Shown here in pieces: positions 1 through 64,000 of a stretch of DNA of 64,000 nt; within the stretch, counting starts at the first letter, position 1, and each line of letters begins with the position of its first letter. The stretch covers positions 4,028,001 to 4,092,000 of the forward strand of contig NZ_CP021382.1 in assembly GCF_002162135.1 (NCBI RefSeq). The letters run 5' to 3'. Both the position numbers and the translations under genes were made by a program. The DNA is from Cellvibrio sp. PSBB006 (lineage in GTDB: Bacteria; Pseudomonadota; Gammaproteobacteria; Pseudomonadales; Cellvibrionaceae). The notes below the pieces were generated by a model that searched no databases, had not been told where the DNA came from, and saw only the letters and a list, made by a program, of their open reading frames with translations.

Positions 1-1046
1 CCTACGCTTATGCCTATCATTTTGATGCGGGGTTATACGCGCAATTTCTGAGGAAGTTTGCAGAAAACAAAGGGTTGGAAAGAATCGAAGGGAAAATTAC
101 CAACGTTAAACAAGATGTCGATTCCGGGTTCATCAAATCCGTTGTAATGGCTTCGGGAGAAGAAATTACGGGTGATTATTTTATTGATTGTTCTGGCTTT
201 CGGTCGTTGCTTCTGGGAAAGACGCTCAATACCCCCTTTGAAGATTGGTCGCCTTGGTTACCTTGTGATAGAGCTGCCGCCGTTCCGTCTGATCGATTGG
301 AATCTTTGGCACCCTATACTCGATCAACAGCGAAGTCGGCGGGGTGGCAGTGGCGTATTCCATTGCAGCATCGCACGGGTAATGGCTATGTATTTAGCAG
401 CCAGTTTATTGGTGAAGATGAAGCAATAGCGAATTTGCTCAAAGATCTGGATGCTTCAGCACTTGCAGAGCCTCGAGTCATCCATTTTCAATCCGGACGC
501 TATAAATATTCCTGGCAAAAAAACTGTATCGCCCTCGGATTGGCGAGTGGTTTCCTGGAGCCACTGGAATCGACCAGTATATATTTGATTCAGGTGGCTA
601 TCTTTAATTTTTTAAAGCTGTTACCCAACAGGAACCCCGATACAGCGCTCATTGATGAGTTTAATCGCCTCGTTGATGTGGAGTATGAGAGGGTCAGGGA
701 TTTTTTGATACTTCACTATCACTTGAATAGCCGCGACGATAAGGATCTGTGGCGCTACTGCAAGAATATGCCCATTCCGGACAGTCTGGCATTAAAGATG
801 GAAATGTTCAGGTTACGTGGGCATATTGATGTCTACAGATACGGATTATTCGCCCCACCTAGTTGGTTATCTGTTTATTTAGGCCAGGGAATGATGCAAG
901 ATAATGTAGACCCCTATGTCAATAACATTCCTGTAGATTACGTGAAAGGAAAATTTCAGGAGTTATCTGCTGCAATAAGACAAAGAGTAGAGCTGATGCC
1001 AACTCACGCAGAATTTATTGCAGATTTCTGCCCTTCGAAATTATAA
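1..1046 (+). CDS. Flavin-dependent halogenase family protein, 3' part (first triad, H1)
   Basis: The reading frame is open from the left edge (first full codon at 3), so the N-terminal FAD-binding part lies outside the window. The visible ~347 residues carry the halogenase signature: a [14 protein letters not shown] stretch holding the WxWxIP motif, and an FLEPLESTS stretch whose second Glu aligns with catalytic Glu346 of PrnA. The family is FADH2-dependent and uses a hypohalous-acid/lysine chloramine mechanism on electron-rich aromatics. Relatives linked to TonB receptors are routinely labelled tryptophan halogenase, but their true substrate is generally unknown. It is followed by a degenerate paralogue only 16 bases after its stop, so it is probably in the same transcript. 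The family call is confident; the substrate is not known. Confidence 0.9.
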   Translation, partial: YAYAYHFDAGLYAQFLRKFAENKGLERIEGKITNVKQDVDSGFIKSVVMASGEEITGDYFIDCSGFRSLLLGKTLNTPFEDWSPWLPCDRAAAVPSDRLESLAPYTRSTAKSAGWQWRIPLQHRTGNGYVFSSQFIGEDEAIANLLKDLDASALAEPRVIHFQSGRYKYSWQKNCIALGLASGFLEPLESTSIYLIQVAIFNFLKLLPNRNPDTALIDEFNRLVDVEYERVRDFLILHYHLNSRDDKDLWRYCKNMPIPDSLALKMEMFRLRGHIDVYRYGLFAPPSWLSVYLGQGMMQDNVDPYVNNIPVDYVKGKFQELSAAIRQRVELMPTHAEFIADFCPSKL

Positions 1047-1062
1047 CGTCAAGGTTATTAAC

Positions 1063-2547
1063 TTGAGCAATAGAATAGAGAAAGTTATCGTGGTCGGGCG
1101 TGACGCGGATGCGTGGCTAACCGCATTGATGCTGCAATTAAGTTTCGCAAATTCTGAAAAAACCTTAAAGGTAGAGCTCATTGAGCTGCCATCGAAGTTG
1201 CATCCTCAGGACTACTACTCAGTCCTGCCCAGCCATAAGGCAATGCATAAAATGCTGGGGATTGACGAACATTCGTTATTGCGCGCGTCATCGGGCTTGT
1301 ATGCATTGGCACAAAGATTTTCCAACTGGTCGCCATCGCATACATTTATGCACGCGTACGATACTCACGGAATTGGTTTTAGTAACATTGACTTTTTCCA
1401 GTATTGGTTAAAGGCCAGCGCAAAAGGTTTGAATGTACCTTTGGAGGATTTCTCATTAGGGGCTGTGGCTGCCAAACAAGGGCGTTTTGTCGTGTTGGAC
1501 GATGCTGCTGAGTCCTTCTCCAAAGCAACGCATGGATACCACCTGAGTGCGTTGCCCTATCTCAAGGTGATTGCCAGTGCGGCAATCAATGCCGGCGTAA
1601 CGCATCACATCAGCGATATTAAATCTATCGATGCTACCAGCGATGCTGTCAGATCTATTCGGTTGCAGGATGATACTCTTGTTGAGGGCGATCTCTATAT
1701 TGATGCTACAGGTAGTGATGCTGCGCTGATCAGTTTGTTCGATCAGGGTGAACATGAAAACTGGCAAGCGTGGTTTCCCTGTGATCGAGTTATAACTGCT
1801 TCTTCACCCCTGCTGAATCCTTCCCCAGCATTCAGTCAAATTGCCGCCTTTGCTAAAGGATGGATAGGCTTTTTTCCGCTATTGAATAGAACCGCCGTTG
1901 CGGCGGTTTATTCTTCAAAGCATACAGAGCATAGCGAAATTATCAGAAATCTACAGGCTATACCCGGCATTAAATTAGATGGCGCCATAGAGAAACCTTT
2001 TTCTGTGAGTGCAAGAAAAAAGCAGTGGATTGGTAATTGTATTGCGCTGGGCTCGGCGGCAGTTAATCTTGATCCACTAGATGCAACGCATATGCATATG
2101 CTCGACGTCGGCCTGTCTTTGTTGAGAACGTTATTTCCTGTTGATAAGACCGCTATGAAAGAGGCCGCTATTTTTAATGAAAAAATGTATTGGCATGCGA
2201 CAAATGCGCGCGACTTTCAAATAACCCACTACAAACTCAATAAGCGTTTTGGGGAGCCTTTATGGGATGAGGTGCGTGATATGGAAATACCGGCCACTTT
2301 AAACGAAAAGTTTGCGTTATTTAAAGCGCGTGGACGAGTTGCCATGCAAGAGCATGAAACTTTTCAGGAAGAAAGCTGGACGTCTATTTTTGTTGGGCAT
2401 GGCTTGCAGCCAATTACCTATGACCCCTTGGTTGATAATATGCCTGAGCAAGAGCAGATAGAGCATTTTCAGAAAATACTAAAATACATTGCCGGTGAAA
2501 TACAAAGCATGCCATCCCTGCAAGCCTATGTTGAAATGAATGCATAA
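1063..2547 (+). CDS. Degenerate flavin halogenase paralogue, probable pseudoenzyme (P1)
   Basis: This 494-residue protein aligns over its whole length with the flanking halogenases but has lost their key motifs. The GxGxxG dinucleotide motif is replaced by VVGRDADAW, the GVGEATIP stretch is gone, the catalytic-lysine position (Lys80 in the next gene) is Ala81, WxWxIP has become GWIGFFP, and the catalytic-Glu position is Asp340. The longest open frame would start at 1018 inside the previous gene. I chose TTG at 1063 because AAGG lies at a proper distance and the resulting N-terminus (SNRIEKVIVVG) matches that of its relatives. The frame is fully open with normal coding character, so it looks retained rather than decaying. 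It may be a partner or regulatory subunit of the intact neighbours; that role is inference. Confidence 0.85.
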   Translation: MSNRIEKVIVVGRDADAWLTALMLQLSFANSEKTLKVELIELPSKLHPQDYYSVLPSHKAMHKMLGIDEHSLLRASSGLYALAQRFSNWSPSHTFMHAYDTHGIGFSNIDFFQYWLKASAKGLNVPLEDFSLGAVAAKQGRFVVLDDAAESFSKATHGYHLSALPYLKVIASAAINAGVTHHISDIKSIDATSDAVRSIRLQDDTLVEGDLYIDATGSDAALISLFDQGEHENWQAWFPCDRVITASSPLLNPSPAFSQIAAFAKGWIGFFPLLNRTAVAAVYSSKHTEHSEIIRNLQAIPGIKLDGAIEKPFSVSARKKQWIGNCIALGSAAVNLDPLDATHMHMLDVGLSLLRTLFPVDKTAMKEAAIFNEKMYWHATNARDFQITHYKLNKRFGEPLWDEVRDMEIPATLNEKFALFKARGRVAMQEHETFQEESWTSIFVGHGLQPITYDPLVDNMPEQEQIEHFQKILKYIAGEIQSMPSLQAYVEMNA

Positions 2548-2570
2548 CATATGATAACAACGAGAATATT

Positions 2571-4094
2571 ATGGGCGAACAAACGATAAAGAATATTGTG
2601 ATTGTTGGTGGTGGAACCGCCGGCTGGATGGCTGCAGCTGCTATCTCTAAAACAGTAGGTTGTCAGACAGTAAATATCACTCTCATCGAATCAGAGGAAA
2701 TCGGTACCGTTGGTGTAGGCGAGGCAACCATTCCAATGATCTCGTTGTTTAATAACGTGTTAGGTTTGGATGAAAATGAGTTTGTTAGGGAGACTAACGG
2801 AACCTTCAAGCTAGGTATTGAATTCGTTGATTGGCGCAAGCCGGGGCACAGCTATTTTCACCCATTTGGCTTGTTGGGTGTTGATATGGATGGTATCAGT
2901 TTTATGCATTACTGGCTGCGCTGGAAAAAAGCCGGTGGCAATCTGGATTATGCAAAATTCAATGCAGAGACCGAGGCGGCAGCGGCATTGAAATTTATGC
3001 GGACCAATCATGAAAGCGGTCCGATGTTAATGCCGAAGATCAACTATGCATTTCAGTTTGATGCGGGGCTTTATGCTGCTTTCTTGCGCCGTTATTCTGA
3101 AAAGCGTGGAGTAGTGCGTAAAGAAGGCAAGATTGTAGATATAAAGCAAGATGCAACGACCGGACATATCGATTGCGTGGTTTTACAAAATGGTGAAACG
3201 ATACGAGGAGATTTTTTTATCGACTGTTCAGGTTTTCGCGGGTTATTGATAGAGCAAGTTCTGCAGGCCGGTTATCACGACTGGAGTCATTGGCTGCCGG
3301 TTAATCGTGCGGTCGCGGTGCCTTGCGAAAGTGCGGGAAAACTCTTGCCTTATACGAGATCGACAGCGCGTGAATTTGGTTGGCAGTGGCGGATACCCTT
3401 GCAGCATCGCACGGGCAACGGCTATGTCTATTGCGATCAATACATTAGTGATGACGAAGCCGCGAGCCAATTACTCGCGCATCTGGATGGGAGGGCGCAA
3501 GCTGAGCCAAAAACGTTGCGCTTCCTGACCGGAATGCGAAAAAAATGCTGGATAAAAAATTGTTTGGCTATTGGTCTTGCCGGCGGGTTTCTTGAACCCT
3601 TGGAGTCAACAAGTATCCATCTGACTCAAGTCGCTATATCAAAACTCTTGGCAATGTTTCCGCGCGATGAATTCAATGAAGCCCTGATAAAACGATTTAA
3701 TGAAGAAATGGAAACTGAGTACGATACAGTGAAAGATTTTCTTATCGCGCATTACAAAGTTACCGAGCGAGAGGATACTCCTTTCTGGCAGTACGTAAAA
3801 AATATGTCGATTCCTGATTCTCTACAAGAGCGTTTGAATATTTTCAAAAAGCGTGGAGAGGTTTTGGCACGACAAACAGAGTTGTTTAAAGAAGTAAACT
3901 GGTTTGTGGTGCTGGTTGGGCAAGGGCTTTTTCCGGAAGGGTATCACCCGGTCGCTGATGCAATTTCCGCGGATGAGCTACGTTTACGTCTGACAAAAAT
4001 ACGCACGGGAATACAAAATCGCATCAATATCATGCCAGGACACGCTGATTTTATAGCGGCGAATTGCAGATCGCCCATGAGCAAGATAGGTTAA
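2571..4094 (+). CDS. Flavin-dependent halogenase, intact (H2)
   Basis: A full-length 507-residue flavin halogenase. It shows GGGTAGW (residues 13-19, FAD binding), GVGEATIP (48-55), Lys80 in TFKLGIEF aligning with catalytic Lys79 of PrnA, WQWRIP at 271-276, and FLEPLEST (340-347) with Glu345 at the catalytic Glu position. Length is normal for the family. It follows P1 by 23 bases and closes the first triad. No flavin reductase gene is visible in the window, so reduced flavin must come from elsewhere. The substrate cannot be read from sequence; free tryptophan is not a safe assumption for TonB-receptor-linked members, of which BrvH from Brevundimonas is a characterised example acting on indole. 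Confidence 0.9.
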   Translation: MGEQTIKNIVIVGGGTAGWMAAAAISKTVGCQTVNITLIESEEIGTVGVGEATIPMISLFNNVLGLDENEFVRETNGTFKLGIEFVDWRKPGHSYFHPFGLLGVDMDGISFMHYWLRWKKAGGNLDYAKFNAETEAAAALKFMRTNHESGPMLMPKINYAFQFDAGLYAAFLRRYSEKRGVVRKEGKIVDIKQDATTGHIDCVVLQNGETIRGDFFIDCSGFRGLLIEQVLQAGYHDWSHWLPVNRAVAVPCESAGKLLPYTRSTAREFGWQWRIPLQHRTGNGYVYCDQYISDDEAASQLLAHLDGRAQAEPKTLRFLTGMRKKCWIKNCLAIGLAGGFLEPLESTSIHLTQVAISKLLAMFPRDEFNEALIKRFNEEMETEYDTVKDFLIAHYKVTEREDTPFWQYVKNMSIPDSLQERLNIFKKRGEVLARQTELFKEVNWFVVLVGQGLFPEGYHPVADAISADELRLRLTKIRTGIQNRINIMPGHADFIAANCRSPMSKIG

Positions 4095-4109
4095 CGATAT
4101 TAAAACGCG

Positions 4110-5111
4110 CTAGAACCTGCTCAATGCTTTCGATAAAGCCATGCGCAGTTGTTTAAGTGCCTCCGGTTTTAATTGGCCTAGAATGCCGCGCCGCTCCTCC
4201 GGTAAATGCTCTGCCGTTTTACCGTCATTAAATACGTAGTGTTCAAACATGGCTTGCCATGCCTGGCGGTGGCGCTCCGGCAGTGAGCGTATTGACATCA
4301 TGGCATGAAGCAAGGCATTTCTCGGATCACCATGCGACTCCCTTGCTTCACCCCACCAGTAATTTATTAATGCATTAATTCCCTCTAAGGCAACCACATG
4401 GTGCCACCACATGTAAGGAATAAAAATCGCATCTCCCGGTTCCAGCTCAGCGTACATGGCCGCTTCTTCAGCCTGTTTGAACTTGGGATATTTTTCATAA
4501 TCAGGTTGGTTAATATCAACCATGCTTATAGTGGCACCGGCAGGCGTGAGTTCAATTGGGCCAACATATAAATTGCTTATCTGTTCTGGCGGAAACAGCG
4601 TGAACCGACGGCGCCCTGCTACGCAACAAGCAATGTTCTCGGAAGAGTCGTAATGTGCAGCTACGGTTGAGCGGCCACCAATCCATATCCGGGGTTCAAT
4701 TTTTTCGGGTAATAAGCCGAGACTGTTTTCCAGCTGTAATCCTGGCAGGTATTGGTGGATGATCACCGATTGGATTGCAAGAGTTGGAGCGGGATTGTCC
4801 TCCATGTGCTCTAACAGGTAATCTAAAGAACCGGGCAGCTTTGCTTGTCCCATGCGACAATTCAGACCACTCATATCCTTGTTATAAAAGATCCGCCCGC
4901 CGATAGATGGAGGGCCATACACGGTATTTACGTCATAGCCCCTATCGAAACGTTTTAAATAATTACAAAACGAAACGGCGCCGCTTTTTCCTGCTTCAAC
5001 AATTGGCCATGTATTTACCAAGCCTCGCATAACGACGGGCTTACCTGTTGGTAAGACCTCGTTATGAAATTCATCCGCGCTGACGTTATATGCTTCTGCA
5101 ATGGGTTTCAT
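4110..5111 (-). CDS. Cupin-like (JmjC/FIH-type) oxygenase domain protein
   Basis: A 333-residue protein of the cupin_8/JmjC-like fold. A metal-binding HxD triad element is visible as HYD (residues 153-155), with the distal His in WWHHVV (237-238), the usual 2-His-1-carboxylate Fe(II) arrangement of 2-oxoglutarate dioxygenases. GRRRFTLFPPEQ is typical of the FIH/JmjC branch. It is convergent with H2 (15 bases between stops) and divergent from the TonB receptor. Cupin-like proteins of this type commonly accompany TonB receptor and halogenase genes in Xanthomonas and Caulobacter, so it probably belongs to the same functional unit. Whether it hydroxylates a protein side chain or a small molecule is not known. 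There is no signal peptide, so it is cytoplasmic. Confidence 0.85.
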   Translation of the reverse strand: MKPIAEAYNVSADEFHNEVLPTGKPVVMRGLVNTWPIVEAGKSGAVSFCNYLKRFDRGYDVNTVYGPPSIGGRIFYNKDMSGLNCRMGQAKLPGSLDYLLEHMEDNPAPTLAIQSVIIHQYLPGLQLENSLGLLPEKIEPRIWIGGRSTVAAHYDSSENIACCVAGRRRFTLFPPEQISNLYVGPIELTPAGATISMVDINQPDYEKYPKFKQAEEAAMYAELEPGDAIFIPYMWWHHVVALEGINALINYWWGEARESHGDPRNALLHAMMSIRSLPERHRQAWQAMFEHYVFNDGKTAEHLPEERRGILGQLKPEALKQLRMALSKALSRF

Positions 5112-5341
5112 AGTTATTCCATGTTGACGTTAGCCTGCGAGTATAAATCACTTATTTCCTGAATTATTAACTCAACTATTGGAGGCTGATAATGTGGGAA
5201 TTATGGCGTTAATTTCCCTATTAAACAAATTTTTATTAATGAATTTTCTGTTTGCCAAGGCATATAAATTTTGGATACGCCCCCAAGCCTACAAGCTAAC
5301 TTATTGTTCTTGTATGCTAGTGCTTTAAACTTATAGTCATG

Positions 5342-5370
5342 TTGACATACAGTGGGGTGGCGTATAGGAT
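5342..5370 (+). promoter_or_regulatory. Probable sigma-70 promoter for the TonB receptor
   Basis: A perfect TTGACA (5342-5347) is separated by 17 bases from TAGGAT (5365-5370), giving a leader of about 90 bases to the receptor start. This lies in the 355-base gap (5112-5466) between the divergent cupin and receptor genes. The ribosome-binding site AAGAAGGGG ends six bases before the ATG. I see no clear LacI-type palindrome or other operator in this gap. Confidence 0.5.
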
Positions 5371-5466
5371 TGCATAACCAATACGCCGTATTCGCGACTA
5401 TTGGCGCACATAAAAATAGCTTTGCAGTAAAAATACCTATTAATAATATATAAGAAGGGGTTATTT

Positions 5467-8400
5467 ATGGTTTCCCATAAAAATCACGCGCCTTACCCAT
5501 TTTCCCAACACCCAGTTAAATTTAAGAAATCGCTTCTGGCCATGTGTGTGATGGCATTGAGTGCGCCTGCGCTTGCACAGCAGCCAGAAGTCGATGCAGA
5601 AACCGGACCTGTTGAAGAAATTGTTGTCAGTGGTGTTCGCACAAATTTACAAAATGCACAGAACATCAAGCGTAACGCAGACACCTTTGTAGATTCCATT
5701 TCTGCATCAGATATTGGCTCTCTACCCGATCGCAGTGTGCTTGAGGCTATGCAACGTCTGCCAGGTATTTCCATCGAGCGCTTTGCCGGTGTGGACGATC
5801 CAGACCATTTCAGCGTTGAAGGTAGTGGTGCTGTAATTCGTGGCATGACTGCTACGCGCAGTGAATTTAACGGACGCGACTCATTCACGGCTAACTCTGG
5901 GCGCGGTTTGAGTTTTCAGGATGTTCCACCGGAGTTAATGGGTGGTGTGGATGTTTATAAAAACCAATCTGCCGACATGATCGAGGGCGGCATTGGCGGT
6001 ACAGTTAGTCTTCGTACCCGCAAGCCTTTTGATGCTCCTGACAGAGTAATTGCGTTTTCCGGTGATGTTTCTTATGGCGATATGGCTGAAGAAGCAACAC
6101 CAACATTGTCTGCGCTTTACAGTGACCGTTGGGAAACTGGTGCAGGAGAGATGGGCATTTTGTTCAATATCGCCCACTCCGAATTGAAAGGTACATCTCA
6201 CGGTATCCAAAGTGACGCGTACGTGCAGTATGACGCATCGGTTTTACCGGGCGCAGAAGCATTTGTCGGTGACGGCACTGGCAAAGTATGGATGCCGAAT
6301 GGTTCCAATGCCACGATGAAATTTGATGATCGTGAGCGTAAAGGTTATGCCGCTGCCTTCCAGTGGGAAACACCAGATCAGACATTAGTATCCACCTTTC
6401 AATTTATGCGCTCTGATGCCACCTTGGCGTGGACTGAAAATGCACTGAAATATCAGAATGGCTATTACGACCCCGGTGCAGAAGTCGATAAACGTTTTAC
6501 TCGTCCATTGGATGGAACAGAATTTACGTTTGATGATGAAGGTATTTTCCTTGCGGGTGTTATGGCGGATTCGGAAGGTTGGCGTAGTGCTGACGGCAAT
6601 CAGGACCATATTCCCAGAAGCTATGAAGGTGCTAACGTAGCACTTTTTGGACACAAATTTCAGACGGATACGCGCTACAAACGAACCAATACGCTGGTTG
6701 ACGATTATGCATTGAATTTCAAATGGACACCCGATGAAACATGGGAGTTCGAGTTGGATCTGCAATATATCGAAGCAGAAACTGTGGATGATGATCTGGT
6801 TATACATCTAGGGATCAATGCGCTGCAAGATTACGATACCCGTGGTGATACACCAACGCTCACATTGATCGAACCCTGGAATGGGTTGCGCGATAATAAT
6901 CCGGATGATTTTGCTACAGGTTTTCCTGGCTTTTCTGGCGACCCGGCGGGCGACAGCAATTACTTTCAAGACCCGAACAGCTATTGGTGGCGGTCAGCGA
7001 TGGACCACTATGAGCGCTCGGAAGGTGACTCTGTTGCCAGTCGTTTTGATGTGACCTACAACATCGATGATGATGGCGGCATGTTAAAAGCTGTTAAAGC
7101 CGGTATTCGTTTTGCTGAGCGTGAGCAGGTGGTGAGGAACACTGCATGGAATTGGGGAAGCTTAGGGCCTGAGTTCAGTGGTTCCGCGCCGGCAATGTGG
7201 TTAACTGATCCGGCAGCGGCCGATCAGGAATATGTTTTCGTCGACTGGAGTGATTTCCATCGCGGCGATTCCATGACGATTCCAGGTGGTGGTTTGCTTC
7301 ATGCCTCTGAAGATTTGGTTAAACAAGTTTTGTTTGAAAACCGTGCCTTGGCCAAAACGGCTGGTGGTGAGTGGGTGCCATACCCGTCACGTGGTGATGT
7401 TGTTCCGGGCACGCAGTTTGCTCCATCAGAAATATACACTACAACCGAGACCAATGAGGCAGCATACATTCGTCTGGATTTTGGGTCTGATGAAACCGCA
7501 ATACGCTTTAGCGGTAATATTGGTTTACGCTATGTGAACTTTGAGCGCGATGCGTTAGGTTCTATCGAATTTCCAGATCTGGTTTCTGAGTTCCCGGTTC
7601 CTGATGGTTTACCAAGTTCCTTGACTCCGGAAATTGTGGCAGCTTATGCACAGCCTTTTATCGATAACGGCACTTATGATGATCTCGCTGATTTTTATGA
7701 AGACGATGACAATAACTGGGCAAGCCACGACCGCAATTATTTAAGTGCTGAAGAGCAGGGTTATGGTAACAATGCCTTTACCTTGCAAAGTGCAATTGAT
7801 AAATACAGCGCAACCTTACCCAGCTTTAATTTAAAGGTAGAGCTGACAGATGATTTAATTGCCCGTTTCGCTGCATCCAAGGCTATTGCGCTCCCCGATA
7901 TGGGTGACGTGCGTAATCAATCACGCCTCAGTGCAACTTCGGTTGAGGGTATCTATCCAGTAATCGATCCTGATAATCCACCGGCAGAAGGCGAGCCGCG
8001 TTTTATTGAAGGTGCTTATGTCAGTGGATGGGAAGGCAGCGGCGGTAATCCCTACCTGCAGCCCATGGAGTCTACCCAGTTCGACGTTTCTCTGGAGTGG
8101 TATTTCGCTGAAGTTGGGTCATTGACAGGTACAGTCTTTTACAAAGATCTTAGTAACTTCTTTATCTACGGTGCCTTCCCACAAACATTCACTAATCCGG
8201 TTTCCGGTGTGACGGAAACCGTTGATGTGACCGGTACGCGTAATGGCGGTGAAGGTACGATGGAAGGGTTTGAAATTGCTTATCAGCAATTTTATGACAT
8301 GCTGCCTGCGCCTTGGGATGGTTTAGGTTTACAAGTTAACTACACCTATATTGAAGCGAGTGGTGTGCCCAACAATGAAGTATCGCTGGATGATGCAGAT

Positions 8401-8790
8401 TGGGTGGGTGGTGATAACGACACCGGCGCCCGTGTATCACTGGATAATGTTCCTTTGCAGGGCCAATCCAAAGAAACGTTCAATATCGTCGGTATGTACG
8501 ATAAAAACGATTGGTCGGTGCGTCTGGCGTATAACTGGCGTTCCAGATACCTGCTGACCACGCGCGACGTTATCAGTAAGTATCCATTATGGAATGATGA
8601 CGCGGGTTATCTTGATGGTTCTGTGTTCTACAACATCAACGATAACATTACCGTGGGTATGCAATTTACCAACCTTGCTAATACGCAAACCAAAACCATC
8701 ATGATTCTGGATGGCGAAGGTGCCGAAGCAGGTCGTTCATGGTTCGTTAATGACCGTCGTGCAGCCCTTATTGTAAGAGCAACGTTCTAA
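5467..8790 (+). CDS. TonB-dependent receptor, Xanthomonas/Caulobacter type
   Basis: A 1107-residue outer-membrane active transporter. A signal peptide ends around ALAQ (residues 36-39), followed by a TonB-box-like EEIVVSGVR (50-58) and a plug domain with the hallmark NAQNIKRNADTFVDSISASDIGSLPDRS-type sequence of the TonB-Xanth-Caul family. A long beta-barrel ends in an aromatic residue (final Phe), as outer-membrane assembly requires. Members of this family import plant glycan oligosaccharides in Xanthomonas and Caulobacter. Its position between two halogenase triads and beside a xylan locus suggests an oligosaccharide or plant-derived ligand, but the ligand is inference. It has no N-terminal signalling domain and no sigma/anti-sigma neighbour. 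A strong terminator follows. Confidence 0.95.
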   Translation: MVSHKNHAPYPFSQHPVKFKKSLLAMCVMALSAPALAQQPEVDAETGPVEEIVVSGVRTNLQNAQNIKRNADTFVDSISASDIGSLPDRSVLEAMQRLPGISIERFAGVDDPDHFSVEGSGAVIRGMTATRSEFNGRDSFTANSGRGLSFQDVPPELMGGVDVYKNQSADMIEGGIGGTVSLRTRKPFDAPDRVIAFSGDVSYGDMAEEATPTLSALYSDRWETGAGEMGILFNIAHSELKGTSHGIQSDAYVQYDASVLPGAEAFVGDGTGKVWMPNGSNATMKFDDRERKGYAAAFQWETPDQTLVSTFQFMRSDATLAWTENALKYQNGYYDPGAEVDKRFTRPLDGTEFTFDDEGIFLAGVMADSEGWRSADGNQDHIPRSYEGANVALFGHKFQTDTRYKRTNTLVDDYALNFKWTPDETWEFELDLQYIEAETVDDDLVIHLGINALQDYDTRGDTPTLTLIEPWNGLRDNNPDDFATGFPGFSGDPAGDSNYFQDPNSYWWRSAMDHYERSEGDSVASRFDVTYNIDDDGGMLKAVKAGIRFAEREQVVRNTAWNWGSLGPEFSGSAPAMWLTDPAAADQEYVFVDWSDFHRGDSMTIPGGGLLHASEDLVKQVLFENRALAKTAGGEWVPYPSRGDVVPGTQFAPSEIYTTTETNEAAYIRLDFGSDETAIRFSGNIGLRYVNFERDALGSIEFPDLVSEFPVPDGLPSSLTPEIVAAYAQPFIDNGTYDDLADFYEDDDNNWASHDRNYLSAEEQGYGNNAFTLQSAIDKYSATLPSFNLKVELTDDLIARFAASKAIALPDMGDVRNQSRLSATSVEGIYPVIDPDNPPAEGEPRFIEGAYVSGWEGSGGNPYLQPMESTQFDVSLEWYFAEVGSLTGTVFYKDLSNFFIYGAFPQTFTNPVSGVTETVDVTGTRNGGEGTMEGFEIAYQQFYDMLPAPWDGLGLQVNYTYIEASGVPNNEVSLDDADWVGGDNDTGARVSLDNVPLQGQSKETFNIVGMYDKNDWSVRLAYNWRSRYLLTTRDVISKYPLWNDDAGYLDGSVFYNINDNITVGMQFTNLANTQTKTIMILDGEGAEAGRSWFVNDRRAALIVRATF

Positions 8791-8818
8791 ACCTCGTTTG
8801 TGATAGCCTCTCCTTTGA

Positions 8819-8844
8819 GCGCGCCTTTCGGCGCGCTTTTTTTT
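8819..8844 (+). terminator. Rho-independent terminator after the TonB receptor
   Basis: A perfect 7-bp stem GCGCGCC/GGCGCGC (8819-8825 and 8830-8836) with a TTTC loop is followed by eight T residues (8837-8844), 29 bases after the receptor stop. It separates receptor transcription from the second halogenase triad. Confidence 0.9.
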
Positions 8845-8929
8845 CGATAGATAAAACTCATCGCCCGGCGGGTGATAGCCCGCTATTTTCTGGCTACAAT
8901 AAACCCTGATAACAATAAACGGGGAAGAT

Positions 8930-10483
8930 ATGCCAAGCCAACGAATTCAGCAGGTTGTTATAGTCGGTGGTGGTACGGCCGGCTGGATGACGGCGGCTGC
9001 GCTGGCGCGCTTCCTGCCATCAGCGATTTGTAAAATTACCTTGATTGAATCTGAGCAGATTGGCACCGTCGGTGTTGGTGAGGCGACTATTCCCCACATT
9101 CGCCACTTTAATCAATTGCTGGGTGTCGATGAAAATGAATTCATCCGGGCAACCCAGGCGACTTATAAGCTCGGTATTCAATTCAGTGGCTGGGGCTATC
9201 CCGGTACCTCATACATTCATCCCTTTGGGCTTTATGGTCACGATATCAGTGGAATAGATTTCCATCATTACTGGTTGCGCCTGCGGTCGTTGGGCGATGA
9301 GGCGCCCTTGGAGAATTATTCCATCGCGGCTGTTGCGGCACTCGCGAAAAAGTTTGCTTACCCTGATGCGAATCCGGATTCTCCGCGTTCGGATTTTGGT
9401 TATGCCTTTCATCTGGACGCTTCGCTCTATGCGCAGTTTTTGCGGTGCTACGCCGTGCAAAAAGGTGTGGTGCGTATTGAAGGAAAAATTGATCAGGTTC
9501 AGTTTTCATCGACAACAGGTTTTATCGAAACCGTGATGCTTGAAAGTGGAGAGCAGCTCGCGGGACAACTCTTTATTGATTGTTCCGGTTTCAGGGGCTT
9601 GCTGATAGAAGGCGCACTGAAAACCGGCTATGAAGATTGGCGGCACTGGCTTCCCTGTGATCGCGCCGTAGCCATGCCATGCGAGCGCACAGGTGATCCG
9701 CTACCTTATACGCGCGCGATTGCACAAAAAGTTGGCTGGCAATGGCGTATACCCTTGCAGCACCGTACCGGTAATGGCCACGTGTATTGCAGTGATCACC
9801 TCAGTGATGATGAAGCTGCGTATCAATTGCGCCATCAGATAGATGGTGAGGCAACCGGTGAGCCAAATTTTTTACGCTTTGTGACCGGCCGGCGCAAACG
9901 GAGCTGGAACAAAAATTGTGTTGCTATCGGTTTGGCCAGTGGGTTTCTGGAGCCGCTGGAGTCAACCAGTATTTATTTAATTCAGGTGGGCATTTTAAAA
10001 CTGCTGGAAAACTTTCCGGATGCGGACTTTGCAGACGTTGATCGCACCGAATTTAATCGCCATATTGATCTTGAGTATCGTCGTGTGCGAGATTTTCTGA
10101 TCTTGCATTACAAAGCCAATGCGCGCATGGGCGAGCCTTTCTGGGATGCCTGCCGCACTATGGCTATTCCTGAAGAATTGGAACGGAAGATCAATTTATT
10201 TCGCGAATCTGCCCATATTGAACATTACCAACAGGGACTATTTATGACGCCCAGTTGGCTCGCAGTTTATATCGGACAGGGTGTCATTCCGGACGCTTAT
10301 GATGCGCGCGTTGCGCGCCACACCAGGGAAACCATCGCCGCGTATTTGGAGAAACTGCATCAAGGTATCCGTGTGGATGTTGATGCTATGCCCAGCCATA
10401 ACACCGCGATTCAACATGCAATAAACGCTATTAGCGCACGCTACCCGGAGGCCAGCATGAGTCTCTATGGTTTACAACGATGA
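8930..10483 (+). CDS. Flavin-dependent halogenase, intact (H3, second triad)
   Basis: A full-length 517-residue halogenase with all family landmarks: GGGTAGW (13-19), GVGEATIP (48-55), Lys80 in [22 protein letters not shown], and [11 protein letters not shown] holding the catalytic Glu. GGGGAAG lies just upstream of the ATG. The stop overlaps the start of the next gene in an ATGA arrangement, so H3 and P2 are translationally coupled. Sequence and gene order mirror H1 of the first triad. Substrate unknown. Confidence 0.93.
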   Translation: MPSQRIQQVVIVGGGTAGWMTAAALARFLPSAICKITLIESEQIGTVGVGEATIPHIRHFNQLLGVDENEFIRATQATYKLGIQFSGWGYPGTSYIHPFGLYGHDISGIDFHHYWLRLRSLGDEAPLENYSIAAVAALAKKFAYPDANPDSPRSDFGYAFHLDASLYAQFLRCYAVQKGVVRIEGKIDQVQFSSTTGFIETVMLESGEQLAGQLFIDCSGFRGLLIEGALKTGYEDWRHWLPCDRAVAMPCERTGDPLPYTRAIAQKVGWQWRIPLQHRTGNGHVYCSDHLSDDEAAYQLRHQIDGEATGEPNFLRFVTGRRKRSWNKNCVAIGLASGFLEPLESTSIYLIQVGILKLLENFPDADFADVDRTEFNRHIDLEYRRVRDFLILHYKANARMGEPFWDACRTMAIPEELERKINLFRESAHIEHYQQGLFMTPSWLAVYIGQGVIPDAYDARVARHTRETIAAYLEKLHQGIRVDVDAMPSHNTAIQHAINAISARYPEASMSLYGLQR

Positions 10484-11979
10484 ATAGTGAAGCGATACAA
10501 AATATCGTCATTGTCGGTGGCGGCGTTGTGGGGTGGACGGCAGCGGCAATACTGGCCAGAGCATTAAAGTCCGAGCCTATCAAAATAACACTGCTTGATC
10601 TTCCCGGCTTGCCAGCAGATGACATGGCAGAATCAAGCTTGCCGGGGATACGTCCGCTGCATCAGATGTTGGGGTTTGATGAGCGTCAGTTGATGAGCAT
10701 CACCGGCGCGACCTTTAAACTGGGCACAGAATATCAGGGCAATAACGCTCGGTCATTTATTCACCCCTTGGGGAGACTGGCAACAACGACTGCCGCATTT
10801 GATCAGCAGGTAATCAGGTTGCACCATGCGGGCGAACATATTTCTTACGACGATTTTTTTCTGGCGGCTGTTGCGGCACGACATGGAAAATTTGCATTTC
10901 CTGAACAGAATAAAAAAAATATCCTGTCGACCTTATCCTGCGGTCTTCATCTCAATGTCGATGCGTATAAAAAATACCTGCGTGATTATGCACATTATTT
11001 GCAGGTAACGTCTCTTCAAGCTCGTGTTCAAGGTGTGGAGCTTTGTCCTGATTCGGGTTTCATTAATGCGGTTGTGTTCGATGATAACACTAGCCTAAGC
11101 GGTGATTTATTTATCGATTGCTCCGGTGAAATGTCGGTGCTGATCGGCGATCCGGCGCTGGCGGTTGATTACTGCTCCTGGGCGGCTGATTTGCCTGTAG
11201 ATCGTGTTATGAATTTCTCAATTCCCTATGGGCCAGAGGAATCCACATTGCGGCCGCTGACAAGCATTCAGGCAATGCCTTGGGGTTGGCAACGAACTAT
11301 TCCGCTACAGCAACATCGCGTCCAGCAATATATCTACCATTCCGACTTGTTGGGTGACGAAACGTTACTCGCAGAGCTCCAACGTCTGGGCCTTTCGGCG
11401 AATGCAACCCATACCTCCAAACATATCAGGCCGGGTCACCGCACCGTATGGTGGAAAGCTAATTGTGTTGCTATCGGTACGGCGGCAGGTAACATTACCT
11501 CGTTGGCCATCTCGGAGTTGCAGTGGGCACAATCTGCTTTGGTTCGTTTGCTGGATTATTTTCCGCATAAAGCATGCAAGCCCTGTAATACAGCAGAATA
11601 TAATCGCTTAAGTCTGGGTGAGTTTGAGCGTTTGCGGGATTTTCATATTGCCCATCAATTATTGCTGCACACGGATTCAGCCTTTGGTCGCCTGTGTCAG
11701 GAAAAATCGCCGCCCATAACTTTACAGCATCGTCTGGATTTGTTTCGCCACCGTGGCAGAATAGGTGCGTATGAATACGATGTCATATCAGATCAACTTT
11801 GGGCCGCATTTTTTCTGGGATTAAATTGCTGGCCGGAACGCTATGACATCATGACCGATGCCCTGGCAGAAAAAGAATTATTGCAACAACATCAGCATAT
11901 CAGGCAGGCGGTGCAAAAAACCGTTGACGCCATGCCCAATCATCACGAAGTACTTGCACGCTATTGCCCTGCTCGTTAG
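10480..11979 (+). CDS. Degenerate flavin halogenase paralogue, probable pseudoenzyme (P2)
   Basis: A 499-residue halogenase-fold protein. The FAD motif survives as GGGVVGW and Lys80 is kept (TFKLGTEY). However, GVGEATIP has become [14 protein letters not shown] has become WQRTIP so the second Trp is lost, and the FLEPLEST stretch has become NITSLAIS, placing Ala343 at the catalytic Glu position. It may bind flavin but is unlikely to halogenate. Its start overlaps the H3 stop (ATGA), and no good independent ribosome-binding site is seen, so it should be made in step with H3. It occupies the same middle position as P1 but has lost a different set of residues. A structural partner role for H3/H4 is inference. 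Confidence 0.87.
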
Positions 11980-11993
11980 AACTGGAGATATCT

Positions 11994-13511
11994 ATGTCGG
12001 ATAATCGTATTGAACACATTGTCATTGTTGGTGGTGGTACCGCCGGGTGGATGACGGCGGCTGCCATGGCCAAAGTGCTCAAGAACCAATACTGCAACAT
12101 TCACGTGATTGAATCAGAAGACATCGGTACGGTCGGTGTTGGTGAGGCAACGATTCCCCAAATCCAGTTATACAATCGTTTGTTGGGTTTGGATGAAGAT
12201 GATTTTGTTCGCCGCACACAGGGCACATTTAAATTGGGTATTCAGTTTGTTAACTGGAGTCACATCGGCAGCTCATACATTCATGCCTTCGGCGATGTCG
12301 GTAAGGACATGGATGCAATCCAGTTTTACCATTATTGGTTGAAGTTATACCAGGCAGGTGAGGTGCCGGATATTGGCGAGTACACGCTCACCGCTATCGC
12401 GGCGCGCAAAGGAAAATTCATGCGCTCCATTGACGCAGGCAATTCACCTTTGTCCAATATTGCCTATGCATTCCATTTTGATGCCGGGCTCTACGCGCGT
12501 TATTTGCGCGAATATTCTGAGCAGTTAGGTGTTGTGCGCACAGAGGGCAAGATTACGCACGCTAACCTCAATCATGACAACGGGTTTATTGAATCCGTTG
12601 CGCTGGAAAACGGTGCGGTGATCAAAGGTGACTTATTTATTGATTGCTCAGGTTTTCGCGGTTTGCTGATTGAGCAGGCGTTAAAAACCGGCTACGAAGA
12701 CTGGACCGATTGGTTACCCTGTGATCGCGCCTGGGCGGTACCTTGCGAGAGCGCGGGCGATCCAACACCTTATACGCGCTCCACCGCGCACGCGGCTGGT
12801 TGGCAGTGGCGTATCCCGTTGCAGCATCGCATTGGCAACGGTCATGTCTATAGCAGTCGCTACATGAGTGACGATGAGGCAGTTAATATTCTGCTCAATA
12901 ATCTCGACGGTGCCCCCTTGGCCGAACCGCGTTTGTTAACATTTACCACAGGCAAGCGCCATAAATTCTGGAATAAAAATTGTGTGGCTATCGGCTTGGC
13001 CAGCGGTTTTATGGAGCCGCTCGAATCCACCAGTATTCACCTGGTGCAATCCAGTATTGCGCGGTTGATGAGTTTATTTCCGAATAAACATTTTGATCAG
13101 GAAGATATTGATGAATTCAATCGCCAGGCGCACTTTGAGTATGATCGTATCCGCGACTTCCTGATTCTGCACTATCACGCAACCACTCGCGATGACTCAC
13201 CCTTCTGGAATTATTGTCGCACCATGAGTATCCCGGAAGAGCTGCAACAAAAGATCAACCAGTTTAAAAAGAACGGTCGCATCTATCGCAACAGTGTGGA
13301 GATGTTCAATGACCTGAGTTGGCTGGAGGTGATGCATGGTCAGGGAATTCAGCCGCGCGCTTATCACCCGATTGTTGATGTCATGCCCAAAGATGAGTTG
13401 ATGAAGCGTATGGCTGGAATTAAATCGGTGATTGATCGCTCAGTTGAGGTCATGCCGTCTCATGCGGAGTTTATTGCAGAGCACTGTAAAGCTGAAAAAT
13501 TAATGATGTGA
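11994..13511 (+). CDS. Flavin-dependent halogenase, intact (H4)
   Basis: A 505-residue protein with complete motifs: GGGTAGW (13-19), GVGEATIP (48-55), Lys80 in [22 protein letters not shown] and [11 protein letters not shown]. The open frame extends to 11964 inside P2. I prefer ATG 11994 because GGAG lies six bases upstream and the N-terminus then matches its relatives. It is the last gene of the second triad, 14 bases after P2. It is convergent with the minus-strand xylan genes across a hairpin. Substrate unknown. Confidence 0.93.
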
Positions 13512-13517
13512 TGTGCG

Positions 13518-13548
13518 GGCATCCGGGCTTTAAATATACCCGGATGCC
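13518..13548. terminator. Hairpin between convergent genes
   Basis: Perfect 10-bp arms GGCATCCGGG (13518-13527) and CCCGGATGCC (13539-13548) lie between the convergent stops of H4 (13511) and the ExoP-like gene (13562). The T-tract after it on the plus strand is weak (TTCTATTGTTT), so termination strength is uncertain. Confidence 0.6.
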
Positions 13549-13561
13549 GCAGTTCTATTGT

Positions 13562-14209
13562 TTATTCAACGCAGCCTTTTTCACCTTCGGCCAAGCGCTC
13601 CAGGCGTACATTCGTAATACTCAGGGTCAATTTTCCTTCGGTACCGATGGTTAAAGGCCCGGATATTTTGCTGAGGTCAAAGCCATCATCACTCTTGAAG
13701 CAGTTCAGTGGCACCGGCAGACTGAACCATTCACCCGCAGGAAATTCAGTCAGCAGCTTGCGTATCTGCACCTCCCCACGACAGGGCCAGGTGCAGCTCA
13801 TACTCAAGGTGACGCCTTTGGTGGGGCGCTTATCCACGCGGATATCCATGGCCAGGGCTGCTGCGTCTTTAAAATTAGCGATATCAATCGCGGGACCAAC
13901 AATGCTCAATGTGGCGGTATCTTTTTTACCATTCCAGCTTGCCTGTAGCGCATCGCCTTTGCCTTTAAAGTCTGTCGGCTTGATCGATAACTTACCGCTT
14001 TTCGATTGCCCGGTACGATCCTGAACCGCCAGGGCCCAATCGCTGGGGTCGCCCAGCATTAATCCCCAGGGCGCAACGAGTTGACCTTGATTGAGATAGA
14101 AAAATGTCGGGTTCTCGGTTTGCGCTGATGCGGGAGCAATAAACAAACCACACATCAACAAGCTGATAAGGTGCAGGGTTTGGCTGAAGCGAAGGGTGGT
14201 GTGAAACAT
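13562..14209 (-). CDS. Secreted stand-alone ExoP-type galactose-binding-like domain protein
   Basis: A ~215-residue exported protein (signal peptide ending near APASAQ). The mature part reads like the C-terminal galactose-binding-like domain of GH3 exo-glucanases of the ExoP type: LVAPWGLMLGD, VDKRPTKGVTLSM, CTWPCRG, and an ending of the form GKLTLSITNVRL. Here the domain stands alone with no catalytic module. The open frame begins with TTG at 14224; I prefer ATG 14209, with GAGG nine bases upstream. It is the last gene of the minus-strand xylan cluster. A role as a secreted carbohydrate-binding accessory is inference. Two Cys pairs suggest disulphides and a periplasmic or extracellular location. 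Confidence 0.75.
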   Translation of the reverse strand: MFHTTLRFSQTLHLISLLMCGLFIAPASAQTENPTFFYLNQGQLVAPWGLMLGDPSDWALAVQDRTGQSKSGKLSIKPTDFKGKGDALQASWNGKKDTATLSIVGPAIDIANFKDAAALAMDIRVDKRPTKGVTLSMSCTWPCRGEVQIRKLLTEFPAGEWFSLPVPLNCFKSDDGFDLSKISGPLTIGTEGKLTLSITNVRLERLAEGEKGCVE

Positions 14210-14294
14210 GGGTGGCATCCTCAATAATTATTGTTTGATAGATAAGGAGTAACGCGCCACCATGGTTGCAAAGGGCATAGGAAAAGTCAAACAA

Positions 14295-14320
14295 CCGCAG
14301 GATTGATATAAACCCTGCGG
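14295..14320 (-). terminator. Hairpin between GH43 and ExoP-like genes
   Basis: A 7-bp stem (CCGCAGG 14295-14301, CCTGCGG 14314-14320) lies just after the GH43 stop. On the minus strand it is followed by a T-rich but imperfect tract. It may attenuate read-through to the ExoP-like gene. Confidence 0.4.
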
Positions 14321-14339
14321 GTCGGTCGGTTAATGAGGA

Positions 14340-15470
14340 TTATTTTTTAAATGCACTGAGTGTTTGGATACTGCCATCAGCATGATGTGTCAGCTCGGTT
14401 ACTTTGACATTGCGCAAATGGGTTTTGCCACCGGACAACTGGCTGTCGTGATAGAACAAATACCATTTGCCATTAAATTCCACGATAGAGTGGTGGTTGG
14501 TCCAGCCCAACACTGGCTCAAGGATTATCCCTTGATAAGTAAAGGGTCCGTAAGGGCTATCACCGACGGCATAAGCAATGTTATGCGTGTCGCCAGTTGA
14601 GTAGGAAAAATAATACCGGCCATTGTATTTGTGCACCCAGGCTGCCTCAAAAAAGCGTCGCTCGGTATCGCTGGCCAACAATGGCTGGCCTTGTTGATCC
14701 AGAAGTTGAACATCTTTTAAATCTTCAGCCAGGTTGAGCATGCTCTCATCCAGGCGTGCGATTTTAGGCATTAACGCTGGCTGGTCATCTGCGGGATATT
14801 GATCGCTGGTCTGATAGCTGCCGCTGCTCCAGCGTTGTAATTGTCCGCCCCAAATGCCGCCTACATATAAATAATAGCTGCCATCGGTATCTTTAAATAC
14901 GGCGGGGTCGATGCTGTAGCTGCCTTTGATCGGTGTCGGTTCGGCGGTAAACGGGCCGCTGGGAGAATCGCTCGCGGCTACACCGATACGAAAGATGCCC
15001 TGCTGATCTTTAGCAGGAAAATATAAATAATACTTGCCCGCTTTTTCAGCGGTATCGGGTGCCCAGAGTTGCCTGCTCGCCCAGGGTACATCCTCAAGCG
15101 CCAGGGCCACACCATGATCCGTCACCTCGCCGCCCACAGCATCCATGGAGAGCACATGGTAATCCTTCATGTCGAATCTATCGCCTTCGCCACTGGTGGC
15201 GATATCCGTTTTAATATCGTGCGACGGATAAATGTAAAGGCGACCGTTAAAGACATGCGCTGAGGGATCGGCAGTAAAGATATGGTCGACTAAGGGTTGC
15301 GATGCAAACTGTGGCTCATGCCTGGGCTGAGATTTTTCCTGCACAACCGTCGTCACGGCATTTTCAGTCGTTGTGCTAACGGGAGTATGAGTGTCCGCGG
15401 TTTTTTCCTGGCAGGCAAAAAGGACGCTGGTCAGGAAAACAACGCTACCAAGCTGAAATGTTCTAGACAT
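14340..15470 (-). CDS. GH43 family lipoprotein (beta-xylosidase / alpha-L-arabinofuranosidase type)
   Basis: A 376-residue lipoprotein with lipobox LFAC (lipidated Cys20). The five-bladed GH43 residues are visible: base Asp68 (TADPSAH), pKa-modulating Asp188 (SIDPAVF) and acid Glu275 (FFEAAWVHKYNGRYYFSYS). The start at 15470 gives a compact lipoprotein signal; the longer frame to 15527 would overlap the gene upstream and spoil the signal. The mannonate dehydratase ends 34 bases upstream, so the two are probably co-transcribed. In this context it should trim xylose or arabinose from xylo-oligosaccharides at the cell envelope. The exact specificity cannot be read from sequence. Confidence 0.88.
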   Translation of the reverse strand: MSRTFQLGSVVFLTSVLFACQEKTADTHTPVSTTTENAVTTVVQEKSQPRHEPQFASQPLVDHIFTADPSAHVFNGRLYIYPSHDIKTDIATSGEGDRFDMKDYHVLSMDAVGGEVTDHGVALALEDVPWASRQLWAPDTAEKAGKYYLYFPAKDQQGIFRIGVAASDSPSGPFTAEPTPIKGSYSIDPAVFKDTDGSYYLYVGGIWGGQLQRWSSGSYQTSDQYPADDQPALMPKIARLDESMLNLAEDLKDVQLLDQQGQPLLASDTERRFFEAAWVHKYNGRYYFSYSTGDTHNIAYAVGDSPYGPFTYQGIILEPVLGWTNHHSIVEFNGKWYLFYHDSQLSGGKTHLRNVKVTELTHHADGSIQTLSAFKK

Positions 15471-15504
15471 GCATGCAACCCCCAAAAATACTATTAAAGC
15501 AGAA

Positions 15505-16713
15505 TTACCAATGCCACAAGGTGCCATCTTCCAGGCGATTCACTGGCAGGCAGGCGCGCTTATAAGGATACTGTGCCGCCAGTTTTTCATCGATATCCAC
15601 ACCGTGCCCCGGCGCTTCACCGGGCGTGAAGTAACCATCATCGAAACGGTAGGCATGAGGAAAGACTTCATCCATTTGTTCGCTGTGCGCCATGTGTTCC
15701 TGAATACCGAAGTTAGGCACCCAGTAATCAAAATGTAGCGCGGCGCCCATACAGATCGGTGATAAATCCGTCGCGCCATGGCATCCGGTACGCACATTAA
15801 ACAGCGCGGCGAAGTCGGCGATACGGCGCAGGTGGGTGATGCCGCCAGCGTGAACAATCGTGGAACGAATATAATCGATTAACTGGTTCTGAATAAGCTC
15901 GCGACAATCGTGAATGCTGTTAAATACTTCACCAACCGCCAAAGGTGTTGTGGTGTGTTGACGAATGAGTTTAAACGCATCCTGATTTTCAGCGGCAACC
16001 GCATCTTCCATCCAGAATAAATGGTAAGGCTCCAGTTCTTTGCCAAGGCGCGCTGCTTCAATAGGTGTCAGGCGGTGATGCACATCGTGTAACAAATGCA
16101 AATCCGGTCCGAACGCCTTGCGCACTTCGGCAAATAATTCCGGAATAAAGTTCAGGTACTTTTCTGTCGACCAGGTTTCCACGGAAGGCAGATCACTATC
16201 GGCAGGTTCGTAATTTTTATTGTCTTTTGCTACACCGTAAGTCTTTTCAATACCGGGAATACCACACTGCACGCGAATCGCTTTGTAGCCCTTGGCTTTG
16301 GCTTTGGCCACGGCTTCCAGTGTGGATTCCAGGTCTCTGCCATTGGCATGGGTGTAAGTCATAATGCGCTCGCGGCTGCGGCCGCCGAGCAGCTGGTAAA
16401 GCGGCATATTGGCTGCTTTGGCTTTGATATCCCACAGTGCGGTATCAACAGCGGCCAGCGCCGTCATACCCACAGGGCCGCGCCGCCAGTACGCACCGCG
16501 ATAAAAAAATTGCCAGATATCTTCAATCTGGTGCGGGTCGCGGCCAATCAATGCCGGAATTAAATAATCTTCCAGATAGGATACGACGGCTTTTTCACGG
16601 CCATTCAAGGTGCCGTCACCTACGCCGTAAATTCCCTTATCGGTTGTAATCTTCAACGTGACAAAATTTCTGCCGGGTGAGGTAACAATGACTTTGGCTG
16701 CAACAATCTTCAT
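15505..16713 (-). CDS. D-mannonate dehydratase, RspA/ManD type (enolase superfamily)
   Basis: A 402-residue enolase-superfamily protein. N-terminal capping domain and barrel carry the metal ligands and catalytic residues in LLHDVHH, FWMEDAV and AVGEVFN, plus [19 protein letters not shown], all typical of ManD/RspA. ManD dehydrates D-mannonate to 2-keto-3-deoxygluconate, the last hexuronate-specific step after glucuronate isomerisation and reduction. It sits directly between the GH115 alpha-glucuronidase and the GH43 gene. This placement fits catabolism of glucuronic acid released from xylan. Some RspA-like members have low activity, so an authentic mannonate dehydratase is likely but not certain. 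Confidence 0.88.
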
Positions 16714-16752
16714 TCATTCATGCTCTTCAATGTGATGATACTGCCTGCTCTA

Positions 16753-19671
16753 TTAATTAAAGCGGGCACTTTGTTCGGGTCCGAGGTAGCTGGGTTTCAG
16801 TCCCCCGGTATTAATCACAATCTTTTGTAAGGCTACCGCCGGATCGACCATATAAATGCGCAACTTATGTAAACCCGGTGTGGCTATCTTGTGTTTACTG
16901 AGTATCTTGCGCGAATCCGTGCGCACTGATTCTTCCCAGGCAGCGGGGCTCATATCTTTTACAATGTCGATAATCTGCGGGGTTTCATTGCCGAAACCGA
17001 TGCCGTAACGCAAGCCGCGCTGAGGAAACATCGGCAAACTGGGTGCAAAGATAGATTCAACAGTAAATTCGCCCGTAGAGAAAAAATAAACCTCGTATTC
17101 CAGGTAAGGTGCTTTCCTCGGATTTTCAAAACTGAAATCCGTCACCGGAAAGGGCGACATGGATGACAAGGTTCGTCCGTGCTGCGGAATTTTTTCCCAG
17201 GCAAAGCCGTGTGATTCGGTTGTCGCGCTGTAATTCTCTGCTTCTATGGACACATAACCATCAGCCTCCACAAAGCCGCGTAGGTTAGCGGTTGCCTTGG
17301 CATCGGGGTTAAGGATATTCACCTTGATGGTCGCCCCGCCAAACCCTGTGCCAGCGATATGGATGGTGCCGTTGGCCTTACCTTTGGGGGCTTTTTGCCA
17401 ATCGATACTGACCTGAATAGGCTGGCTCAGCTTAACTTGTCCACTAGTATTGCTCAGTATAATCCAAGGCTCACTGACTGTGGCTGAAAAATTAAACGGT
17501 TGTGTTCCTTTGTTAAAGACTTCAAGCATGCGCTGGCTTTTGCCATAGGGGCTGAAGCCGGGCAATTGATAATCCGCCGGTGTAGGCCAGGCTTCTTTCA
17601 TGCCTTCTACCGCGACACCCATATCGGGGGCGCCATGAGGTTCATACTGATGCAGAACCGGTAAGGTGTTGGCGGGTGGGTTGTTCCAGTGGGTATAACC
17701 AATCCGCGGCTGTGACATAAAATGATTCCATTTTCCGTCACTCAATTCGATATGGAATTGTTTTTCCAGCGCAGCATCTTGCCGGAAAAGAATGCGTGCC
17801 CGTTCAGCATAATCATTGGTGTTGGCTCGCCCCTGGCTGGCATAGAGATGATTCTTGGCGACCATGTCATACATTTCTGTAATGGTCGCACTGGCTTTGA
17901 CGGGGTAAAGCACCAATTGGAAAAACGCGGCCTTGTGCGATGCCGGCATTTTTTCGTAAAGCGCTTCCGCGCGCGCACTCAAATCTTTCACTTCGTTGGT
18001 GATGCGGTTGGCCTCGTCGTAATGCAATTGGCTGTAGATAAACGCCTCTTGCAACTCCGGCTTGCGGCGGCCGTTATGGCGCGTGTAGCCGGCCATCAGC
18101 GCAGCAATGTCTTCCGCGTGTTCAGCACCGAATTCACGCTTGGCCCACAATTCACCAAACTCTTCAATGCGCTCTTTCGGCCAGGCTTCGGGATTCCATG
18201 CCATACGCAAGAAAAACTCGATAGGGTATTCCATGGGTTTTAAATCGCCGACATTGACGATCCAGATTTTGTTCGCGTCGTAATGGTAAGCAAGGTTCAT
18301 TTGCTCCCAGATCTTGGCAATCGGTACGGTATTGATCCAGCGATAGGAGCGCGGTCCGCCGACATAATCGAAGTGATAATAAACCCCCGCGCCGCCACTG
18401 CGCTTGCGTTCCTCCGGCGTCGGCAGGCGGCGAATATTGCCCCAGTTGTCATCGCACCATAACAGGATGACATCGTCCGGTACGCGCATACCGCGTTCGT
18501 AAAAACCCTGTACTTCTTTATAAAGCGCCCACACTTGTGGTACGTCGGTAACAGCATTTTCACCAAAGACCTGGCTAAGGATTTCTCGTTGATCGCGGAC
18601 AATTTTTTCCAGCAGCTGGACGTTTTCCCCTTCGCTCATCGGTTCGTCTTGTTGGCCGCGCATGCCGAGCGTATAGATACTTTCGTAAGGCTTGTTGCGT
18701 TTGGCTCCGTCTACCCAAAACTTATACAGATTCTCGGGATTTTTGGAGTATTCCCACGGCCCTTTGCCGTAGCGGTTCCACTCTTTGTCGGCACGCATCA
18801 TCGGTTCATGGTGTGAGGTTCCCATCACGATGCCGTACTCATCCGCCAGGATCATGTTTTGCGGGTCATCATCGGCAAAGGCATTGTTCCACATGGCTGG
18901 CCACAGGTAATTCGCTTTCAAACGCAATAATAATTCGAAAACGTTTTCGTAAAACTGGTGGTTGTAATTGCCGTAATTTTCTATCGTCCAGTTGGTCAGC
19001 GCGGGTGCTTCGTCGTTCAGAAAGATGCCGCGATATTTCACCTTGGGGGCATCCTGAACCCGCGTATTTTTCTTGATATAAATTCGGTCTTTTTGCTTCA
19101 CCGGAACATCAGCCCACCAGTACCAGGGAGAAACCCCGATTTTTTCCGACAAGTCGTAGGTGCCGTAGGTGGCGCCGCGCTTGTCGCTGCCGGCGATGAC
19201 CAGTGCGCGAATCACACCGGGAAAGGGTTTGTACACAGTTTGGATATGGTAGGCGTCCCATTGCCCTTCGATATTGTCGGGATTGATCTTGCCATTCTCG
19301 ATAAGCTGGTCAATCAGCTCACTTTTGCCGATGGCGCCGATAATAATTGCGTAGCGCCCAAGCTCAGCGGGGTTGTGTACCAGCGCCGGTTTTTTGCCGC
19401 TGACCCGCTCAATATCCAATTGCAAATTGGTAACGGCACGTTGTACGCCTTTGTAATCCTTGTTGTCGACATACAGAGTAGCCACATCCTTTTCGCCAAC
19501 GATAACCACATGGCCTTTTTTATATTTGGTACTGACATAGTTTGGTTCGCCCAACGCCAGCGCGGAAGAGCAAACCACGAGCAGTGCACAGGCAATGAAC
19601 CATTGGAGTAGGCGATGAGTATGAAAAAGGCTGTTGAGTGAATGCAGAGGAGATCGAGTAATGTTTGGCAT
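16753..19671 (-). CDS. GH115 xylan alpha-glucuronidase
   Basis: A ~972-residue secreted enzyme with a signal peptide (hydrophobic run ending near SSALALG). The central region has the GH115 signature blocks: KYRGIFLNDEAPALTNW, LKANYLWPAMWNNAF, EYGIVMGTSHHEPM, VILLWCDDNWGNIRR and YHFDYVGGPRSYRWI. The C-terminal ~250 residues form the usual family appendage. GH115 enzymes remove (4-O-methyl)-glucuronic acid from internal and terminal xylose units of glucuronoxylan. The start is uncertain: the frame runs to a TTG at 19707, and I chose ATG 19671 although neither has a strong ribosome-binding site. It is the second gene after GH10 and lies 39 bases before the mannonate dehydratase, which would use the released uronate. 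Confidence 0.92.
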   Translation of the reverse strand: MPNITRSPLHSLNSLFHTHRLLQWFIACALLVVCSSALALGEPNYVSTKYKKGHVVIVGEKDVATLYVDNKDYKGVQRAVTNLQLDIERVSGKKPALVHNPAELGRYAIIIGAIGKSELIDQLIENGKINPDNIEGQWDAYHIQTVYKPFPGVIRALVIAGSDKRGATYGTYDLSEKIGVSPWYWWADVPVKQKDRIYIKKNTRVQDAPKVKYRGIFLNDEAPALTNWTIENYGNYNHQFYENVFELLLRLKANYLWPAMWNNAFADDDPQNMILADEYGIVMGTSHHEPMMRADKEWNRYGKGPWEYSKNPENLYKFWVDGAKRNKPYESIYTLGMRGQQDEPMSEGENVQLLEKIVRDQREILSQVFGENAVTDVPQVWALYKEVQGFYERGMRVPDDVILLWCDDNWGNIRRLPTPEERKRSGGAGVYYHFDYVGGPRSYRWINTVPIAKIWEQMNLAYHYDANKIWIVNVGDLKPMEYPIEFFLRMAWNPEAWPKERIEEFGELWAKREFGAEHAEDIAALMAGYTRHNGRRKPELQEAFIYSQLHYDEANRITNEVKDLSARAEALYEKMPASHKAAFFQLVLYPVKASATITEMYDMVAKNHLYASQGRANTNDYAERARILFRQDAALEKQFHIELSDGKWNHFMSQPRIGYTHWNNPPANTLPVLHQYEPHGAPDMGVAVEGMKEAWPTPADYQLPGFSPYGKSQRMLEVFNKGTQPFNFSATVSEPWIILSNTSGQVKLSQPIQVSIDWQKAPKGKANGTIHIAGTGFGGATIKVNILNPDAKATANLRGFVEADGYVSIEAENYSATTESHGFAWEKIPQHGRTLSSMSPFPVTDFSFENPRKAPYLEYEVYFFSTGEFTVESIFAPSLPMFPQRGLRYGIGFGNETPQIIDIVKDMSPAAWEESVRTDSRKILSKHKIATPGLHKLRIYMVDPAVALQKIVINTGGLKPSYLGPEQSARFN

Positions 19672-19904
19672 GGATGAAGTCACTTTAAACGGGAAGTCAT
19701 TGTCCAACTGGAAAGTCGATGGTCACGCGGGCCACATCAATGGCCCATCATACAGGGCTTAGGCAAGGCATGCTCGCCAGGGCAATTTATCTGCCGTTTC
19801 AGCCGCCGTTAGTCGTGGCTTGTGGAAACAGGCTCCCCGAGTCCGCTTATCGACATTTTCTTCTTGCGTTAAAAAATCGATAAGCGGTCAGACACTTAAA
19901 TATG

Positions 19905-21143
19905 TTACAAACAAGGCTGATTGGTCAGACCGTCCGCCACACCATAGAGGGCAGGCTTGGGATTAAAATCATTGTCAAATAACAACGGCCAGTCTTCGTG
20001 GTTATTGTCAAACAGGTTGCTGATCAACCAGCTATCACTGTCACGAATACCCCAAATCGTCAGGCCACCGCGTAAATTTGCAGGCACGGCTTCAAGGTAA
20101 GCGGTCACAATGTCGCAATAACGTTTTTTCTGCGCAGCGGCCAGCTCGGTTGTTAAGCTTGCTTCATAGTTGTCGGGATAATCATAAGCGTCGCTGTAAG
20201 GGTTGTTGATCGGTATATCCAGTTCAGTAATTTTTACTTTCAAGCCGCGTTCCACCACGGCAGCGAAGGAACTCTTGATCGCATCGACACTCGGCCAATC
20301 CATAAAGACATGCATTTGAAAGCCGACGCCATCAATGGGAATGTCGCGCTCAAGAAAATCATCCACCATGGCGATAACCGCTTCGAATTTTGCACCGCCG
20401 TTGGAGATGTTGAAGTCGTTGTAATAAAGATCAACTTGCGCATCGGCAGCCCGTGCACTGGTGAAGGCGGTTTCAATAAAAGCGGCGCCCATATTCTGGT
20501 AAAAAACCGAATTGCGGTAGCTGCCATCTTCTTCGAAAGCTTCGTTCACCACATCCCAGCTGGGGACGCGCCCGGCAAAATGGCCGGCGATTGTTTCGAC
20601 ATGTTCTTCCAGCATGGCAAACCAGGCGGCTTCGTCTCCCTCAAAGGTTTTCATCCAGTCTGGTACCTGATAGTCGGAATGCCACACCAGTGTATGGGCA
20701 TGCAGGCTGATGCCATTGTCGTCCGCGTATTCGAGTAACGCATCGGCCTCGGTGAAATAATAAGTGTCCTGCGCCGGATGCAGATAACTCATCTTCATAA
20801 TGTTGCCAGCGGTCAACTGATCAAAATGCGCTTCGATGATAGTGCGTTGCGCAACGCCAGTTTCATCGTCATTCAGAATGCTGGATGTTTCGTTCCCCGC
20901 GCTCACTGCAACGCCAATCGGAAAATCTGCCAAAGTATGCAAACTTAACGCCTCGCTGCTGCTACTCGAACTGCTGCTGTCACTTGAGCTGCTGGGTTCG
21001 CTGCTTGCCTGGCTGCTGGAACTGGCATTGGCCGAACTGGGATTACCGGATGAGGAACCGCCACCACCACCGCAGGCGCCAAGTAATAAAAGGGTGGTCA
21101 GAAGAGAGGGTAGAAGCAAGGTGTATCGAGGAGAGGTTTGCAT
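19905..21143 (-). CDS. GH10 endo-1,4-beta-xylanase, serine-linker lipoprotein
   Basis: A 412-residue outer-envelope xylanase. Lipobox LLGAC (Cys24) is followed by a Gly/Ser-rich linker (about residues 25-64), a linker style common in Cellvibrio and Saccharophagus enzymes, then one GH10 barrel. Acid/base Glu201 is in WDVVNEAF and nucleophile Glu307 in KITELDIP. There is no carbohydrate-binding module, which suggests action on soluble or already loosened xylan at the cell surface. It is the first gene of the minus-strand xylan cluster, about 230 bases ahead of GH115, and probably has its own promoter in 21144-21340. It resembles the cell-attached GH10 enzymes of Cellvibrio; I do not assign a specific xyn10 letter. 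Confidence 0.95.
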   Translation of the reverse strand: MQTSPRYTLLLPSLLTTLLLLGACGGGGGSSSGNPSSANASSSSQASSEPSSSSDSSSSSSSSEALSLHTLADFPIGVAVSAGNETSSILNDDETGVAQRTIIEAHFDQLTAGNIMKMSYLHPAQDTYYFTEADALLEYADDNGISLHAHTLVWHSDYQVPDWMKTFEGDEAAWFAMLEEHVETIAGHFAGRVPSWDVVNEAFEEDGSYRNSVFYQNMGAAFIETAFTSARAADAQVDLYYNDFNISNGGAKFEAVIAMVDDFLERDIPIDGVGFQMHVFMDWPSVDAIKSSFAAVVERGLKVKITELDIPINNPYSDAYDYPDNYEASLTTELAAAQKKRYCDIVTAYLEAVPANLRGGLTIWGIRDSDSWLISNLFDNNHEDWPLLFDNDFNPKPALYGVADGLTNQPCL

Positions 21144-21341
21144 AATGTTTACCTGTCGGTCGTTATTATTAGAGGTCCAGTGAAAACTTTAACTTGTATA
21201 CTAGGGTACCAAAAAGCTCTGAACGAGACCAGCTTGTTGTCATGGAAACCACAAGCTAACGAAAAGCTCGCTAAACCACAAGGGCGGGGATATTAAGAAT
21301 TGGCAGCGATAGGCTGGCGAGGTGAAAGAAAATTTACCCAT

Positions 21342-21364
21342 AAAAAAGCCACCCGAAGGTGGCT
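21342..21364 (-). terminator. Rho-independent terminator, minus strand
   Basis: Stem AGCCACC/GGTGGCT (21347-21353 and 21358-21364) with a CGAA tetraloop is followed on the minus strand by a T6 run (21347-21342). It ends transcription from the sugar porter gene before it reaches the GH10 gene. The repeat at 21402-21509 would be inside the sugar porter mRNA 3' end. Confidence 0.85.
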
Positions 21365-21401
21365 CTGAATATGCTGATATATTGATGTTGGTAGGTCGCG
21401 A

Positions 21402-21509
21402 GTTTGTCGTCAGGGCTGCGGGTTTCGAAACCCTCAAGTCAGGGACGACTTGAGGGAGCTACAGGGATGTATTCATGCGTTTTCGAAACCCGCAGCCCTG
21501 ATGACAAAC
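21402..21509. repeat. Structured dispersed repeat, family 1, copy A
   Basis: Outer arms of 29 nt (21402-21430 and 21481-21509) pair at 28 of 29 positions; the one mismatch is a G.U-type change. An inner hairpin CCCTCAAGTC/GACTTGAGGG (21431-21440 and 21447-21456) and a single-stranded segment CTACAGGGATGTATTCATG complete the element. A second copy with different outer arms but the same inner core is at 33453-33603. It lies in the 402-base gap between the sugar porter and GH10 genes. Confidence 0.8.
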
Positions 21510-21545
21510 GGACCACGGAGTACCCAACTAAAAATCTAATGATTT

Positions 21546-22964
21546 TTAACCCTCCATCTGCTCCAGCTCTTTGCCTTTGGTTTCCTTCACATAACGCAAT
21601 ACGAAAACCACAGAAAGTGCCGAGAACAAGGCATAAATGCTGTAAGTGCCGGCTAATCCCAGGAAGGAGGCCAACAAGACCGGGAAGGTGAGGGTAATCA
21701 CGAAGTTAGCAATCCACTGAGCAAAACCGGCGACAGCCAAGCCTGAACCGCGAATCTGGTTGGGGAACATCTCGCCCAGCATAATCCACATCACCGGACC
21801 CCAGGAGACATTGAAAAAGATCACATACAAATTAGCAGACACCAGTGCAAGTACGCCCATATCATCGGACAACATCAGCTTGCCTGCCTCATCCAGCGGG
21901 GCGCCAGCGAAGGCGAAAGCCACCAGCGCCAAGGTTACTGTCATACCTGCCGAGCCGATCCACAGCAGCGGCTTACGGCCAATCTTGTCGACCAGGAAGA
22001 AGGTGATAAAGCAGGCCGCAATACTGACTGAGCCCGAAACCACGTTAATCAATAAAGAATGGCTCTCGGAAAAACCGGCCGCTTGCCAGAGCACGGCACC
22101 GTAGTAAAACACCACGTTGATCCCGACTAACTGTTGTAATACCGCCAAGCCGATACCGATCCACATGATGGGGCGCATCTTATTGGTGGTTTTATCAATC
22201 AGATCTGACAAACGGGGTTTGTGGTGGTCGGCGGCGAGGGAAGCGTCAATTTCGCGCATCTTGATATCGCCTTCGATGGCGCCATAGAGTTTGTTCAGCA
22301 CCGCTTGCGCGCGGGCTTTTTGCCCTGAAGCCACCAGAAAGCGTGGACTTTCAGGGATGGCCAATAATGCCAGCAGGAAGATAGTGGCAGGCACGAGTTC
22401 GACCCAGAACATCCAGCGCCAGGTTTCATAGCCCAGCCAGAAAATGGATAACGATGAGCCGGCGATATCCGCCAGGAAATAGTTGCTCACAAACGCAGCC
22501 GTCAAGCCGGTGATGATGGCAATCTGTTGAACTGAACTGAGTTTGCCGCGATAACGCGCCAGGGCCACTTCACTGATATAGGCCGGACACATGACGCTCG
22601 CCGCCCCTACGGCAAGACCGCCGAGAATACGGTAGAAGATGAATTCCAGCGATGACGTCGCTACCCCTGAGCCCCAGGCAGACACAATAAACAACACGGC
22701 GGCCACAATCAGGAGCGCACGACGACCGTGCTTATCTGCCAGGGTGCCAGCGAAGAAAGCGCCGACAGCACAGCCCAGCAACATCGAGGACACGCTAAAA
22801 CCAGTCCCCATGGAGTCGGAATTAAAGGCAGTTTGTAAACCATCGACAGTACCGTTAATGACACCGCTGTCGAAACCAAAAAGAAAACCACCGATGGTGG
22901 CAATACAGCTGATCAGGATAATAAAAGCGCTATTCGCCTGGGTAGGTGTAGATGACTCGTTCAT
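21546..22964 (-). CDS. MFS sugar porter, XylE-like D-xylose:H+ symporter type
   Basis: A 472-residue, 12-helix inner-membrane transporter of the sugar-porter family. Family signatures include GGFLFGFDSGVING in helix 1, DKHGRRALL (loop 2-3), RILGGLAVGAASVMCPAYISE, PESPRFLV (loop 6-7) and QQLVGINVVFYYG (helix 7). These are the positions that bind hexose or xylose in XylE/GLUT-type carriers. Lying between the GH10/GH115 cluster and the xylulokinase/xylose isomerase genes, it most likely imports xylose (possibly arabinose). A minus-strand terminator follows at 21342-21364. Confidence 0.9.
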   Translation of the reverse strand: MNESSTPTQANSAFIILISCIATIGGFLFGFDSGVINGTVDGLQTAFNSDSMGTGFSVSSMLLGCAVGAFFAGTLADKHGRRALLIVAAVLFIVSAWGSGVATSSLEFIFYRILGGLAVGAASVMCPAYISEVALARYRGKLSSVQQIAIITGLTAAFVSNYFLADIAGSSLSIFWLGYETWRWMFWVELVPATIFLLALLAIPESPRFLVASGQKARAQAVLNKLYGAIEGDIKMREIDASLAADHHKPRLSDLIDKTTNKMRPIMWIGIGLAVLQQLVGINVVFYYGAVLWQAAGFSESHSLLINVVSGSVSIAACFITFFLVDKIGRKPLLWIGSAGMTVTLALVAFAFAGAPLDEAGKLMLSDDMGVLALVSANLYVIFFNVSWGPVMWIMLGEMFPNQIRGSGLAVAGFAQWIANFVITLTFPVLLASFLGLAGTYSIYALFSALSVVFVLRYVKETKGKELEQMEG

Positions 22965-23090
22965 GGTGATACCTGATTATTGAAATTATGTATTTGTCTC
23001 TAGTGATGCATGGCATTGTTTGGGCAGTGGGACTGCGCCGGTGGTGACCATAGCATATTGATGCGCGGGACAACATTCTGCGCATAAAAA

Positions 23091-23109
23091 AGCCCTCACA
23101 AGGAGGGCT
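23091..23109 (-). terminator. Rho-independent terminator after the NUDIX regulator
   Basis: Stem AGCCCTC/GAGGGCT (23091-23097 and 23103-23109) with a 5-nt loop is followed on the minus strand by a T6 tract (23091-23086). It lies 24 bases after the regulator stop. Confidence 0.85.
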
Positions 23110-23132
23110 TGGTTGAGGCCATTTTTGGCGGA

Positions 23133-23870
23133 TCAGATTTCGAAGGCGAAGCCCATTTCGGTCAATTTTTTGTAAGCCTCATCATCAAACCGGTACAGGT
23201 TTGCCGCCCGGTGAGGCACGCCCTGCTGCTTTTCATTGCACGGCGTGAGCAGGTTCATCTTCATGATCTTGCGGCGGAAGTTGGGTTTGTCCAGCTTCAC
23301 ATTGAGAATGGCTTCATACAGAGACTGTAATTGCAGCAGGGTGAATTTCTCGGGCAACAGGTTAAACCCGATAGGCTGATGGCAAACCTGATGGCGTAAA
23401 AACTTCATCCCGTAGGATACGATTTCGGCATGGTCGTAAATCAGATCGGGCAGGTTGTTGACGCTGAACCAGCGTGCAAACGATGTGCTCTGGCTTTCGA
23501 TCATCGGATAGTCTTCGGCGCTGACCAGGGTGTAGTACGCGATGGTCACCACCCGATCATTCGGAAAACGATCTACCCGGCCGAACGCCTTCAACTGCTC
23601 CAGGTACAGTTCTTTGACCCCGGTCAATTCTTCCAGCAAGCGCGATGCTGCATCGCGCAGGTTTTCGTCATAACGAATCCAGCCACCGGGCAGTGCCCAC
23701 TTATCTTTATGGATCGGGTCGTGGTGTTTGATCAGCAGAATTTTCAGTTGGTCGTGATCCAAACCAAAGATCAGGTTGTCGATAGATAACGCCTGGATAA
23801 CATTTTGGGGTGAATGCAGGGGTTCGACATGGCTGTGTCTGGGTGATGACGGAATGTGGCGGGTGGGCAC
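23133..23870 (-). CDS. NUDIX-domain transcriptional regulator (NrtR/AraR-type)
   Basis: A 245-residue protein with an N-terminal NUDIX domain and a C-terminal winged-helix region (about 165-245, PEKFTLLQLQSLYEAIL... NFRRKIMKM), the NrtR-family architecture. The Nudix box spans residues 63-85 but reads RLLEELTGV where the catalytic consensus is REUXEEXGU. Two Glu positions are Leu (78 and 82), so hydrolysis is probably lost and the domain should act as a ligand sensor. Related regulators control NAD metabolism or pentose use. Divergence from xylB makes it a likely regulator of xylose/xylan genes; the effector is inferred. The start is GTG 23870 with GAGG ten bases upstream. Confidence 0.82.
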   Translation of the reverse strand: MPTRHIPSSPRHSHVEPLHSPQNVIQALSIDNLIFGLDHDQLKILLIKHHDPIHKDKWALPGGWIRYDENLRDAASRLLEELTGVKELYLEQLKAFGRVDRFPNDRVVTIAYYTLVSAEDYPMIESQSTSFARWFSVNNLPDLIYDHAEIVSYGMKFLRHQVCHQPIGFNLLPEKFTLLQLQSLYEAILNVKLDKPNFRRKIMKMNLLTPCNEKQQGVPHRAANLYRFDDEAYKKLTEMGFAFEI

Positions 23871-24252
23871 GATGATAGTTCCTCATTGGTGGTAGGGCGA
23901 CGCACGGGCGACGCTTGTCTCGCCGATCTCTGCTCCGGTACAGCAGCTCGTGCCGATACGGGCTACCAGGCAGGCAAATCTACCCGCATTGTATAAGGCT
24001 GCCACCCAATGGTCGAGCGCCAATATGGTTATGGCAATTACGGTGCCGAAGAGGCGAAATCGCCAAAACTGTACTATATTCTTCTTGTGGTCAGTACGAC
24101 AATAAGATATGATCTTCATCATCTTGCGGTTTCCCGATTAAAGGGCGAGCTAACGCTGGCCCGTCGGTTGATCCAGAGGAAAATTCCCGTTGCCCCTGGA
24201 TCTGTAGTTGGCCGCAAGCCACACTCAACAAGCGTCTACCAAGAGAATAAGC
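23871..24252. promoter_or_regulatory. Regulator-xylB divergent control region
   Basis: This 382-base gap separates the NUDIX regulator from xylB and should hold both promoters. I see a perfect short palindrome AAGATATGATCTT (24104-24116) and a wider GTACT/AGTAC pair (24071-24075 and 24093-24097). Either could be an operator for the regulator, but neither occurs again obviously at the other xylan genes, so assignment is tentative. Confidence 0.35.
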
Positions 24253-25737
24253 ATGCTGTTTTTAGGTATTGATGTAGGCAGTTCTTCCGTTAAGTTGTCC
24301 GTGCTTGATGGCCAGAGCGGCAAAAGCCTCGGCTCAATTACGCACCCCGAGAGCGAACTGGCGATACAAAGTCCGCGCGCTGGCTGGGCCGAGCAAGATC
24401 CGGCGGTATGGTGGGATTGTGTCAAACAGGGTTGTCGTCGTTTGTTTGCCAGCGACAAGATCGACCCTTCACGTATCAGTGCCATCGGCATTTCGTACCA
24501 GATGCACGGCCTCGTGCTGGTGGATGTGCAACAACAGGTGCTGCGTCCGGCCATTATCTGGTGTGATAGCCGTGCAGTTGCGTGCGGCAACCAGGCGTTG
24601 CAGGAACTGGGTCAGGGCTATTGCTTTGATCACCTGTTGAATTCGCCGGGTAATTTCACTGCTGCCAAACTGCGTTGGGTGCAGGAGAATGAGCCAGAGG
24701 TCTTTGCGCGCGTTCATAAGATGATGTTGCCGGGTGACTATATCGCCATGAAGTTAACTGGCGACATTACTACCACGGCATCGGGTTTGTCGGAAGGCAC
24801 CTTGTGGGACTTCCGGAACAAATCTATCGCCACCGAATTATTGAATCATTGGCAGATAACAGCCGATGTTATTCCCTCACTTGTCCCCAGTTTTGGCGAG
24901 CAAGGTATAGTCAATGCATCGGCTGCCGATGAACTGGGTATTCGGGCTGGCACTCGCGTCAGTTACCGCGGTGGCGACCAGCCGAATAACGCTTTCAGTT
25001 TGAATGTTTTGCAACCCGGTGAAGTCGCCGCCACGGCGGGAACTTCCGGCGTAATCTATGGTGTAACAGACAAACCCGCAGCCGATCTGGAGTCGCGGGT
25101 TAACACGTTTTTGCACGTCACCAACAGCGATGAAAAACCGCGCAACGGTGTGTTGGTGTGTGTGAATGGCACCGGCCGTTTGTACAGCTGGTTGCGTCAA
25201 ACCCTGAATGCAACAGGGCAAGGTGTTTCTTACGCACAATTAAATGCATTGGCGGCCGATATTCCTGTCGGTAGTGATGGTTTGCTTTTCCATCCTTTTG
25301 GTAACGGCGCCGAGCGAATTTATCAAAATAAAAATCTTGGGGCGCAACTGCGCAACCTGGATTTTAATCGCCACGGTCTGGGGCATATGGTACGCGCGGC
25401 ACAGGAAGGCATCGTGTTCTCGCTCAACCAGGGATTTGATGTATTAAAAGCCCTGGGGGGTAGCTGTGAAGTGGTGCGTGCCGCCAAAGGCAATATGTTT
25501 TTGAGTGATGTATTTACCCATGCCTTTGCCAATACCACGCAAGCAGCGGTTGAGTTGTTTGAAACCGATGGCGCAGAAGGAGCCGCGCGCGCGGCGGCAT
25601 TGGGCAGTGGTTTTTATGCAACGCCAGCAGATGCATTTAACGGTCTGCAACGCGTTGGCGTAGTTGAGCCGGATAAAGCGTTGTTCGCGCAATATCAGGA
25701 CGCTTATCAACAGTGGGCTGCGTTGTTACCCGTGTAA
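24253..25737 (+). CDS. xylB: Xylulokinase
   Basis: A 494-residue FGGY-family kinase that phosphorylates D-xylulose to xylulose 5-phosphate. It has the N-terminal ATPase motif LGIDVGSSSVKLSVLD, the xylulokinase-specific ISYQMHGLVLVD segment, a GDYIAMKLTGDITTTASGLSEG block and the C-terminal GGSCEVVRAAKGNMFLSDVF nucleotide-binding stretch. The frame is open back to 24208; ATG 24253 is preferred because it places LFLGIDVG at the very N-terminus, as in the family, and has AAGAGA upstream. xylA follows after 105 bases, in the same direction. Confidence 0.95.
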   Translation: MLFLGIDVGSSSVKLSVLDGQSGKSLGSITHPESELAIQSPRAGWAEQDPAVWWDCVKQGCRRLFASDKIDPSRISAIGISYQMHGLVLVDVQQQVLRPAIIWCDSRAVACGNQALQELGQGYCFDHLLNSPGNFTAAKLRWVQENEPEVFARVHKMMLPGDYIAMKLTGDITTTASGLSEGTLWDFRNKSIATELLNHWQITADVIPSLVPSFGEQGIVNASAADELGIRAGTRVSYRGGDQPNNAFSLNVLQPGEVAATAGTSGVIYGVTDKPAADLESRVNTFLHVTNSDEKPRNGVLVCVNGTGRLYSWLRQTLNATGQGVSYAQLNALAADIPVGSDGLLFHPFGNGAERIYQNKNLGAQLRNLDFNRHGLGHMVRAAQEGIVFSLNQGFDVLKALGGSCEVVRAAKGNMFLSDVFTHAFANTTQAAVELFETDGAEGAARAAALGSGFYATPADAFNGLQRVGVVEPDKALFAQYQDAYQQWAALLPV

Positions 25738-25778
25738 GCAATCGCAAGGCCGTTTATTTTTAATTTTTTACCGATGAT

Positions 25779-25798
25779 CATTGTCCTTAACATTGTCC
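25779..25798 (+). repeat. Short direct repeat between xylB and xylA
   Basis: Two copies of CATTGTCC (25779-25786 and 25791-25798) are spaced 12 bases apart, about one helical turn, about 45 bases before the xylA start. This could be a half-site pair for a regulator or chance; nothing else supports it. Confidence 0.25.
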
Positions 25799-25842
25799 CG
25801 TTGCAGGCGTGATCAACATTGACATCCATGAGGTTGGTTACT

Positions 25843-27174
25843 ATGAGCATTGTGTTGGGTAGCAAAGAATATTTCCCCGGTATCGGCAAAATCGGCTATG
25901 AAGGTCCGGATTCCGATAACCCACTCGCGTATAAATACTACGACGAGAATCGTGTCGTCGCTGGCAAAACCATGAAAGAACATTTCAGGTTTGCAGTTTG
26001 TTACTGGCACACTTTCTGTGGCGCAGGCCATGATCCTTTTGGTCCAGGTCCTTTCCATTTTCCCTGGGCGGGCACCGCTGATGCGATAGGCCGCGCGCGC
26101 GAAAAGATGGACGCTGCGTTTGAATTTATTACCAAGCTGGGCGTACCTTACTACTGCTTCCACGACATCGATCTGGTTGACGAAGGCAGCACCCGTGCTG
26201 AAACCTCCAAGCGTTTGCAGACCATTGTTGAATACGCAAAAGAAAAACAAAAAGCGTCTGGCGTAAAACTCTTGTGGGGCACGGCCAACCTGTTCACCAA
26301 TCCGCGTTACATGAACGGCGCTTCAACCAACCCGGATTTCAATACCGTTGCTTACGCGGGTGCACAGTTGAAAGATGCGCTCGATGCAACCATCGCCCTG
26401 AACGGTGAGAACTATGTTTTCTGGGGTGGTCGTGAAGGTTACATGAGCCTGATCAACACCGACATGAAGCGTGAACAGGAACACATGGCGCGCTTCCTGA
26501 CTATGGCTCGCGATTACGCGCGTGGCCAAGGCTTTAAAGGTACGTTCTTCATTGAGCCCAAGCCCATGGAGCCATCCAAGCATCAATACGATTTTGATGC
26601 CGCAACGGTCATCGGCTTCTTGCGTCACCACGGTCTGGATAAAGATTTCAAATTAAATCTGGAAACCAACCACGCTACACTGGCCGGTCACACTATGGAC
26701 CACGACATGCAAGTGGCTGCTGATGCCGGCATGTTGGGCAGCATCGACGCTAACCGCGGCGATTATCAAAATGCCTGGGACACCGACCAGTTCCCCAACA
26801 ATATCAACGAAACCGTTGACATGATGTTGGTATTGCTGCGCAGTGGCGGCTTCCAGGGTGGTGGTGTGAACTTCGATGCGAAAGCTCGTCGTAACTCTAC
26901 TGACTTTGTTGACCGTTTCTACGGCCACATCGGCGGCATGGATACCTTCGCACGCGCGCTGTTGATTGCAGATGATCTGATTCAGAAATCACCGCTGGAA
27001 AAAATGCGCAAAACTCGCTACGCCAGCTTTGATGCCGGTAATGGGTCAGTGTTTGAACAAGGCGATATGACGCTGGAGCAACTGGCTAAACTGGGTAACG
27101 AAAATGGTGAGCCAGCGCAGATCAGCGGCCAGCAAGAGTTGTACGAGAATATTGTTAACCGTTACATTCGTTAA
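25843..27174 (+). CDS. xylA: Xylose isomerase
   Basis: A 443-residue xylose isomerase, the usual length of the E. coli-type class. Signatures include [12 protein letters not shown], the VFWGGREGY metal/substrate motif, [16 protein letters not shown] and [17 protein letters not shown] with the metal ligands, and GSIDANRGD. It interconverts D-xylose and D-xylulose in the cytoplasm. I chose ATG 25843 (GAGG nine bases upstream) over the TTG at 25819 because the family N-terminus begins near EYFPGI. It probably forms an operon with xylB. A structured repeat and a terminator lie downstream. Confidence 0.97.
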
Positions 27175-27185
27175 GCGTTAATCCT

Positions 27186-27227
27186 GGAAACCTCTGAAAA
27201 AGTTTGCGTCATTGTTCAGAGGTTTCC
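27186..27227. repeat. Dispersed inverted repeat, family 2, copy A
   Basis: Perfect 13-bp arms GGAAACCTCTGAA (27186-27198) and TTCAGAGGTTTCC (27215-27227) begin 11 bases after the xylA stop. The same arms recur at 47844-47900, 20 kb away. No coding capacity. Confidence 0.75.
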
Positions 27228-27240
27228 TTGTGGTCCCCCG

Positions 27241-27287
27241 ACTGCCGTTCATCAATGCTAAGCTGAAGATGATCGGCAGTTTTTTTT
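27241..27287 (+). terminator. Rho-independent terminator after xylA
   Basis: ACTGCCG (27241-27247) pairs with CGGCAGT (27274-27280), extended by an inner CATC/GATG pair, and is followed by a run of seven or more T residues. It separates xylBA from the GH3 gene. Confidence 0.75.
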
Positions 27288-27357
27288 CGTCAGTATCTTA
27301 AAAAGCGTTACGGCGCATTGCAGTCGCCGAACAATAAAAATAAACAGGCTTGGGATA

Positions 27358-29829
27358 ATGGTTATGAAATATGTTCGTGCAACATTCAAACGACTGCTCA
27401 TTATTGCAGGAGGATGTATGAGCCTATCCATATCTCTTGCTCCGGCTGATCAGCCGCTGTACAAAGACTCAACCAAACCTATCGATGCCCGCGTCAATGA
27501 TTTGATCACGCGCATGACGCTCGAAGAAAAAGTCGCACAGTTGCAGGCCGTGTGGCTCAAGCGTCAGGAGCTTGAAACTGATGCCGGGGTTTTTACCCCT
27601 GCCAAAGCGAAAGATATTTTGGGGTCGGGAATCGGACAAATTGCGCGTCCGGCAGAAAATAAAGCGCCGGTTTCGCCCAACAAAACACCAGAGCAGACCA
27701 TCGCGTTTGTCAATGCCGCGCAGCGATGGCTAATTGAAAATACCCGTCTGGGCATTCCTGTCATTTTCCACGAAGAAGCCTTGCACGGACACGCAGGTCG
27801 CGATGCCACCAGTTTTCCTCAAGCCATCGCCATGGCCAGTACCTGGGACACGCAACTTGTTGAAAGCATCTATAAAGTATCGGCCCAGGAAATTCGTCGA
27901 CGCGGCGGCACCCAGGCGTTAACACCCATCCTTGATGTGGCACGCGATCCGCGTTGGGGGCGCATTGAAGAAACCATGGGCGAAGATCCCTATTTGGTTG
28001 CAGCCTTGGGCGTAGCCGGGGTTAAGGGTTTTCAAGGCGATGAGCTCGGGCGTATCGGGCCGGATCGTGTGATCGCAACCCTCAAACACCTCGCGGGTCA
28101 TGGCGAGCCCGTGGGCGGCCTGAATACAGCGCCGGCCCCGGTCGGAGAGCGTTTATTGCGCGAAGTTTTTCTGTTTCCATTTGAGGCGGCGGTCAAGCTC
28201 GGTGGTGCGCGTAGTGTGATGGCTTCCTACAACGAAATTGACGGTGTGCCGTCACATGCTAACGGTAAATTGCTCAATGATATCTTGCGCGGTGAATGGG
28301 GTTTTGAGGGCGCGCTGGTGAGCGACTATTTTGCGATTAAGGAATTGGTAACGCGTCATCAGTTATCCGACAGTCTGGAAGATGCCGCTCTTCTCGCACT
28401 CAATGCCGGCGTCGATGTGGAGATGCCGGACGGTGAAACCTTTCCTCTATTGGTCCAGGCAGTTAACGACGGTAAATTGGGTGAGGCGGTTATCGATCAG
28501 GCCGTCGCACGCGTGTTGCACGAAAAATTTCTATTAGGTTTGTTTGAGAACCCCTACACCGATCCGGCTGGCGCTGAAGCATTTATTGGTAACGATCAGC
28601 ATCGTCAGCTGGCACAACAAGCGGCAGAAAAGGCGATGGTGTTATTGAAAAATGACAACAACTTGCTGCCTCTGGATAGCCGCAAAGTGAAATCCATCGC
28701 GTTGATCGGTCCCCATGTCGATGAAGTATTGCTTGGCGGTTACAGCGATGTGCCCGAACACGCGGTCAGTATTTTACAGGGGCTGCAGGAATATCTTGGC
28801 GAGGATATTAACATTCGCCATGAAAAAGGCACCTTGTTGACAATGAATGCCTGGGATCAGGGAGCCGATTCTGTTGCCGCCAACTCCTTCTCGAAAGAAC
28901 GCTGGCACACCGATGAGGTGGTGTTAGCCACGTCGAAAGACACGGCGGGCATGATTAAAAAAGCGGTTGCCGCTGCGAAAAAAAGTGATGTGGCTATTGT
29001 TGTTGTCGGTGATAACGAAGCGACCTCCCGCGAGGCCTGGGCGGAAACCCATCTCGGTGATCGCACAAGTCTTGAATTGGTTGGTGAGCAGCAGGCGTTG
29101 GTTGATGCCGTACTGGCGACTGGCAAGCCGACTGTGGTGTTACTGATTAACGGGCGTCCGTTATCTATCAGCAAGATTGCCAGGGAAGCGCCGGCCATTA
29201 TTGAAGGCTGGTATCTCGGGCAAGAGACAGGTCATGCAGTTGCGCGCGTCCTGTTTGGTGATGTGAACCCCGGCGGTAAATTACCCGTCAGCATTCCCCG
29301 TTCTGTCGGCCACATCCCTGCTTATTACAACCACAAGCCCTCAGCCAAGCGCGGTTATGCTTTTACCGAAACCAGTGCGCTTTATCCCTTTGGTCACGGC
29401 CTGAGTTACACACAATTTACTTACAGCGACCTGAAGGTCAATAAAGCTTCAGCCAAAGCAGGTGATGTGGTGGATATCAGCTTGACGCTGACCAACAGTG
29501 GCACGCGTGATGGTGATGAAGTGGTACAGTTATATATACGCGACCCCATTGCAAGCCTGACGCGCCCGGTAAAAGAATTAAAAGGTTTTCAGCGCGTGCA
29601 TGTCAAAGCGAAAGACAGCGTCAAAGTAACCTTCTCGCTCGCGGTTAATCAACTGGGCTTTTATGATCAACACATGCGGTACGTCGTTGAACCAGGCAAA
29701 GTTGAATTGATGCTCGGCAGCTCATCAGGCGATATACGCCTTAACAGCGAATTTACTATTGTTGGTAAAACAGTAGACGTCAGCAGCAACAAAGCGTATT
29801 TGAGTTTATCAACGGTGTCGCAACCTTAA
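27358..29829 (+). CDS. GH3 family glycosidase, probable beta-xylosidase
   Basis: An 823-residue exported GH3 enzyme: signal peptide (about 1-31), N-terminal barrel with nucleophile Asp323 in GALVSDYFAI, the C-terminal alpha/beta sandwich containing the usual GDNEATSREAW stretch, and a fibronectin-III-like end domain (about 715-800). KHLAGHG and RDPRWGR are typical of the beta-xylosidase/glucosidase branch. It lies just after xylBA, so cleavage of xylo-oligosaccharides to xylose is the likely role; beta-glucosidase activity cannot be excluded. Start ATG 27358 or 27364 are equally possible. It is convergent with the sigma-54 regulator. Confidence 0.9.
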   Translation: MVMKYVRATFKRLLIIAGGCMSLSISLAPADQPLYKDSTKPIDARVNDLITRMTLEEKVAQLQAVWLKRQELETDAGVFTPAKAKDILGSGIGQIARPAENKAPVSPNKTPEQTIAFVNAAQRWLIENTRLGIPVIFHEEALHGHAGRDATSFPQAIAMASTWDTQLVESIYKVSAQEIRRRGGTQALTPILDVARDPRWGRIEETMGEDPYLVAALGVAGVKGFQGDELGRIGPDRVIATLKHLAGHGEPVGGLNTAPAPVGERLLREVFLFPFEAAVKLGGARSVMASYNEIDGVPSHANGKLLNDILRGEWGFEGALVSDYFAIKELVTRHQLSDSLEDAALLALNAGVDVEMPDGETFPLLVQAVNDGKLGEAVIDQAVARVLHEKFLLGLFENPYTDPAGAEAFIGNDQHRQLAQQAAEKAMVLLKNDNNLLPLDSRKVKSIALIGPHVDEVLLGGYSDVPEHAVSILQGLQEYLGEDINIRHEKGTLLTMNAWDQGADSVAANSFSKERWHTDEVVLATSKDTAGMIKKAVAAAKKSDVAIVVVGDNEATSREAWAETHLGDRTSLELVGEQQALVDAVLATGKPTVVLLINGRPLSISKIAREAPAIIEGWYLGQETGHAVARVLFGDVNPGGKLPVSIPRSVGHIPAYYNHKPSAKRGYAFTETSALYPFGHGLSYTQFTYSDLKVNKASAKAGDVVDISLTLTNSGTRDGDEVVQLYIRDPIASLTRPVKELKGFQRVHVKAKDSVKVTFSLAVNQLGFYDQHMRYVVEPGKVELMLGSSSGDIRLNSEFTIVGKTVDVSSNKAYLSLSTVSQP

Positions 29830-29846
29830 CCCTGAATCTTGATTCT

Positions 29847-31271
29847 TTAAAAAGCCGGTGCAGATTGATACAGGCTTTTATCGATTCGGTATTTGCGAAT
29901 TAATTTTCCCAAGGCCCGCCGTTCTTTCCCCGCAATGCGGGCCGCCGCTGACACATTTCCTTCGGCGATAGATAGCACCTGTTTGAGATACTGCTCCTCA
30001 AACTGGGTTATCACCTCTGCCTTGGCATCCTGGAAGCTAAGCTGGGGGTTAATGGTATGAACCATATCTTGTGCATTGATCGCTGAACTTCCGGGAGCGG
30101 GTGATCCATGTGCATACGCCCCGGCAGTCGAATTCAACACAGTATCTGATGATAATAAAAAGGCACGCAGCAGCGTGTTTTCCAATTCCCTGACATTGCC
30201 CGGCCAGGGTTGCTGCATAAGATGGTGAATGAATTGTCCGGACAACTGTTTGGTTGTGGTGCGATATTCTTCGGAGAATTTATAGAGCAATGCTTTGGCA
30301 ATTAATGGAATGTCCTCTTTGCGTTCGCGCAACGATGGCATAACGACGGTCAGCACATTGAGTCGATAAAATAAGTCTTCGCGAAATATTTTTTGTTCTA
30401 CTCGCTGTGGAAGGTTAGCGTTGGTTGCAGCCAGAATCCGCACATCTGCCTGGCGGGTATCGCGGCCGCCGAGTGGACGATATTCGCGGGTTTGCAAAAA
30501 ACGTAACAATGCGGCTTGCGCTTTGGGTGTCAGGCTGTCGACTTCATCCAGAAAAAGTGTTCCGCCATCAGCCAGAGCAACCAGGCCGGCCTGGCTATTT
30601 TTGGCATCGGTAAAAGCGCCTTTTTCATGGCCAAAAAGCTCACTTTCAAATAATTCGTCTGGAATGGCAGCGCAGTTAATGGGAATAAAACCGTGTTCCC
30701 GTCGCTCGCTTAGATAATGGACTGCCCGGGCTGCATTTTCCTTGCCTGTGCCCGTCTCGCCGCAAATTAATACCGGTGCATGACAGCGGGAAATTTTTTG
30801 AATTAATTGCAATGTGTCAACAAACATTGGCGATTGGCCCACCAGGTTTAAGCCGGCAAATGTGTCGAGCAGACTACTGTTTTCTGTTACGGCATGCTGT
30901 GGCTGATCAAATCGCTGAAGGCGGGTGCTGATTTCCCGAGCGCTGCATGGCCAGAAAAGGATGTCGTGAAATAAATGGATTAATTCCGAGTGGAGTGAGT
31001 GTTGTTGCTGACTGATAAGCCCGATATTTATCGCCTGTTTATTTTGAGCGAGCTGTTCAATGATCGGTGTGAAGCAGAACGTTGTTTCGCGTAAAAATGT
31101 ATCGAGGATATAAATAAAAAAGTGAGGCTCTGAATGTGTCGGTTTTATTAAAAAATTTTCAGGCGCTACACACGTGGCTGAAAAATTTTCCTGACTCAGG
31201 AGTAAACATAGATCTTCGGCGAGGTCATTGTGGTCGCTATCACCACAAGAGATAACAGTGATGTTATTCAT
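29847..31271 (-). CDS. Sigma-54-dependent transcriptional activator (AAA+ / Fis-type HTH)
   Basis: A 474-residue bacterial enhancer-binding protein. Residues 1-125 look like a divergent receiver-like domain. The AAA+ domain (about 142-370) has Walker A GETGTGKE (171-178), Walker B GGTLFLDEVD, the sigma-54 contact loop as GAFTDA (218-223) instead of GAFTGA, and the arginine-finger REDLFYRLNV block. A Fis-type helix-turn-helix ends the protein (GNVSAAARIAG...). The essential Thr of the loop is kept, so sigma-54 interaction is plausible. It is divergent from a gene with a near-perfect -24/-12 promoter, its most likely target. I see no clear phosphorylatable pocket and no adjacent kinase, so the activating signal is unknown. 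Confidence 0.92.
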   Translation of the reverse strand: MNNITVISCGDSDHNDLAEDLCLLLSQENFSATCVAPENFLIKPTHSEPHFFIYILDTFLRETTFCFTPIIEQLAQNKQAINIGLISQQQHSLHSELIHLFHDILFWPCSAREISTRLQRFDQPQHAVTENSSLLDTFAGLNLVGQSPMFVDTLQLIQKISRCHAPVLICGETGTGKENAARAVHYLSERREHGFIPINCAAIPDELFESELFGHEKGAFTDAKNSQAGLVALADGGTLFLDEVDSLTPKAQAALLRFLQTREYRPLGGRDTRQADVRILAATNANLPQRVEQKIFREDLFYRLNVLTVVMPSLRERKEDIPLIAKALLYKFSEEYRTTTKQLSGQFIHHLMQQPWPGNVRELENTLLRAFLLSSDTVLNSTAGAYAHGSPAPGSSAINAQDMVHTINPQLSFQDAKAEVITQFEEQYLKQVLSIAEGNVSAAARIAGKERRALGKLIRKYRIDKSLYQSAPAF

Positions 31272-31587
31272 AGTGAACTTCCCATTTTCCTTGTTAACAG
31301 ATCACTACCGGCGATGTCATTGTCGTGTTGTTACATCAATAGCCTTTCTGGCGACTCCATCCATTTAACGCTTATTTGTATTTTGTGTTTACATGCAGCC
31401 TGGCGTCTTGCATCTATACATTTTTTAACATCAGGTTGTTAAAGCTAACACAGAGCATTGCAAAATCAAGTTAATAGAAAGGTATACGGTGCCAATATTT
31501 ATAAATATGCCATCCTCAAAAGCGCTGCTGCTGTTTCATTCTGATTCGTTCTATTGGTTGTTATGCCGTGGTCTGAAACATTCAGGC

Positions 31588-31609
31588 TGTGGGTGAAAAA
31601 GAACCCACA
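31588..31609. promoter_or_regulatory. Candidate upstream activator site
   Basis: An inverted repeat TGTGGGT (31588-31594) and ACCCACA (31603-31609) is centred about 153 bases before the -24 element; a further ACCCAC half-site is at 31682-31687. Distance and symmetry suit an enhancer for the divergent sigma-54 activator. The assignment is inference. It lies in the 558-base gap 31272-31829, which holds no other gene that I can support. Confidence 0.45.
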
Positions 31610-31749
31610 ACCAAACATGCCTAATGATCGTGTGTTGAACGATGTTTATGGATTGATGCACAGGTATGCGGGTTATTTGTGACCCACTGGTAATTGTTAC
31701 GCGTAAAAATTTTTACTTAATGATCAATCAATTAGCACTCTGGGCCCAT

Positions 31750-31765
31750 TGGTATAAATGTTGCT
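31750..31765 (+). promoter_or_regulatory. Sigma-54 (-24/-12) promoter
   Basis: The 16 bases match the sigma-54 consensus TGGYRYRNNNNTTGCW at every position, with GG (31751-31752) and GC (31763-31764) at the required 10-base spacing. Transcription should start near 31776, which excludes the ATG at 31758 as the start of the downstream gene and supports TTG 31830. Confidence 0.8.
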
Positions 31766-31829
31766 GAATTTCATCGGTTGCACTATTGGTGTGCATGATT
31801 GTTCACTCAAAGAAACAGGGAGTAGTGAG

Positions 31830-32108
31830 TTGATCGTAACCGACGCGGAAGAAGATCCAGACATTCAATCCCTGGCTCAGGAAATTGCCCGGTATCTGCA
31901 AGGGCGTGAGCAAGTTGCAGACACCCTTGATGGTATTGTGCATTGGTGGATCTTGCGGCAACGTTTACACGAGGAGCGTCGTAAAGTTGAGCGGGCCATG
32001 GCTTATCTCTATCAACAGGGAATGATCAGCATGCGCAGGTTGCCGGATGGTCGCACCTTGTACGTTGGTCGCTCGCTACCCCCTGACAATCAACATCCGG
32101 ATACTTGA
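31830..32108 (+). CDS. Small winged-helix-like protein of unknown function
   Basis: A 92-residue protein. The middle (ADTLDGIVHWWILRQRLHEERRKVERAMAYLYQQGMI followed by RRLPDGRTLYVG) has the helix-helix-strand-wing pattern of a winged helix, suggesting DNA binding or protein docking. The open frame reaches ATG 31758, but that lies within the sigma-54 promoter, so TTG 31830 with GGGAG upstream is the better start. It is the first gene downstream of the -24/-12 promoter and lies 109 bases ahead of the TonB-C fusion gene. I do not recognise a characterised homologue. Confidence 0.65.
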   Translation: MIVTDAEEDPDIQSLAQEIARYLQGREQVADTLDGIVHWWILRQRLHEERRKVERAMAYLYQQGMISMRRLPDGRTLYVGRSLPPDNQHPDT

Positions 32109-32217
32109 TCCGCCCCTGACACCTTGTCGCTAAATTGTCTTATTCATTGATTACTATCCCGCGGTCGAGTGATCGGTATTTTCCGGTTGGCAGTTTTTGA
32201 CTTGGGGTGGTTGCATC

Positions 32218-33414
32218 ATGTTGTTTGGTAAATCATATCGCAAATTCTTCAGTGCACGGCTGTGGTTTCTGTTGCTGGCGTTATCCGGTGCGGCACAGGC
32301 GGAGCCTTTGTTAAACGGGATTTCCCTGCACAAGGAATTAGGACGCGACCAATTCTGGGGTGCACTTTATACCGAACTATTAAGCAGCGATGCCGAAGTC
32401 TTGTTGAGCAGCCCGGTTGCCAAACGTATGGAGCTGAAAATCCTCGCACCGGAAGGCATGACCTTGCGACGTTTCAGTCGGATGTGGATAGAGGGGGCGG
32501 CGATTAATAACCCCTCGGCCGTGTTAATGGCGCAGGCGGATAACATGGTGTTGTTCGATGGTTTTTTTGGCGGCCGCTTTGAAACTAATGACCACATCGT
32601 GCTCAGTGTTGTGCCGGGCCAGGGTGTTGATGTGGTGGTGAACAATACCCTGCTCGGGAATGTTCCCGACGATAATTTTTTTGCATTGTTATTACGTTCA
32701 TGGTTGGGGCGTGTGCCCTTATCATCTGGTTATCGTGATGATCTGTTGCTGATGGGCGATATCGATCCCAATTTGCGTCATCGCTATTTACACCTTGAGC
32801 CGCGTTTAAGCCGTATTGCCGTGGTGGAAAACTGGTTGAAAGAAAAATCAACTGACCCGGCTGACGAGCCGGAAGTCACCGTGGCAGCCGCACCTGCGCT
32901 GGCGCCAACGCTCAAACCGAAGATTGAGGATAAACCGCGCGTAGAAAAACCTGCACCGATTCCGGTACCCGCACCAATTATTGTCGCCAGCACACCACCG
33001 GCCACACAACAACCGGTAAAGCCTGAACCAGTTAAAAAAGCGGTGGCGACAATCGTTGCGCCGGAAAAAGAAAATGCGGAAGAAGAGCGCGCAACGATTA
33101 CCTCGCAGACTTTGCTGGCGCGCCAGTTTTATATTTCCGAAGTGCTGGGCACCATCTATGCCCGTGTCAGTTACCCACGGCGCGCGCAGCAACTGCAACA
33201 GGCGGGCAGCGTGAAATTTAATCTTGTTATTGATGATCAGGGCAACATTAAATCACTAAAGCCCATCGAAACGTCTGATTATGTTTTGCTGAATAAAGCG
33301 GCGGAAGAAGCAGTCAAGGATGCAGCCCCTTTCCCTCCCTTACCTGAGGTGCTCGCCAGTAGCGAATTGGAATTGTTTGTGCCGATAAAATTTTCCCTCG
33401 GAAATCCTTCCTGA
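32218..33414 (+). CDS. Secreted chalcone-isomerase-like / TonB C-terminal domain fusion protein
   Basis: A 398-residue protein. The signal peptide has a short hydrophobic core and an AQA cleavage site (about residue 27). A chalcone-isomerase-like domain follows (about 28-195), then a Pro/Lys/Val-rich linker of about 100 residues, then a TonB C-terminal domain (about 300-398) with SYPRRAQQLQQAGSVKF, the YPxxA motif. Unlike classical TonB, it appears to lose its N-terminal membrane anchor on export, so it may not transmit energy. ATG 32218 is chosen over the frame start at 32197 because of the signal peptide. It is probably driven by the sigma-54 promoter together with the small gene upstream. 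The true role is unknown. Confidence 0.75.
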   Translation: MLFGKSYRKFFSARLWFLLLALSGAAQAEPLLNGISLHKELGRDQFWGALYTELLSSDAEVLLSSPVAKRMELKILAPEGMTLRRFSRMWIEGAAINNPSAVLMAQADNMVLFDGFFGGRFETNDHIVLSVVPGQGVDVVVNNTLLGNVPDDNFFALLLRSWLGRVPLSSGYRDDLLLMGDIDPNLRHRYLHLEPRLSRIAVVENWLKEKSTDPADEPEVTVAAAPALAPTLKPKIEDKPRVEKPAPIPVPAPIIVASTPPATQQPVKPEPVKKAVATIVAPEKENAEEERATITSQTLLARQFYISEVLGTIYARVSYPRRAQQLQQAGSVKFNLVIDDQGNIKSLKPIETSDYVLLNKAAEEAVKDAAPFPPLPEVLASSELELFVPIKFSLGNPS

Positions 33415-33452
33415 TAAAACTATTAATAAACCTGGATGCCTGCACCTTGCGA

Positions 33453-33603
33453 GTTCGGTGTTAGCGCCTGGTTTCGAAACCCTCAAGTCACGACTGCATG
33501 GATGCAGGAGGTAGAGCAACGCAGGAGCAGTTGCCGAGGGACGACTTGAGGGAACTACAAGGATGTATTTATGTGTTTTCGAAACCAGGTGCTAATGCCG
33601 AAC
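33453..33603. repeat. Structured dispersed repeat, family 1, copy B
   Basis: Outer arms of 27 nt (33453-33479 and 33577-33603) pair with three mismatches, all G.U-type. The inner hairpin CCCTCAAGTC/GACTTGAGGG (33480-33489 and 33543-33552) is identical to copy A but its loop is 53 nt instead of 6. It fills the gap between convergent tonB-like and acnA genes, where it may act as a bidirectional terminator or mRNA end. Confidence 0.8.
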
Positions 33604-33625
33604 GCATTCCGAAGTGCAGAACACA

Positions 33626-36364
33626 TCACCGCGCCAAATTACGCAACACATAATGCAATATGCCGCCGTTCTGGAAATACGCAAATTCATTCGGCGTATC
33701 TATCCGCACATGAGCAATAAATTGAATTGGCTCACCATCTTCTTTACGGGCCGTCACAACCAATTCGCGGGTCTCCGGACTCACTACCGGAATATCAAAA
33801 AATTCCGCGCCGGTCAGCCCCAGCGATGCAGCTGAATCACCGTTTTTAAATTGCAGCGGCAATATACCCATCCCCACCAGATTCGAACGGTGGATGCGTT
33901 CGTAGCTTTGCGCTATCACCGCTTTCACACCCAGCAGCGCAGGCCCCTTAGCGGCCCAGTCGCGCGATGAACCCGAGCCGTATTCTTTGCCAGCTAACAC
34001 GATGAGTGGCGTTTTATTCTGGCGGTACAACTCCGAAGCGTCATAGATGCTCATCACGTCCTGGTTAGGCAAGTAGGTTGTCCAACTGCCTTCGGTGCCG
34101 GGTGCTATCTGGTTTTTCAGGCGCACATTGGCGAAGGTGCCGCGCATCATGATTTCGTGATTGCCGCGGCGCGAACCGTAAGAGTTAAAGTCGTCCGGTT
34201 GTACGCCCTGTTGCTGCAAATACACACCGGCCGGGCTGTCGGGCATGATGGCGCCGGCGGGCGAAATATGGTCGGTGGTAATGCTGTCGCCCACCATCAC
34301 CAGGCAGCGCGCTTTTTCGATGGGTTTCACCGCATCAACCGTGGCGCTGATACCCTCAAAAAACGGCGGTTTGCGCACATAGTTGGAGTCGGGCCAGGCA
34401 TACAGCTCGCTCTCGGTAATCGGCAGGGCATTCCAGTTTTCATCGCCGCTGTATACGTCGGCATATTTACTGGCGAACATGGAGGGATCGAGGTTGTCGG
34501 CAATGCAGGATTGAATCTCGGCGTTGCTCGGCCAGATATCTTTCAGGAACACGGGCTTGCCGTCGCTGCCGGTACCCAGAGGTTCCTGGTACAGATCGAT
34601 ATCCATAGTGCCCGCCAAAGCGTAAGCGACGACCAGCGGTGGTGAAGCCAGATAATTGGTGCGGATTTCGGCGTGAATCCGCCCCTCAAAATTGCGGTTG
34701 CCGGACAATACCGAAGCCACCATCAAATCGCCGCCGCGGATCGCCGAGGAGATTTCGTCTGGCAATGGGCCAGAGTTACCGATACAGGTAGTGCAGCCGT
34801 AACCAACAAGATAGAACCCCAGCGCCTCCAGATCTTCCAGTAAACCGGCCTTTTGCAAATAATCGGTAACGACCTTGGAGCCGGGCGCCAGGCTGGTTTT
34901 CACCCAGGGCTTGCTGCGCAAACCCAGTGCATGGGCCTTGCGTGCCACCAGACCGGCTGCCATCAGCACCGCCGGGTTAGAGGTATTGGTACAACTGGTG
35001 ATAGCGGCAATCACGACTGCGCCGTGCTTCAAACTGAAATTTTCACCGCGATAACTGACCGGCACATCGCCCGGCTTTTCAGCGGACTGATTGCCCACGG
35101 CCGTTGCGCCGCCTTCATCGGCAAATTTATCCAGTGTGGTGGTCTGGATCAGTTTGTTGCGTTGGGCCTGAAATTCATCCAGCGTTTTATTGAAACCTGT
35201 CTTGCTATCGGTCAGCGGGATGCGGTCCTGGGGGCGCTTGGGTCCGGCGAGTGAAGGCACAACGGTGGCGAGATCGAGGGTCAGTACATCGCTGTAATGG
35301 GCTTCCGGGCTATTGTCGTCGTGCCAGAGGCCCATCGCTTTCATATAGGCTTCGGTAAGCCGCAATTGGTTGTCGCTGCGGCCGGTAAAGCGCAGGTAAT
35401 CCAGGGTTTGCTGGTCGACCGGGAAGATACCGCAGGTCGCGCCGTATTCCGGCGCCATGTTGCCGATGGTGGCACGGTCGGCGAGCGACAGATGTTTCAG
35501 GCCGGGGCCAAAGAATTCTACAAATTTGCCCACGACCCCCAGTTTGCGCAGCATCTGGGTCACGGTCAGCACCAGGTCGGTGGCGGTGGCACCTTCAGGA
35601 AGTTGTCCGGTCAGTTTAAAACCGACCACCTGGGGAATCAGCATGGAGATGGGTTGGCCGAGCATCGCAGCTTCTGCCTCAATACCGCCGACCCCCCAGC
35701 CCAACACGCCCAGCCCGTTGATCATGGTGGTATGGGAGTCGGTGCCCACCAGGGTGTCCGGATAAGCTTCGGTCATACCATCTTTCTCATTGGCAAAGAC
35801 GCAACGTGCCAGGTATTCCAGATTCACCTGGTGCACGATACCTGTGCCCGGCGGTACCACCTTAAAGTTGGAAAAGGCTTTCTGACCCCAGCGCAGAAAT
35901 TGATAGCGCTCGCGGTTGCGCTCGATCTCGACGGCCGTATTCTTCGCAAAAGAATCTTCAGAACCAAAAAAATCCACCATCACCGAGTGATCGATCACCA
36001 GCTCAACCGGCGACAAGGGATTAATCTGTTGCGCATCACCACCCAGTTCAGTCACCGCATCGCGCATCGCGGCGAGGTCGACGATGGCGGGCACGCCGGT
36101 AAAATCCTGCAAGATAACCCGCGCCGGGACAAAGGCGATTTCCTGCGAAGGTTCCGCTGTCGGGTCCCAATTGGCCAAGGCTTTGATATCGTCATCGGTC
36201 ACAAAATTGCTGTTGGCGTGGCGCAATAAATTCTCCAGCAAAATCTTGAGCGAAAAAGGCAGCTTGTCCACCGGATAATGCTGCTGCACCTTGCTAAAGG
36301 GATAGATGCGATAGGATTGGTCGTCAACGTGGAGCGTGTCGGTTGCTTGAAAAGATGAAGTCAT
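33626..36364 (-). CDS. acnA: Aconitate hydratase A
   Basis: A 912-residue aconitase of the AcnA/IRP1 type, interconverting citrate and isocitrate in the TCA cycle. The three [4Fe-4S] cysteines are visible in [10 protein letters not shown] and [35 protein letters not shown] and [14 protein letters not shown] form the swivelling C-terminal domain. The open frame extends to 36472; I chose ATG 36364, which has GAGG at good spacing and yields the standard N-terminus. An MFS gene ends 98 bases upstream on the same strand; co-transcription is possible. Confidence 0.96.
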
Positions 36365-36461
36365 GACAGCCTCTTTCTCATTAGGTGTTTTTACGACGGG
36401 AAGCTTGGCGAAGAATGGTAAATAATTAATGACCGGTATGAACAGTGCGGCCGGTCGGTAG

Positions 36462-37976
36462 TTAGAGCGCAATTACGCCGTTTGTTTCACCTTCGTCCTG
36501 CACAAAGAACATTGCAATAGCTGCGAGTAACATAAATACGCCGGCCAGCACCATCGCATAGATCGTCTGCCCGCCGAAGACCTTATTGACAATCAAAGCC
36601 AGCACACTGGATGCCAGGATTTGTGGAATCACAATAAAAAAGTTAAACAATCCGGCGTAGACGCCCATTTTTTCCGGTGGCAGTGAACAGGAGAGAATGG
36701 CATAGGGCATGGACAATATGGATGCCCAGGCAAAACCCATGGCCAGCATCGACAATAACAACCAGCGCGGGTCTCTGATCCACAGAAATGAAGCCAGGGC
36801 CAATGCGCCCAGACATAAATTAATCATGTGGGTGATCTTGCGATTGCTGCGTCGCACCATCATGGGGATGGCAATCGCAGCCAGTGCAGCAAAGCCGTTA
36901 TAGGCCGCAAAAAGTACCCCGACCCAATCGGCGCCCGCGCTGTAGAGACTGGTGGTGGTGTCTGTTGCGCCGTAATGAAATGACGTGACAGCGGCCGTGC
37001 CATAAATCCACATGGAAAATAACGCGAACCAGGTCAGGAACTGCACCACGGCCAATTGTTGCATCGTCCTGGGCATACGCAATAAATCCTGAGTGACCTG
37101 ATAAATGCCATTATCGGTTCGCCCGTGTCGGCGCAGCAGCCCCGCGCCGATTTGGATAATGCCGAAGAGTGCCAGACCCACGCCTAATACATAGAGTTTT
37201 TCATCAAGCTGCCAGGTGGAAATGATCAGCATCCCGACACAGCCGACAACGAGAAACCATGCGCCGCTGTGAAAAAATTTTATGTGGTAATCAACCTGCG
37301 CCTGTCTCGGTCGACGCGCTTCACGACGCTCTTTGAGCGCGACCAGTTGTTCAGGGCTGTATTCCGGTGTTGAGTGAACCGCCCAGGCGATGGACGCCAA
37401 CATTATTCCGCCGCCAATATAAAATGCATAAATCACCGAGGGCGGGACCGCACCTTCGCTGGCGACATTGGCCACGCCAAAACCGTTGGTCAATATCCAG
37501 GGTAAGGCCGAGGCTACCACCGCACTGACACCGATAAAAAAACTCTGCATGGAAAAGCCGCTGGAGCGTTGTTCCTCCGGCAGCATATCGCCCACCAAGG
37601 CAATCGAAGGACCCAGTGCAATGTTGAGTGAGGCATCCATGATCCACAACATCCCGGCGGCGATCCACAGGGTGGAGGAATTGGGCATAACAAACAGCGC
37701 AAGGCTGGCCAGCACGGCACCACACAGCAAATAAGGCCGGCGTCGCCCGAAGCGGCCCCAGGTTTTATCGCTCATATAACCGATGATGGGCTGGATCAAT
37801 AAACCGGTAATGGGCGCGGCTACCCACAGGATGGGGATATCATCGATGGAGGCACCGAGAATTTGGAATATGCGGCTGACATTGGCATTCTGCAAGGCAA
37901 AACCAAATTGAATACCAATAAAGCCAAAGCACATATTCCAGATTTGCCAGAAAGTCAGGTGTGGCTTGTGGGTCAT
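36462..37976 (-). CDS. MFS sugar/oligosaccharide transporter (SUC/GPH-like)
   Basis: A 504-residue 12-helix carrier. [41 protein letters not shown] and [19 protein letters not shown] are typical of the sucrose/maltose-transporter-like MFS group found in Caulobacter, Xanthomonas and Cellvibrio, often as cytoplasmic-membrane partners of TonB receptors. The open frame extends to 38141, but that N-terminus is basic and unlike the family; ATG 37976 starts directly before the first helix. No glycosidase is adjacent, so the substrate is uncertain. Confidence 0.85.
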
Positions 37977-38261
37977 AGATATTGTTCTTGTTGTCTTTTT
38001 TGTTGTTGCGGCTGTATTGGCTCTGCGGCGCAATATAGCACCCTGCCTGTGTGAGAGAAAGCGTGGTTTCCTTCTGCAAAAGGACCCAGGGCGATCTTGA
38101 GGCTGCGTGCACCTGAAACCTTTCGGCTTCGTTATTGCCATAATGGATGCGGCTACTGGTGCAGCTAAAGGTAATTACTAAAAATTCACCTATACTTAAC
38201 GGCGCAACTGAAATTATTTTTTAGTAAGAATCAGATTTAATGCGTCAAAATGGAGGCTGTT

Positions 38262-38507
38262 ATGCAAAAGACGTCCAAAGTTGACCTCGTTGACAGGCAA
38301 CAAACTATGCTTAAAGAAGAACAGCAGGAAACTGCCAGAGAACTCGCTGACCTGATGCGCCTTGCCCAGGAGATGGGGCGTCGCTTGGCGAATGAAACGC
38401 ACGGAGAACTCTACGATGATGTGCGGTTCCTTAATGAGCTTCTGCATCAAACACGCATTAAGGCTGATGCGATCAAAGAGCGACTGATATATAACGGCCC
38501 GCGCTGA
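38262..38507 (+). CDS. Small helical protein of unknown function
   Basis: An 81-residue protein, almost wholly predicted helix and rich in Glu/Lys/Arg/Gln (LKEEQQETARELADLMRLAQEMGRRLANE), likely a coiled coil. ATG 38262 has a strong GGAGG five bases upstream; the frame start at 38250 does not. It is divergent from the MFS gene. I do not recognise a family. Confidence 0.65.
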   Translation: MQKTSKVDLVDRQQTMLKEEQQETARELADLMRLAQEMGRRLANETHGELYDDVRFLNELLHQTRIKADAIKERLIYNGPR

Positions 38508-38767
38508 TTGGATTGATGCCAGCCTCTCCGATGTGTATACACAACACCGCTTTATAAATCGTCTTGAACTTAATAGATAAATAAGTTCTTTCCATTATTT
38601 TTTGTCATGTTTTTGTCATATTGCCACCTCTTTATTGAAAGATGTCCAACGTGCTGCGCATGATTGGTCAATCTTCATCGTCTCGTGTTAACCTCGGCGC
38701 TTGTTGCATAGAGCAATATGAATTTCACTCTTAAATACGCTTGGGTATAACACGAGGTCTCCCGTCG

Positions 38768-39553
38768 GTGAGTAAAAAATCTGTATTGTCTTCCAGGAAA
38801 GCTGATCGTCACGATTTGTACCAGCGCAGTGTGCAAGCGGCTGATGTAGAAGTAGCCTTTATCGAAAAAGCATTTAAAAAATATCGCAAACGTAAACCCT
38901 ACAGTATGCGTGAAGATTTTTGCGGAACGGCGCTGTTAAGTTGTACCTGGGCGGCGAGCCATAAACAGCGTCGCGCTACCGGGGTGGATATTGACCCTGC
39001 CGTCTTGACATGGGCCACGCAGCATAATCTCACGCCCTTGGCTGATGCCGGCGAACGCGTCACGCTGCTGCAACAGGATGTGCGCTTTCCACTTAAAGAA
39101 AAATTCGATCTTATCAATGCGTTTAATTTCAGTTATTGGATCTTTAAAGATCGCAGCACCTTGCGCGATTATTTCGCCAGTGTTAAGCGTTCATTGGTGG
39201 AAGACGGTGTGTTTATGCTGGATCTGTATGGTGGCTGGGAGGCGCACCAGGCCGTGCGAACCAAGCGGTCAATCGGGCGCGGGTGTAAATATGTGTGGGA
39301 TCAGGGCGAGGTTGATCCTATTACCCACGATGTGGTGAATCATATTCATTTTGAATTTAAAGATGGCTCGCGGCTGAAGAAAGCCTTTACCTATGAATGG
39401 CGCTTCTGGAGTCTGGCAGAAATTCGCGAACTCTTACACGAAGCCGGTTTTGCTGAGGTTATTGTGTATTGGCAGGATGAGGGCGATTACGTTATTCGCA
39501 AAACCAGTGAAAACCAACCCTTATGGTTGGTTTACCTGGTGGCTTTAGTTTAA
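38768..39553 (+). CDS. Class I SAM-dependent methyltransferase
   Basis: A 261-residue protein with a Rossmann methyltransferase core: motif I region EDFCGTALLSCTWA, acidic VDIDPAVL (ribose binding), LLQQDVRFPL and FDLINAFNFSYWIF. SAM binding is well supported but the acceptor is not known. I prefer GTG 38768 (GAGG ten bases upstream) to the TTG at 38741. It stands alone between a small helical protein and convergent envelope genes. Confidence 0.82.
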   Translation: MSKKSVLSSRKADRHDLYQRSVQAADVEVAFIEKAFKKYRKRKPYSMREDFCGTALLSCTWAASHKQRRATGVDIDPAVLTWATQHNLTPLADAGERVTLLQQDVRFPLKEKFDLINAFNFSYWIFKDRSTLRDYFASVKRSLVEDGVFMLDLYGGWEAHQAVRTKRSIGRGCKYVWDQGEVDPITHDVVNHIHFEFKDGSRLKKAFTYEWRFWSLAEIRELLHEAGFAEVIVYWQDEGDYVIRKTSENQPLWLVYLVALV

Positions 39554-39581
39554 GACCCAATTGGTTAACGACGCCGTCGGT

Positions 39582-40217
39582 TTAACGGGCTAGCCGCGCC
39601 CACTCGCCATTAACTTTGCAAAAGGTGTAATGGCCATCCATGGTGCCGCCTTTGGCGTTAATAATGCTGATAGCCAGTTCGCGGCAAAATTTTCCTTCGT
39701 GGGATAACACGCTGATCGGCACCACGACACCGGAATGTTTACTATCCGGATTAAACCATGATGCAGGGATGCGATTGTCCTTATCGGACTCCAATACTTC
39801 CTTGACCGTATCTTCCAGCAATGACCAATCGCTGTCTGTGGTTTGACGCATCAATGAATCGCTAATGTGCCAGCGGCCCGCGCTATCTTTGCAGATATCA
39901 AAACGATAATGTTCAGCGCGGCGCTGATCAGCTGTAAACTTGAACAAGGTGCGGCGGCACTCCCGTGAGCCCTCCATAAAAGACAGCTTGGGCAATATCT
40001 GCACCTGGATTTTATTGTTGGCTGAGCGCCAGCGAATAATCTTCTGGTCCGGTGTTTTGTTAAGTACCTGTGTGACATCCTGTTTGAGGGAGGTGATGTC
40101 CTCATCAGTCAGTTGCTGTAGCAAGGAGTTTTTAAGGAAGCTGACGTTGGCGGCGTTACCCGTCCAGGACAGCAGCATAAGGCCAACGAAGCCCAGCAAA
40201 ATGGCAGCTTTTTTCAT
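39582..40217 (-). CDS. Exported protein with two tandem surface-antigen-like repeats
   Basis: A 211-residue protein with a signal peptide (about 1-22, ending GNA). The mature part contains two similar halves, each with a CR...C..(D/N)G.W pattern: ECRRTLFKF...DICKDSAGRWHI and FCRELAISI...TFCKVNGEWARL. This resembles the 17-kDa surface-antigen C-terminal domain seen as single copies in many proteobacterial lipoproteins; the match is by pattern only. ATG 40217 gives a clean signal peptide; the longer frame does not. It lies 25 bases after the DUF4136 lipoprotein gene, in an apparent operon. Confidence 0.7.
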   Translation of the reverse strand: MKKAAILLGFVGLMLLSWTGNAANVSFLKNSLLQQLTDEDITSLKQDVTQVLNKTPDQKIIRWRSANNKIQVQILPKLSFMEGSRECRRTLFKFTADQRRAEHYRFDICKDSAGRWHISDSLMRQTTDSDWSLLEDTVKEVLESDKDNRIPASWFNPDSKHSGVVVPISVLSHEGKFCRELAISIINAKGGTMDGHYTFCKVNGEWARLAR

Positions 40218-40242
40218 GTGTGACTCGCTTTCCTGATACAGG

Positions 40243-40830
40243 TTATTTTTTACGTTTGGGAAACTCACGCAGCAAATCCGCAATGGTTGCGCGGATCGGT
40301 TCTTTGGGGCGGATCAAGGCTTCTTCAGTTAAGCGCCCCTGAGCATCACCCTGCCAGATCAACTGACGTTTTTGCGCATCAATAATGTCGATACGGGCAG
40401 CGCCCTTACGCTCAATAAAAAGTTGCGTGTGTTCTTGTGTTGCAGGCATGCCCCGATAGAGCTCCTGAGAGTGGCTGTAATAACCGCCTTCCGTCACCCG
40501 GGCCGGTTCGGCGTTGCCCATTTCTTTCAATACATTCTGGATGTTGACCTGATAATTAATCAGCATATCCGGCTGCTCTTCGCTGTAGGTGTAGCCGAGC
40601 GAATCCATTTGTTCACGAATGGCATGAATGAAGTATTGCGCAATTTCATTGTCCGGCGTGGCGGCGCGGCTGCTTTTCAGCAACGCATAGGTTTGGTATT
40701 TGGAAAAATTAATCGAGTCATCTTTACGGGTTTCTATGCGCGGTCCGGTTTTCTGGCATGCGGCTAAAAACAATAAGCCCGTGGCGATACAAAAAACAGA
40801 CAGGAGTGGGGAGAGTCGAGAGCGCATCAT
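40243..40830 (-). CDS. DUF4136-type lipoprotein
   Basis: A 195-residue lipoprotein (lipobox LAAC, Cys25). The mature sequence follows the DUF4136 pattern: an early FSKYQTYAL strand, IHAIREQMDSLGYTYSEEQPDMLINYQV, and a late ARIDIIDAQKRQLIWQGDAQGRLTE. Such proteins are envelope lipoproteins of unknown function. It is the first gene of a two-gene unit with the exported protein downstream. Confidence 0.82.
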   Translation of the reverse strand: MMRSRLSPLLSVFCIATGLLFLAACQKTGPRIETRKDDSINFSKYQTYALLKSSRAATPDNEIAQYFIHAIREQMDSLGYTYSEEQPDMLINYQVNIQNVLKEMGNAEPARVTEGGYYSHSQELYRGMPATQEHTQLFIERKGAARIDIIDAQKRQLIWQGDAQGRLTEEALIRPKEPIRATIADLLREFPKRKK

Positions 40831-40975
40831 GATAATTCCTTATGACAAATAGCTACTGTGGCGCAAAACATCCCTCGCCTCTGTTGTCTCGATCACATAC
40901 CTTGTTATCTTCAGGCGTAGCGCTAATCCATTGAGTTTTGTTCAGGAATTGCCAGAGTGCAAGCAGTGTCGGCCG

Positions 40976-42349
40976 TTAACCGAGCAGGCTTTGAGTAAAT
41001 GTCACAATAATCAACAGCGGACAGACAACGCGCACGTAAAAGGGCCAGACTCGCCAGAAAAAACCGCCGCGTTCCACACCCTGCTCAGCCGCAATTGCCT
41101 GGATTTTTTTATCGCGATGCCACACCCAGCCGGCAAATAAACTCAGTGCCAATCCCAGTAACGGTTGGCTGTACTCGGTGGTGAACGACACTACGCGATC
41201 AAACAGTGCAGAAAAGTTCATCACGATGATGGCGCTGATCAGAAAAATCGTGCAGCCGATAACAAGGGTAGCCCGGGTGCGTGATGCGCCGGTTTTTTCG
41301 GTGGCAACGGAGACGGGTGCTTCCAGCATGGAGATGGATGAGGTGAGTGCAGCGATTGTCATCAGAGCAAAAAACGTGATGGCCAACCATATGCCGGCAT
41401 TACCCATGTTATCAAACAAACCTGGTAACACCTGTAACACCAAACCCGGTCCCGCCAGCAATTCACCTGCTGCACCGTAGATGGCGATGCCTTGTTCCTG
41501 TGCCACATACATGGCGGGGATAATCAGCAAGCCTGCGACAAAAGCAAAGCTGGTGTCGAGCAAGGTGAGTGTTGCACCTATGTGGGGTAATTTATCCTGC
41601 TGGTCTTTTTCCGACAGCGCACGACCGAGGTAAGAGCCATACACCAGCATGGTGCCTACACCCAGTGACAGTGAAAAAAATGCCTGACCCATGGCGCTCA
41701 ATAACAGCGACGGATCGAGGACGCGTGAAAAATCCGGTAGTAGATAAACGCGTAAACCATCTGCAGCACCGGGTTGATTTAGTACATACACAATCAACGC
41801 AATCAACAAAATGGCAAGCGTGGGCATTAACCGTGTCGACCAGGCTTCTATTCCCTGGCTCACGCCACGCGCGACGATCCACATGGTCAGCACAGAAAAT
41901 AAAAAACACGCGGCGAGGTCGCGCACCAGCCCACCTTGTGCCAACCAGGCGGCGGCATCATCAAAGCCCAGCAGTTGCACCAGCGGTGCAGCAAATTTTG
42001 CGAGTATCCAGCCTGCCACAATGGCATAAAAACTCAGGATCAAACTCACCACCAACACACCGTAGTAACCTACTGCACCGCCGATGCGCCGCAACAGCGG
42101 GCGCTCACTCAATGTGCTCAATGCAGTAACGATATTGGCGTTGCTGTGGCGGCCGATAATCAACTCGGCCATTAAGGCGGGATAAGCTAATAAAAAGGCG
42201 AGGATTAAATAGGCCAGCACAAACGCACCGCCGCCATTGCTGGCAGCCTGGGTAGGAAATCCCCAGATATTTCCCAGTCCGACGGCAGAGCCGGCAGCGG
42301 CCATCAAAAAACCGAAACGGGAAGTAAAATGTCCGCGAGCGTTTGCCAT
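40976..42349 (-). CDS. Sodium-dependent NSS/SNF-family symporter
   Basis: A 457-residue LeuT-fold transporter with about 11-12 helices. GFLMAAAGSAVGLGNIWGFPTQAASNGGGAFVLAY in helix 1 contains the Na+/substrate-binding GSAVGLGNIWGFP signature. The family imports amino acids or related amines with sodium. A second NSS gene is 0.7 kb away on the other side of smpB; the two are diverged and not recent duplicates. Substrate unknown. Confidence 0.92.
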   Translation of the reverse strand: MANARGHFTSRFGFLMAAAGSAVGLGNIWGFPTQAASNGGGAFVLAYLILAFLLAYPALMAELIIGRHSNANIVTALSTLSERPLLRRIGGAVGYYGVLVVSLILSFYAIVAGWILAKFAAPLVQLLGFDDAAAWLAQGGLVRDLAACFLFSVLTMWIVARGVSQGIEAWSTRLMPTLAILLIALIVYVLNQPGAADGLRVYLLPDFSRVLDPSLLLSAMGQAFFSLSLGVGTMLVYGSYLGRALSEKDQQDKLPHIGATLTLLDTSFAFVAGLLIIPAMYVAQEQGIAIYGAAGELLAGPGLVLQVLPGLFDNMGNAGIWLAITFFALMTIAALTSSISMLEAPVSVATEKTGASRTRATLVIGCTIFLISAIIVMNFSALFDRVVSFTTEYSQPLLGLALSLFAGWVWHRDKKIQAIAAEQGVERGGFFWRVWPFYVRVVCPLLIIVTFTQSLLG

Positions 42350-42399
42350 AAGGAGGTTTCCTTAATGGGCCGTTGCCAGTCGACAGCTGCCCGATATTA

Positions 42400-42879
42400 T
42401 TATTTATTACCCGCCTGAAATATCCGCTGTTTTTGCCGCGCCCAATCGCGATCTTTTTCGGTCTCGCGTTTATCGTGTTGTTGCTTGCCTTTGGCGATGG
42501 CAATTTCACACTTCACCATGTGCGTCTTCCAATACAAGGCTGTCGCGACGACCGTATAACCCTTTTGCTCAACCGCTTCCTGCAAGCGCGTCAGCTCGCG
42601 ACGATTTAATAACAGTTTGCGGGTGCGGAGAGGGTCGGTAACGAAATGGGTGGATGCGGTAGCCAGAGGTGTAATTTGTGAACCGAGCAACCAGGCTTCG
42701 CCGTTTTTGAAGATCACGTAAGTATCCGTGAGTTGGACTTTGCCCGCGCGCAGGCTTTTGACTTCCCAACCCAATAGCGCTACACCTGCTTCGAAACGCT
42801 CGTGCAGCTCGTAATCGAATTTGGCTTTTTTGTTCAGGGCAATGGTGTTGCCGCTGTTCTTGTTCTGTTTTTTGGCCAT
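42400..42879 (-). CDS. smpB: tmRNA-binding protein SmpB
   Basis: A 159-residue SmpB required for trans-translation. The OB-fold body holds [31 protein letters not shown] and [12 protein letters not shown], and the basic, disordered C-terminal tail ([18 protein letters not shown]) inserts in the mRNA channel. The gene is divergent from the NSS/ratA transcript, a disturbed version of the enterobacterial smpB-ratA-ratB arrangement. I do not find ssrA in this window. Confidence 0.97.
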
Positions 42880-43044
42880 GGGATAAAACAGTCCTGATAA
42901 CGCGAAAAGGGCGGCATTATATCGACAAAGGGTGCGGCCTGTCTCGACTCCGGGCTTATGCTGTCGTGTTAATCCCGCTACAATCCGGCTCAGCGCCCTC
43001 GGGAGCCGTGCTTCATCATCCAGCAGCTACACGGAGCCACATCA

Positions 43045-44430
43045 GTGAAGCGATTTAAACAACATGCCATTTGGGGACACCGGGGCACCTTTATCCTCGC
43101 CGCCACCGGCTCGGCGGTGGGGTTGGGTAATATCTGGAAATTTCCCTATGTGACCGGTGAAAACGGTGGCGGTGCGTTTGTCCTGATGTACCTCGTCTGC
43201 GTGGCGGTTATCGGCATCCCGATCATGATTGCCGAAATCCTGCTGGGCCGTCGCGCTCGCGCCAATCCCATTACCTCCGTCCAGAATATCTCCCGCGACA
43301 GCGGTTTGCGGCGCGGCTGGAATGTTATCGGCTGGATGGGGGTGATTGCCGCCTTCCTGATCCTGTCTTATTACACCGTTATTGCCGGATGGACGCTCGA
43401 ATATTTCAGTCTGGCCCTGGACAATCGCTTTGTCGGGCTGGACGGCGAAGCCTCGGGCAACATCTTTGACGAGCTCTTGGCCAACCGCAGCCAGTTGGTG
43501 CAATGGCAAACTGCATTTATCTCAATGACGGCGCTGATTCTGATGTTCGGCGTCAACAAAGGGCTTGAGGCCGCCGTGCGCATCATGATGCCGGTGCTGT
43601 TTTTACTTCTGCTGTTGCTGCTGGCCTATGCGGCTTATGCGGGCGATTTTGCAGCCGGGGTCCGCTTTTTATTCAGCTTTCACCCGGAAGATTTGTCCCT
43701 GCGCGGCGCGCTGATTGCGCTCGGTCACGCCTTCTTTACCTTAAGCCTCGGGATGGCCGCCATCATGGCGTACGGCGCTTATATGCCGAGCACGTCCGCG
43801 ATTGGTAAGACGGCGATTGCCGTGGCGCTGCTGGACACTACCGTTGCCCTGGTGGCCGGGTTGGCAATCTTCCCGTTGGTTTTTGCCACGCCGGATATTA
43901 CGCCCAGCGAAGGGCCGGGCCTGATGTTTGTAACCTTGCCCATTGCCTTTGGCGCTATGCCCTGGGGGAGCGTGTTCGGCAGTGCCTTCTTTGCGCTGGT
44001 AATTCTCGCTGCCTGGAGCTCGACGATTTCCCTGTTGGAACCTTCGGTTGCTTATTTAACCGAGCGTTTCCGTTTTCATCGCATCAGTGCAAGCTTATTG
44101 ATTGCGCTCGCCGCCTGGTTGCTGGGATTGGGTACGGTATTTTCATTCAATATCTGGGTAGATAAAAAAATTCTCTGGGATCTCAATTTTTTTGGTTTGA
44201 TTGATTTTATAACCACCAATGTCATGCTGCCTCTCGGTGGTTTGCTTACCGCCATCTACGTGGGTTGGCGTGTTAACCGTGAATTCATTGTGCATGAACT
44301 GAAACTGGACTCCGAGCGCTTTGTGCGCGTCTGGCATTGGTTGTTGCGTTACGTTTCGCCATTGGCGGTAATGGCTGTTTTGCTCGGCGGTTTATATCCG
44401 GTATTAAAAAATTTCTTCGGGGAGTTGTGA
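43045..44430 (+). CDS. Sodium-dependent NSS/SNF-family symporter
   Basis: A 461-residue LeuT-fold transporter; helix 1 carries AATGSAVGLGNIWKFPYVTGENGGGAFVLMY. The start is GTG 43045 with GGAG eight bases upstream. Its stop is only a few bases ahead of ratA, so the two are co-transcribed. It interrupts the usual smpB/ratA divergence. Substrate unknown. Confidence 0.93.
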   Translation: MKRFKQHAIWGHRGTFILAATGSAVGLGNIWKFPYVTGENGGGAFVLMYLVCVAVIGIPIMIAEILLGRRARANPITSVQNISRDSGLRRGWNVIGWMGVIAAFLILSYYTVIAGWTLEYFSLALDNRFVGLDGEASGNIFDELLANRSQLVQWQTAFISMTALILMFGVNKGLEAAVRIMMPVLFLLLLLLLAYAAYAGDFAAGVRFLFSFHPEDLSLRGALIALGHAFFTLSLGMAAIMAYGAYMPSTSAIGKTAIAVALLDTTVALVAGLAIFPLVFATPDITPSEGPGLMFVTLPIAFGAMPWGSVFGSAFFALVILAAWSSTISLLEPSVAYLTERFRFHRISASLLIALAAWLLGLGTVFSFNIWVDKKILWDLNFFGLIDFITTNVMLPLGGLLTAIYVGWRVNREFIVHELKLDSERFVRVWHWLLRYVSPLAVMAVLLGGLYPVLKNFFGEL

Positions 44431-44433
44431 TTT

Positions 44434-44877
44434 TTGGCTCATTCGGTACAGCGTTCTGCATTGGTACATTATTCTGCGCAGCAGATGTTTGATCTGGTGA
44501 ATGATATAGAAGCCTATCCACAGTATATGGATGGCTGCGTTGGTGCAAAAATTTTGCGGTGCGAAGCGGATTGGCTGGAAGCGCGGCTGGATTTGCAAAA
44601 GGCCGGTGTAACCCAGAGTTTTATCACGCGCAATCACTTGCAACCCCCTACGACCATGACCATGACGTTGGTGGATGGTCCTTTCTCCAAACTGCATGGT
44701 TGCTGGCGTTTTACACCGCTCAGCGACACCGCGTGCAAAGTCAGTTTTGAACTTGAATTTGAAATGAAAAATCGTTTGCTGGGCATGGCGGTGGGCAAAT
44801 TATTTGAAGCGGTTGCCAACCGCCAGGTAGATGCCCTGTGTGCCCGCGCGCAAACGGTTTATGGTCGTATTGAATAA
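44434..44877 (+). CDS. ratA: RatA / Coq10-like START-domain protein
   Basis: A 147-residue START-fold protein: SAQQMFDLVNDIEAYPQYMDGCVGAKIL at the front and FELEFEMKNRLLGMAVGKLFEAVANRQVDALCARA at the end are the RatA/Coq10 hallmarks. E. coli RatA is described as a translation inhibitor, while Coq10 homologues handle ubiquinone; which function applies here is open. It starts with TTG 44434, with GGGGAG inside the end of the preceding gene. Normally followed by rnfH/ratB, here separated from it by an unusual secreted protein gene. Confidence 0.88.
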   Translation: MAHSVQRSALVHYSAQQMFDLVNDIEAYPQYMDGCVGAKILRCEADWLEARLDLQKAGVTQSFITRNHLQPPTTMTMTLVDGPFSKLHGCWRFTPLSDTACKVSFELEFEMKNRLLGMAVGKLFEAVANRQVDALCARAQTVYGRIE

Positions 44878-45067
44878 ACAGAGTGAATCTTTACTTTATC
44901 GTGCTCATTCTTCCTTGGTTATGGTTATCGACAACAAGCAGTTTTATGAAAAAGTTAAATAACCTGATCGAAATGTCATGACATGAAGATGTTTGTTCAG
45001 GTATCTTTATACGCCGATTAATTATTGTATCGATGATTGAATTCATATTTTCAGTAGGGAAAAACTA

Positions 45068-46555
45068 ATGAGTAAAAAGAATTTCTATTCTGTTGTTGTT
45101 CTGATGTTCATGTTGTGTGGCAGTGCATTCAGTCAGGGAGCACAAATTGATGTAGCTGTGGACTTTTCTGCGGATACTGCGGAAATAAGCTTAGACAATG
45201 TTGTTAGCCCTCATGAATGGAGTATGTCTACCAAGCCAGAAGAGTTCGTAATACTGTCAATGGATGGTATAAACATCCCGGTTCGTATTAAAACAGAAGA
45301 GTTTATTCTTACAGGCCCCAAAGTTGGCGTTTTTCGTTTCTATAATGGAAAAGTCTCATCTGTCACCAGAATTCAGCAAAATCAGATAGCCCCAAAAACG
45401 ATTTGCACGCCTCCTAGATGCTACCATCATTCTCGGCCCACGCACCGGCCGACGTTATTTGTGACGATTGGTGGCTTTAGTCTTGAGCGTTCAGGTGTAG
45501 CAGAATGGCAAAATTTATTTGATTCAAAGCTAATGGCGTTGTCCGCCAACTTGCCTTACAAGCACTTTGCTGTTGATTGGGAATCCAGCAAACAAATTGG
45601 ATCTCAGACGGTTGACGTCGCAGAAGCTATCAAACAATTTATTTCCGGGCAGAATGATCTTTGGAATGTTGTCCTGATAGGTTACAGCAGAGGCGGAATA
45701 TTTGCCCACGATTTGAGCAGTCGTTTGGCTGGGGTGGGAAATATAAAAAACTTACATGTGGCGTTGTTGGACCCTACTGCTGTGCCTATTTTTGGGGATT
45801 TATATCCTACGCAGAATAATCTTGATATGTCTGGCTATCTTAAATTTGACGGGCTACCGTTTTCCTACGTATCAGCATCTACTGTTTCAGATAAAACAAT
45901 CTCTGGTTATAACAACTATGGGCTCGGAGAACATAAAATAGTTTACTGTGCTTCTTGCTCTAATAATTCTAGCCATACGAAGTATGCGTATGATTGGGTT
46001 GTGAATGACTTTGAGCAATTTAGTTCGCAGTTGTTAGATATAAACGATAAGGGCAGTTATATTTTATCAGAGCCCAGTGGGATGGAGGTTCTTACAGTTT
46101 CTGTTTCTGATATAGAGGTGCAGCTTGATGCATCTTGCACAGGGGGAGAGGAGGCAAGCTGCACTTTAAATGGCTCTATAACGTTGGGGCCCTTAACAAC
46201 GGTTAGTTTGAGAAATGTTGTAAGCAAAACGGGAATAGACGTGTCAGTTGCTACAGGAATTGCTAGTGCGGCAGCTATTGTAAGAAGAGATCAGATAGCC
46301 ATAGAACAATCCGATATTACGTCTGCCCAATCTGTTATTGTTTCTAGTGAAGGGCTGCAAACAGAGCACGATATTCTTTTTGGTAGTGGTGAAATAAGAA
46401 CAAAAGTTGATAAATATGGTGGTAGTGTAAGAATAGCTGTTGGTGGGTTTAATATTTTTAATGAAAGCATAGGTCCGCTAGATGCTATTATCCCCGGTGC
46501 AAGCAAAGTAAAATCATTGATTGAAGATTTGTCAGACCCTTTCGATTTTTGGTAA
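45068..46555 (+). CDS. Secreted alpha/beta-hydrolase-like protein of unknown function
   Basis: A 495-residue exported protein (signal peptide about 1-22). The centre has VVLIGYSRGGIFAHDLSSRL, a GxSxG nucleophile elbow on a strand-turn-helix, with possible acid Asp in ALLDPTAVP and His in GLGEHKIVYC, so a lipase/esterase-like fold is plausible. The C-terminal ~170 residues are beta-rich and unrecognised. Several cysteines (CTPPRC, CASC) suggest disulphides. The gene is visibly AT-richer than its neighbours and splits ratA from rnfH, a pair usually adjacent, so it looks like an acquired insertion. AGGGA lies at good spacing before ATG. Confidence 0.7.
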   Translation: MSKKNFYSVVVLMFMLCGSAFSQGAQIDVAVDFSADTAEISLDNVVSPHEWSMSTKPEEFVILSMDGINIPVRIKTEEFILTGPKVGVFRFYNGKVSSVTRIQQNQIAPKTICTPPRCYHHSRPTHRPTLFVTIGGFSLERSGVAEWQNLFDSKLMALSANLPYKHFAVDWESSKQIGSQTVDVAEAIKQFISGQNDLWNVVLIGYSRGGIFAHDLSSRLAGVGNIKNLHVALLDPTAVPIFGDLYPTQNNLDMSGYLKFDGLPFSYVSASTVSDKTISGYNNYGLGEHKIVYCASCSNNSSHTKYAYDWVVNDFEQFSSQLLDINDKGSYILSEPSGMEVLTVSVSDIEVQLDASCTGGEEASCTLNGSITLGPLTTVSLRNVVSKTGIDVSVATGIASAAAIVRRDQIAIEQSDITSAQSVIVSSEGLQTEHDILFGSGEIRTKVDKYGGSVRIAVGGFNIFNESIGPLDAIIPGASKVKSLIEDLSDPFDFW

Positions 46556-46634
46556 TTGGGAACTATATGGTCGGCAGTTTTATCTATTCAATAAACCTAA
46601 CTACTGGTTGACCAGCTGAAGGTACAAGACACCT

Positions 46635-46964
46635 ATGGCAGATTTTGATCTAATCACGGTAGAGGTAGCTTACGCGTTGCCTCATCAACAAAAAATTATT
46701 GAGCTATTAGTTGAACCGGGCACAACGGCGTTACAAGCGGTCGAGCGTTCCGGCATTGTCAAAATATTTCCGGAGATTGAGATTACCAGTGCCAGGATGG
46801 GAATCTTCGGGCAAGCACTCGGCACGAAAGGGCTGAATCCACCGGATACTTACGAACTGCATCCCGGTGATCGTGTGGAAATTTATCGTCCGTTGAAATC
46901 TGACCCAAAAGAGGCGCGGCGCAAGCGGGCGGAGAAAACCAAAGAGGCAGACACTGGTGACTGA
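46635..46964 (+). CDS. rnfH: RnfH/RatB family ubiquitin-like protein
   Basis: A 109-residue beta-grasp protein of the RnfH (UPF0125) family: ITVEVAYALPHQQKIIEL, GTTALQAVERSGI, VGIFGQ-like segment and LHPGDRVEIYRPLKSDPKEARRKRAE. It is the normal partner of ratA, here 1.7 kb away. Function remains poorly defined. A strong bidirectional terminator follows. Confidence 0.92.
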   Translation: MADFDLITVEVAYALPHQQKIIELLVEPGTTALQAVERSGIVKIFPEIEITSARMGIFGQALGTKGLNPPDTYELHPGDRVEIYRPLKSDPKEARRKRAEKTKEADTGD

Positions 46965-47018
46965 TTCATCATGTAAATGTTAAGGGATTCACATTTTATA
47001 AAAATTGTCGTGTATCAG

Positions 47019-47065
47019 AAAAAACAAACCCCATTCTTCCAGACGAAGAATGGGGTTTGTTTTTT
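47019..47065. terminator. Strong bidirectional terminator after rnfH
   Basis: Perfect 21-bp arms (47019-47039 and 47045-47065) with a 5-nt loop CAGAC; the arms start with A6 and end with T6, so either strand gives a stem plus U-tract. Confidence 0.9.
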
Positions 47066-47151
47066 GCATTCAGCTTTCGTTAAGACGGCGCATGTATAAC
47101 TGATACCCACGATCTGTGAAAACCGTTTTTAAAGTCAAAGGAGTCACCGCA

Positions 47152-47697
47152 ATGAATAAATCCATGATTGTTGGCACTGTATTAGGTATTGGAATCGCTA
47201 CCGCCGGTGGTGCTATTGCCAGTTATCAATTGTTGAAAGAGCCCACTCATGCCGAGGTGGTCAAAACTGAACCGCTGACAAAACAAATTCAGATTCCTCA
47301 CGAAGAATGTCGCGATGAAACGGTCGTGCGTCAAAAGCCGGTGAAAGATGAGCATCGTATTGCCGGTAAAGCGATCGGTGCGGTGGTCGGTGGGGTTTTA
47401 GGTCATCAGGTGGGTGGTGGTAGCGGGAAAAAAGTGGCCACGGTGGCGGGTGCTGTTGCTGGTGGTTATGCTGGCGATCGCGTGCAGGACAATATGCAAA
47501 AAAATAATACCTACACCACCACCGAGCAAGTCTGTAACACCGTGTACGAAACCCGCGAAGAAATCACCGGTTATAACGTGACCTATCGCCTGAACGACGA
47601 AGAAGCGACCGTCAAGATGACTTACGATCCAGGCCAACGTATTCCGGTTAAAGATGGCCAGTTGGTATTGGCACCTGCGGCAGACGCTGTTCAGTAA
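47152..47697 (+). CDS. Glycine-zipper 2TM-domain envelope protein
   Basis: A 181-residue protein with an N-terminal hydrophobic segment (MIVGTVLGIGIATAGGAIA) and a central glycine-zipper block (AIGAVVGGVLGHQVGGGSGKKVATVAGAVAGGYAGDRVQ) typical of Rick_17kDa_Anti proteins. The C-terminal part is beta-rich with paired Cys (EECRD, QVCNTVYET). AGGAG nine bases before ATG 47152 decides this start over the GTG at 47116. Likely membrane- or periplasm-associated; function unknown. Confidence 0.82.
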   Translation: MNKSMIVGTVLGIGIATAGGAIASYQLLKEPTHAEVVKTEPLTKQIQIPHEECRDETVVRQKPVKDEHRIAGKAIGAVVGGVLGHQVGGGSGKKVATVAGAVAGGYAGDRVQDNMQKNNTYTTTEQVCNTVYETREEITGYNVTYRLNDEEATVKMTYDPGQRIPVKDGQLVLAPAADAVQ

Positions 47698-47843
47698 TTA
47701 ATACTCAGTCATAAATCCTTCATATTTGGCAGGGTGTATTCGCCCACGCGCCCTGCCAACCCCTTTTTCACTGCACTTTTCATTACACCGTTTACGGATG
47801 TTCGACTGCGTACAATATTGATACGTTTGACTCGCTATACTCT

Positions 47844-47900
47844 AGGAAACCTCTGAAAAATTACCTGCGTTGCCATCGCAAACATTTTTCAGAGGTTCCT
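47844..47900. repeat. Dispersed inverted repeat, family 2, copy B
   Basis: Arms AGGAAACCTCTGAAAAA (47844-47860) and TTTTTCAGAGGTTCCT (47885-47900) pair with a one-base bulge. They share GGAAACCTCTGAA with the copy at 27186. Lies between the glycine-zipper gene and the M14-like peptidase gene. Confidence 0.7.
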
Positions 47901-47932
47901 TGGGTATCGCAGAATAGCGGGGCAGATTTCAG

Positions 47933-49072
47933 ATGAACGAGCGGGAAAGTACATCCGACGCAAGTCGACGGTTAAATCTGGTTGCGGGCGATAGCATCAA
48001 TAACGCAGATACCAGCCTTCCCATTGTGCGTGATTCAGCACAACAAAAAATGATTGCACAACAGCTTCCCGAATTACTTGAGTTGGAGCGCTTGATTGCG
48101 CAACACCCGCAGACACTGACGGCGCGTGTAGAGTACATGTTGTCCTGGCGTGATTGGCAGTTGCCACTCTATTCCGTGACCATTGGCTCGCGCGACCCGC
48201 AGGCGCCCGCCGTGTTGATGACGGCGGGCATGCACGGTGTCGAGCGCATCGGCTCACAGGTGTTGATCGCATGGATGCAAACCTTGCTCGAACGCATGAA
48301 GTGGGATGCACATCTGTGTCAGCTCGCCAGCCAGATCCAGCTGGTGTTTATGCCAATCCTGAATCCGGTGGGGATGTGGCTCAATCGCCGCTGTAACGGC
48401 AACGGCATTGATCTGAATCGCAATGCGCCGATAGACGCAGAAGATGATGTGAAGCTGTTAGGTGGCGGTCATCGACTCGGGGGATTTCTACCCTGGTATC
48501 GCGGTAGGAAAGATGCACCGATGGAGCCGGAAAATCTCGCGTTGGAGCGCGTCATCAAACGGCAGGTGTTTGGTCGTCCTATGGCGCTGGCGCTTGATCT
48601 GCATTCGGGTTTTGGTGTGCAGGACCGGCTTTGGTTTCCTCATGCCTATCGGCGCAAACCCATCGAAAATATCGCCGATTATGTTGCGTTAAAAATGTTG
48701 TGGGAACGTACCTACCCCAACCACATTTATATCTTTGAACCGCAATCAATTCACTATCTGTCGCACGGTGACGTGTGGGATTATTTTCACGATATTTTCA
48801 ATAGCCGGCAGACGCAACAACCGCAGCATTTTCTATCGCTGACCCTGGAGATGGGTTCCTGGGCATGGGTAAAAAAACGTCCGCGACAATTATTGAATTT
48901 TGCCGGCTTATTTAATCCGCAAATGAAACACCGTCACGCACGGGTATTGCGGCGGCATATCCTGCTATTGGATTTTATGCTGGCAGCAACACTAAATAGT
49001 AAGCATTGGCTGCCGGACGATAAGCAAACGGGACTGCTCACGCAAGCCGCCAACAGCCTGTGGTTTTCATGA
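47933..49072 (+). CDS. M14-family zinc carboxypeptidase-like protein
   Basis: A 379-residue protein with the M14 ligands and catalytic residues: HxxE in GMHGVERIGSQ, NGIDLNRN, the third zinc His in LALDLHSGFGV, and the general base Glu in LTLEMGSW. There is no signal peptide, so it is cytoplasmic. The substrate is not clear. The stop overlaps the next gene (ATGA), implying coupling with the alpha/beta hydrolase. Confidence 0.83.
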   Translation: MNERESTSDASRRLNLVAGDSINNADTSLPIVRDSAQQKMIAQQLPELLELERLIAQHPQTLTARVEYMLSWRDWQLPLYSVTIGSRDPQAPAVLMTAGMHGVERIGSQVLIAWMQTLLERMKWDAHLCQLASQIQLVFMPILNPVGMWLNRRCNGNGIDLNRNAPIDAEDDVKLLGGGHRLGGFLPWYRGRKDAPMEPENLALERVIKRQVFGRPMALALDLHSGFGVQDRLWFPHAYRRKPIENIADYVALKMLWERTYPNHIYIFEPQSIHYLSHGDVWDYFHDIFNSRQTQQPQHFLSLTLEMGSWAWVKKRPRQLLNFAGLFNPQMKHRHARVLRRHILLLDFMLAATLNSKHWLPDDKQTGLLTQAANSLWFS

Positions 49073-49827
49073 TGCACATTATTTTATTGCGCGGACTCGC
49101 GCGGGAAGCGGCTCATTGGCACAGCTTTCCTGAACAACTACAGGCAGCGCTCGGCGCTCAGTGTCAATTGCATCTCATTGATTTTCCCGGTTGTGGAAAA
49201 TATTACCAACGCCCTGCATTGCATTCCATTGTCGCCATGACTGGTCATGCGCGCAACGAAGGCAATGTTCCCGCTGTGCTGGCTTCCGGTGAGCCGGTAT
49301 TTATTATCGGCATTTCCATGGGCGGTATGGTTGCACTGGATTGGGCTCAGCGTTTTCCGCAGGAGATTAAGGGCATCGTGTTAATTAATTCCAGCGCTGG
49401 TGACCAACCGCTTTTCTGGCGCTTGCAACCGGCTGCCTGGCCAAATGTATTACTGGCGTTGCTGTTGCCGGTTCGGCAGCGGGAAGCGCGGGTTTTGCGC
49501 ATGGTAAGTAACGATAGTGCCGCCTATCAAAAAAATCTGCAGCAATGGTTGGACATCCAACAACAGCGCCCGATAACGCGAGTGACAATCCTGAAGATGT
49601 TGCGTGCCGCCGCAAACTTTCGTCCTCGTAAGGAATGTTCGGTGAAAGGGTTGGTGCTAACCAGTCGTGGTGACCGTATGGTTGCGCCTCGTGCCAGTGA
49701 AGCTATCGCACAAACATTTCAGTGGCCGTTGATAGATCATCCGCACGCAGGACACGACTTGCCGATGGATGATGCAAGGTGGGTGGTGCAGGAACTTCAG
49801 CGGTGGATAACATCTGCTAGACTCTAG
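49069..49827 (+). CDS. Alpha/beta-fold hydrolase
   Basis: A ~252-residue cytoplasmic hydrolase. Nucleophile elbow GISMGGMVALDWA, acid in LTSRGDRMVAP and His in HAGHDLPMDD complete the triad. The start overlaps the M14-like gene stop by four bases (ATG 49069; 49072 is an alternative). Co-translation with the M14-like peptidase suggests sequential action on one substrate, which is inference. Confidence 0.85.
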   Translation: MMHIILLRGLAREAAHWHSFPEQLQAALGAQCQLHLIDFPGCGKYYQRPALHSIVAMTGHARNEGNVPAVLASGEPVFIIGISMGGMVALDWAQRFPQEIKGIVLINSSAGDQPLFWRLQPAAWPNVLLALLLPVRQREARVLRMVSNDSAAYQKNLQQWLDIQQQRPITRVTILKMLRAAANFRPRKECSVKGLVLTSRGDRMVAPRASEAIAQTFQWPLIDHPHAGHDLPMDDARWVVQELQRWITSARL

Positions 49828-49852
49828 CGCATTGTGTCCACAAGGAAAAAAC

Positions 49853-51220
49853 ATGCATCCTTCCTCTGGCAAAACAACAACCGATTCGTTGTATGCACCG
49901 TCAGACGTCAGTTTTTGGGAGGCGTTTTTATTCTGGCTTAAGCTGGGCTTTATCAGTTTTGGTGGCCCCGCCGGTCAGATCGCGATCATGCATCAGGAAC
50001 TGGTGGAGCGGCGCCGCTGGATCAGTGAAAAGCGTTTTTTGCACGCGCTTAACTACTGCATGTTATTGCCGGGGCCGGAAGCACAACAGCTCGCGACCTA
50101 TATCGGTTGGCTGATGCACCGCACCTGGGGCGGTATTGTTGCCGGCGTACTTTTTGTGTTGCCTTCGCTGTTTATTCTTATCGCCCTTTCGTGGATTTAC
50201 ATCGCCTATGGTGATGTCAGTTGGGTGGCCGGTTTGTTTTATGGCATCAAACCTGCGGTTACTGCCATCGTCGTTCAGGCGGCGCATCGTATCGGTGCGC
50301 GCGCACTGAAGAACAATATTCTGTGGGCCATCGCAGCCGCCGCTTTTGTGGCGATCTTTGCACTCAATATTCCATTTCCCTACATCGTTGTGGCGGCGGC
50401 CCTCATCGGTTATGTGGGTGGACGTTTTGCTCCCGTCTATTTCGAAGGCGGTGGTGGTCACGGAAAGGCACAGCAGGATTTCGGTGCGGCCTTGATTGAT
50501 GATCACACCGCGACACCAGCGCATGCATTGTTTCGCTGGTCGCGCTTAACCTATGTCATCCTGGCTGGCTTACTGTTGTGGGCAGTTCCACTGTTGCTGC
50601 TATGGGGCATGCTGGGTTGGACGCACACGTTTACGCAAATGGCCTGGTTCTTTACCAAGGCGGCGCTGCTCACCTTTGGTGGTGCCTATGCCGTGTTGCC
50701 CTATGTTTATCAAGGCGCTGTCGATCATTATGGCTGGCTCACACCAACGCAAATGATCGATGGCCTTGCCTTGGGTGAAACCACACCGGGACCGCTGATT
50801 ATGGTGGTGGCATTTGTGGGATTTGTGGGCGGTTATGTTAACGCCGTGTTTGGTCCGGACATGGTATTCCTCGCCGGTGCTGTTGCAGCAACGATCGTTA
50901 CCTGGTTCACCTTCCTGCCATCGTTTATTTTTATTTTTGCCGGCGCGCCCTTTATTGAAACGACGCACAACAAGATAAAATTCACCGCGCCGCTATTGGC
51001 GATTACCGCCGCCGTTGTCGGTGTAATTTTAAATCTCGCCTTATTTTTTGGTTACCACGTTCTCTGGCCGGAAGGATTCGATGGTGCATTCGAATGGCCA
51101 TCCGCCTTGATTGCTTTGGGTGCAGGTATTGCGCTGTTTCGTTACAAGCTTGGTGTTATCAGAGTCATTATTGCCTGTGCGCTGATAGGGCTTATTGTGT
51201 CGTTAATCGGCCTCAATTAG
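49853..51220 (+). CDS. chrA: Chromate transporter, ChrA family
   Basis: A 455-residue membrane protein with two CHR domains. The first half carries FGGPAGQIAIMHQELVERRRWISE and LPGPEAQQLATYIGW; the second carries FFTKAALLTFGGAYAVLPYVYQGAV and GLALGETTPGPLIMVVAFVGF. ChrA proteins export chromate, although many members have never been tested. AGGA is seven bases ahead of ATG 49853; the TTG at 49832 is less likely. Convergent with the TauE-type gene across a hairpin. Confidence 0.93.
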   Translation: MHPSSGKTTTDSLYAPSDVSFWEAFLFWLKLGFISFGGPAGQIAIMHQELVERRRWISEKRFLHALNYCMLLPGPEAQQLATYIGWLMHRTWGGIVAGVLFVLPSLFILIALSWIYIAYGDVSWVAGLFYGIKPAVTAIVVQAAHRIGARALKNNILWAIAAAAFVAIFALNIPFPYIVVAAALIGYVGGRFAPVYFEGGGGHGKAQQDFGAALIDDHTATPAHALFRWSRLTYVILAGLLLWAVPLLLLWGMLGWTHTFTQMAWFFTKAALLTFGGAYAVLPYVYQGAVDHYGWLTPTQMIDGLALGETTPGPLIMVVAFVGFVGGYVNAVFGPDMVFLAGAVAATIVTWFTFLPSFIFIFAGAPFIETTHNKIKFTAPLLAITAAVVGVILNLALFFGYHVLWPEGFDGAFEWPSALIALGAGIALFRYKLGVIRVIIACALIGLIVSLIGLN

Positions 51221-51254
51221 ACCGTCATACCGAATGCAGACGGACGCCACAGAA

Positions 51255-51294
51255 CACCTGGGACTCATATATTGATTTGTATGAGTCCCAGGTG
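51255..51294. terminator. Hairpin between convergent chrA and TauE-type genes
   Basis: Perfect 15-bp arms (51255-51269 and 51280-51294) with a 10-nt loop. T-tracts on either side are weak (AAATTTACTT on plus), so it may act as an mRNA end-stabiliser as well as a terminator. Confidence 0.65.
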
Positions 51295-51302
51295 AAATTT
51301 AC

Positions 51303-52352
51303 TTAATGCGGATCGACTTTTGAGTAACCGAGACTGTCGACGTGATCTGGCAAAACGACATCTCCTGCAAGTACGGCGCCCCAGCGACGAAGTTTCTCAA
51401 ACAGCCAGAGCATGATGCCGACGCCGAGCAGCGCCAGGGCTAAACCGGTCAACTGCAAGTACTCATACTCGTTGACACAGGTCCAGATAAATTGCCCCAC
51501 ACACAAGACTGCAACAAACAGGAGCGTGGGCTTTCGACCAATCAACCCCACAATAAATACACCCAGTGGCGCCCCGAGCGCCACAACGGGAGCGGCGGCC
51601 AGCCAGTTTTCAAATACCCCCGGTTGCATCCCGGTGGTAACGGATTTAATTGCCACGCCGTAAACCGACGCAATCGCCATGATCACCACTGATGTGGGGA
51701 TCGCAATTTTCAGGTCGGCCCGGCACAGCAATACCAACGCGGCATACACCACCATATCGATACCTACACCAGTGACCGACACGATGGTGGCTCCGGCGAG
51801 TACACCCAGGATGATGCCGAGACGAAAGTCCCAGCCTTCGTTAAATTCAGTCATTCCTGTGTGGCCGGCAATTTCATTGATTCGATACAGATGCAATATC
51901 CCGAAGCTAGCCCACACTACAGCGAATACGACTTTAATCCAGAGATCGGAAATAAAGGGGGCGATAAAGAAAATACCGATGGGTGTTCCGATCAGAATTC
52001 CCAGTGCCGAACCTTTCAATATTGACCAAGCCAGGGGTACGCGCCGCGCGAGAATGAAAATACTGGCGCTGGTCATACCGATGGATTGCACCGCAAAGCT
52101 GAAGTCCCGGCCCAATGTGGCAGGCATATCAAACCAGAGTACGAGCACAGGAAAACCCACGGTCCCACCGCCCATCGGTGTGGAGCCGGCCACGTAACTG
52201 CCCAACGCCATAGCCAGCGCTATCGGCCAGTGCGCCTTGGCTTCAGACCAATAACCCATGCCGAGTACCAACCACAGCCAAACGGCGTAGAAGCCCAGTA
52301 GCCATAAGCCCCAGACCCACAGATAGGTTTTTAACGGTTTTTGAATATTCAT
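51303..52352 (-). CDS. TauE/SafE-family sulfite/organosulfonate exporter
   Basis: A 349-residue protein with about 8-9 membrane helices. GSYVAGSTPMGGGTVGFPVLVLWFDMPATLGRDFSFAVQSIGMTSAS near the N-terminus and VTGVGIDMVVYAALVLL in the middle fit the TauE/SafE half-repeats. The family exports sulfite or sulfonates; no sulfur gene is adjacent, so the substrate is open. Tandem 17-bp repeats lie upstream. Confidence 0.85.
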   Translation of the reverse strand: MNIQKPLKTYLWVWGLWLLGFYAVWLWLVLGMGYWSEAKAHWPIALAMALGSYVAGSTPMGGGTVGFPVLVLWFDMPATLGRDFSFAVQSIGMTSASIFILARRVPLAWSILKGSALGILIGTPIGIFFIAPFISDLWIKVVFAVVWASFGILHLYRINEIAGHTGMTEFNEGWDFRLGIILGVLAGATIVSVTGVGIDMVVYAALVLLCRADLKIAIPTSVVIMAIASVYGVAIKSVTTGMQPGVFENWLAAAPVVALGAPLGVFIVGLIGRKPTLLFVAVLCVGQFIWTCVNEYEYLQLTGLALALLGVGIMLWLFEKLRRWGAVLAGDVVLPDHVDSLGYSKVDPH

Positions 52353-52398
52353 GAACTCGCCCGCACAAAAATATTTATTGTTTTGTTGTCGTTACTCT

Positions 52399-52450
52399 TT
52401 ATAAAAGTAAGGCACTTATAAAAGTAAGGCACGCTATAAAACTAAGGCGC
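52399..52450. repeat. Three tandem 17-bp direct repeats upstream of the TauE-type gene
   Basis: TTATAAAAGTAAGGCAC occurs twice without gap (52399-52415, 52416-52432), followed after one base by a variant CTATAAAACTAAGGCGC (52434-52450) and a weak fourth trace (GAGTTATAAAGAATTGCC). It starts 47 bases before the TauE start. It could be an array of regulator sites or a small tandem repeat. Confidence 0.7.
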
Positions 52451-52557
52451 GAGTTATAAAGAATTGCCAGGCTACTCACAATAATTGGGCGATAGAATCT
52501 GACTATCGAGTATCAGGTTGGTGTAACGGCGGGCTGAAGCCGGTGAGGTTATGAGTA

Positions 52558-52908
52558 CTACCAAAGCACAATGCCGAAACGCCGCAACAATAATGCGAAA
52601 AGACCGAAACACACCATGGTGATGCACGCAGAACTCACTAGCGCGAGCCAAAAACCAAAGCGTGTTAACAACATCGGGAACAGTAAAAACATCGGCAGGG
52701 TAGGTACTACATACCAAAACGTGTACCACGCATGATCGGCGATTTTGGTGGCTGGTTGTTGTTCGACGTACAACCAGATTAATGTCAGCACCGTCACCAG
52801 AGGCAGTGATGCGATCAGCGCGCCTAACTTATCACTGCGTTTGGCGGTCTCGGAAATCAGAACAACAAGCCCGGCTGTGATCAAATATTTGGTGATGATC
52901 CAGCTCAT
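52558..52908 (-). CDS. DUF3147-type small membrane protein
   Basis: A 116-residue protein with about four membrane helices; SETAKRSDKLGALIASLPLVTVLTLIWLYVE is the DUF3147 signature segment. ATG 52908 overlaps the RND pump stop (ATGA), so it is the last, translationally coupled gene of the efflux operon. Function unknown; the coupling suggests an accessory role. Confidence 0.82.
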   Translation of the reverse strand: MSWIITKYLITAGLVVLISETAKRSDKLGALIASLPLVTVLTLIWLYVEQQPATKIADHAWYTFWYVVPTLPMFLLFPMLLTRFGFWLALVSSACITMVCFGLFALLLRRFGIVLW

Positions 52909-55900
52909 TGATGTGTCTCCGTCGTTGCAGGTCGGCCCAACCAGCGGTACACCACCGGGACGACCAACATGTTCAAGGCTGTAGAACTGATTAATCCCCA
53001 CAGAATCACCACCGCCATAGGCGACTGAATTTCGCTGCCCGACTCACCAGCAGCCAATACCAGGGGCACCAACGCCAGCGCTGTCGCCAGGGCTGTCATC
53101 AGGATCGGGATCAACCGTTCTTCGGCGCCGCGCCGAATGGCGCTGTCTATATCCAGACCTTCATCGCGCATCAGACGGCCGATGTGATCGATCAGGATCA
53201 CGCCGTTGCGCGTAGCGATGCCGAACAAGGTGATGAAGCCGATGATGGCCGCGACGGTCACGATGCCGCCCGATAGCCAGACACCCACCACGCCACCGAT
53301 CAGCGCCAGGGGCAGGTTAAGCATGACCAGACTGGCATCGCGCGCGGAATTAAAGGCCGTCATCAACAGGAAAAAGATGCCGACAATAACGGCCGCGCCG
53401 AGCAGCAATAAGCGCGTGTTGGCGGCTTCCGCGCTTTCAAACTGACCGCCGTACTCAATGTGATAACCCGTGGGTAAGCTGACATCGGTGTCGATGGCGG
53501 CGCGGATATCGTTCACCACACTGATAAGATCCCGCTCGGCTACATTGGCCATTACCACCAGTTTGCGTTGAACATTCTCACGCCCAATGGTGTTGGGGCC
53601 ACGGTTGTAACGAATGTCTGCCAGTGCGGAAAAGGGCACCAGTGCGCCGGATGGTAGCGTCAACAGTGTTTGCCGCAGGGTTTCGATATTGTCTCCAGCG
53701 GATACGGGCAGGCGAACCACCAGGTCAACACTGGTTTGGCCTTCCAGGATGCGGCCTACCGTCGTGCCGATAAACGCGGTTTCCAGGGATTCAGCCGCCT
53801 CTGCCATCGTCAGCCCATAGTTGGCAAGTGCCGGGCGATCAAAGCTTACGCTGATGAACGGAATTTCACTTTGCTCTTCCATGGCCACATCCACCGCGCC
53901 GGGAATGGCCGCCGCCAGGGATTCCACTTGACCGCCAAGGCGTCGCAGTTCGGCCAGGTCTTCCCCAAAAATCTTGATCGCAATATTGGCACGGGTACCG
54001 GAGAGCATGTGGTCGATGCGGTGGGAGATGGGTTGGCCAATGATGACGTTGGTGCCGGGCAGCCGGGCAAAGGATTGGCGCAAATCCGCCAGCAGTTCGT
54101 CTTTCGTCCGATCTTGCATCTTCAGTGTGACATCAATCTCCGAGGCGAAGACTTGTTGGGCGTGGGGATCGAGTTCTGCACGACCGGTGCGGCGCGCCGT
54201 TGCGACAACTTCCGGTTGTGCCAGCAAGAGTGCCTCCACTTCGCGGCCGATTCTGTCCGAGGTGTCCAGTGCCGTTCCGGGCAGGGTCACGACGCTGAGT
54301 GTCAGGCTGCCTTCATTAAACTCCGGCAAAAAGCCGCGTCCCGCCAAAGCCAGCGAGGCCAGCGCGGCTATCAATAACACCACCGACGCACCCACGACCC
54401 ACCGCCAATACAGGAGCGCATGGTCAAGCAATGGGCGATAGCCCGCTTTCAGCCAGCGAATCAGACGGGTGTCGTGGTCCTCGCGCACTGTCTGCGTGCC
54501 CGGTAAACCCAGTAGACACAGCACCGGCGTGACGGTCACGGCGACTAACAAGGAGGCTGCGAGCGCCACCACATAAGCCAGACCCAATGGTTGCAGTAAC
54601 CGTCCTTCAACGCCGCTGAGGAAAAATAGCGGTAGAAAAACCAGGATGATTATCAGCGTGGCAAAAACAATAGAACCTTCAATTTCGCGGGTCGCGGCGA
54701 ATACCACGGCCAGCGAGGTTTGTTGTTGATCTGCCGGTTTGAGATGGTTTTCACGCAGGCGTTTGACGATATTTTCCACCACGATGATGGCGTCATCCAC
54801 CAAGGCACCGAGCGCAATCGCCATGCCGCCGAGGGTCATGGTGTTGATACTGCCACCCAGCCAGCGGATGGTGAGCACCGCGACCAGCAAGGACAGCGGA
54901 ATGGCCAGCAAGGCAATGCCGGTGGCGCGAGCGCTGAATAAAAAGACGAACATGATGGCGACGACCAGTATGGCGCCGTCGCGCAGGGCCACGCTGAGGT
55001 TATCCACCGCCGTGGTAATAAAATCTGCCTGGCGGAACGCGTTGGTTTCAATACGCATGCCGTCGGGTAAGGTTTTTTGCAAATCCGCAAACACAGCTTC
55101 CAGTCGTTCGCTTAACGCCAGCGTGTTTACGCCCGGCTGTTTCTGGATGCCCAACACCACAGCCGGTTGCCCTTTGTAAGCCGCAGTTCCGCGGCGCGGC
55201 GCGGGGCCGATACGGACCTCTGCGAGATCGCGAATGACGACCGGTATGCCCTCGCGCGTTACGACCAATGCTTGTTCCAGTGAGCGGATATCCGCTACTC
55301 GTCCGATCCCCTGAATCAGAAATTCCTGGTCATTGTCCGTCACAAACCCCGCTGAGGCGTTGCGGCTGGCGGCGGCAGTGGCCTGTTTGACCTGATCGAG
55401 GGTAACGCCGTAGGCGGCTAACCGCTCGGGCTTGGCGATGACCTGATACTGGCGAGTCTCGCCACCAATGGGAATGACTTCTGCCACGCCGGGGATCGCC
55501 AGCACGCGGCGGCGCACCACCCAGTCGGCGGTGGTTTTCAGGGTCATCTCATCGTGGGATTCAGAATGCAGGGCGATAAACATGATCTCGCCCATGATGG
55601 AGGAAACCGGTGCGAGCTGGGGGGGCGGCAAGTCGGCGGGCAGGCTGGCCAGCGTACCTTGCAGTTTCTCGGCCACGATCTGCCGCGCCCGGTAAATATC
55701 GGTACCCCATTCAAATTCAATGGTGATGACAGCGTTGCCCACGCCGGTATTCGAGCGTACCCGGCGGACACCCACGGCGCCGTTCATGGCGGTTTCGATG
55801 GGGTGAGTCACGAGTAACTCGACATCTTCCGGCGGCATGCCATGGGCTTCGGCAACGATGGTCACGGCCGGGGCGGTAAGATCAGGAAATACATCGATCG

Positions 55901-56003
55901 GCGTTTTTATGGCCGTCCAGCCGCCCCAGCACAGCAGTGCCGCCGCACCGACCAGCACCAGCAAACGGTTATTCAGCGACCATTGGATTATGCGATCAAT
56001 CAT
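52905..56003 (-). CDS. CusA/CzcA-type heavy-metal efflux RND permease
   Basis: A 1032-residue inner-membrane pump with the 12-helix RND layout and two large periplasmic loops. The helix-4 segment reads ALGALVDDAIIVVEN, close to but not identical with the CzcA (DFGxxxDGAxxxVEN) or CusA types, so the metal is not assigned. It would form a tripartite complex with the adaptor and TolC-like protein encoded just upstream and export metal from periplasm or cytoplasm. It is followed by the coupled DUF3147 gene. Confidence 0.93.
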   Translation of the reverse strand: MIDRIIQWSLNNRLLVLVGAAALLCWGGWTAIKTPIDVFPDLTAPAVTIVAEAHGMPPEDVELLVTHPIETAMNGAVGVRRVRSNTGVGNAVITIEFEWGTDIYRARQIVAEKLQGTLASLPADLPPPQLAPVSSIMGEIMFIALHSESHDEMTLKTTADWVVRRRVLAIPGVAEVIPIGGETRQYQVIAKPERLAAYGVTLDQVKQATAAASRNASAGFVTDNDQEFLIQGIGRVADIRSLEQALVVTREGIPVVIRDLAEVRIGPAPRRGTAAYKGQPAVVLGIQKQPGVNTLALSERLEAVFADLQKTLPDGMRIETNAFRQADFITTAVDNLSVALRDGAILVVAIMFVFLFSARATGIALLAIPLSLLVAVLTIRWLGGSINTMTLGGMAIALGALVDDAIIVVENIVKRLRENHLKPADQQQTSLAVVFAATREIEGSIVFATLIIILVFLPLFFLSGVEGRLLQPLGLAYVVALAASLLVAVTVTPVLCLLGLPGTQTVREDHDTRLIRWLKAGYRPLLDHALLYWRWVVGASVVLLIAALASLALAGRGFLPEFNEGSLTLSVVTLPGTALDTSDRIGREVEALLLAQPEVVATARRTGRAELDPHAQQVFASEIDVTLKMQDRTKDELLADLRQSFARLPGTNVIIGQPISHRIDHMLSGTRANIAIKIFGEDLAELRRLGGQVESLAAAIPGAVDVAMEEQSEIPFISVSFDRPALANYGLTMAEAAESLETAFIGTTVGRILEGQTSVDLVVRLPVSAGDNIETLRQTLLTLPSGALVPFSALADIRYNRGPNTIGRENVQRKLVVMANVAERDLISVVNDIRAAIDTDVSLPTGYHIEYGGQFESAEAANTRLLLLGAAVIVGIFFLLMTAFNSARDASLVMLNLPLALIGGVVGVWLSGGIVTVAAIIGFITLFGIATRNGVILIDHIGRLMRDEGLDIDSAIRRGAEERLIPILMTALATALALVPLVLAAGESGSEIQSPMAVVILWGLISSTALNMLVVPVVYRWLGRPATTETHQ

Positions 56004-56041
56004 GGGTTTGCCTGGCTATTGTCGTGTCAGTGGAGAGGTGA

Positions 56042-57565
56042 TTAATGCGCATGGCCGTGGCCGATTTCGTCGCCCCCGGCGGACGCGAGCTTGACGTAGT
56101 AAGCACCGCGGCTGACCACGCGCTCCCCGGCCTGGATACCAGCTACCACCTCGACTTGTGGCCCGTCGATGACGCCGGTTTGCACCGGACGGCGGGCGAA
56201 GGTTTCACCACTGCTTTGCACGTAAACCACCTGCTGGCCACCGTCATCAACCAGAGCTGAGCGCGGAATGGCAAGGCGTTGTTCGGGTGCGCCGATATAG
56301 ACCTGGGCGGTGAAGCGGCTACCGATCAGGGTGGGGCCGGCGGTACTGGGATATTCGAGGGTAATACCGGCGGTACGGGTCACCGGTTCGATAGCGGTCA
56401 TGACCTGCACAACCTTCGCGCCGGTGCTTTCGTCAAGTAAACGGCTGTCCTGACGGGGCAATTCAAACCAGGCACCGCTGGCGGTATGCAGATCTGTCGC
56501 GAGGTGTTCCGGTATCTGGACGTGCAGCCAGCGCCGGTCCGGTGCGGCGATACGGAAGACGCGTTCACCGGCACGCACAAACGCGCCGGGTTGTGCGCGC
56601 ACCTCGATCACCTCTCCAGCGACGGGGGCACGTAGCGCCAGACCGGCCTGCTGATTGCCGCTCTGGCGCTGTTCGATGCGCGCTTGTGCTGCTTTCCACT
56701 CTGCCTGGGCAATGGCATAGGTCTGTTGTGCTTCTTGCAGGCGACGTTCGGGAATTGCACCTTGCGTGACCAGGTTTCGGGTGCGTTGAAGCTCTTGCTC
56801 GCTCAACTGTAACTGGCTGCGTGCACGTTGCAGGGCGACACGGGCCTCGCCCAGGTCGGCGCCTTCGCCAAGTCGCGGGACCAGATAGCCGAGTACATCG
56901 CCGGACGCTACCGTGTCACCAGCGCGGATCAGGTCGATTGCCGCCATATACCCATCGGCGGGTGCGGGAATATCGGCGCCCGCGTCCGCCGGCGCCATGA
57001 CTTCAGCGTAGCCGGGCACCGAGGGGCGCAGGGGTTGATGGCTGGCCAGACTTGTGGCGAATGGATTTTGCCACTGTTGTTCTTTCAAATAACTGATGTC
57101 GCCCTCGGGTTCCGGCTGGTGAACATCCACGGCGTCGGCCGACGGAAAAACAGTGACCGGACCGAGATCATGGATTGCTGTTTGTCCGTCATGTCGTAAC
57201 GTCACTATCAGGTTAAACGTCCCGGCATCGCGCGGCGTCACCGTGGGTGTAAACAATCCGTCGCGTGTCGGTGCACTGACACGAAAGCGGGCCAGCGTAT
57301 TGCCATCTTTCTGCAACGCTGCATCAACGGTGCCATGGGTGACCGGGGAGTAGTCAGCCAGGTTGGTGAAATGAGCCAGCAAGCGCGCGCTGTGCCCCAC
57401 CACCAAGGGCGGAAACTCGACAAACAGTTCGCTTGCCTCGGTGTAATGGGTATAGACCAGCGCCGTGTCTCCGGCGTGATCATGAGGATCAGCCTGCTCG
57501 TGGTCGGCGCAAGCGCTCAACAGCAGCAATGCCGAGAGCGCCAGGCCCAGAGGTTTAATGGTCAT
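56042..57565 (-). CDS. RND efflux periplasmic adaptor lipoprotein (CusB/CzcB type)
   Basis: A 507-residue lipoprotein (lipobox LLLSAC). An extra N-terminal domain (about 20-160) with a His-containing start (DHEQADPHDH) precedes the hairpin of long helices (about 250-330), lipoyl (LALRAPVAGEVIEVRAQPGAFV) and barrel domains. It ends in HGHAH, a possible metal-binding tail. The frame is open to 57790, but that extension runs through the upstream His-rich gene and is low in complexity; ATG 57565 begins a proper lipoprotein signal. It overlaps the preceding gene by 11 bases. Confidence 0.9.
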   Translation of the reverse strand: MTIKPLGLALSALLLLSACADHEQADPHDHAGDTALVYTHYTEASELFVEFPPLVVGHSARLLAHFTNLADYSPVTHGTVDAALQKDGNTLARFRVSAPTRDGLFTPTVTPRDAGTFNLIVTLRHDGQTAIHDLGPVTVFPSADAVDVHQPEPEGDISYLKEQQWQNPFATSLASHQPLRPSVPGYAEVMAPADAGADIPAPADGYMAAIDLIRAGDTVASGDVLGYLVPRLGEGADLGEARVALQRARSQLQLSEQELQRTRNLVTQGAIPERRLQEAQQTYAIAQAEWKAAQARIEQRQSGNQQAGLALRAPVAGEVIEVRAQPGAFVRAGERVFRIAAPDRRWLHVQIPEHLATDLHTASGAWFELPRQDSRLLDESTGAKVVQVMTAIEPVTRTAGITLEYPSTAGPTLIGSRFTAQVYIGAPEQRLAIPRSALVDDGGQQVVYVQSSGETFARRPVQTGVIDGPQVEVVAGIQAGERVVSRGAYYVKLASAGGDEIGHGHAH

Positions 57566-57920
57566 GGCCGTGATCGTGCTCGCCGTCGGTGTGGGAATGT
57601 TCGTGAGCGTCGCTGCTGTGCGTGTGTTCGTCAGTGATTGATGGCGCTTCTGCTGCTTCGGCTTCATCGCCATAAAATGCTTCCGTCTCCGGTGCGTCTT
57701 CATGGGTGTGCATGCCGTCGCCGTGATCATGGCTGTCATCCCCATGAGCCTGGTGGTCAGCACCGCTGCCGTGGGGATGGCCGTGGTCATCGCCCGTTTG
57801 TTTGTCGGGGCTACAAGCGGCCAGCATCACACCGGTCATGACAATGAATAAACCTTTCACGAGCCGTTGTTTGTTAAAGGTGGCTCGCGCCGTGCGCACT
57901 GAGTTGATAGAAAATCCCAT
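57555..57920 (-). CDS. Histidine-rich lipoprotein, probable metal-binding
   Basis: A 121-residue lipoprotein (lipobox LAAC). The mature ~87 residues contain 18 His, mostly in HxH patterns and mixed with Asp/Glu, in two clusters (one following the lipobox and one at the C-terminus), separated by an acidic Ala/Glu segment. This composition suits buffering Zn, Ni, Co or Cu in the periplasm. ATG 57920 has GGAG upstream. It sits between the TolC-like and adaptor genes with a 2-base gap and an 11-base overlap, so it is part of the same operon. I do not recognise a named family. Confidence 0.8.
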   Translation of the reverse strand: MGFSINSVRTARATFNKQRLVKGLFIVMTGVMLAACSPDKQTGDDHGHPHGSGADHQAHGDDSHDHGDGMHTHEDAPETEAFYGDEAEAAEAPSITDEHTHSSDAHEHSHTDGEHDHGHDH

Positions 57921-57922
57921 GA

Positions 57923-59101
57923 TTATTCTCCTATGAAGGTTTGCCATTGAATGTAAGCCTGTCGTGCCGCCAGCGAGCGATGTATCAATGCCTGCCTGCC
58001 AGCGATTTCTGTACGGTACGCATCAATTAATTCCATCGCGTTGATCTCGCCTGCCGTGAAGGCGGCTTCAGCCATCGGAATCAGACTGTGGGTATTGCTC
58101 TGCTGTAATGCTATGGCTGCCTCGCGTTGGGCAGACCAGTCGCGCTGAATCCGGCGCGCCTGGGCCATCAGGTGGTGTTCTTCCAGTGCGTGCTCGGCAC
58201 GCAGCAGGCGCGACCGGTGGCCGGCCGCCGAGGCCTCGCCCTGGGCACGGTCAAATAAAGGAATATCGACGGCCACCGATACCACATGGCCATCGGCCTT
58301 TAATCCTCCATCAATGACTTCACGCTGGCCGAGACCTAACGTAATGTCGGGCCAGCGCGCGCGCTTTGCCGCTTTCTGATCAATAGCCGCACTGTCTGCC
58401 TTGGCGCGCAGGGCGTGTAACGAGGGGTGATTATCGATAATGGCTGGCGTTACCACGCGGGTAGGCGCCGGTGGTAACAGGTCGCCCGTAGGAGATGCTG
58501 TTTCCATGTCGACCAGAAGGAGAAGATGATCCTCGGCAGATTCGGCTTCACTGCGCGCCTGCAACAGCTCGCCGGTGAGTAATGCCAATTCCCGTTCCAG
58601 CCGTGCCTGGTCGTAGCGCGAGGTATCGCCCGCGGCCGTTCGCACACGGAGATCTTGGGTGAGTTTGTCCAACCGCTGGTGCCACGTTTGTAAGGTGCGG
58701 TGTTGCTCTGCTGTGGCAATTGCCTGGTAAAACAGCAGGCGGATTTCACTGATGATCTCCCGCTTGCGCGATTCCAGCTGCGCCTCAGCCGCATCCAGCG
58801 CGGTGCGGGCGGACTGGCGTTCAAGCCCTTTAACGCCGGCAATATTGAGGCGTTGGCGTAGGAGATAGACGGTTTCTTCGTTGCTGCCGGGCGTATCAAG
58901 CGTTTCCCGGGCATATTCAACTTGAGGATTGTCCCAACGTCCGACGCGCTCCATCTCGCTGCGGGCAAGTGCGCGACGGGCCTCCAGTTGCGTTGCGATA
59001 TCCGGCTGTTGCAAAGCGCGGTCAACCGCCGCCCACTCTGTCAAATCAGCGGCCAACGCAAGGTTGTTTAGCAAAAGTAAACCCAGCACCAGACTCCGCA
59101 C
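57923..59101 (-). CDS. TolC-family outer-membrane efflux protein
   Basis: A 392-residue TolC/CzcC-like protein with signal peptide (VRSLVLGLLLLNNLALAA) and long helical repeats (LEARRALARSEMERVGRWDNPQVEYA and TLGLGQR... repeated in the second half). The start is GTG 59101 with GGGGG upstream; the open frame to 59314 is not used because it lies within the M56 gene. It forms the outer-membrane duct of the efflux complex. Confidence 0.9.
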   Translation of the reverse strand: MRSLVLGLLLLNNLALAADLTEWAAVDRALQQPDIATQLEARRALARSEMERVGRWDNPQVEYARETLDTPGSNEETVYLLRQRLNIAGVKGLERQSARTALDAAEAQLESRKREIISEIRLLFYQAIATAEQHRTLQTWHQRLDKLTQDLRVRTAAGDTSRYDQARLERELALLTGELLQARSEAESAEDHLLLLVDMETASPTGDLLPPAPTRVVTPAIIDNHPSLHALRAKADSAAIDQKAAKRARWPDITLGLGQREVIDGGLKADGHVVSVAVDIPLFDRAQGEASAAGHRSRLLRAEHALEEHHLMAQARRIQRDWSAQREAAIALQQSNTHSLIPMAEAAFTAGEINAMELIDAYRTEIAGRQALIHRSLAARQAYIQWQTFIGE

Positions 59102-59102
59102 A

Positions 59103-60083
59103 TCACACCCCCATAATCCAGGCTGCGAGCGTTTCCAGCGTGTGGTGATGGAGCAACGCCAGTGCTCCCAGGGCGAGCAGGCCGAGCATATGAGTGCTTT
59201 CAAACACGAGTGATCGGGGTTCGTGCTCCCCGGAGGACAGCAACCGCTGAATGCGTTGGACAGCGTTGGCTCCGACTGCCGAGCAGCGCTCTGAGCGATA
59301 AGCCTGGCTGACACGAATCACGCGCAACAAGGTGCTGGCCACCGTATCGCGTCCGAAGTGAGACACCGCCGCATCATCGGCTGCTTCTTCCTGTGCCTGC
59401 TGCCACAGGCGACGCAAAGTAGTGGCTTGCCAGGGCAGGTGAAGCGTTAATAAAAACTCAAAGACCAGATTGCGTAACGGGTCCGCGCGACGGAGGTGAG
59501 CGAATTCATGGGCCAGTACAACGCGCCTTTCCCGATAGGTTAATTGTTGCAATAAGCCCGTCGATAACAAAACAAAACGGTTGTGAAGACCCGCTGCCAA
59601 CGCGATGGGGCGTTGGTCATCCAGAACGCGCAAGCGTTGCCGGCCGTGGGCAAAAACAGACAGCATGTGCAGGCGCTGATGCATTTGCCACTCACGCCAT
59701 AACAAACGCAGGAAATTGGTAAACAGAAACAACATGATCAAACCGGTGACGGCGAGATTGGCGTAACCCAGGTCGAGTGGAAGGTTGAATGAAAGTGCCG
59801 TGGCATCACACGCATGGAGATGGCCGTGGCTGTGATCGCGGCAATGATCCGTAAGCCAGTGGTTGGCTTTGACCAAGGGTACAGCGTTCAGAAGCGTGAT
59901 CAGGATCAGGGGTAACAGCCATGGCAGGGTGGCTAGCAATAACACCCGCCGTGCGCGGGACTCGGGTGAAAAATAGGGATTATCTGCAAAACGCAGGCTG
60001 ATGTAGGCCCACAAATTACCCAGCAGCCATCCGGCAAGTGCTAACAACCACAGTGACCACAGCATGCCCCCGAGATCCATCAT
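59103..60083 (-). CDS. M56 (BlaR1-like) membrane metallopeptidase with His/Cys-rich loop
   Basis: A 326-residue protein with TM1 (about 8-30), TM2 (47-70), TM3 (105-125), a cytoplasmic metalloprotease with HEFAH at 192-196 (VVLAHEFAHLRRADPLRN), and TM4 near 298-316. BlaR1 topology places the TM2-TM3 loop outside; here residues 75-92 hold six His and two Cys (HWLTDHCRDHSHGHLHAC). The C-terminal sensor domain of BlaR1 is absent. It starts one base into the BlaI gene stop and is followed by the TolC-like gene within two bases. It is likely the protease that inactivates the repressor when the loop binds metal; that is inference. Confidence 0.88.
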   Translation of the reverse strand: MMDLGGMLWSLWLLALAGWLLGNLWAYISLRFADNPYFSPESRARRVLLLATLPWLLPLILITLLNAVPLVKANHWLTDHCRDHSHGHLHACDATALSFNLPLDLGYANLAVTGLIMLFLFTNFLRLLWREWQMHQRLHMLSVFAHGRQRLRVLDDQRPIALAAGLHNRFVLLSTGLLQQLTYRERRVVLAHEFAHLRRADPLRNLVFEFLLTLHLPWQATTLRRLWQQAQEEAADDAAVSHFGRDTVASTLLRVIRVSQAYRSERCSAVGANAVQRIQRLLSSGEHEPRSLVFESTHMLGLLALGALALLHHHTLETLAAWIMGV

Positions 60084-60490
60084 CAGCGAATACCTCCACG
60101 CTCGCGGCGCGCGATAATTTCTGCTTCCAGTGTTTGCAATGCGTTTTCGTCAAGTTGCTCAGCGGCTTCAACGAAGGCGGCAAGTGATGAGGTCGTATCG
60201 CTACCAAAGCGACCCAGCACATCATTGATTAAACCCACCAGCAACTGCTGACGCGGAACCTTTGCAGTGTAATAAAACGCATGCCCCTGCTTTTCGCGTT
60301 GTAACAGTTGCTTGCGAAATAAACGTTCCAGTGTGGATTGCACCGTATTGGCAGAAATTCCCCTGCTTGCGCCAATAGCCGCGTGCGCTTCTTTGGCAGA
60401 AACACGCGGTTGATGCCAGACATATTCCAGTACGGCAATTTCCAATTCACCCAGCGGTGGTACAGACGAGGGGTCGGCAGGTTGCATCAT
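60083..60490 (-). CDS. BlaI/MecI/CopY-type transcriptional repressor
   Basis: A 135-residue winged-helix repressor: LGELEIAVLEYVWHQPRVSAKEAHAAIGASRGISANTVQSTLERLFRKQLLQREKQGHAFYYTAKV is the BlaI/CopY DNA-binding fold, followed by a C-terminal dimerisation helix region. No CopY-type CxCxxxxCxC metal site is present, so sensing must rely on proteolysis by the M56 partner, whose start overlaps this stop. It is first in the efflux operon and should repress it, including itself. Confidence 0.9.
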   Translation of the reverse strand: MMQPADPSSVPPLGELEIAVLEYVWHQPRVSAKEAHAAIGASRGISANTVQSTLERLFRKQLLQREKQGHAFYYTAKVPRQQLLVGLINDVLGRFGSDTTSSLAAFVEAAEQLDENALQTLEAEIIARRERGGIR

Positions 60491-60526
60491 GGTTTGGCTC
60501 TGTTGGTGGCTGCTTCAGGCCACAGA

Positions 60527-60571
60527 AAGCTACGCCCGAAAAAACCGACTGTCAATCGGTTTTTTCGGGCG
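60527..60571 (-). promoter_or_regulatory. Predicted promoter/operator of the efflux operon
   Basis: Perfect 16-bp arms (60533-60548 and 60556-60571) frame a 7-nt centre. On the minus strand the centre contains TTGACA (60555-60550), and 17 bases further lies TAGCTT (60532-60527), a -35/-10 pair with ideal spacing; the right arm forms the spacer. A repressor bound to this palindrome would block RNA polymerase. The same sequence could fold as a terminator of the upstream CxxC gene. The core does not resemble the TACA/TGTA BlaI site. Confidence 0.6.
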
Positions 60572-60649
60572 AATGTTATTAATGTGCAGTTGTTTAACGG
60601 CAGCAGAAGAGTCAGTGATCAAGAGCAAAAAGATTGCTCCGCAAATTCG

Positions 60650-60982
60650 CTACAACAAAAACGACAAACTCCGCTTGCAGTGTGGATCGCGAAGTACCGC
60701 TTTGTAATAGGCGCGAATTTGGGAGCAATAAAGGCACCAGTAACAGTGAAGAAGATGCAGACGCAACTGGGATGAGTTTTTGTTGACGCTATTGCGCAAC
60801 ATGGTTTCGTCTGCATCCAGATCGGTTTGGATGGTATCCAACAAATCTATCAATAGTGTGGTGTCGAGGCGTTGTGTTTCTGCCCAGTCGACAAAGTTAC
60901 CCAAGGGGTAGTTGGGCGTCATCCTGATGATGCAAATCTTGCTTCTTACGGCTGATTTTATGTCCGTGCAATGTTCCTGCAT
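60650..60982 (-). CDS. Small CxxC protein, paralogue 1
   Basis: A 110-residue cytoplasmic protein. It aligns with the next gene along its length: a basic N-terminus with Arg-Ile/Lys-Ile-Cys, a W-A segment (FVDWAETQRLD), an acidic helix pair, and the end LHCYWCLYCSQIRAYY. The HxxxC..C pattern could bind zinc or a redox partner. I do not recognise a named family. It precedes the efflux-operon promoter on the same strand. Confidence 0.6.
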   Translation of the reverse strand: MQEHCTDIKSAVRSKICIIRMTPNYPLGNFVDWAETQRLDTTLLIDLLDTIQTDLDADETMLRNSVNKNSSQLRLHLLHCYWCLYCSQIRAYYKAVLRDPHCKRSLSFLL

Positions 60983-60998
60983 AACAACACTCTGAACG

Positions 60999-61298
60999 TC
61001 AATGTAATTTTGCCACGCTATATTGCTGGTTTAGCGGGCAGTAATAGGCTTGCAGCTGGGCACAGAAATGACACCACTGTAATCGCAATTGGTGATGCAA
61101 TAAGGGTTTTCCAATTAACTGACTTATGTCGTGAAAGTGCTTCACCTCCTCTTGCAGCTCTTCATGAATTTCGCGTAATACGTCATACACGGCGACCTCA
61201 TCTATCATTCTCGCCCAGTGGATAAACGACGTCAGTGCAGTGGTCTTGTACTTGTGTGATGTGCAGATCCGGGCGCGGATGCTCTCTTTTAACTGCAT
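60999..61298 (-). CDS. Small CxxC protein, paralogue 2
   Basis: A 99-residue protein paralogous to the preceding entry (ALTSFIHWARMIDEVAVYDVLREIHEELQEEV... LQWCHFCAQLQAYY). ATG 61298 has GGA eight bases upstream and is preferred to the frame start at 61322. The two genes are 16 bases apart and form a tandem pair. Function unknown. Confidence 0.6.
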   Translation of the reverse strand: MQLKESIRARICTSHKYKTTALTSFIHWARMIDEVAVYDVLREIHEELQEEVKHFHDISQLIGKPLLHHQLRLQWCHFCAQLQAYYCPLNQQYSVAKLH

Positions 61299-61522
61299 TG
61301 CATTTCCTTTGTAACTTCTCATATAATCGATATTGCATTATGCGCAAATATATTTTTAACTCTTTGTTTGCCGTCAGACAATATATAGCATCGGAAATTA
61401 ACCCATACAATGAATACATTGTATTCATTGAAAACCTGAAAATGGTGTTGGTACTATCGTCCAAGGTATGGAAACGCCTTTTCCTATACGCTGAATTCAC
61501 TGGAAGCTCATCGCTGTTAGCC

Positions 61523-61684
61523 ATGAAAAAAGAAGTTGTTCTCACCCTGCGGGTGGATACGGAAATTAACAACGCCATTCGGTTGCTTGCCAAAAGACAG
61601 GACAGGACTGTTGCGTGGATGGCGAGAAAACTCATTGCAGAGGCGCTCGAACAGCGAAAGTTGCTCAGGCCTGAGGGCAAATAA
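61523..61684 (+). CDS. Small ribbon-helix-helix protein
   Basis: A 53-residue protein: KKEVVLTLRVDTEINNAIRLLAKRQDRTVAWMARKLIAEALEQR fits a CopG/Arc-type ribbon-helix-helix (strand VVLTLRV, then two helices). Such proteins are DNA-binding dimers, often antitoxins or small repressors. The frame is open from 61235 but the upstream residues are Cys/Tyr-rich and not protein-like; no strong ribosome-binding site precedes ATG 61523. It is divergent from the CxxC pair, across a 224-base gap that should hold both promoters. Confidence 0.5.
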   Translation: MKKEVVLTLRVDTEINNAIRLLAKRQDRTVAWMARKLIAEALEQRKLLRPEGK

Positions 61685-62151
61685 AACCGATATTATTCAT
61701 CCTCTTGTTGGTTAACGGTGCTGCTGAACCAAAAGACCATCGTTGTCACAATCTCTGACTTCTTCCTTTCTTGCTGTAATCAAACTCGCTGACGTTTGAA
61801 TGCCTTCATGCGTCAATCGAGTATCTCCTCATCATCATGTTTGTTTTTTCCTTTCCTGCTTTTGTTTCACCAGGGATACGATAAGCTAATTTTCCGATTT
61901 GCATATTGTGCAAATCTTTCAGCGCCTGTAAGACACGGAATGAGTCAATAGCGACATTTGATTCAGGACAGGTTGTTGGCGTGGTGATAAATATCATTCG
62001 ACGGGTTTCAGTAGTGTTTGGCAGGGCATAACAAGGTTATAGATAAATGGCTTGCGGGGGTGGGGTTGGCAACAGGCGTTTTGGGAATTTTGCACTACAC
62101 TGAGTCAATGTTTGTCTGGTTTTTTTAGCGCCTGTTTGTCAGAGATAATCC
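61685..62151. other. Intergenic region before the sensor gene
   Basis: This 467-base stretch has no gene that I can support. A minus-strand frame at 61806-61997 (63 codons) has no ribosome-binding site and no recognisable fold. No repeat, terminator or tRNA was seen. Confidence 0.4.
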
Positions 62152-64000
62152 ATGCCTTATGAAAAGATAAAACGCCTGTTCCGGGTGATGCCTTGGCTGT
62201 TGGCTCTGGTGCTGACCGGCGTATTTGTGGTGCTGCTGCATTATGAATGGCGACAACAGGACAACTTGTGGCGGGAGCGCCTGGGGTTGGGTGTCGAGAT
62301 GTTGGCGGTGCAGGTGGATATCAATCGCTGGCACCTGACACGACAGGCCGTGCAAGGTGCGGAGCTGATTGCGGCGAACCCGCAAATCCTGGCGACCATT
62401 CGCGCCGCCTATGCTGTCCATCAGGATGATCCCAATGAAAGCAGTGCTGATATGGCCTCAATACGCGCTGAGCTGGAGCGTCAACTGCAACCTTACTGGC
62501 GCGATCTGAAAGCATTAAACGCACGCTATCTGCAAGTGAGTCTGGCACAGGAAGCTACCGTGTTGTTGCGTATGCATCGACCGGAACGTTTTGGTGATCG
62601 GCTGATGCATTTGCGCCCGCTGGTGATGGATGTTTTTACCACCGGGGAAATTGGTGAGGGGATGGAGGTGAGCCGTCATGGTGCAGGATACCGGGGCGTG
62701 GTACCGGTGTTTCCTGCGGATAATGCTGGCAGTTCACCGATTGCGGCCATCGAAGTCGGGATAGGTTTACTGGCTCACCGACCCCATGCCGAAGGTTCCG
62801 GGCGCGCCATCTTATTAGCGCCGGAGATATTCAATACCGTATTGTGGGACAGGGCGCGTGCTGAACTGACGCTGCCGGAACAGCGGACCGAAAAACAGTG
62901 GCTGCTGGAAAATTTTTCCGATCCGATATTTGAGCATTGGTATCTTGATGGCCTGTTGCCCGATCCGTCGCGTCCGGGGTATCGGATGGTGACCTGGCAA
63001 GACAAAGTATATTTAATTCATTCTGTGACGATAAAAGATTTTCTGGGCGAAGCTGATGCGCAGCGGCCACCGGTTGCCGCCATCCTCAGTTGGCGGGATA
63101 TCTCCAAAGAGCAGGCCATCTACGACGAGACGCGTCGTTATACCTTGGTGAAATGGTTATTTGCATTGCTCCTGGCGCAGGTGATGATGTTGCTTTTATG
63201 GCACTTTACTCGCCGCTATATTCGCGCGCTGATTGACGAGCATCGCATCCAGCTGGAACAGGAACGCGACTCCAGCGACATGGCTCGGCAACGGTTGCAG
63301 TTGGCATTAGCCAGCAGCGACTCGGGTTTTTGGGAGTGGGATATCGTCACCAACAAGGCCACCTTTTCACTGGAATGGAAACAGATCTGCGGGGTGCCGG
63401 TGGATCATCCGGTCCAGAACGATGGGGAAGAATGGCTGAGCCGTTTGCATCCCAATGATAAAGAGCAGTGTGTGAATGACATGACTCGCCATATTAAAGG
63501 CGAAACGCCCATGTTCGAAAATGAACATCGCCTGCGTATTCATGACGCTTCATACAAATGGTTTTACACCCGCGGTAAAGTGGTTGAGTGGCTGCCGGAT
63601 GGACGCGCCGCACGAATGTTAGGTGTCTACACCGATATTTCATCGCGCAAAAATAATGAACTCACCATCTTGCGCCAACAGGCAGCGCTGCGTGCGCTGA
63701 ACGAAATCGCTTCGCTGCCCGCCGTAGAATTTGAAGAACAATTGCGTCGTTCGTTAATTCTCGGTGCGCGTCATCTGGGCATGCAATACGGCATCATCAG
63801 CCGGGTAAAAAATACCGATTACACCATCCTGGTGCAAATTTCTCCCGACGCACGTTTTAGCGATGGACAGCAACTTCCTTTGCAACAAACGCCCTGTGGA
63901 ATAACCCTTGCGGATGGTGATGTCGTCGCCGTGCAGCGCTTTACAGATTCCGAGTTCGCTAACCATCCCGCGCACACGGTATTGCAACTGCAATCTTATA
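62152..64000 (+). CDS. dCache/PAS/GAF sensor protein, 5' part
   Basis: An open frame of 616 codons running out of the window, starting at ATG 62152. TM1 (about 12-30) and TM2 (about 325-350) bracket a periplasmic dCache_3-type sensor domain with LLRMHRPERFGDRLMHLRPLVMDVF, GAGYRGVVPVF and SPIAAIEVGIG. A cytoplasmic PAS (about 380-500: SGFWEWDIVTNKATFS...WKQICG...RLHPNDKEQC...YTDISSRK) and the beginning of a GAF domain (from about 520) follow. The output domain lies beyond the edge, so it could be a histidine kinase or a diguanylate cyclase. Confidence 0.82.
   Translation, partial: MPYEKIKRLFRVMPWLLALVLTGVFVVLLHYEWRQQDNLWRERLGLGVEMLAVQVDINRWHLTRQAVQGAELIAANPQILATIRAAYAVHQDDPNESSADMASIRAELERQLQPYWRDLKALNARYLQVSLAQEATVLLRMHRPERFGDRLMHLRPLVMDVFTTGEIGEGMEVSRHGAGYRGVVPVFPADNAGSSPIAAIEVGIGLLAHRPHAEGSGRAILLAPEIFNTVLWDRARAELTLPEQRTEKQWLLENFSDPIFEHWYLDGLLPDPSRPGYRMVTWQDKVYLIHSVTIKDFLGEADAQRPPVAAILSWRDISKEQAIYDETRRYTLVKWLFALLLAQVMMLLLWHFTRRYIRALIDEHRIQLEQERDSSDMARQRLQLALASSDSGFWEWDIVTNKATFSLEWKQICGVPVDHPVQNDGEEWLSRLHPNDKEQCVNDMTRHIKGETPMFENEHRLRIHDASYKWFYTRGKVVEWLPDGRAARMLGVYTDISSRKNNELTILRQQAALRALNEIASLPAVEFEEQLRRSLILGARHLGMQYGIISRVKNTDYTILVQISPDARFSDGQQLPLQQTPCGITLADGDVVAVQRFTDSEFANHPAHTVLQLQSY

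Follow-up and report, generated by a model that had tools for sequence, protein, structure and literature searches.

Why would a bacterium keep, twice over and in the same position, a halogenase gene that appears to have lost its catalytic residues? The question is raised by a stretch of 64,000 nucleotides from Cellvibrio sp. PSBB006 (contig NZ_CP021382.1, positions 4,028,001 to 4,092,000; hereafter the window), in which a first-pass annotation had described six halogenase-family genes in two blocks, each ordered intact, degenerate, intact, and had argued that such an arrangement points to a multi-subunit complex.

Organization of the two halogenase blocks

The two-block architecture was confirmed. 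All six genes match PF04820 over their full length (the five whole ones also in a second search), and their motifs give the order intact/degenerate/intact in each block (Table 1). The scores were 304 bits for P1, 322 for P2, 587 for H1 and 632-672 for H2-H4. H1 is cut by the start of the window, the whole gene spanning genome positions 4027544-4029046 with its 5' end 457 bp upstream. As previously described, the frames of both middle genes are open: that of P1 from position 1018, with a start placed at about 1054-1063 by alignment with homologues, while the start of P2 lies inside the stop of H3, giving a 4-base overlap (10480-10483).

Table 1. Features of the two halogenase blocks and their surroundings. 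Positions refer to the window unless marked as genome positions.
Feature	Position	Strand	Basis or remark
Second TonB-dependent receptor (TBDR), triad 1, 1097 aa	genome 4024184-4027477		directly upstream of H1, just outside the window
H1, predicted intact halogenase, triad 1 position 1	1..1046	+	open 5' end; motifs
P1, pseudo-halogenase, triad 1 position 2	1063..2547	+	ORF, PF04820, motifs, homologues, model
H2, predicted intact halogenase, triad 1 position 3	2571..4094	+	ORF, PF04820, motifs, tree
Cupin_8 / JmjC-like oxygenase	4110..5111	-	PF13621; HxD...H residues visible in the sequence
TBDR of triad 2	5467..8790	+	TIGR01782
H3, predicted intact halogenase, triad 2 position 1	8930..10483	+	ORF, PF04820, motifs, tree
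P2, pseudo-halogenase, triad 2 position 2	10480..11979	+	ORF, PF04820, motifs, homologues, model
H4, predicted intact halogenase, triad 2 position 3	11994..13511	+	ORF from 11964, PF04820, motifs, tree
Glucuronoxylan genes: Exop_C domain protein, GH43, mannonate dehydratase ManD, GH115	13562..19707	-	domain matches; order in relatives

The TonB-dependent receptor (TBDR) and the cupin oxygenase reported between the blocks are both present. The receptor in the window is that of triad 2, triad 1 has its own receptor upstream, and the cupin belongs with triad 1, as judged from its identical place beside the triads of four relatives (G020, G015, G019 and G011). Both receptors are of the Xanthomonas/Caulobacter type, scoring 632 and 638 bits against TIGR01782 (curated cut-off 310), a model that covers the receptor alone and not the halogenase genes; it is also matched by 9 of 9 other halogenase-adjacent receptors tested in this genome. 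The Exop_C, GH43, ManD and GH115 genes follow the triads of relatives in the same order, and relatives of both triad types adjoin glucuronoxylan genes elsewhere too.

Loss of catalytic residues in the middle genes

H1-H4 retain the GxGxxG FAD motif (GGGTAGW), the catalytic Lys (T[FY]KLG), the catalytic Glu (EPLEST) and WxWxIP (WQWRIP); the roles of the halogenase motifs are described in the portions of PMC5945002 available to us. P1 has lost all four, with GRDADAW, LYALA (no Lys), WIGFFP and DPLDA (D for Glu) in their place. P2 is less eroded than the first-pass annotation had claimed. It lacks the Glu and WxWxIP (DMAESSLP is one of its altered stretches, WQWRIP is replaced, and SLAIS stands for PLEST, E to A), but it keeps the FAD loop (GGGVVGW) and the Lys (TFKLG), so that its full inactivity is less certain.

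Conservation, selection and predicted structure

P1 is a member of a large pseudo-halogenase family: among the matches listed, the catalytic Lys occurs in 0 of 120 P1 homologues, and 119 of the 120 carry D for the catalytic Glu. The residues that are kept differ between position-2 types, motif loss is graded among these genes, and a comparison of the types by motif revealed no new motif common to all of them. Retention of conserved columns was highest at residues 351-450 (11/13 vs 22/77, p 0.0002), a range chosen after seeing the data.

Position-2 genes are under purifying selection. In 15 usable pairs of relatives, to which the window's own genes do not belong, their dN/dS ranged from 0.07 to 0.51, although they evolve faster than their neighbours in most pairs. 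With open frames and such ratios, they do not resemble pseudogenes. Monomer models predict a full-length fold for P1 and P2 (pLDDT 91 each), and the P1 model superimposes on BrvH with a TM of 0.92.

A close relative of P2 was found in at least one of 143 other family genomes, 10 candidates having been scored in many genomes. Two of the first three candidates (G059 and G060) proved to be intact single halogenases and were rejected. Weaker matches to the P2 profile occur in congeners (L156, L157, L165 and L166), and some position-2 genes (in L160 and L161) have diverged to the point where the family model hardly recognizes them.

Recurrence of the arrangement in other genomes

The triad order proved to be conserved in many relatives, with TBDR-H-P-H recurring in Cellvibrionaceae, Caulobacter, Brevundimonas, Asticcacaulis, Sphingomonas and others. 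The second gene was degenerate in 71/71 distinct same-strand arrays of at least three halogenases that we classified (the window's two, 56 of the main survey, and L146, L149-L154 and L156-L161). In 69 of them it was the sole degenerate gene; L156 and L157 read I-X-I-X-I, with a second one in fourth place. Since P1 and P2 are also the only two of the 26 halogenase-family proteins of this genome without these catalytic residues, the pattern exceeds chance.

Thirteen of the 71 arrays (L122, L149-L154, L156-L161) were chosen independently of their degenerate gene. Twenty arrays had been fetched by a search pattern; in 19 of these it matched the degenerate gene (and, in L123, an intact gene as well), only L122 being independent. 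The independent sample comprised the PF04820 genes of 12 family genomes, every tenth, and of 8 congeners picked among those lacking a P1 orthologue, and its arrays of at least three were taken from the coordinates of the PF04820 genes among the matches listed. L155 and L077 are one array, as are L162 and L122, and each was counted once; L062, L063, L076 and L087 were left out as duplicates of congener loci. The main survey skipped arrays with cut or split members (L090, L107, an end fragment only, L120, L129 and L138); the single 'X' entries in L086 and L091 are genes truncated by the end of the locus and do not count as degenerate. An evenly drawn class-wide survey contained too few halogenases to judge arrays.

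In the main survey, an intact halogenase lies directly upstream of 72/73 degenerate genes, whereas a position-3 halogenase is linked to 57/73, and 16 arrays without a third halogenase still keep H and P. The likely partner of P is therefore the first gene. This pairing is not absolute: in L066 (Phenylobacterium), P precedes an intact halogenase, the upstream ORF is a non-halogenase and the stretch holds no receptor. Pairs of two intact halogenases with no degenerate partner also exist (L113 in the main survey, others elsewhere). A TBDR accompanies 71/74 loci with at least two adjacent halogenases.

Phylogeny and origin of the triads

In a joint tree the position-2 genes form one clade (100/100); the single origin that this would suggest rests on long branches. 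As for the six proteins of the window, the expected grouping was recovered in part: P1 and P2 share a positional clade, as do H1 and H3, but H2 and H4 lie among the position-3 genes, which do not form a single clade. Nor do the position-1 genes form a single clade in a 107-row quick tree, and when the types were added singly, P1-type and P2-type genes attached elsewhere with weak or no stated support, and three other types beside position 1. BrvH, Xcc4156 and the 9luq protein, placed with the array genes, received no clear positional assignment. Distances of position 2 correlate best with those of position 1 (0.83 vs 0.79, given without a significance value).

AU tests reject an origin of P1 or P2 from their own-triad neighbours. 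Along with the conserved order, this contradicts the case in which the two would be unrelated products of recent decay. A recent tandem duplication of one triad was likewise rejected: counterparts in the two triads share only 24-54% identity, and either triad is closer to those of other genomes than to the other one. The window holds two long-separated types of this operon side by side.

Discussion

We propose that each block encodes a heteromeric flavin halogenase that is dedicated to its receptor and includes a non-catalytic subunit, a reading whose complex, mode of action and substrate are inferred and to which we assign a probability of roughly 0.58. Each block would be one copy of an old operon type, in which a TIGR01782 receptor is joined by a catalytic halogenase at position 1 and its non-catalytic homologue at position 2, usually with a second catalytic halogenase at position 3 and frequently a Cupin_8 oxygenase as well. 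The position-2 protein is most likely a pseudo-subunit that has kept the halogenase fold. It would pair with the position-1 enzyme as in an ordinary halogenase homodimer and steer its substrate choice or activity, and the operon would serve the uptake system of its receptor, here for glucuronoxylan. The positional clades, the conserved order and the AU rejection of decay from own-triad neighbours argue for a retained, receptor-linked non-catalytic partner. Overall, the data favour a pair of the position-1 enzyme and P, to which a third gene may be added, over an obligate assembly of three.

Known systems provide partial parallels. BrvH (PDB 6frl), Xcc4156 (6y1w) and the Pseudoalteromonas L11 halogenase (9luq) are the closest solved relatives of H2, H4 and the P1 profile and share their fold, but they carry the catalytic residues in alignments. 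According to the available parts of the sources, crystals of BrvH and Xcc4156 contain the usual halogenase dimer; BrvH is also a dimer on elution, and the K83A substitution abolishes its activity (PMC5945002). These parts mention no degenerate partner for either enzyme. Another parallel is Ams8, which the accessible text of PMC13311259 describes as a halogenase homologue without the lysine, predicted to form a heterodimer with the active Ams9, and encoded by a gene essential for armeniaspirol. That is, however, one case of PltA-like, carrier-protein-linked pyrrole chlorination in a natural-product cluster, whereas the pairs described here are receptor-linked, occur in many genera and have an optional third halogenase. 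The same text offers the ketosynthase-chain length factor, an active enzyme with a homologous non-catalytic subunit; its fold and chemistry are unrelated, and its complex is proven while that of the halogenase triads is inferred. In the full-text literature, limited to openly licensed papers, we recognized no description of a receptor-linked intact/degenerate/intact array.

Alternatively, the position-2 protein may be an adaptor or sensor without a stable halogenase complex, binding the receptor, an aromatic or glycan ligand or a regulator, and kept for co-expression. We consider this unlikely, though it would accommodate the loss of catalytic residues in a predicted, preserved fold, the different residues kept in each position-2 type (their contacts may be system-specific) and the L066 locus, where P has no position-1 gene. 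The stronger linkage to position 1 than to position 3 and the distance correlation, for which no significance test is attached, speak against it. Operon linkage could, on the other hand, reflect shared regulation only.

Somewhat less probable still is that the position-2 protein is not dead but an enzyme with new chemistry. Near-invariant residues of P1-type homologues (GRDAxAW, QRF and D for E, among the matches listed) and the GGGxxGW and Lys kept in P2 would fit such a function. Within the same matches, however, the P1 family has lost the glycine loop and varies freely at the Lys site (S, V, A, C, T), and the position-2 types share no visible new motif.

A further reading, which we regard as doubtful, is receptor maturation. 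The heterodimer of positions 1 and 2, helped by the third halogenase and Cupin_8, would halogenate and hydroxylate aromatic or other side chains of the co-encoded TBDR (or of a partner protein) in the cytoplasm, prior to export, the pseudo-subunit serving to dock the polypeptide. Such an assembly, if real, would be a complex dedicated to protein halogenation that tunes nutrient uptake.

Finally, decay of P1 and P2 from copies of adjacent halogenases has almost nothing left to commend it: faster evolution and graded motif loss would agree with it, but the open frames, the dN/dS of relatives, the depth of a family with the same loss in 120 listed homologues, the constant place in each array of at least three and the AU tests rule out recent decay.

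Returning to the heteromeric halogenase, the finding that receptor-linked operons repeatedly keep an inactive-looking second copy, intact over long evolution, suggests an unrecognized enzyme made of a working and a non-working partner. It also directs attention to a large pseudoenzyme family of which we found no description in the openly licensed literature, Ams8 being the one predicted precedent.

To our knowledge, it is not settled what halogenases such as BrvH act on in nature. If the enzyme includes a conserved pseudo-subunit, work on single halogenases out of context would miss the true activity, and the partner to supply would be encoded immediately downstream of the position-1 gene. Halogenation would, in that case, be tied to carbohydrate uptake.

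Two halogenase triads, each with its own receptor

The genome of Cellvibrio sp. PSBB006, a single contig of 5.26 Mb of which the window covers bases 4028001-4092000, encodes 26 full-length PF04820 proteins. Six of their genes open the window in two triads, H1-P1-H2 and H3-P2-H4, each on a single strand. Both catalytic residues (Lys and Glu), the FAD motif and WxWxIP are retained in H1-H4, and P1 and P2 are the only two of the 26 proteins without these residues, which bears out the intact/degenerate/intact order described in the first-pass annotation. The accompanying claim that the middle genes have lost their catalytic motifs holds in full for P1, where the glycine loop (GRDADAW), Lys and WxWxIP are gone and Glu is replaced by D. 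It holds only in part for P2, which has A for Glu and lacks WxWxIP and GVGEAT but keeps GGGVVGW and Lys. The motif roles are those described for the flavin halogenase BrvH, whose K83A mutation abolished activity according to that study (PMC5945002).

The gene order is TBDR1-H1-P1-H2, a Cupin_8 gene on the opposite strand, then TBDR2-H3-P2-H4 (TBDR, TonB-dependent receptor), and the P2 start does lie inside the preceding stop, that of H3, as the ORF reading had indicated. A receptor and a cupin gene are indeed present between the triads, but each triad has its own receptor. The 5' end of H1 extends beyond the window start, and the full gene is found just upstream together with a 1097-aa TIGR01782 TonB-dependent receptor; the repeating unit is therefore TBDR-H-P-H, in two copies. 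Of the further receptors beside halogenases in this genome, all those tested (9/9) also belong to TIGR01782. Apart from L017 (see table), the remaining halogenases appear to share a cluster with a receptor-sized ORF, profile confirmation being partial.

P1 has at least 279 homologues at E <= 1e-20 (best 8000 candidates scored). Among the 120 listed, the catalytic Lys occurs in none, D replaces Glu in 119 and GRDAxAW-type N-termini predominate; 60 columns are invariant in a family alignment (n=31). Orthologues of at least 40% identity occur in 7 of 20 congeners. Among the matches listed for P2, close relatives are few (eight, 38-97% identity), all with A for Glu and seven with Lys, and the next 112 listed all have both Lys and Glu. 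For one database homologue of each type (P0003, P1-type; P0123, P2-type), the longest contig listed measures 29010 bases, so one relative may have both triads on one contig.

Conservation of the array

A profile scan of species genomes, with the best 80 loci retained, gave 74 classifiable arrays of at least two adjacent halogenases (I, intact; X, degenerate, with Lys, Glu or both missing): IXI 43, IXII 13, IX 16, XI 1 and II 1, besides 13 single intact genes. The expected conservation of triad order in relatives was upheld, X being second and nowhere else in 56/56 arrays of at least three, in a sample biased toward arrays with a degenerate gene because the scan pattern mostly lies in that gene. 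Four-gene H-P-H-H arrays, again with the pseudo gene second, were seen at L106, L112, L114, L119, L121, L123, L125, L127, L128 and L133-L136. A shortened TBDR-H-P-cupin form, with the cupin replacing the third halogenase, occurs chiefly in Caulobacter and Sphingomonas (L099, L100, L101, L103, L104, L107, L108, L111, L116).

Arrays not chosen through the degenerate gene were also collected. One, L122, was reached via an intact gene. Listing all halogenases of ten named genomes gave six new arrays of at least three (L149-L154), all IXI or IXII by motif. A further 20 genomes (8 congeners lacking a P1 orthologue, plus 12 genomes of the family picked at every tenth handle) yielded, by coordinates of the genes listed, L156-L161 and L162, the latter being L122's array; L158-L162 are IXI, and L156 and L157 are IXIXI. 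In this sample, 13/13 distinct arrays listed have a degenerate second gene and a TBDR in the stretch. Together with 55 others of the scan survey, L146 and the window's two, the total is 71/71, although many of these arrays share ancestry and are thus not independent events. The five-gene arrays have degenerate genes second and fourth, as if two triads had a common middle intact gene.

These genomes also contain two intact halogenases paired on one strand, as far as score and spacing tell, for example in G199, G202, G207, G001, G014, G009, G105 and G085, and two congeners have an H-X-TBDR-H layout (L165 and L166; 328 and 354 bits against the P2 profile). The degenerate gene thus marks arrays of at least three, not every receptor-linked halogenase cluster.

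In the profile-scan survey, an intact halogenase lies directly upstream of the degenerate gene in 72/73 cases, the exception (L066) having a non-halogenase ORF there and no receptor seen in the stretch, and downstream in only 57/73; nine of the 16 others have a Cupin_8 gene immediately after the degenerate one. The correlation of pairwise distances between P and position 1 is 0.83, against 0.79 for position 3 (35 P1-type arrays; a slight gap, with no significance value). On these grounds we take position-1 H and P as the putative core pair.

Phylogeny, selection and structure

Our trees cover genes other than the diverged ones of the L146, L149-L154 and L156-L161 sets. In the main tree (66 rows, site-mixture model), all 21 position-2 rows fall in a single clade (100/100), among them P1, P2 and three database proteins presumed to occupy position 2; the 18 position-1 rows make up a second clade, which holds H1 and H3 (94/78). 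The proposed pairing of P1 with P2 and of H1 with H3 was thus recovered, but that of H2 with H4 was not: H2 joins position-3 genes of P1-type arrays (100/97) and H4 those of Gilvimarinus/Marinimicrobium triads (100/99), whose position-1 genes H3 joins (100/100). In a larger quick tree, position 2 was again one clade and position 1 was not. In AU tests, trees placing P2-type genes with their own position 3 or position 1 were rejected (p 0.017 and 0.036), and so were those placing P1-type genes with own-array neighbours (p 0.0006 and below 1e-60). When pseudo types were added singly, three of five attached beside position 1, and the P1 and P2 types elsewhere, with support weak or unstated. A single origin of position-2 genes is suggested, though not firmly, long branches being in play.

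Position-2 dN/dS was 0.07-0.51 (median 0.23; 15 of 17 locus pairs usable, pairs overlapping and drawn from loci other than the window's), mostly above that of the neighbours and far below 1. AlphaFold2 models of P1 and P2 each reach pLDDT 91 and pTM 0.90, and the P1 model matches BrvH at TM 0.92. Ninety columns reach at least 95% conservation in both intact positions, and 33 of them are retained at 80% or more in position 2: 11/13 at residues 351-450 versus 22/77 elsewhere (p 0.0002, range picked after seeing the table). Judged from the alignment, the C-terminal part is preferentially kept and the cofactor and catalytic part is lost.

Genomic setting

Downstream of the triads lie Exop_C, GH43, ManD, GH115, GH10, a sugar transporter, a Nudix-type regulator, an FGGY kinase and GH3, gene content that identifies a glucuronoxylan locus; one further gene, without a Pfam match at 1e-10, we take for xylose isomerase. 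Four of the seven congeners with P1 have TBDR-H-P-H-cupin-ExopC (G020, G019, G011, G015), followed by GH43 and ManD in the first three, the G015 contig ending after ExopC; the stretches examined in G007, G005 and G010 showed none of these genes. L122 has ExopC, GH43 and ManD after its triad, the middle gene of which gives a weak match to the P2 profile (78 bits). The arrangement in the window thus looks like a merger of two triad types at a single xylan locus, with triad 2 between cupin and ExopC. Homologues of one or more of ten query genes were found at 19/83 loci and at 1/13 other halogenase loci of the same genome, so most triads elsewhere probably serve other substrates.

Since a like-looking ORF precedes the triad in L158 and in this genome, the insertion site may be common. 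L014 and L015 represent another layout that recurs (see table), and L164 resembles them, without the cupin.

Coordinates of additional features
Feature	Location	Description
L014	own genome 2836001-2856000	TBDR, halogenase with GVGEGTWP motif (second subfamily), further gene (taken for SapC), cupin, intact window-type halogenase
L015	own genome 3116001-3136000	as L014
L017	own genome 3844262-3845761	sole halogenase of 26 without a receptor-sized ORF nearby (ORF list)
ORF before triad	own genome 4022424-4023716	presumably adenylosuccinate synthetase
ORF before triad	L158 (congener) 3-995	presumably adenylosuccinate synthetase
P1-type gene	L066 1-2780	non-halogenase ORF, TPR-like by appearance, in place of position-1 halogenase
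Two similar transporters	window 40976-44430	opposite orientation; presumably sodium:neurotransmitter-type symporters
Efflux genes	window 52905-60083	presumably RND-type pump, membrane fusion protein and outer-membrane factor; membrane peptidase beside them resembles BlaR1/M56

Relation to known halogenases

Full-text searches of openly licensed papers turned up no account of a receptor-linked intact/degenerate/intact halogenase architecture. The closest precedent for an active and pseudo halogenase pair is Ams8-Ams9 of the armeniaspirol cluster, whose pairing is presented as a prediction backed by a knockout phenotype (PMC13311259). BrvH is described as eluting as a dimer with an open active site (PMC5945002), and Xcc4156 as forming the common dimer in crystals and possibly being a monomer in solution (PMC7336383). 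The active/pseudo pair may have derived by duplication from the common halogenase homodimer. The interpretation that needs least is a receptor-dedicated halogenase in which an active subunit and a pseudo-subunit would form a putative complex.
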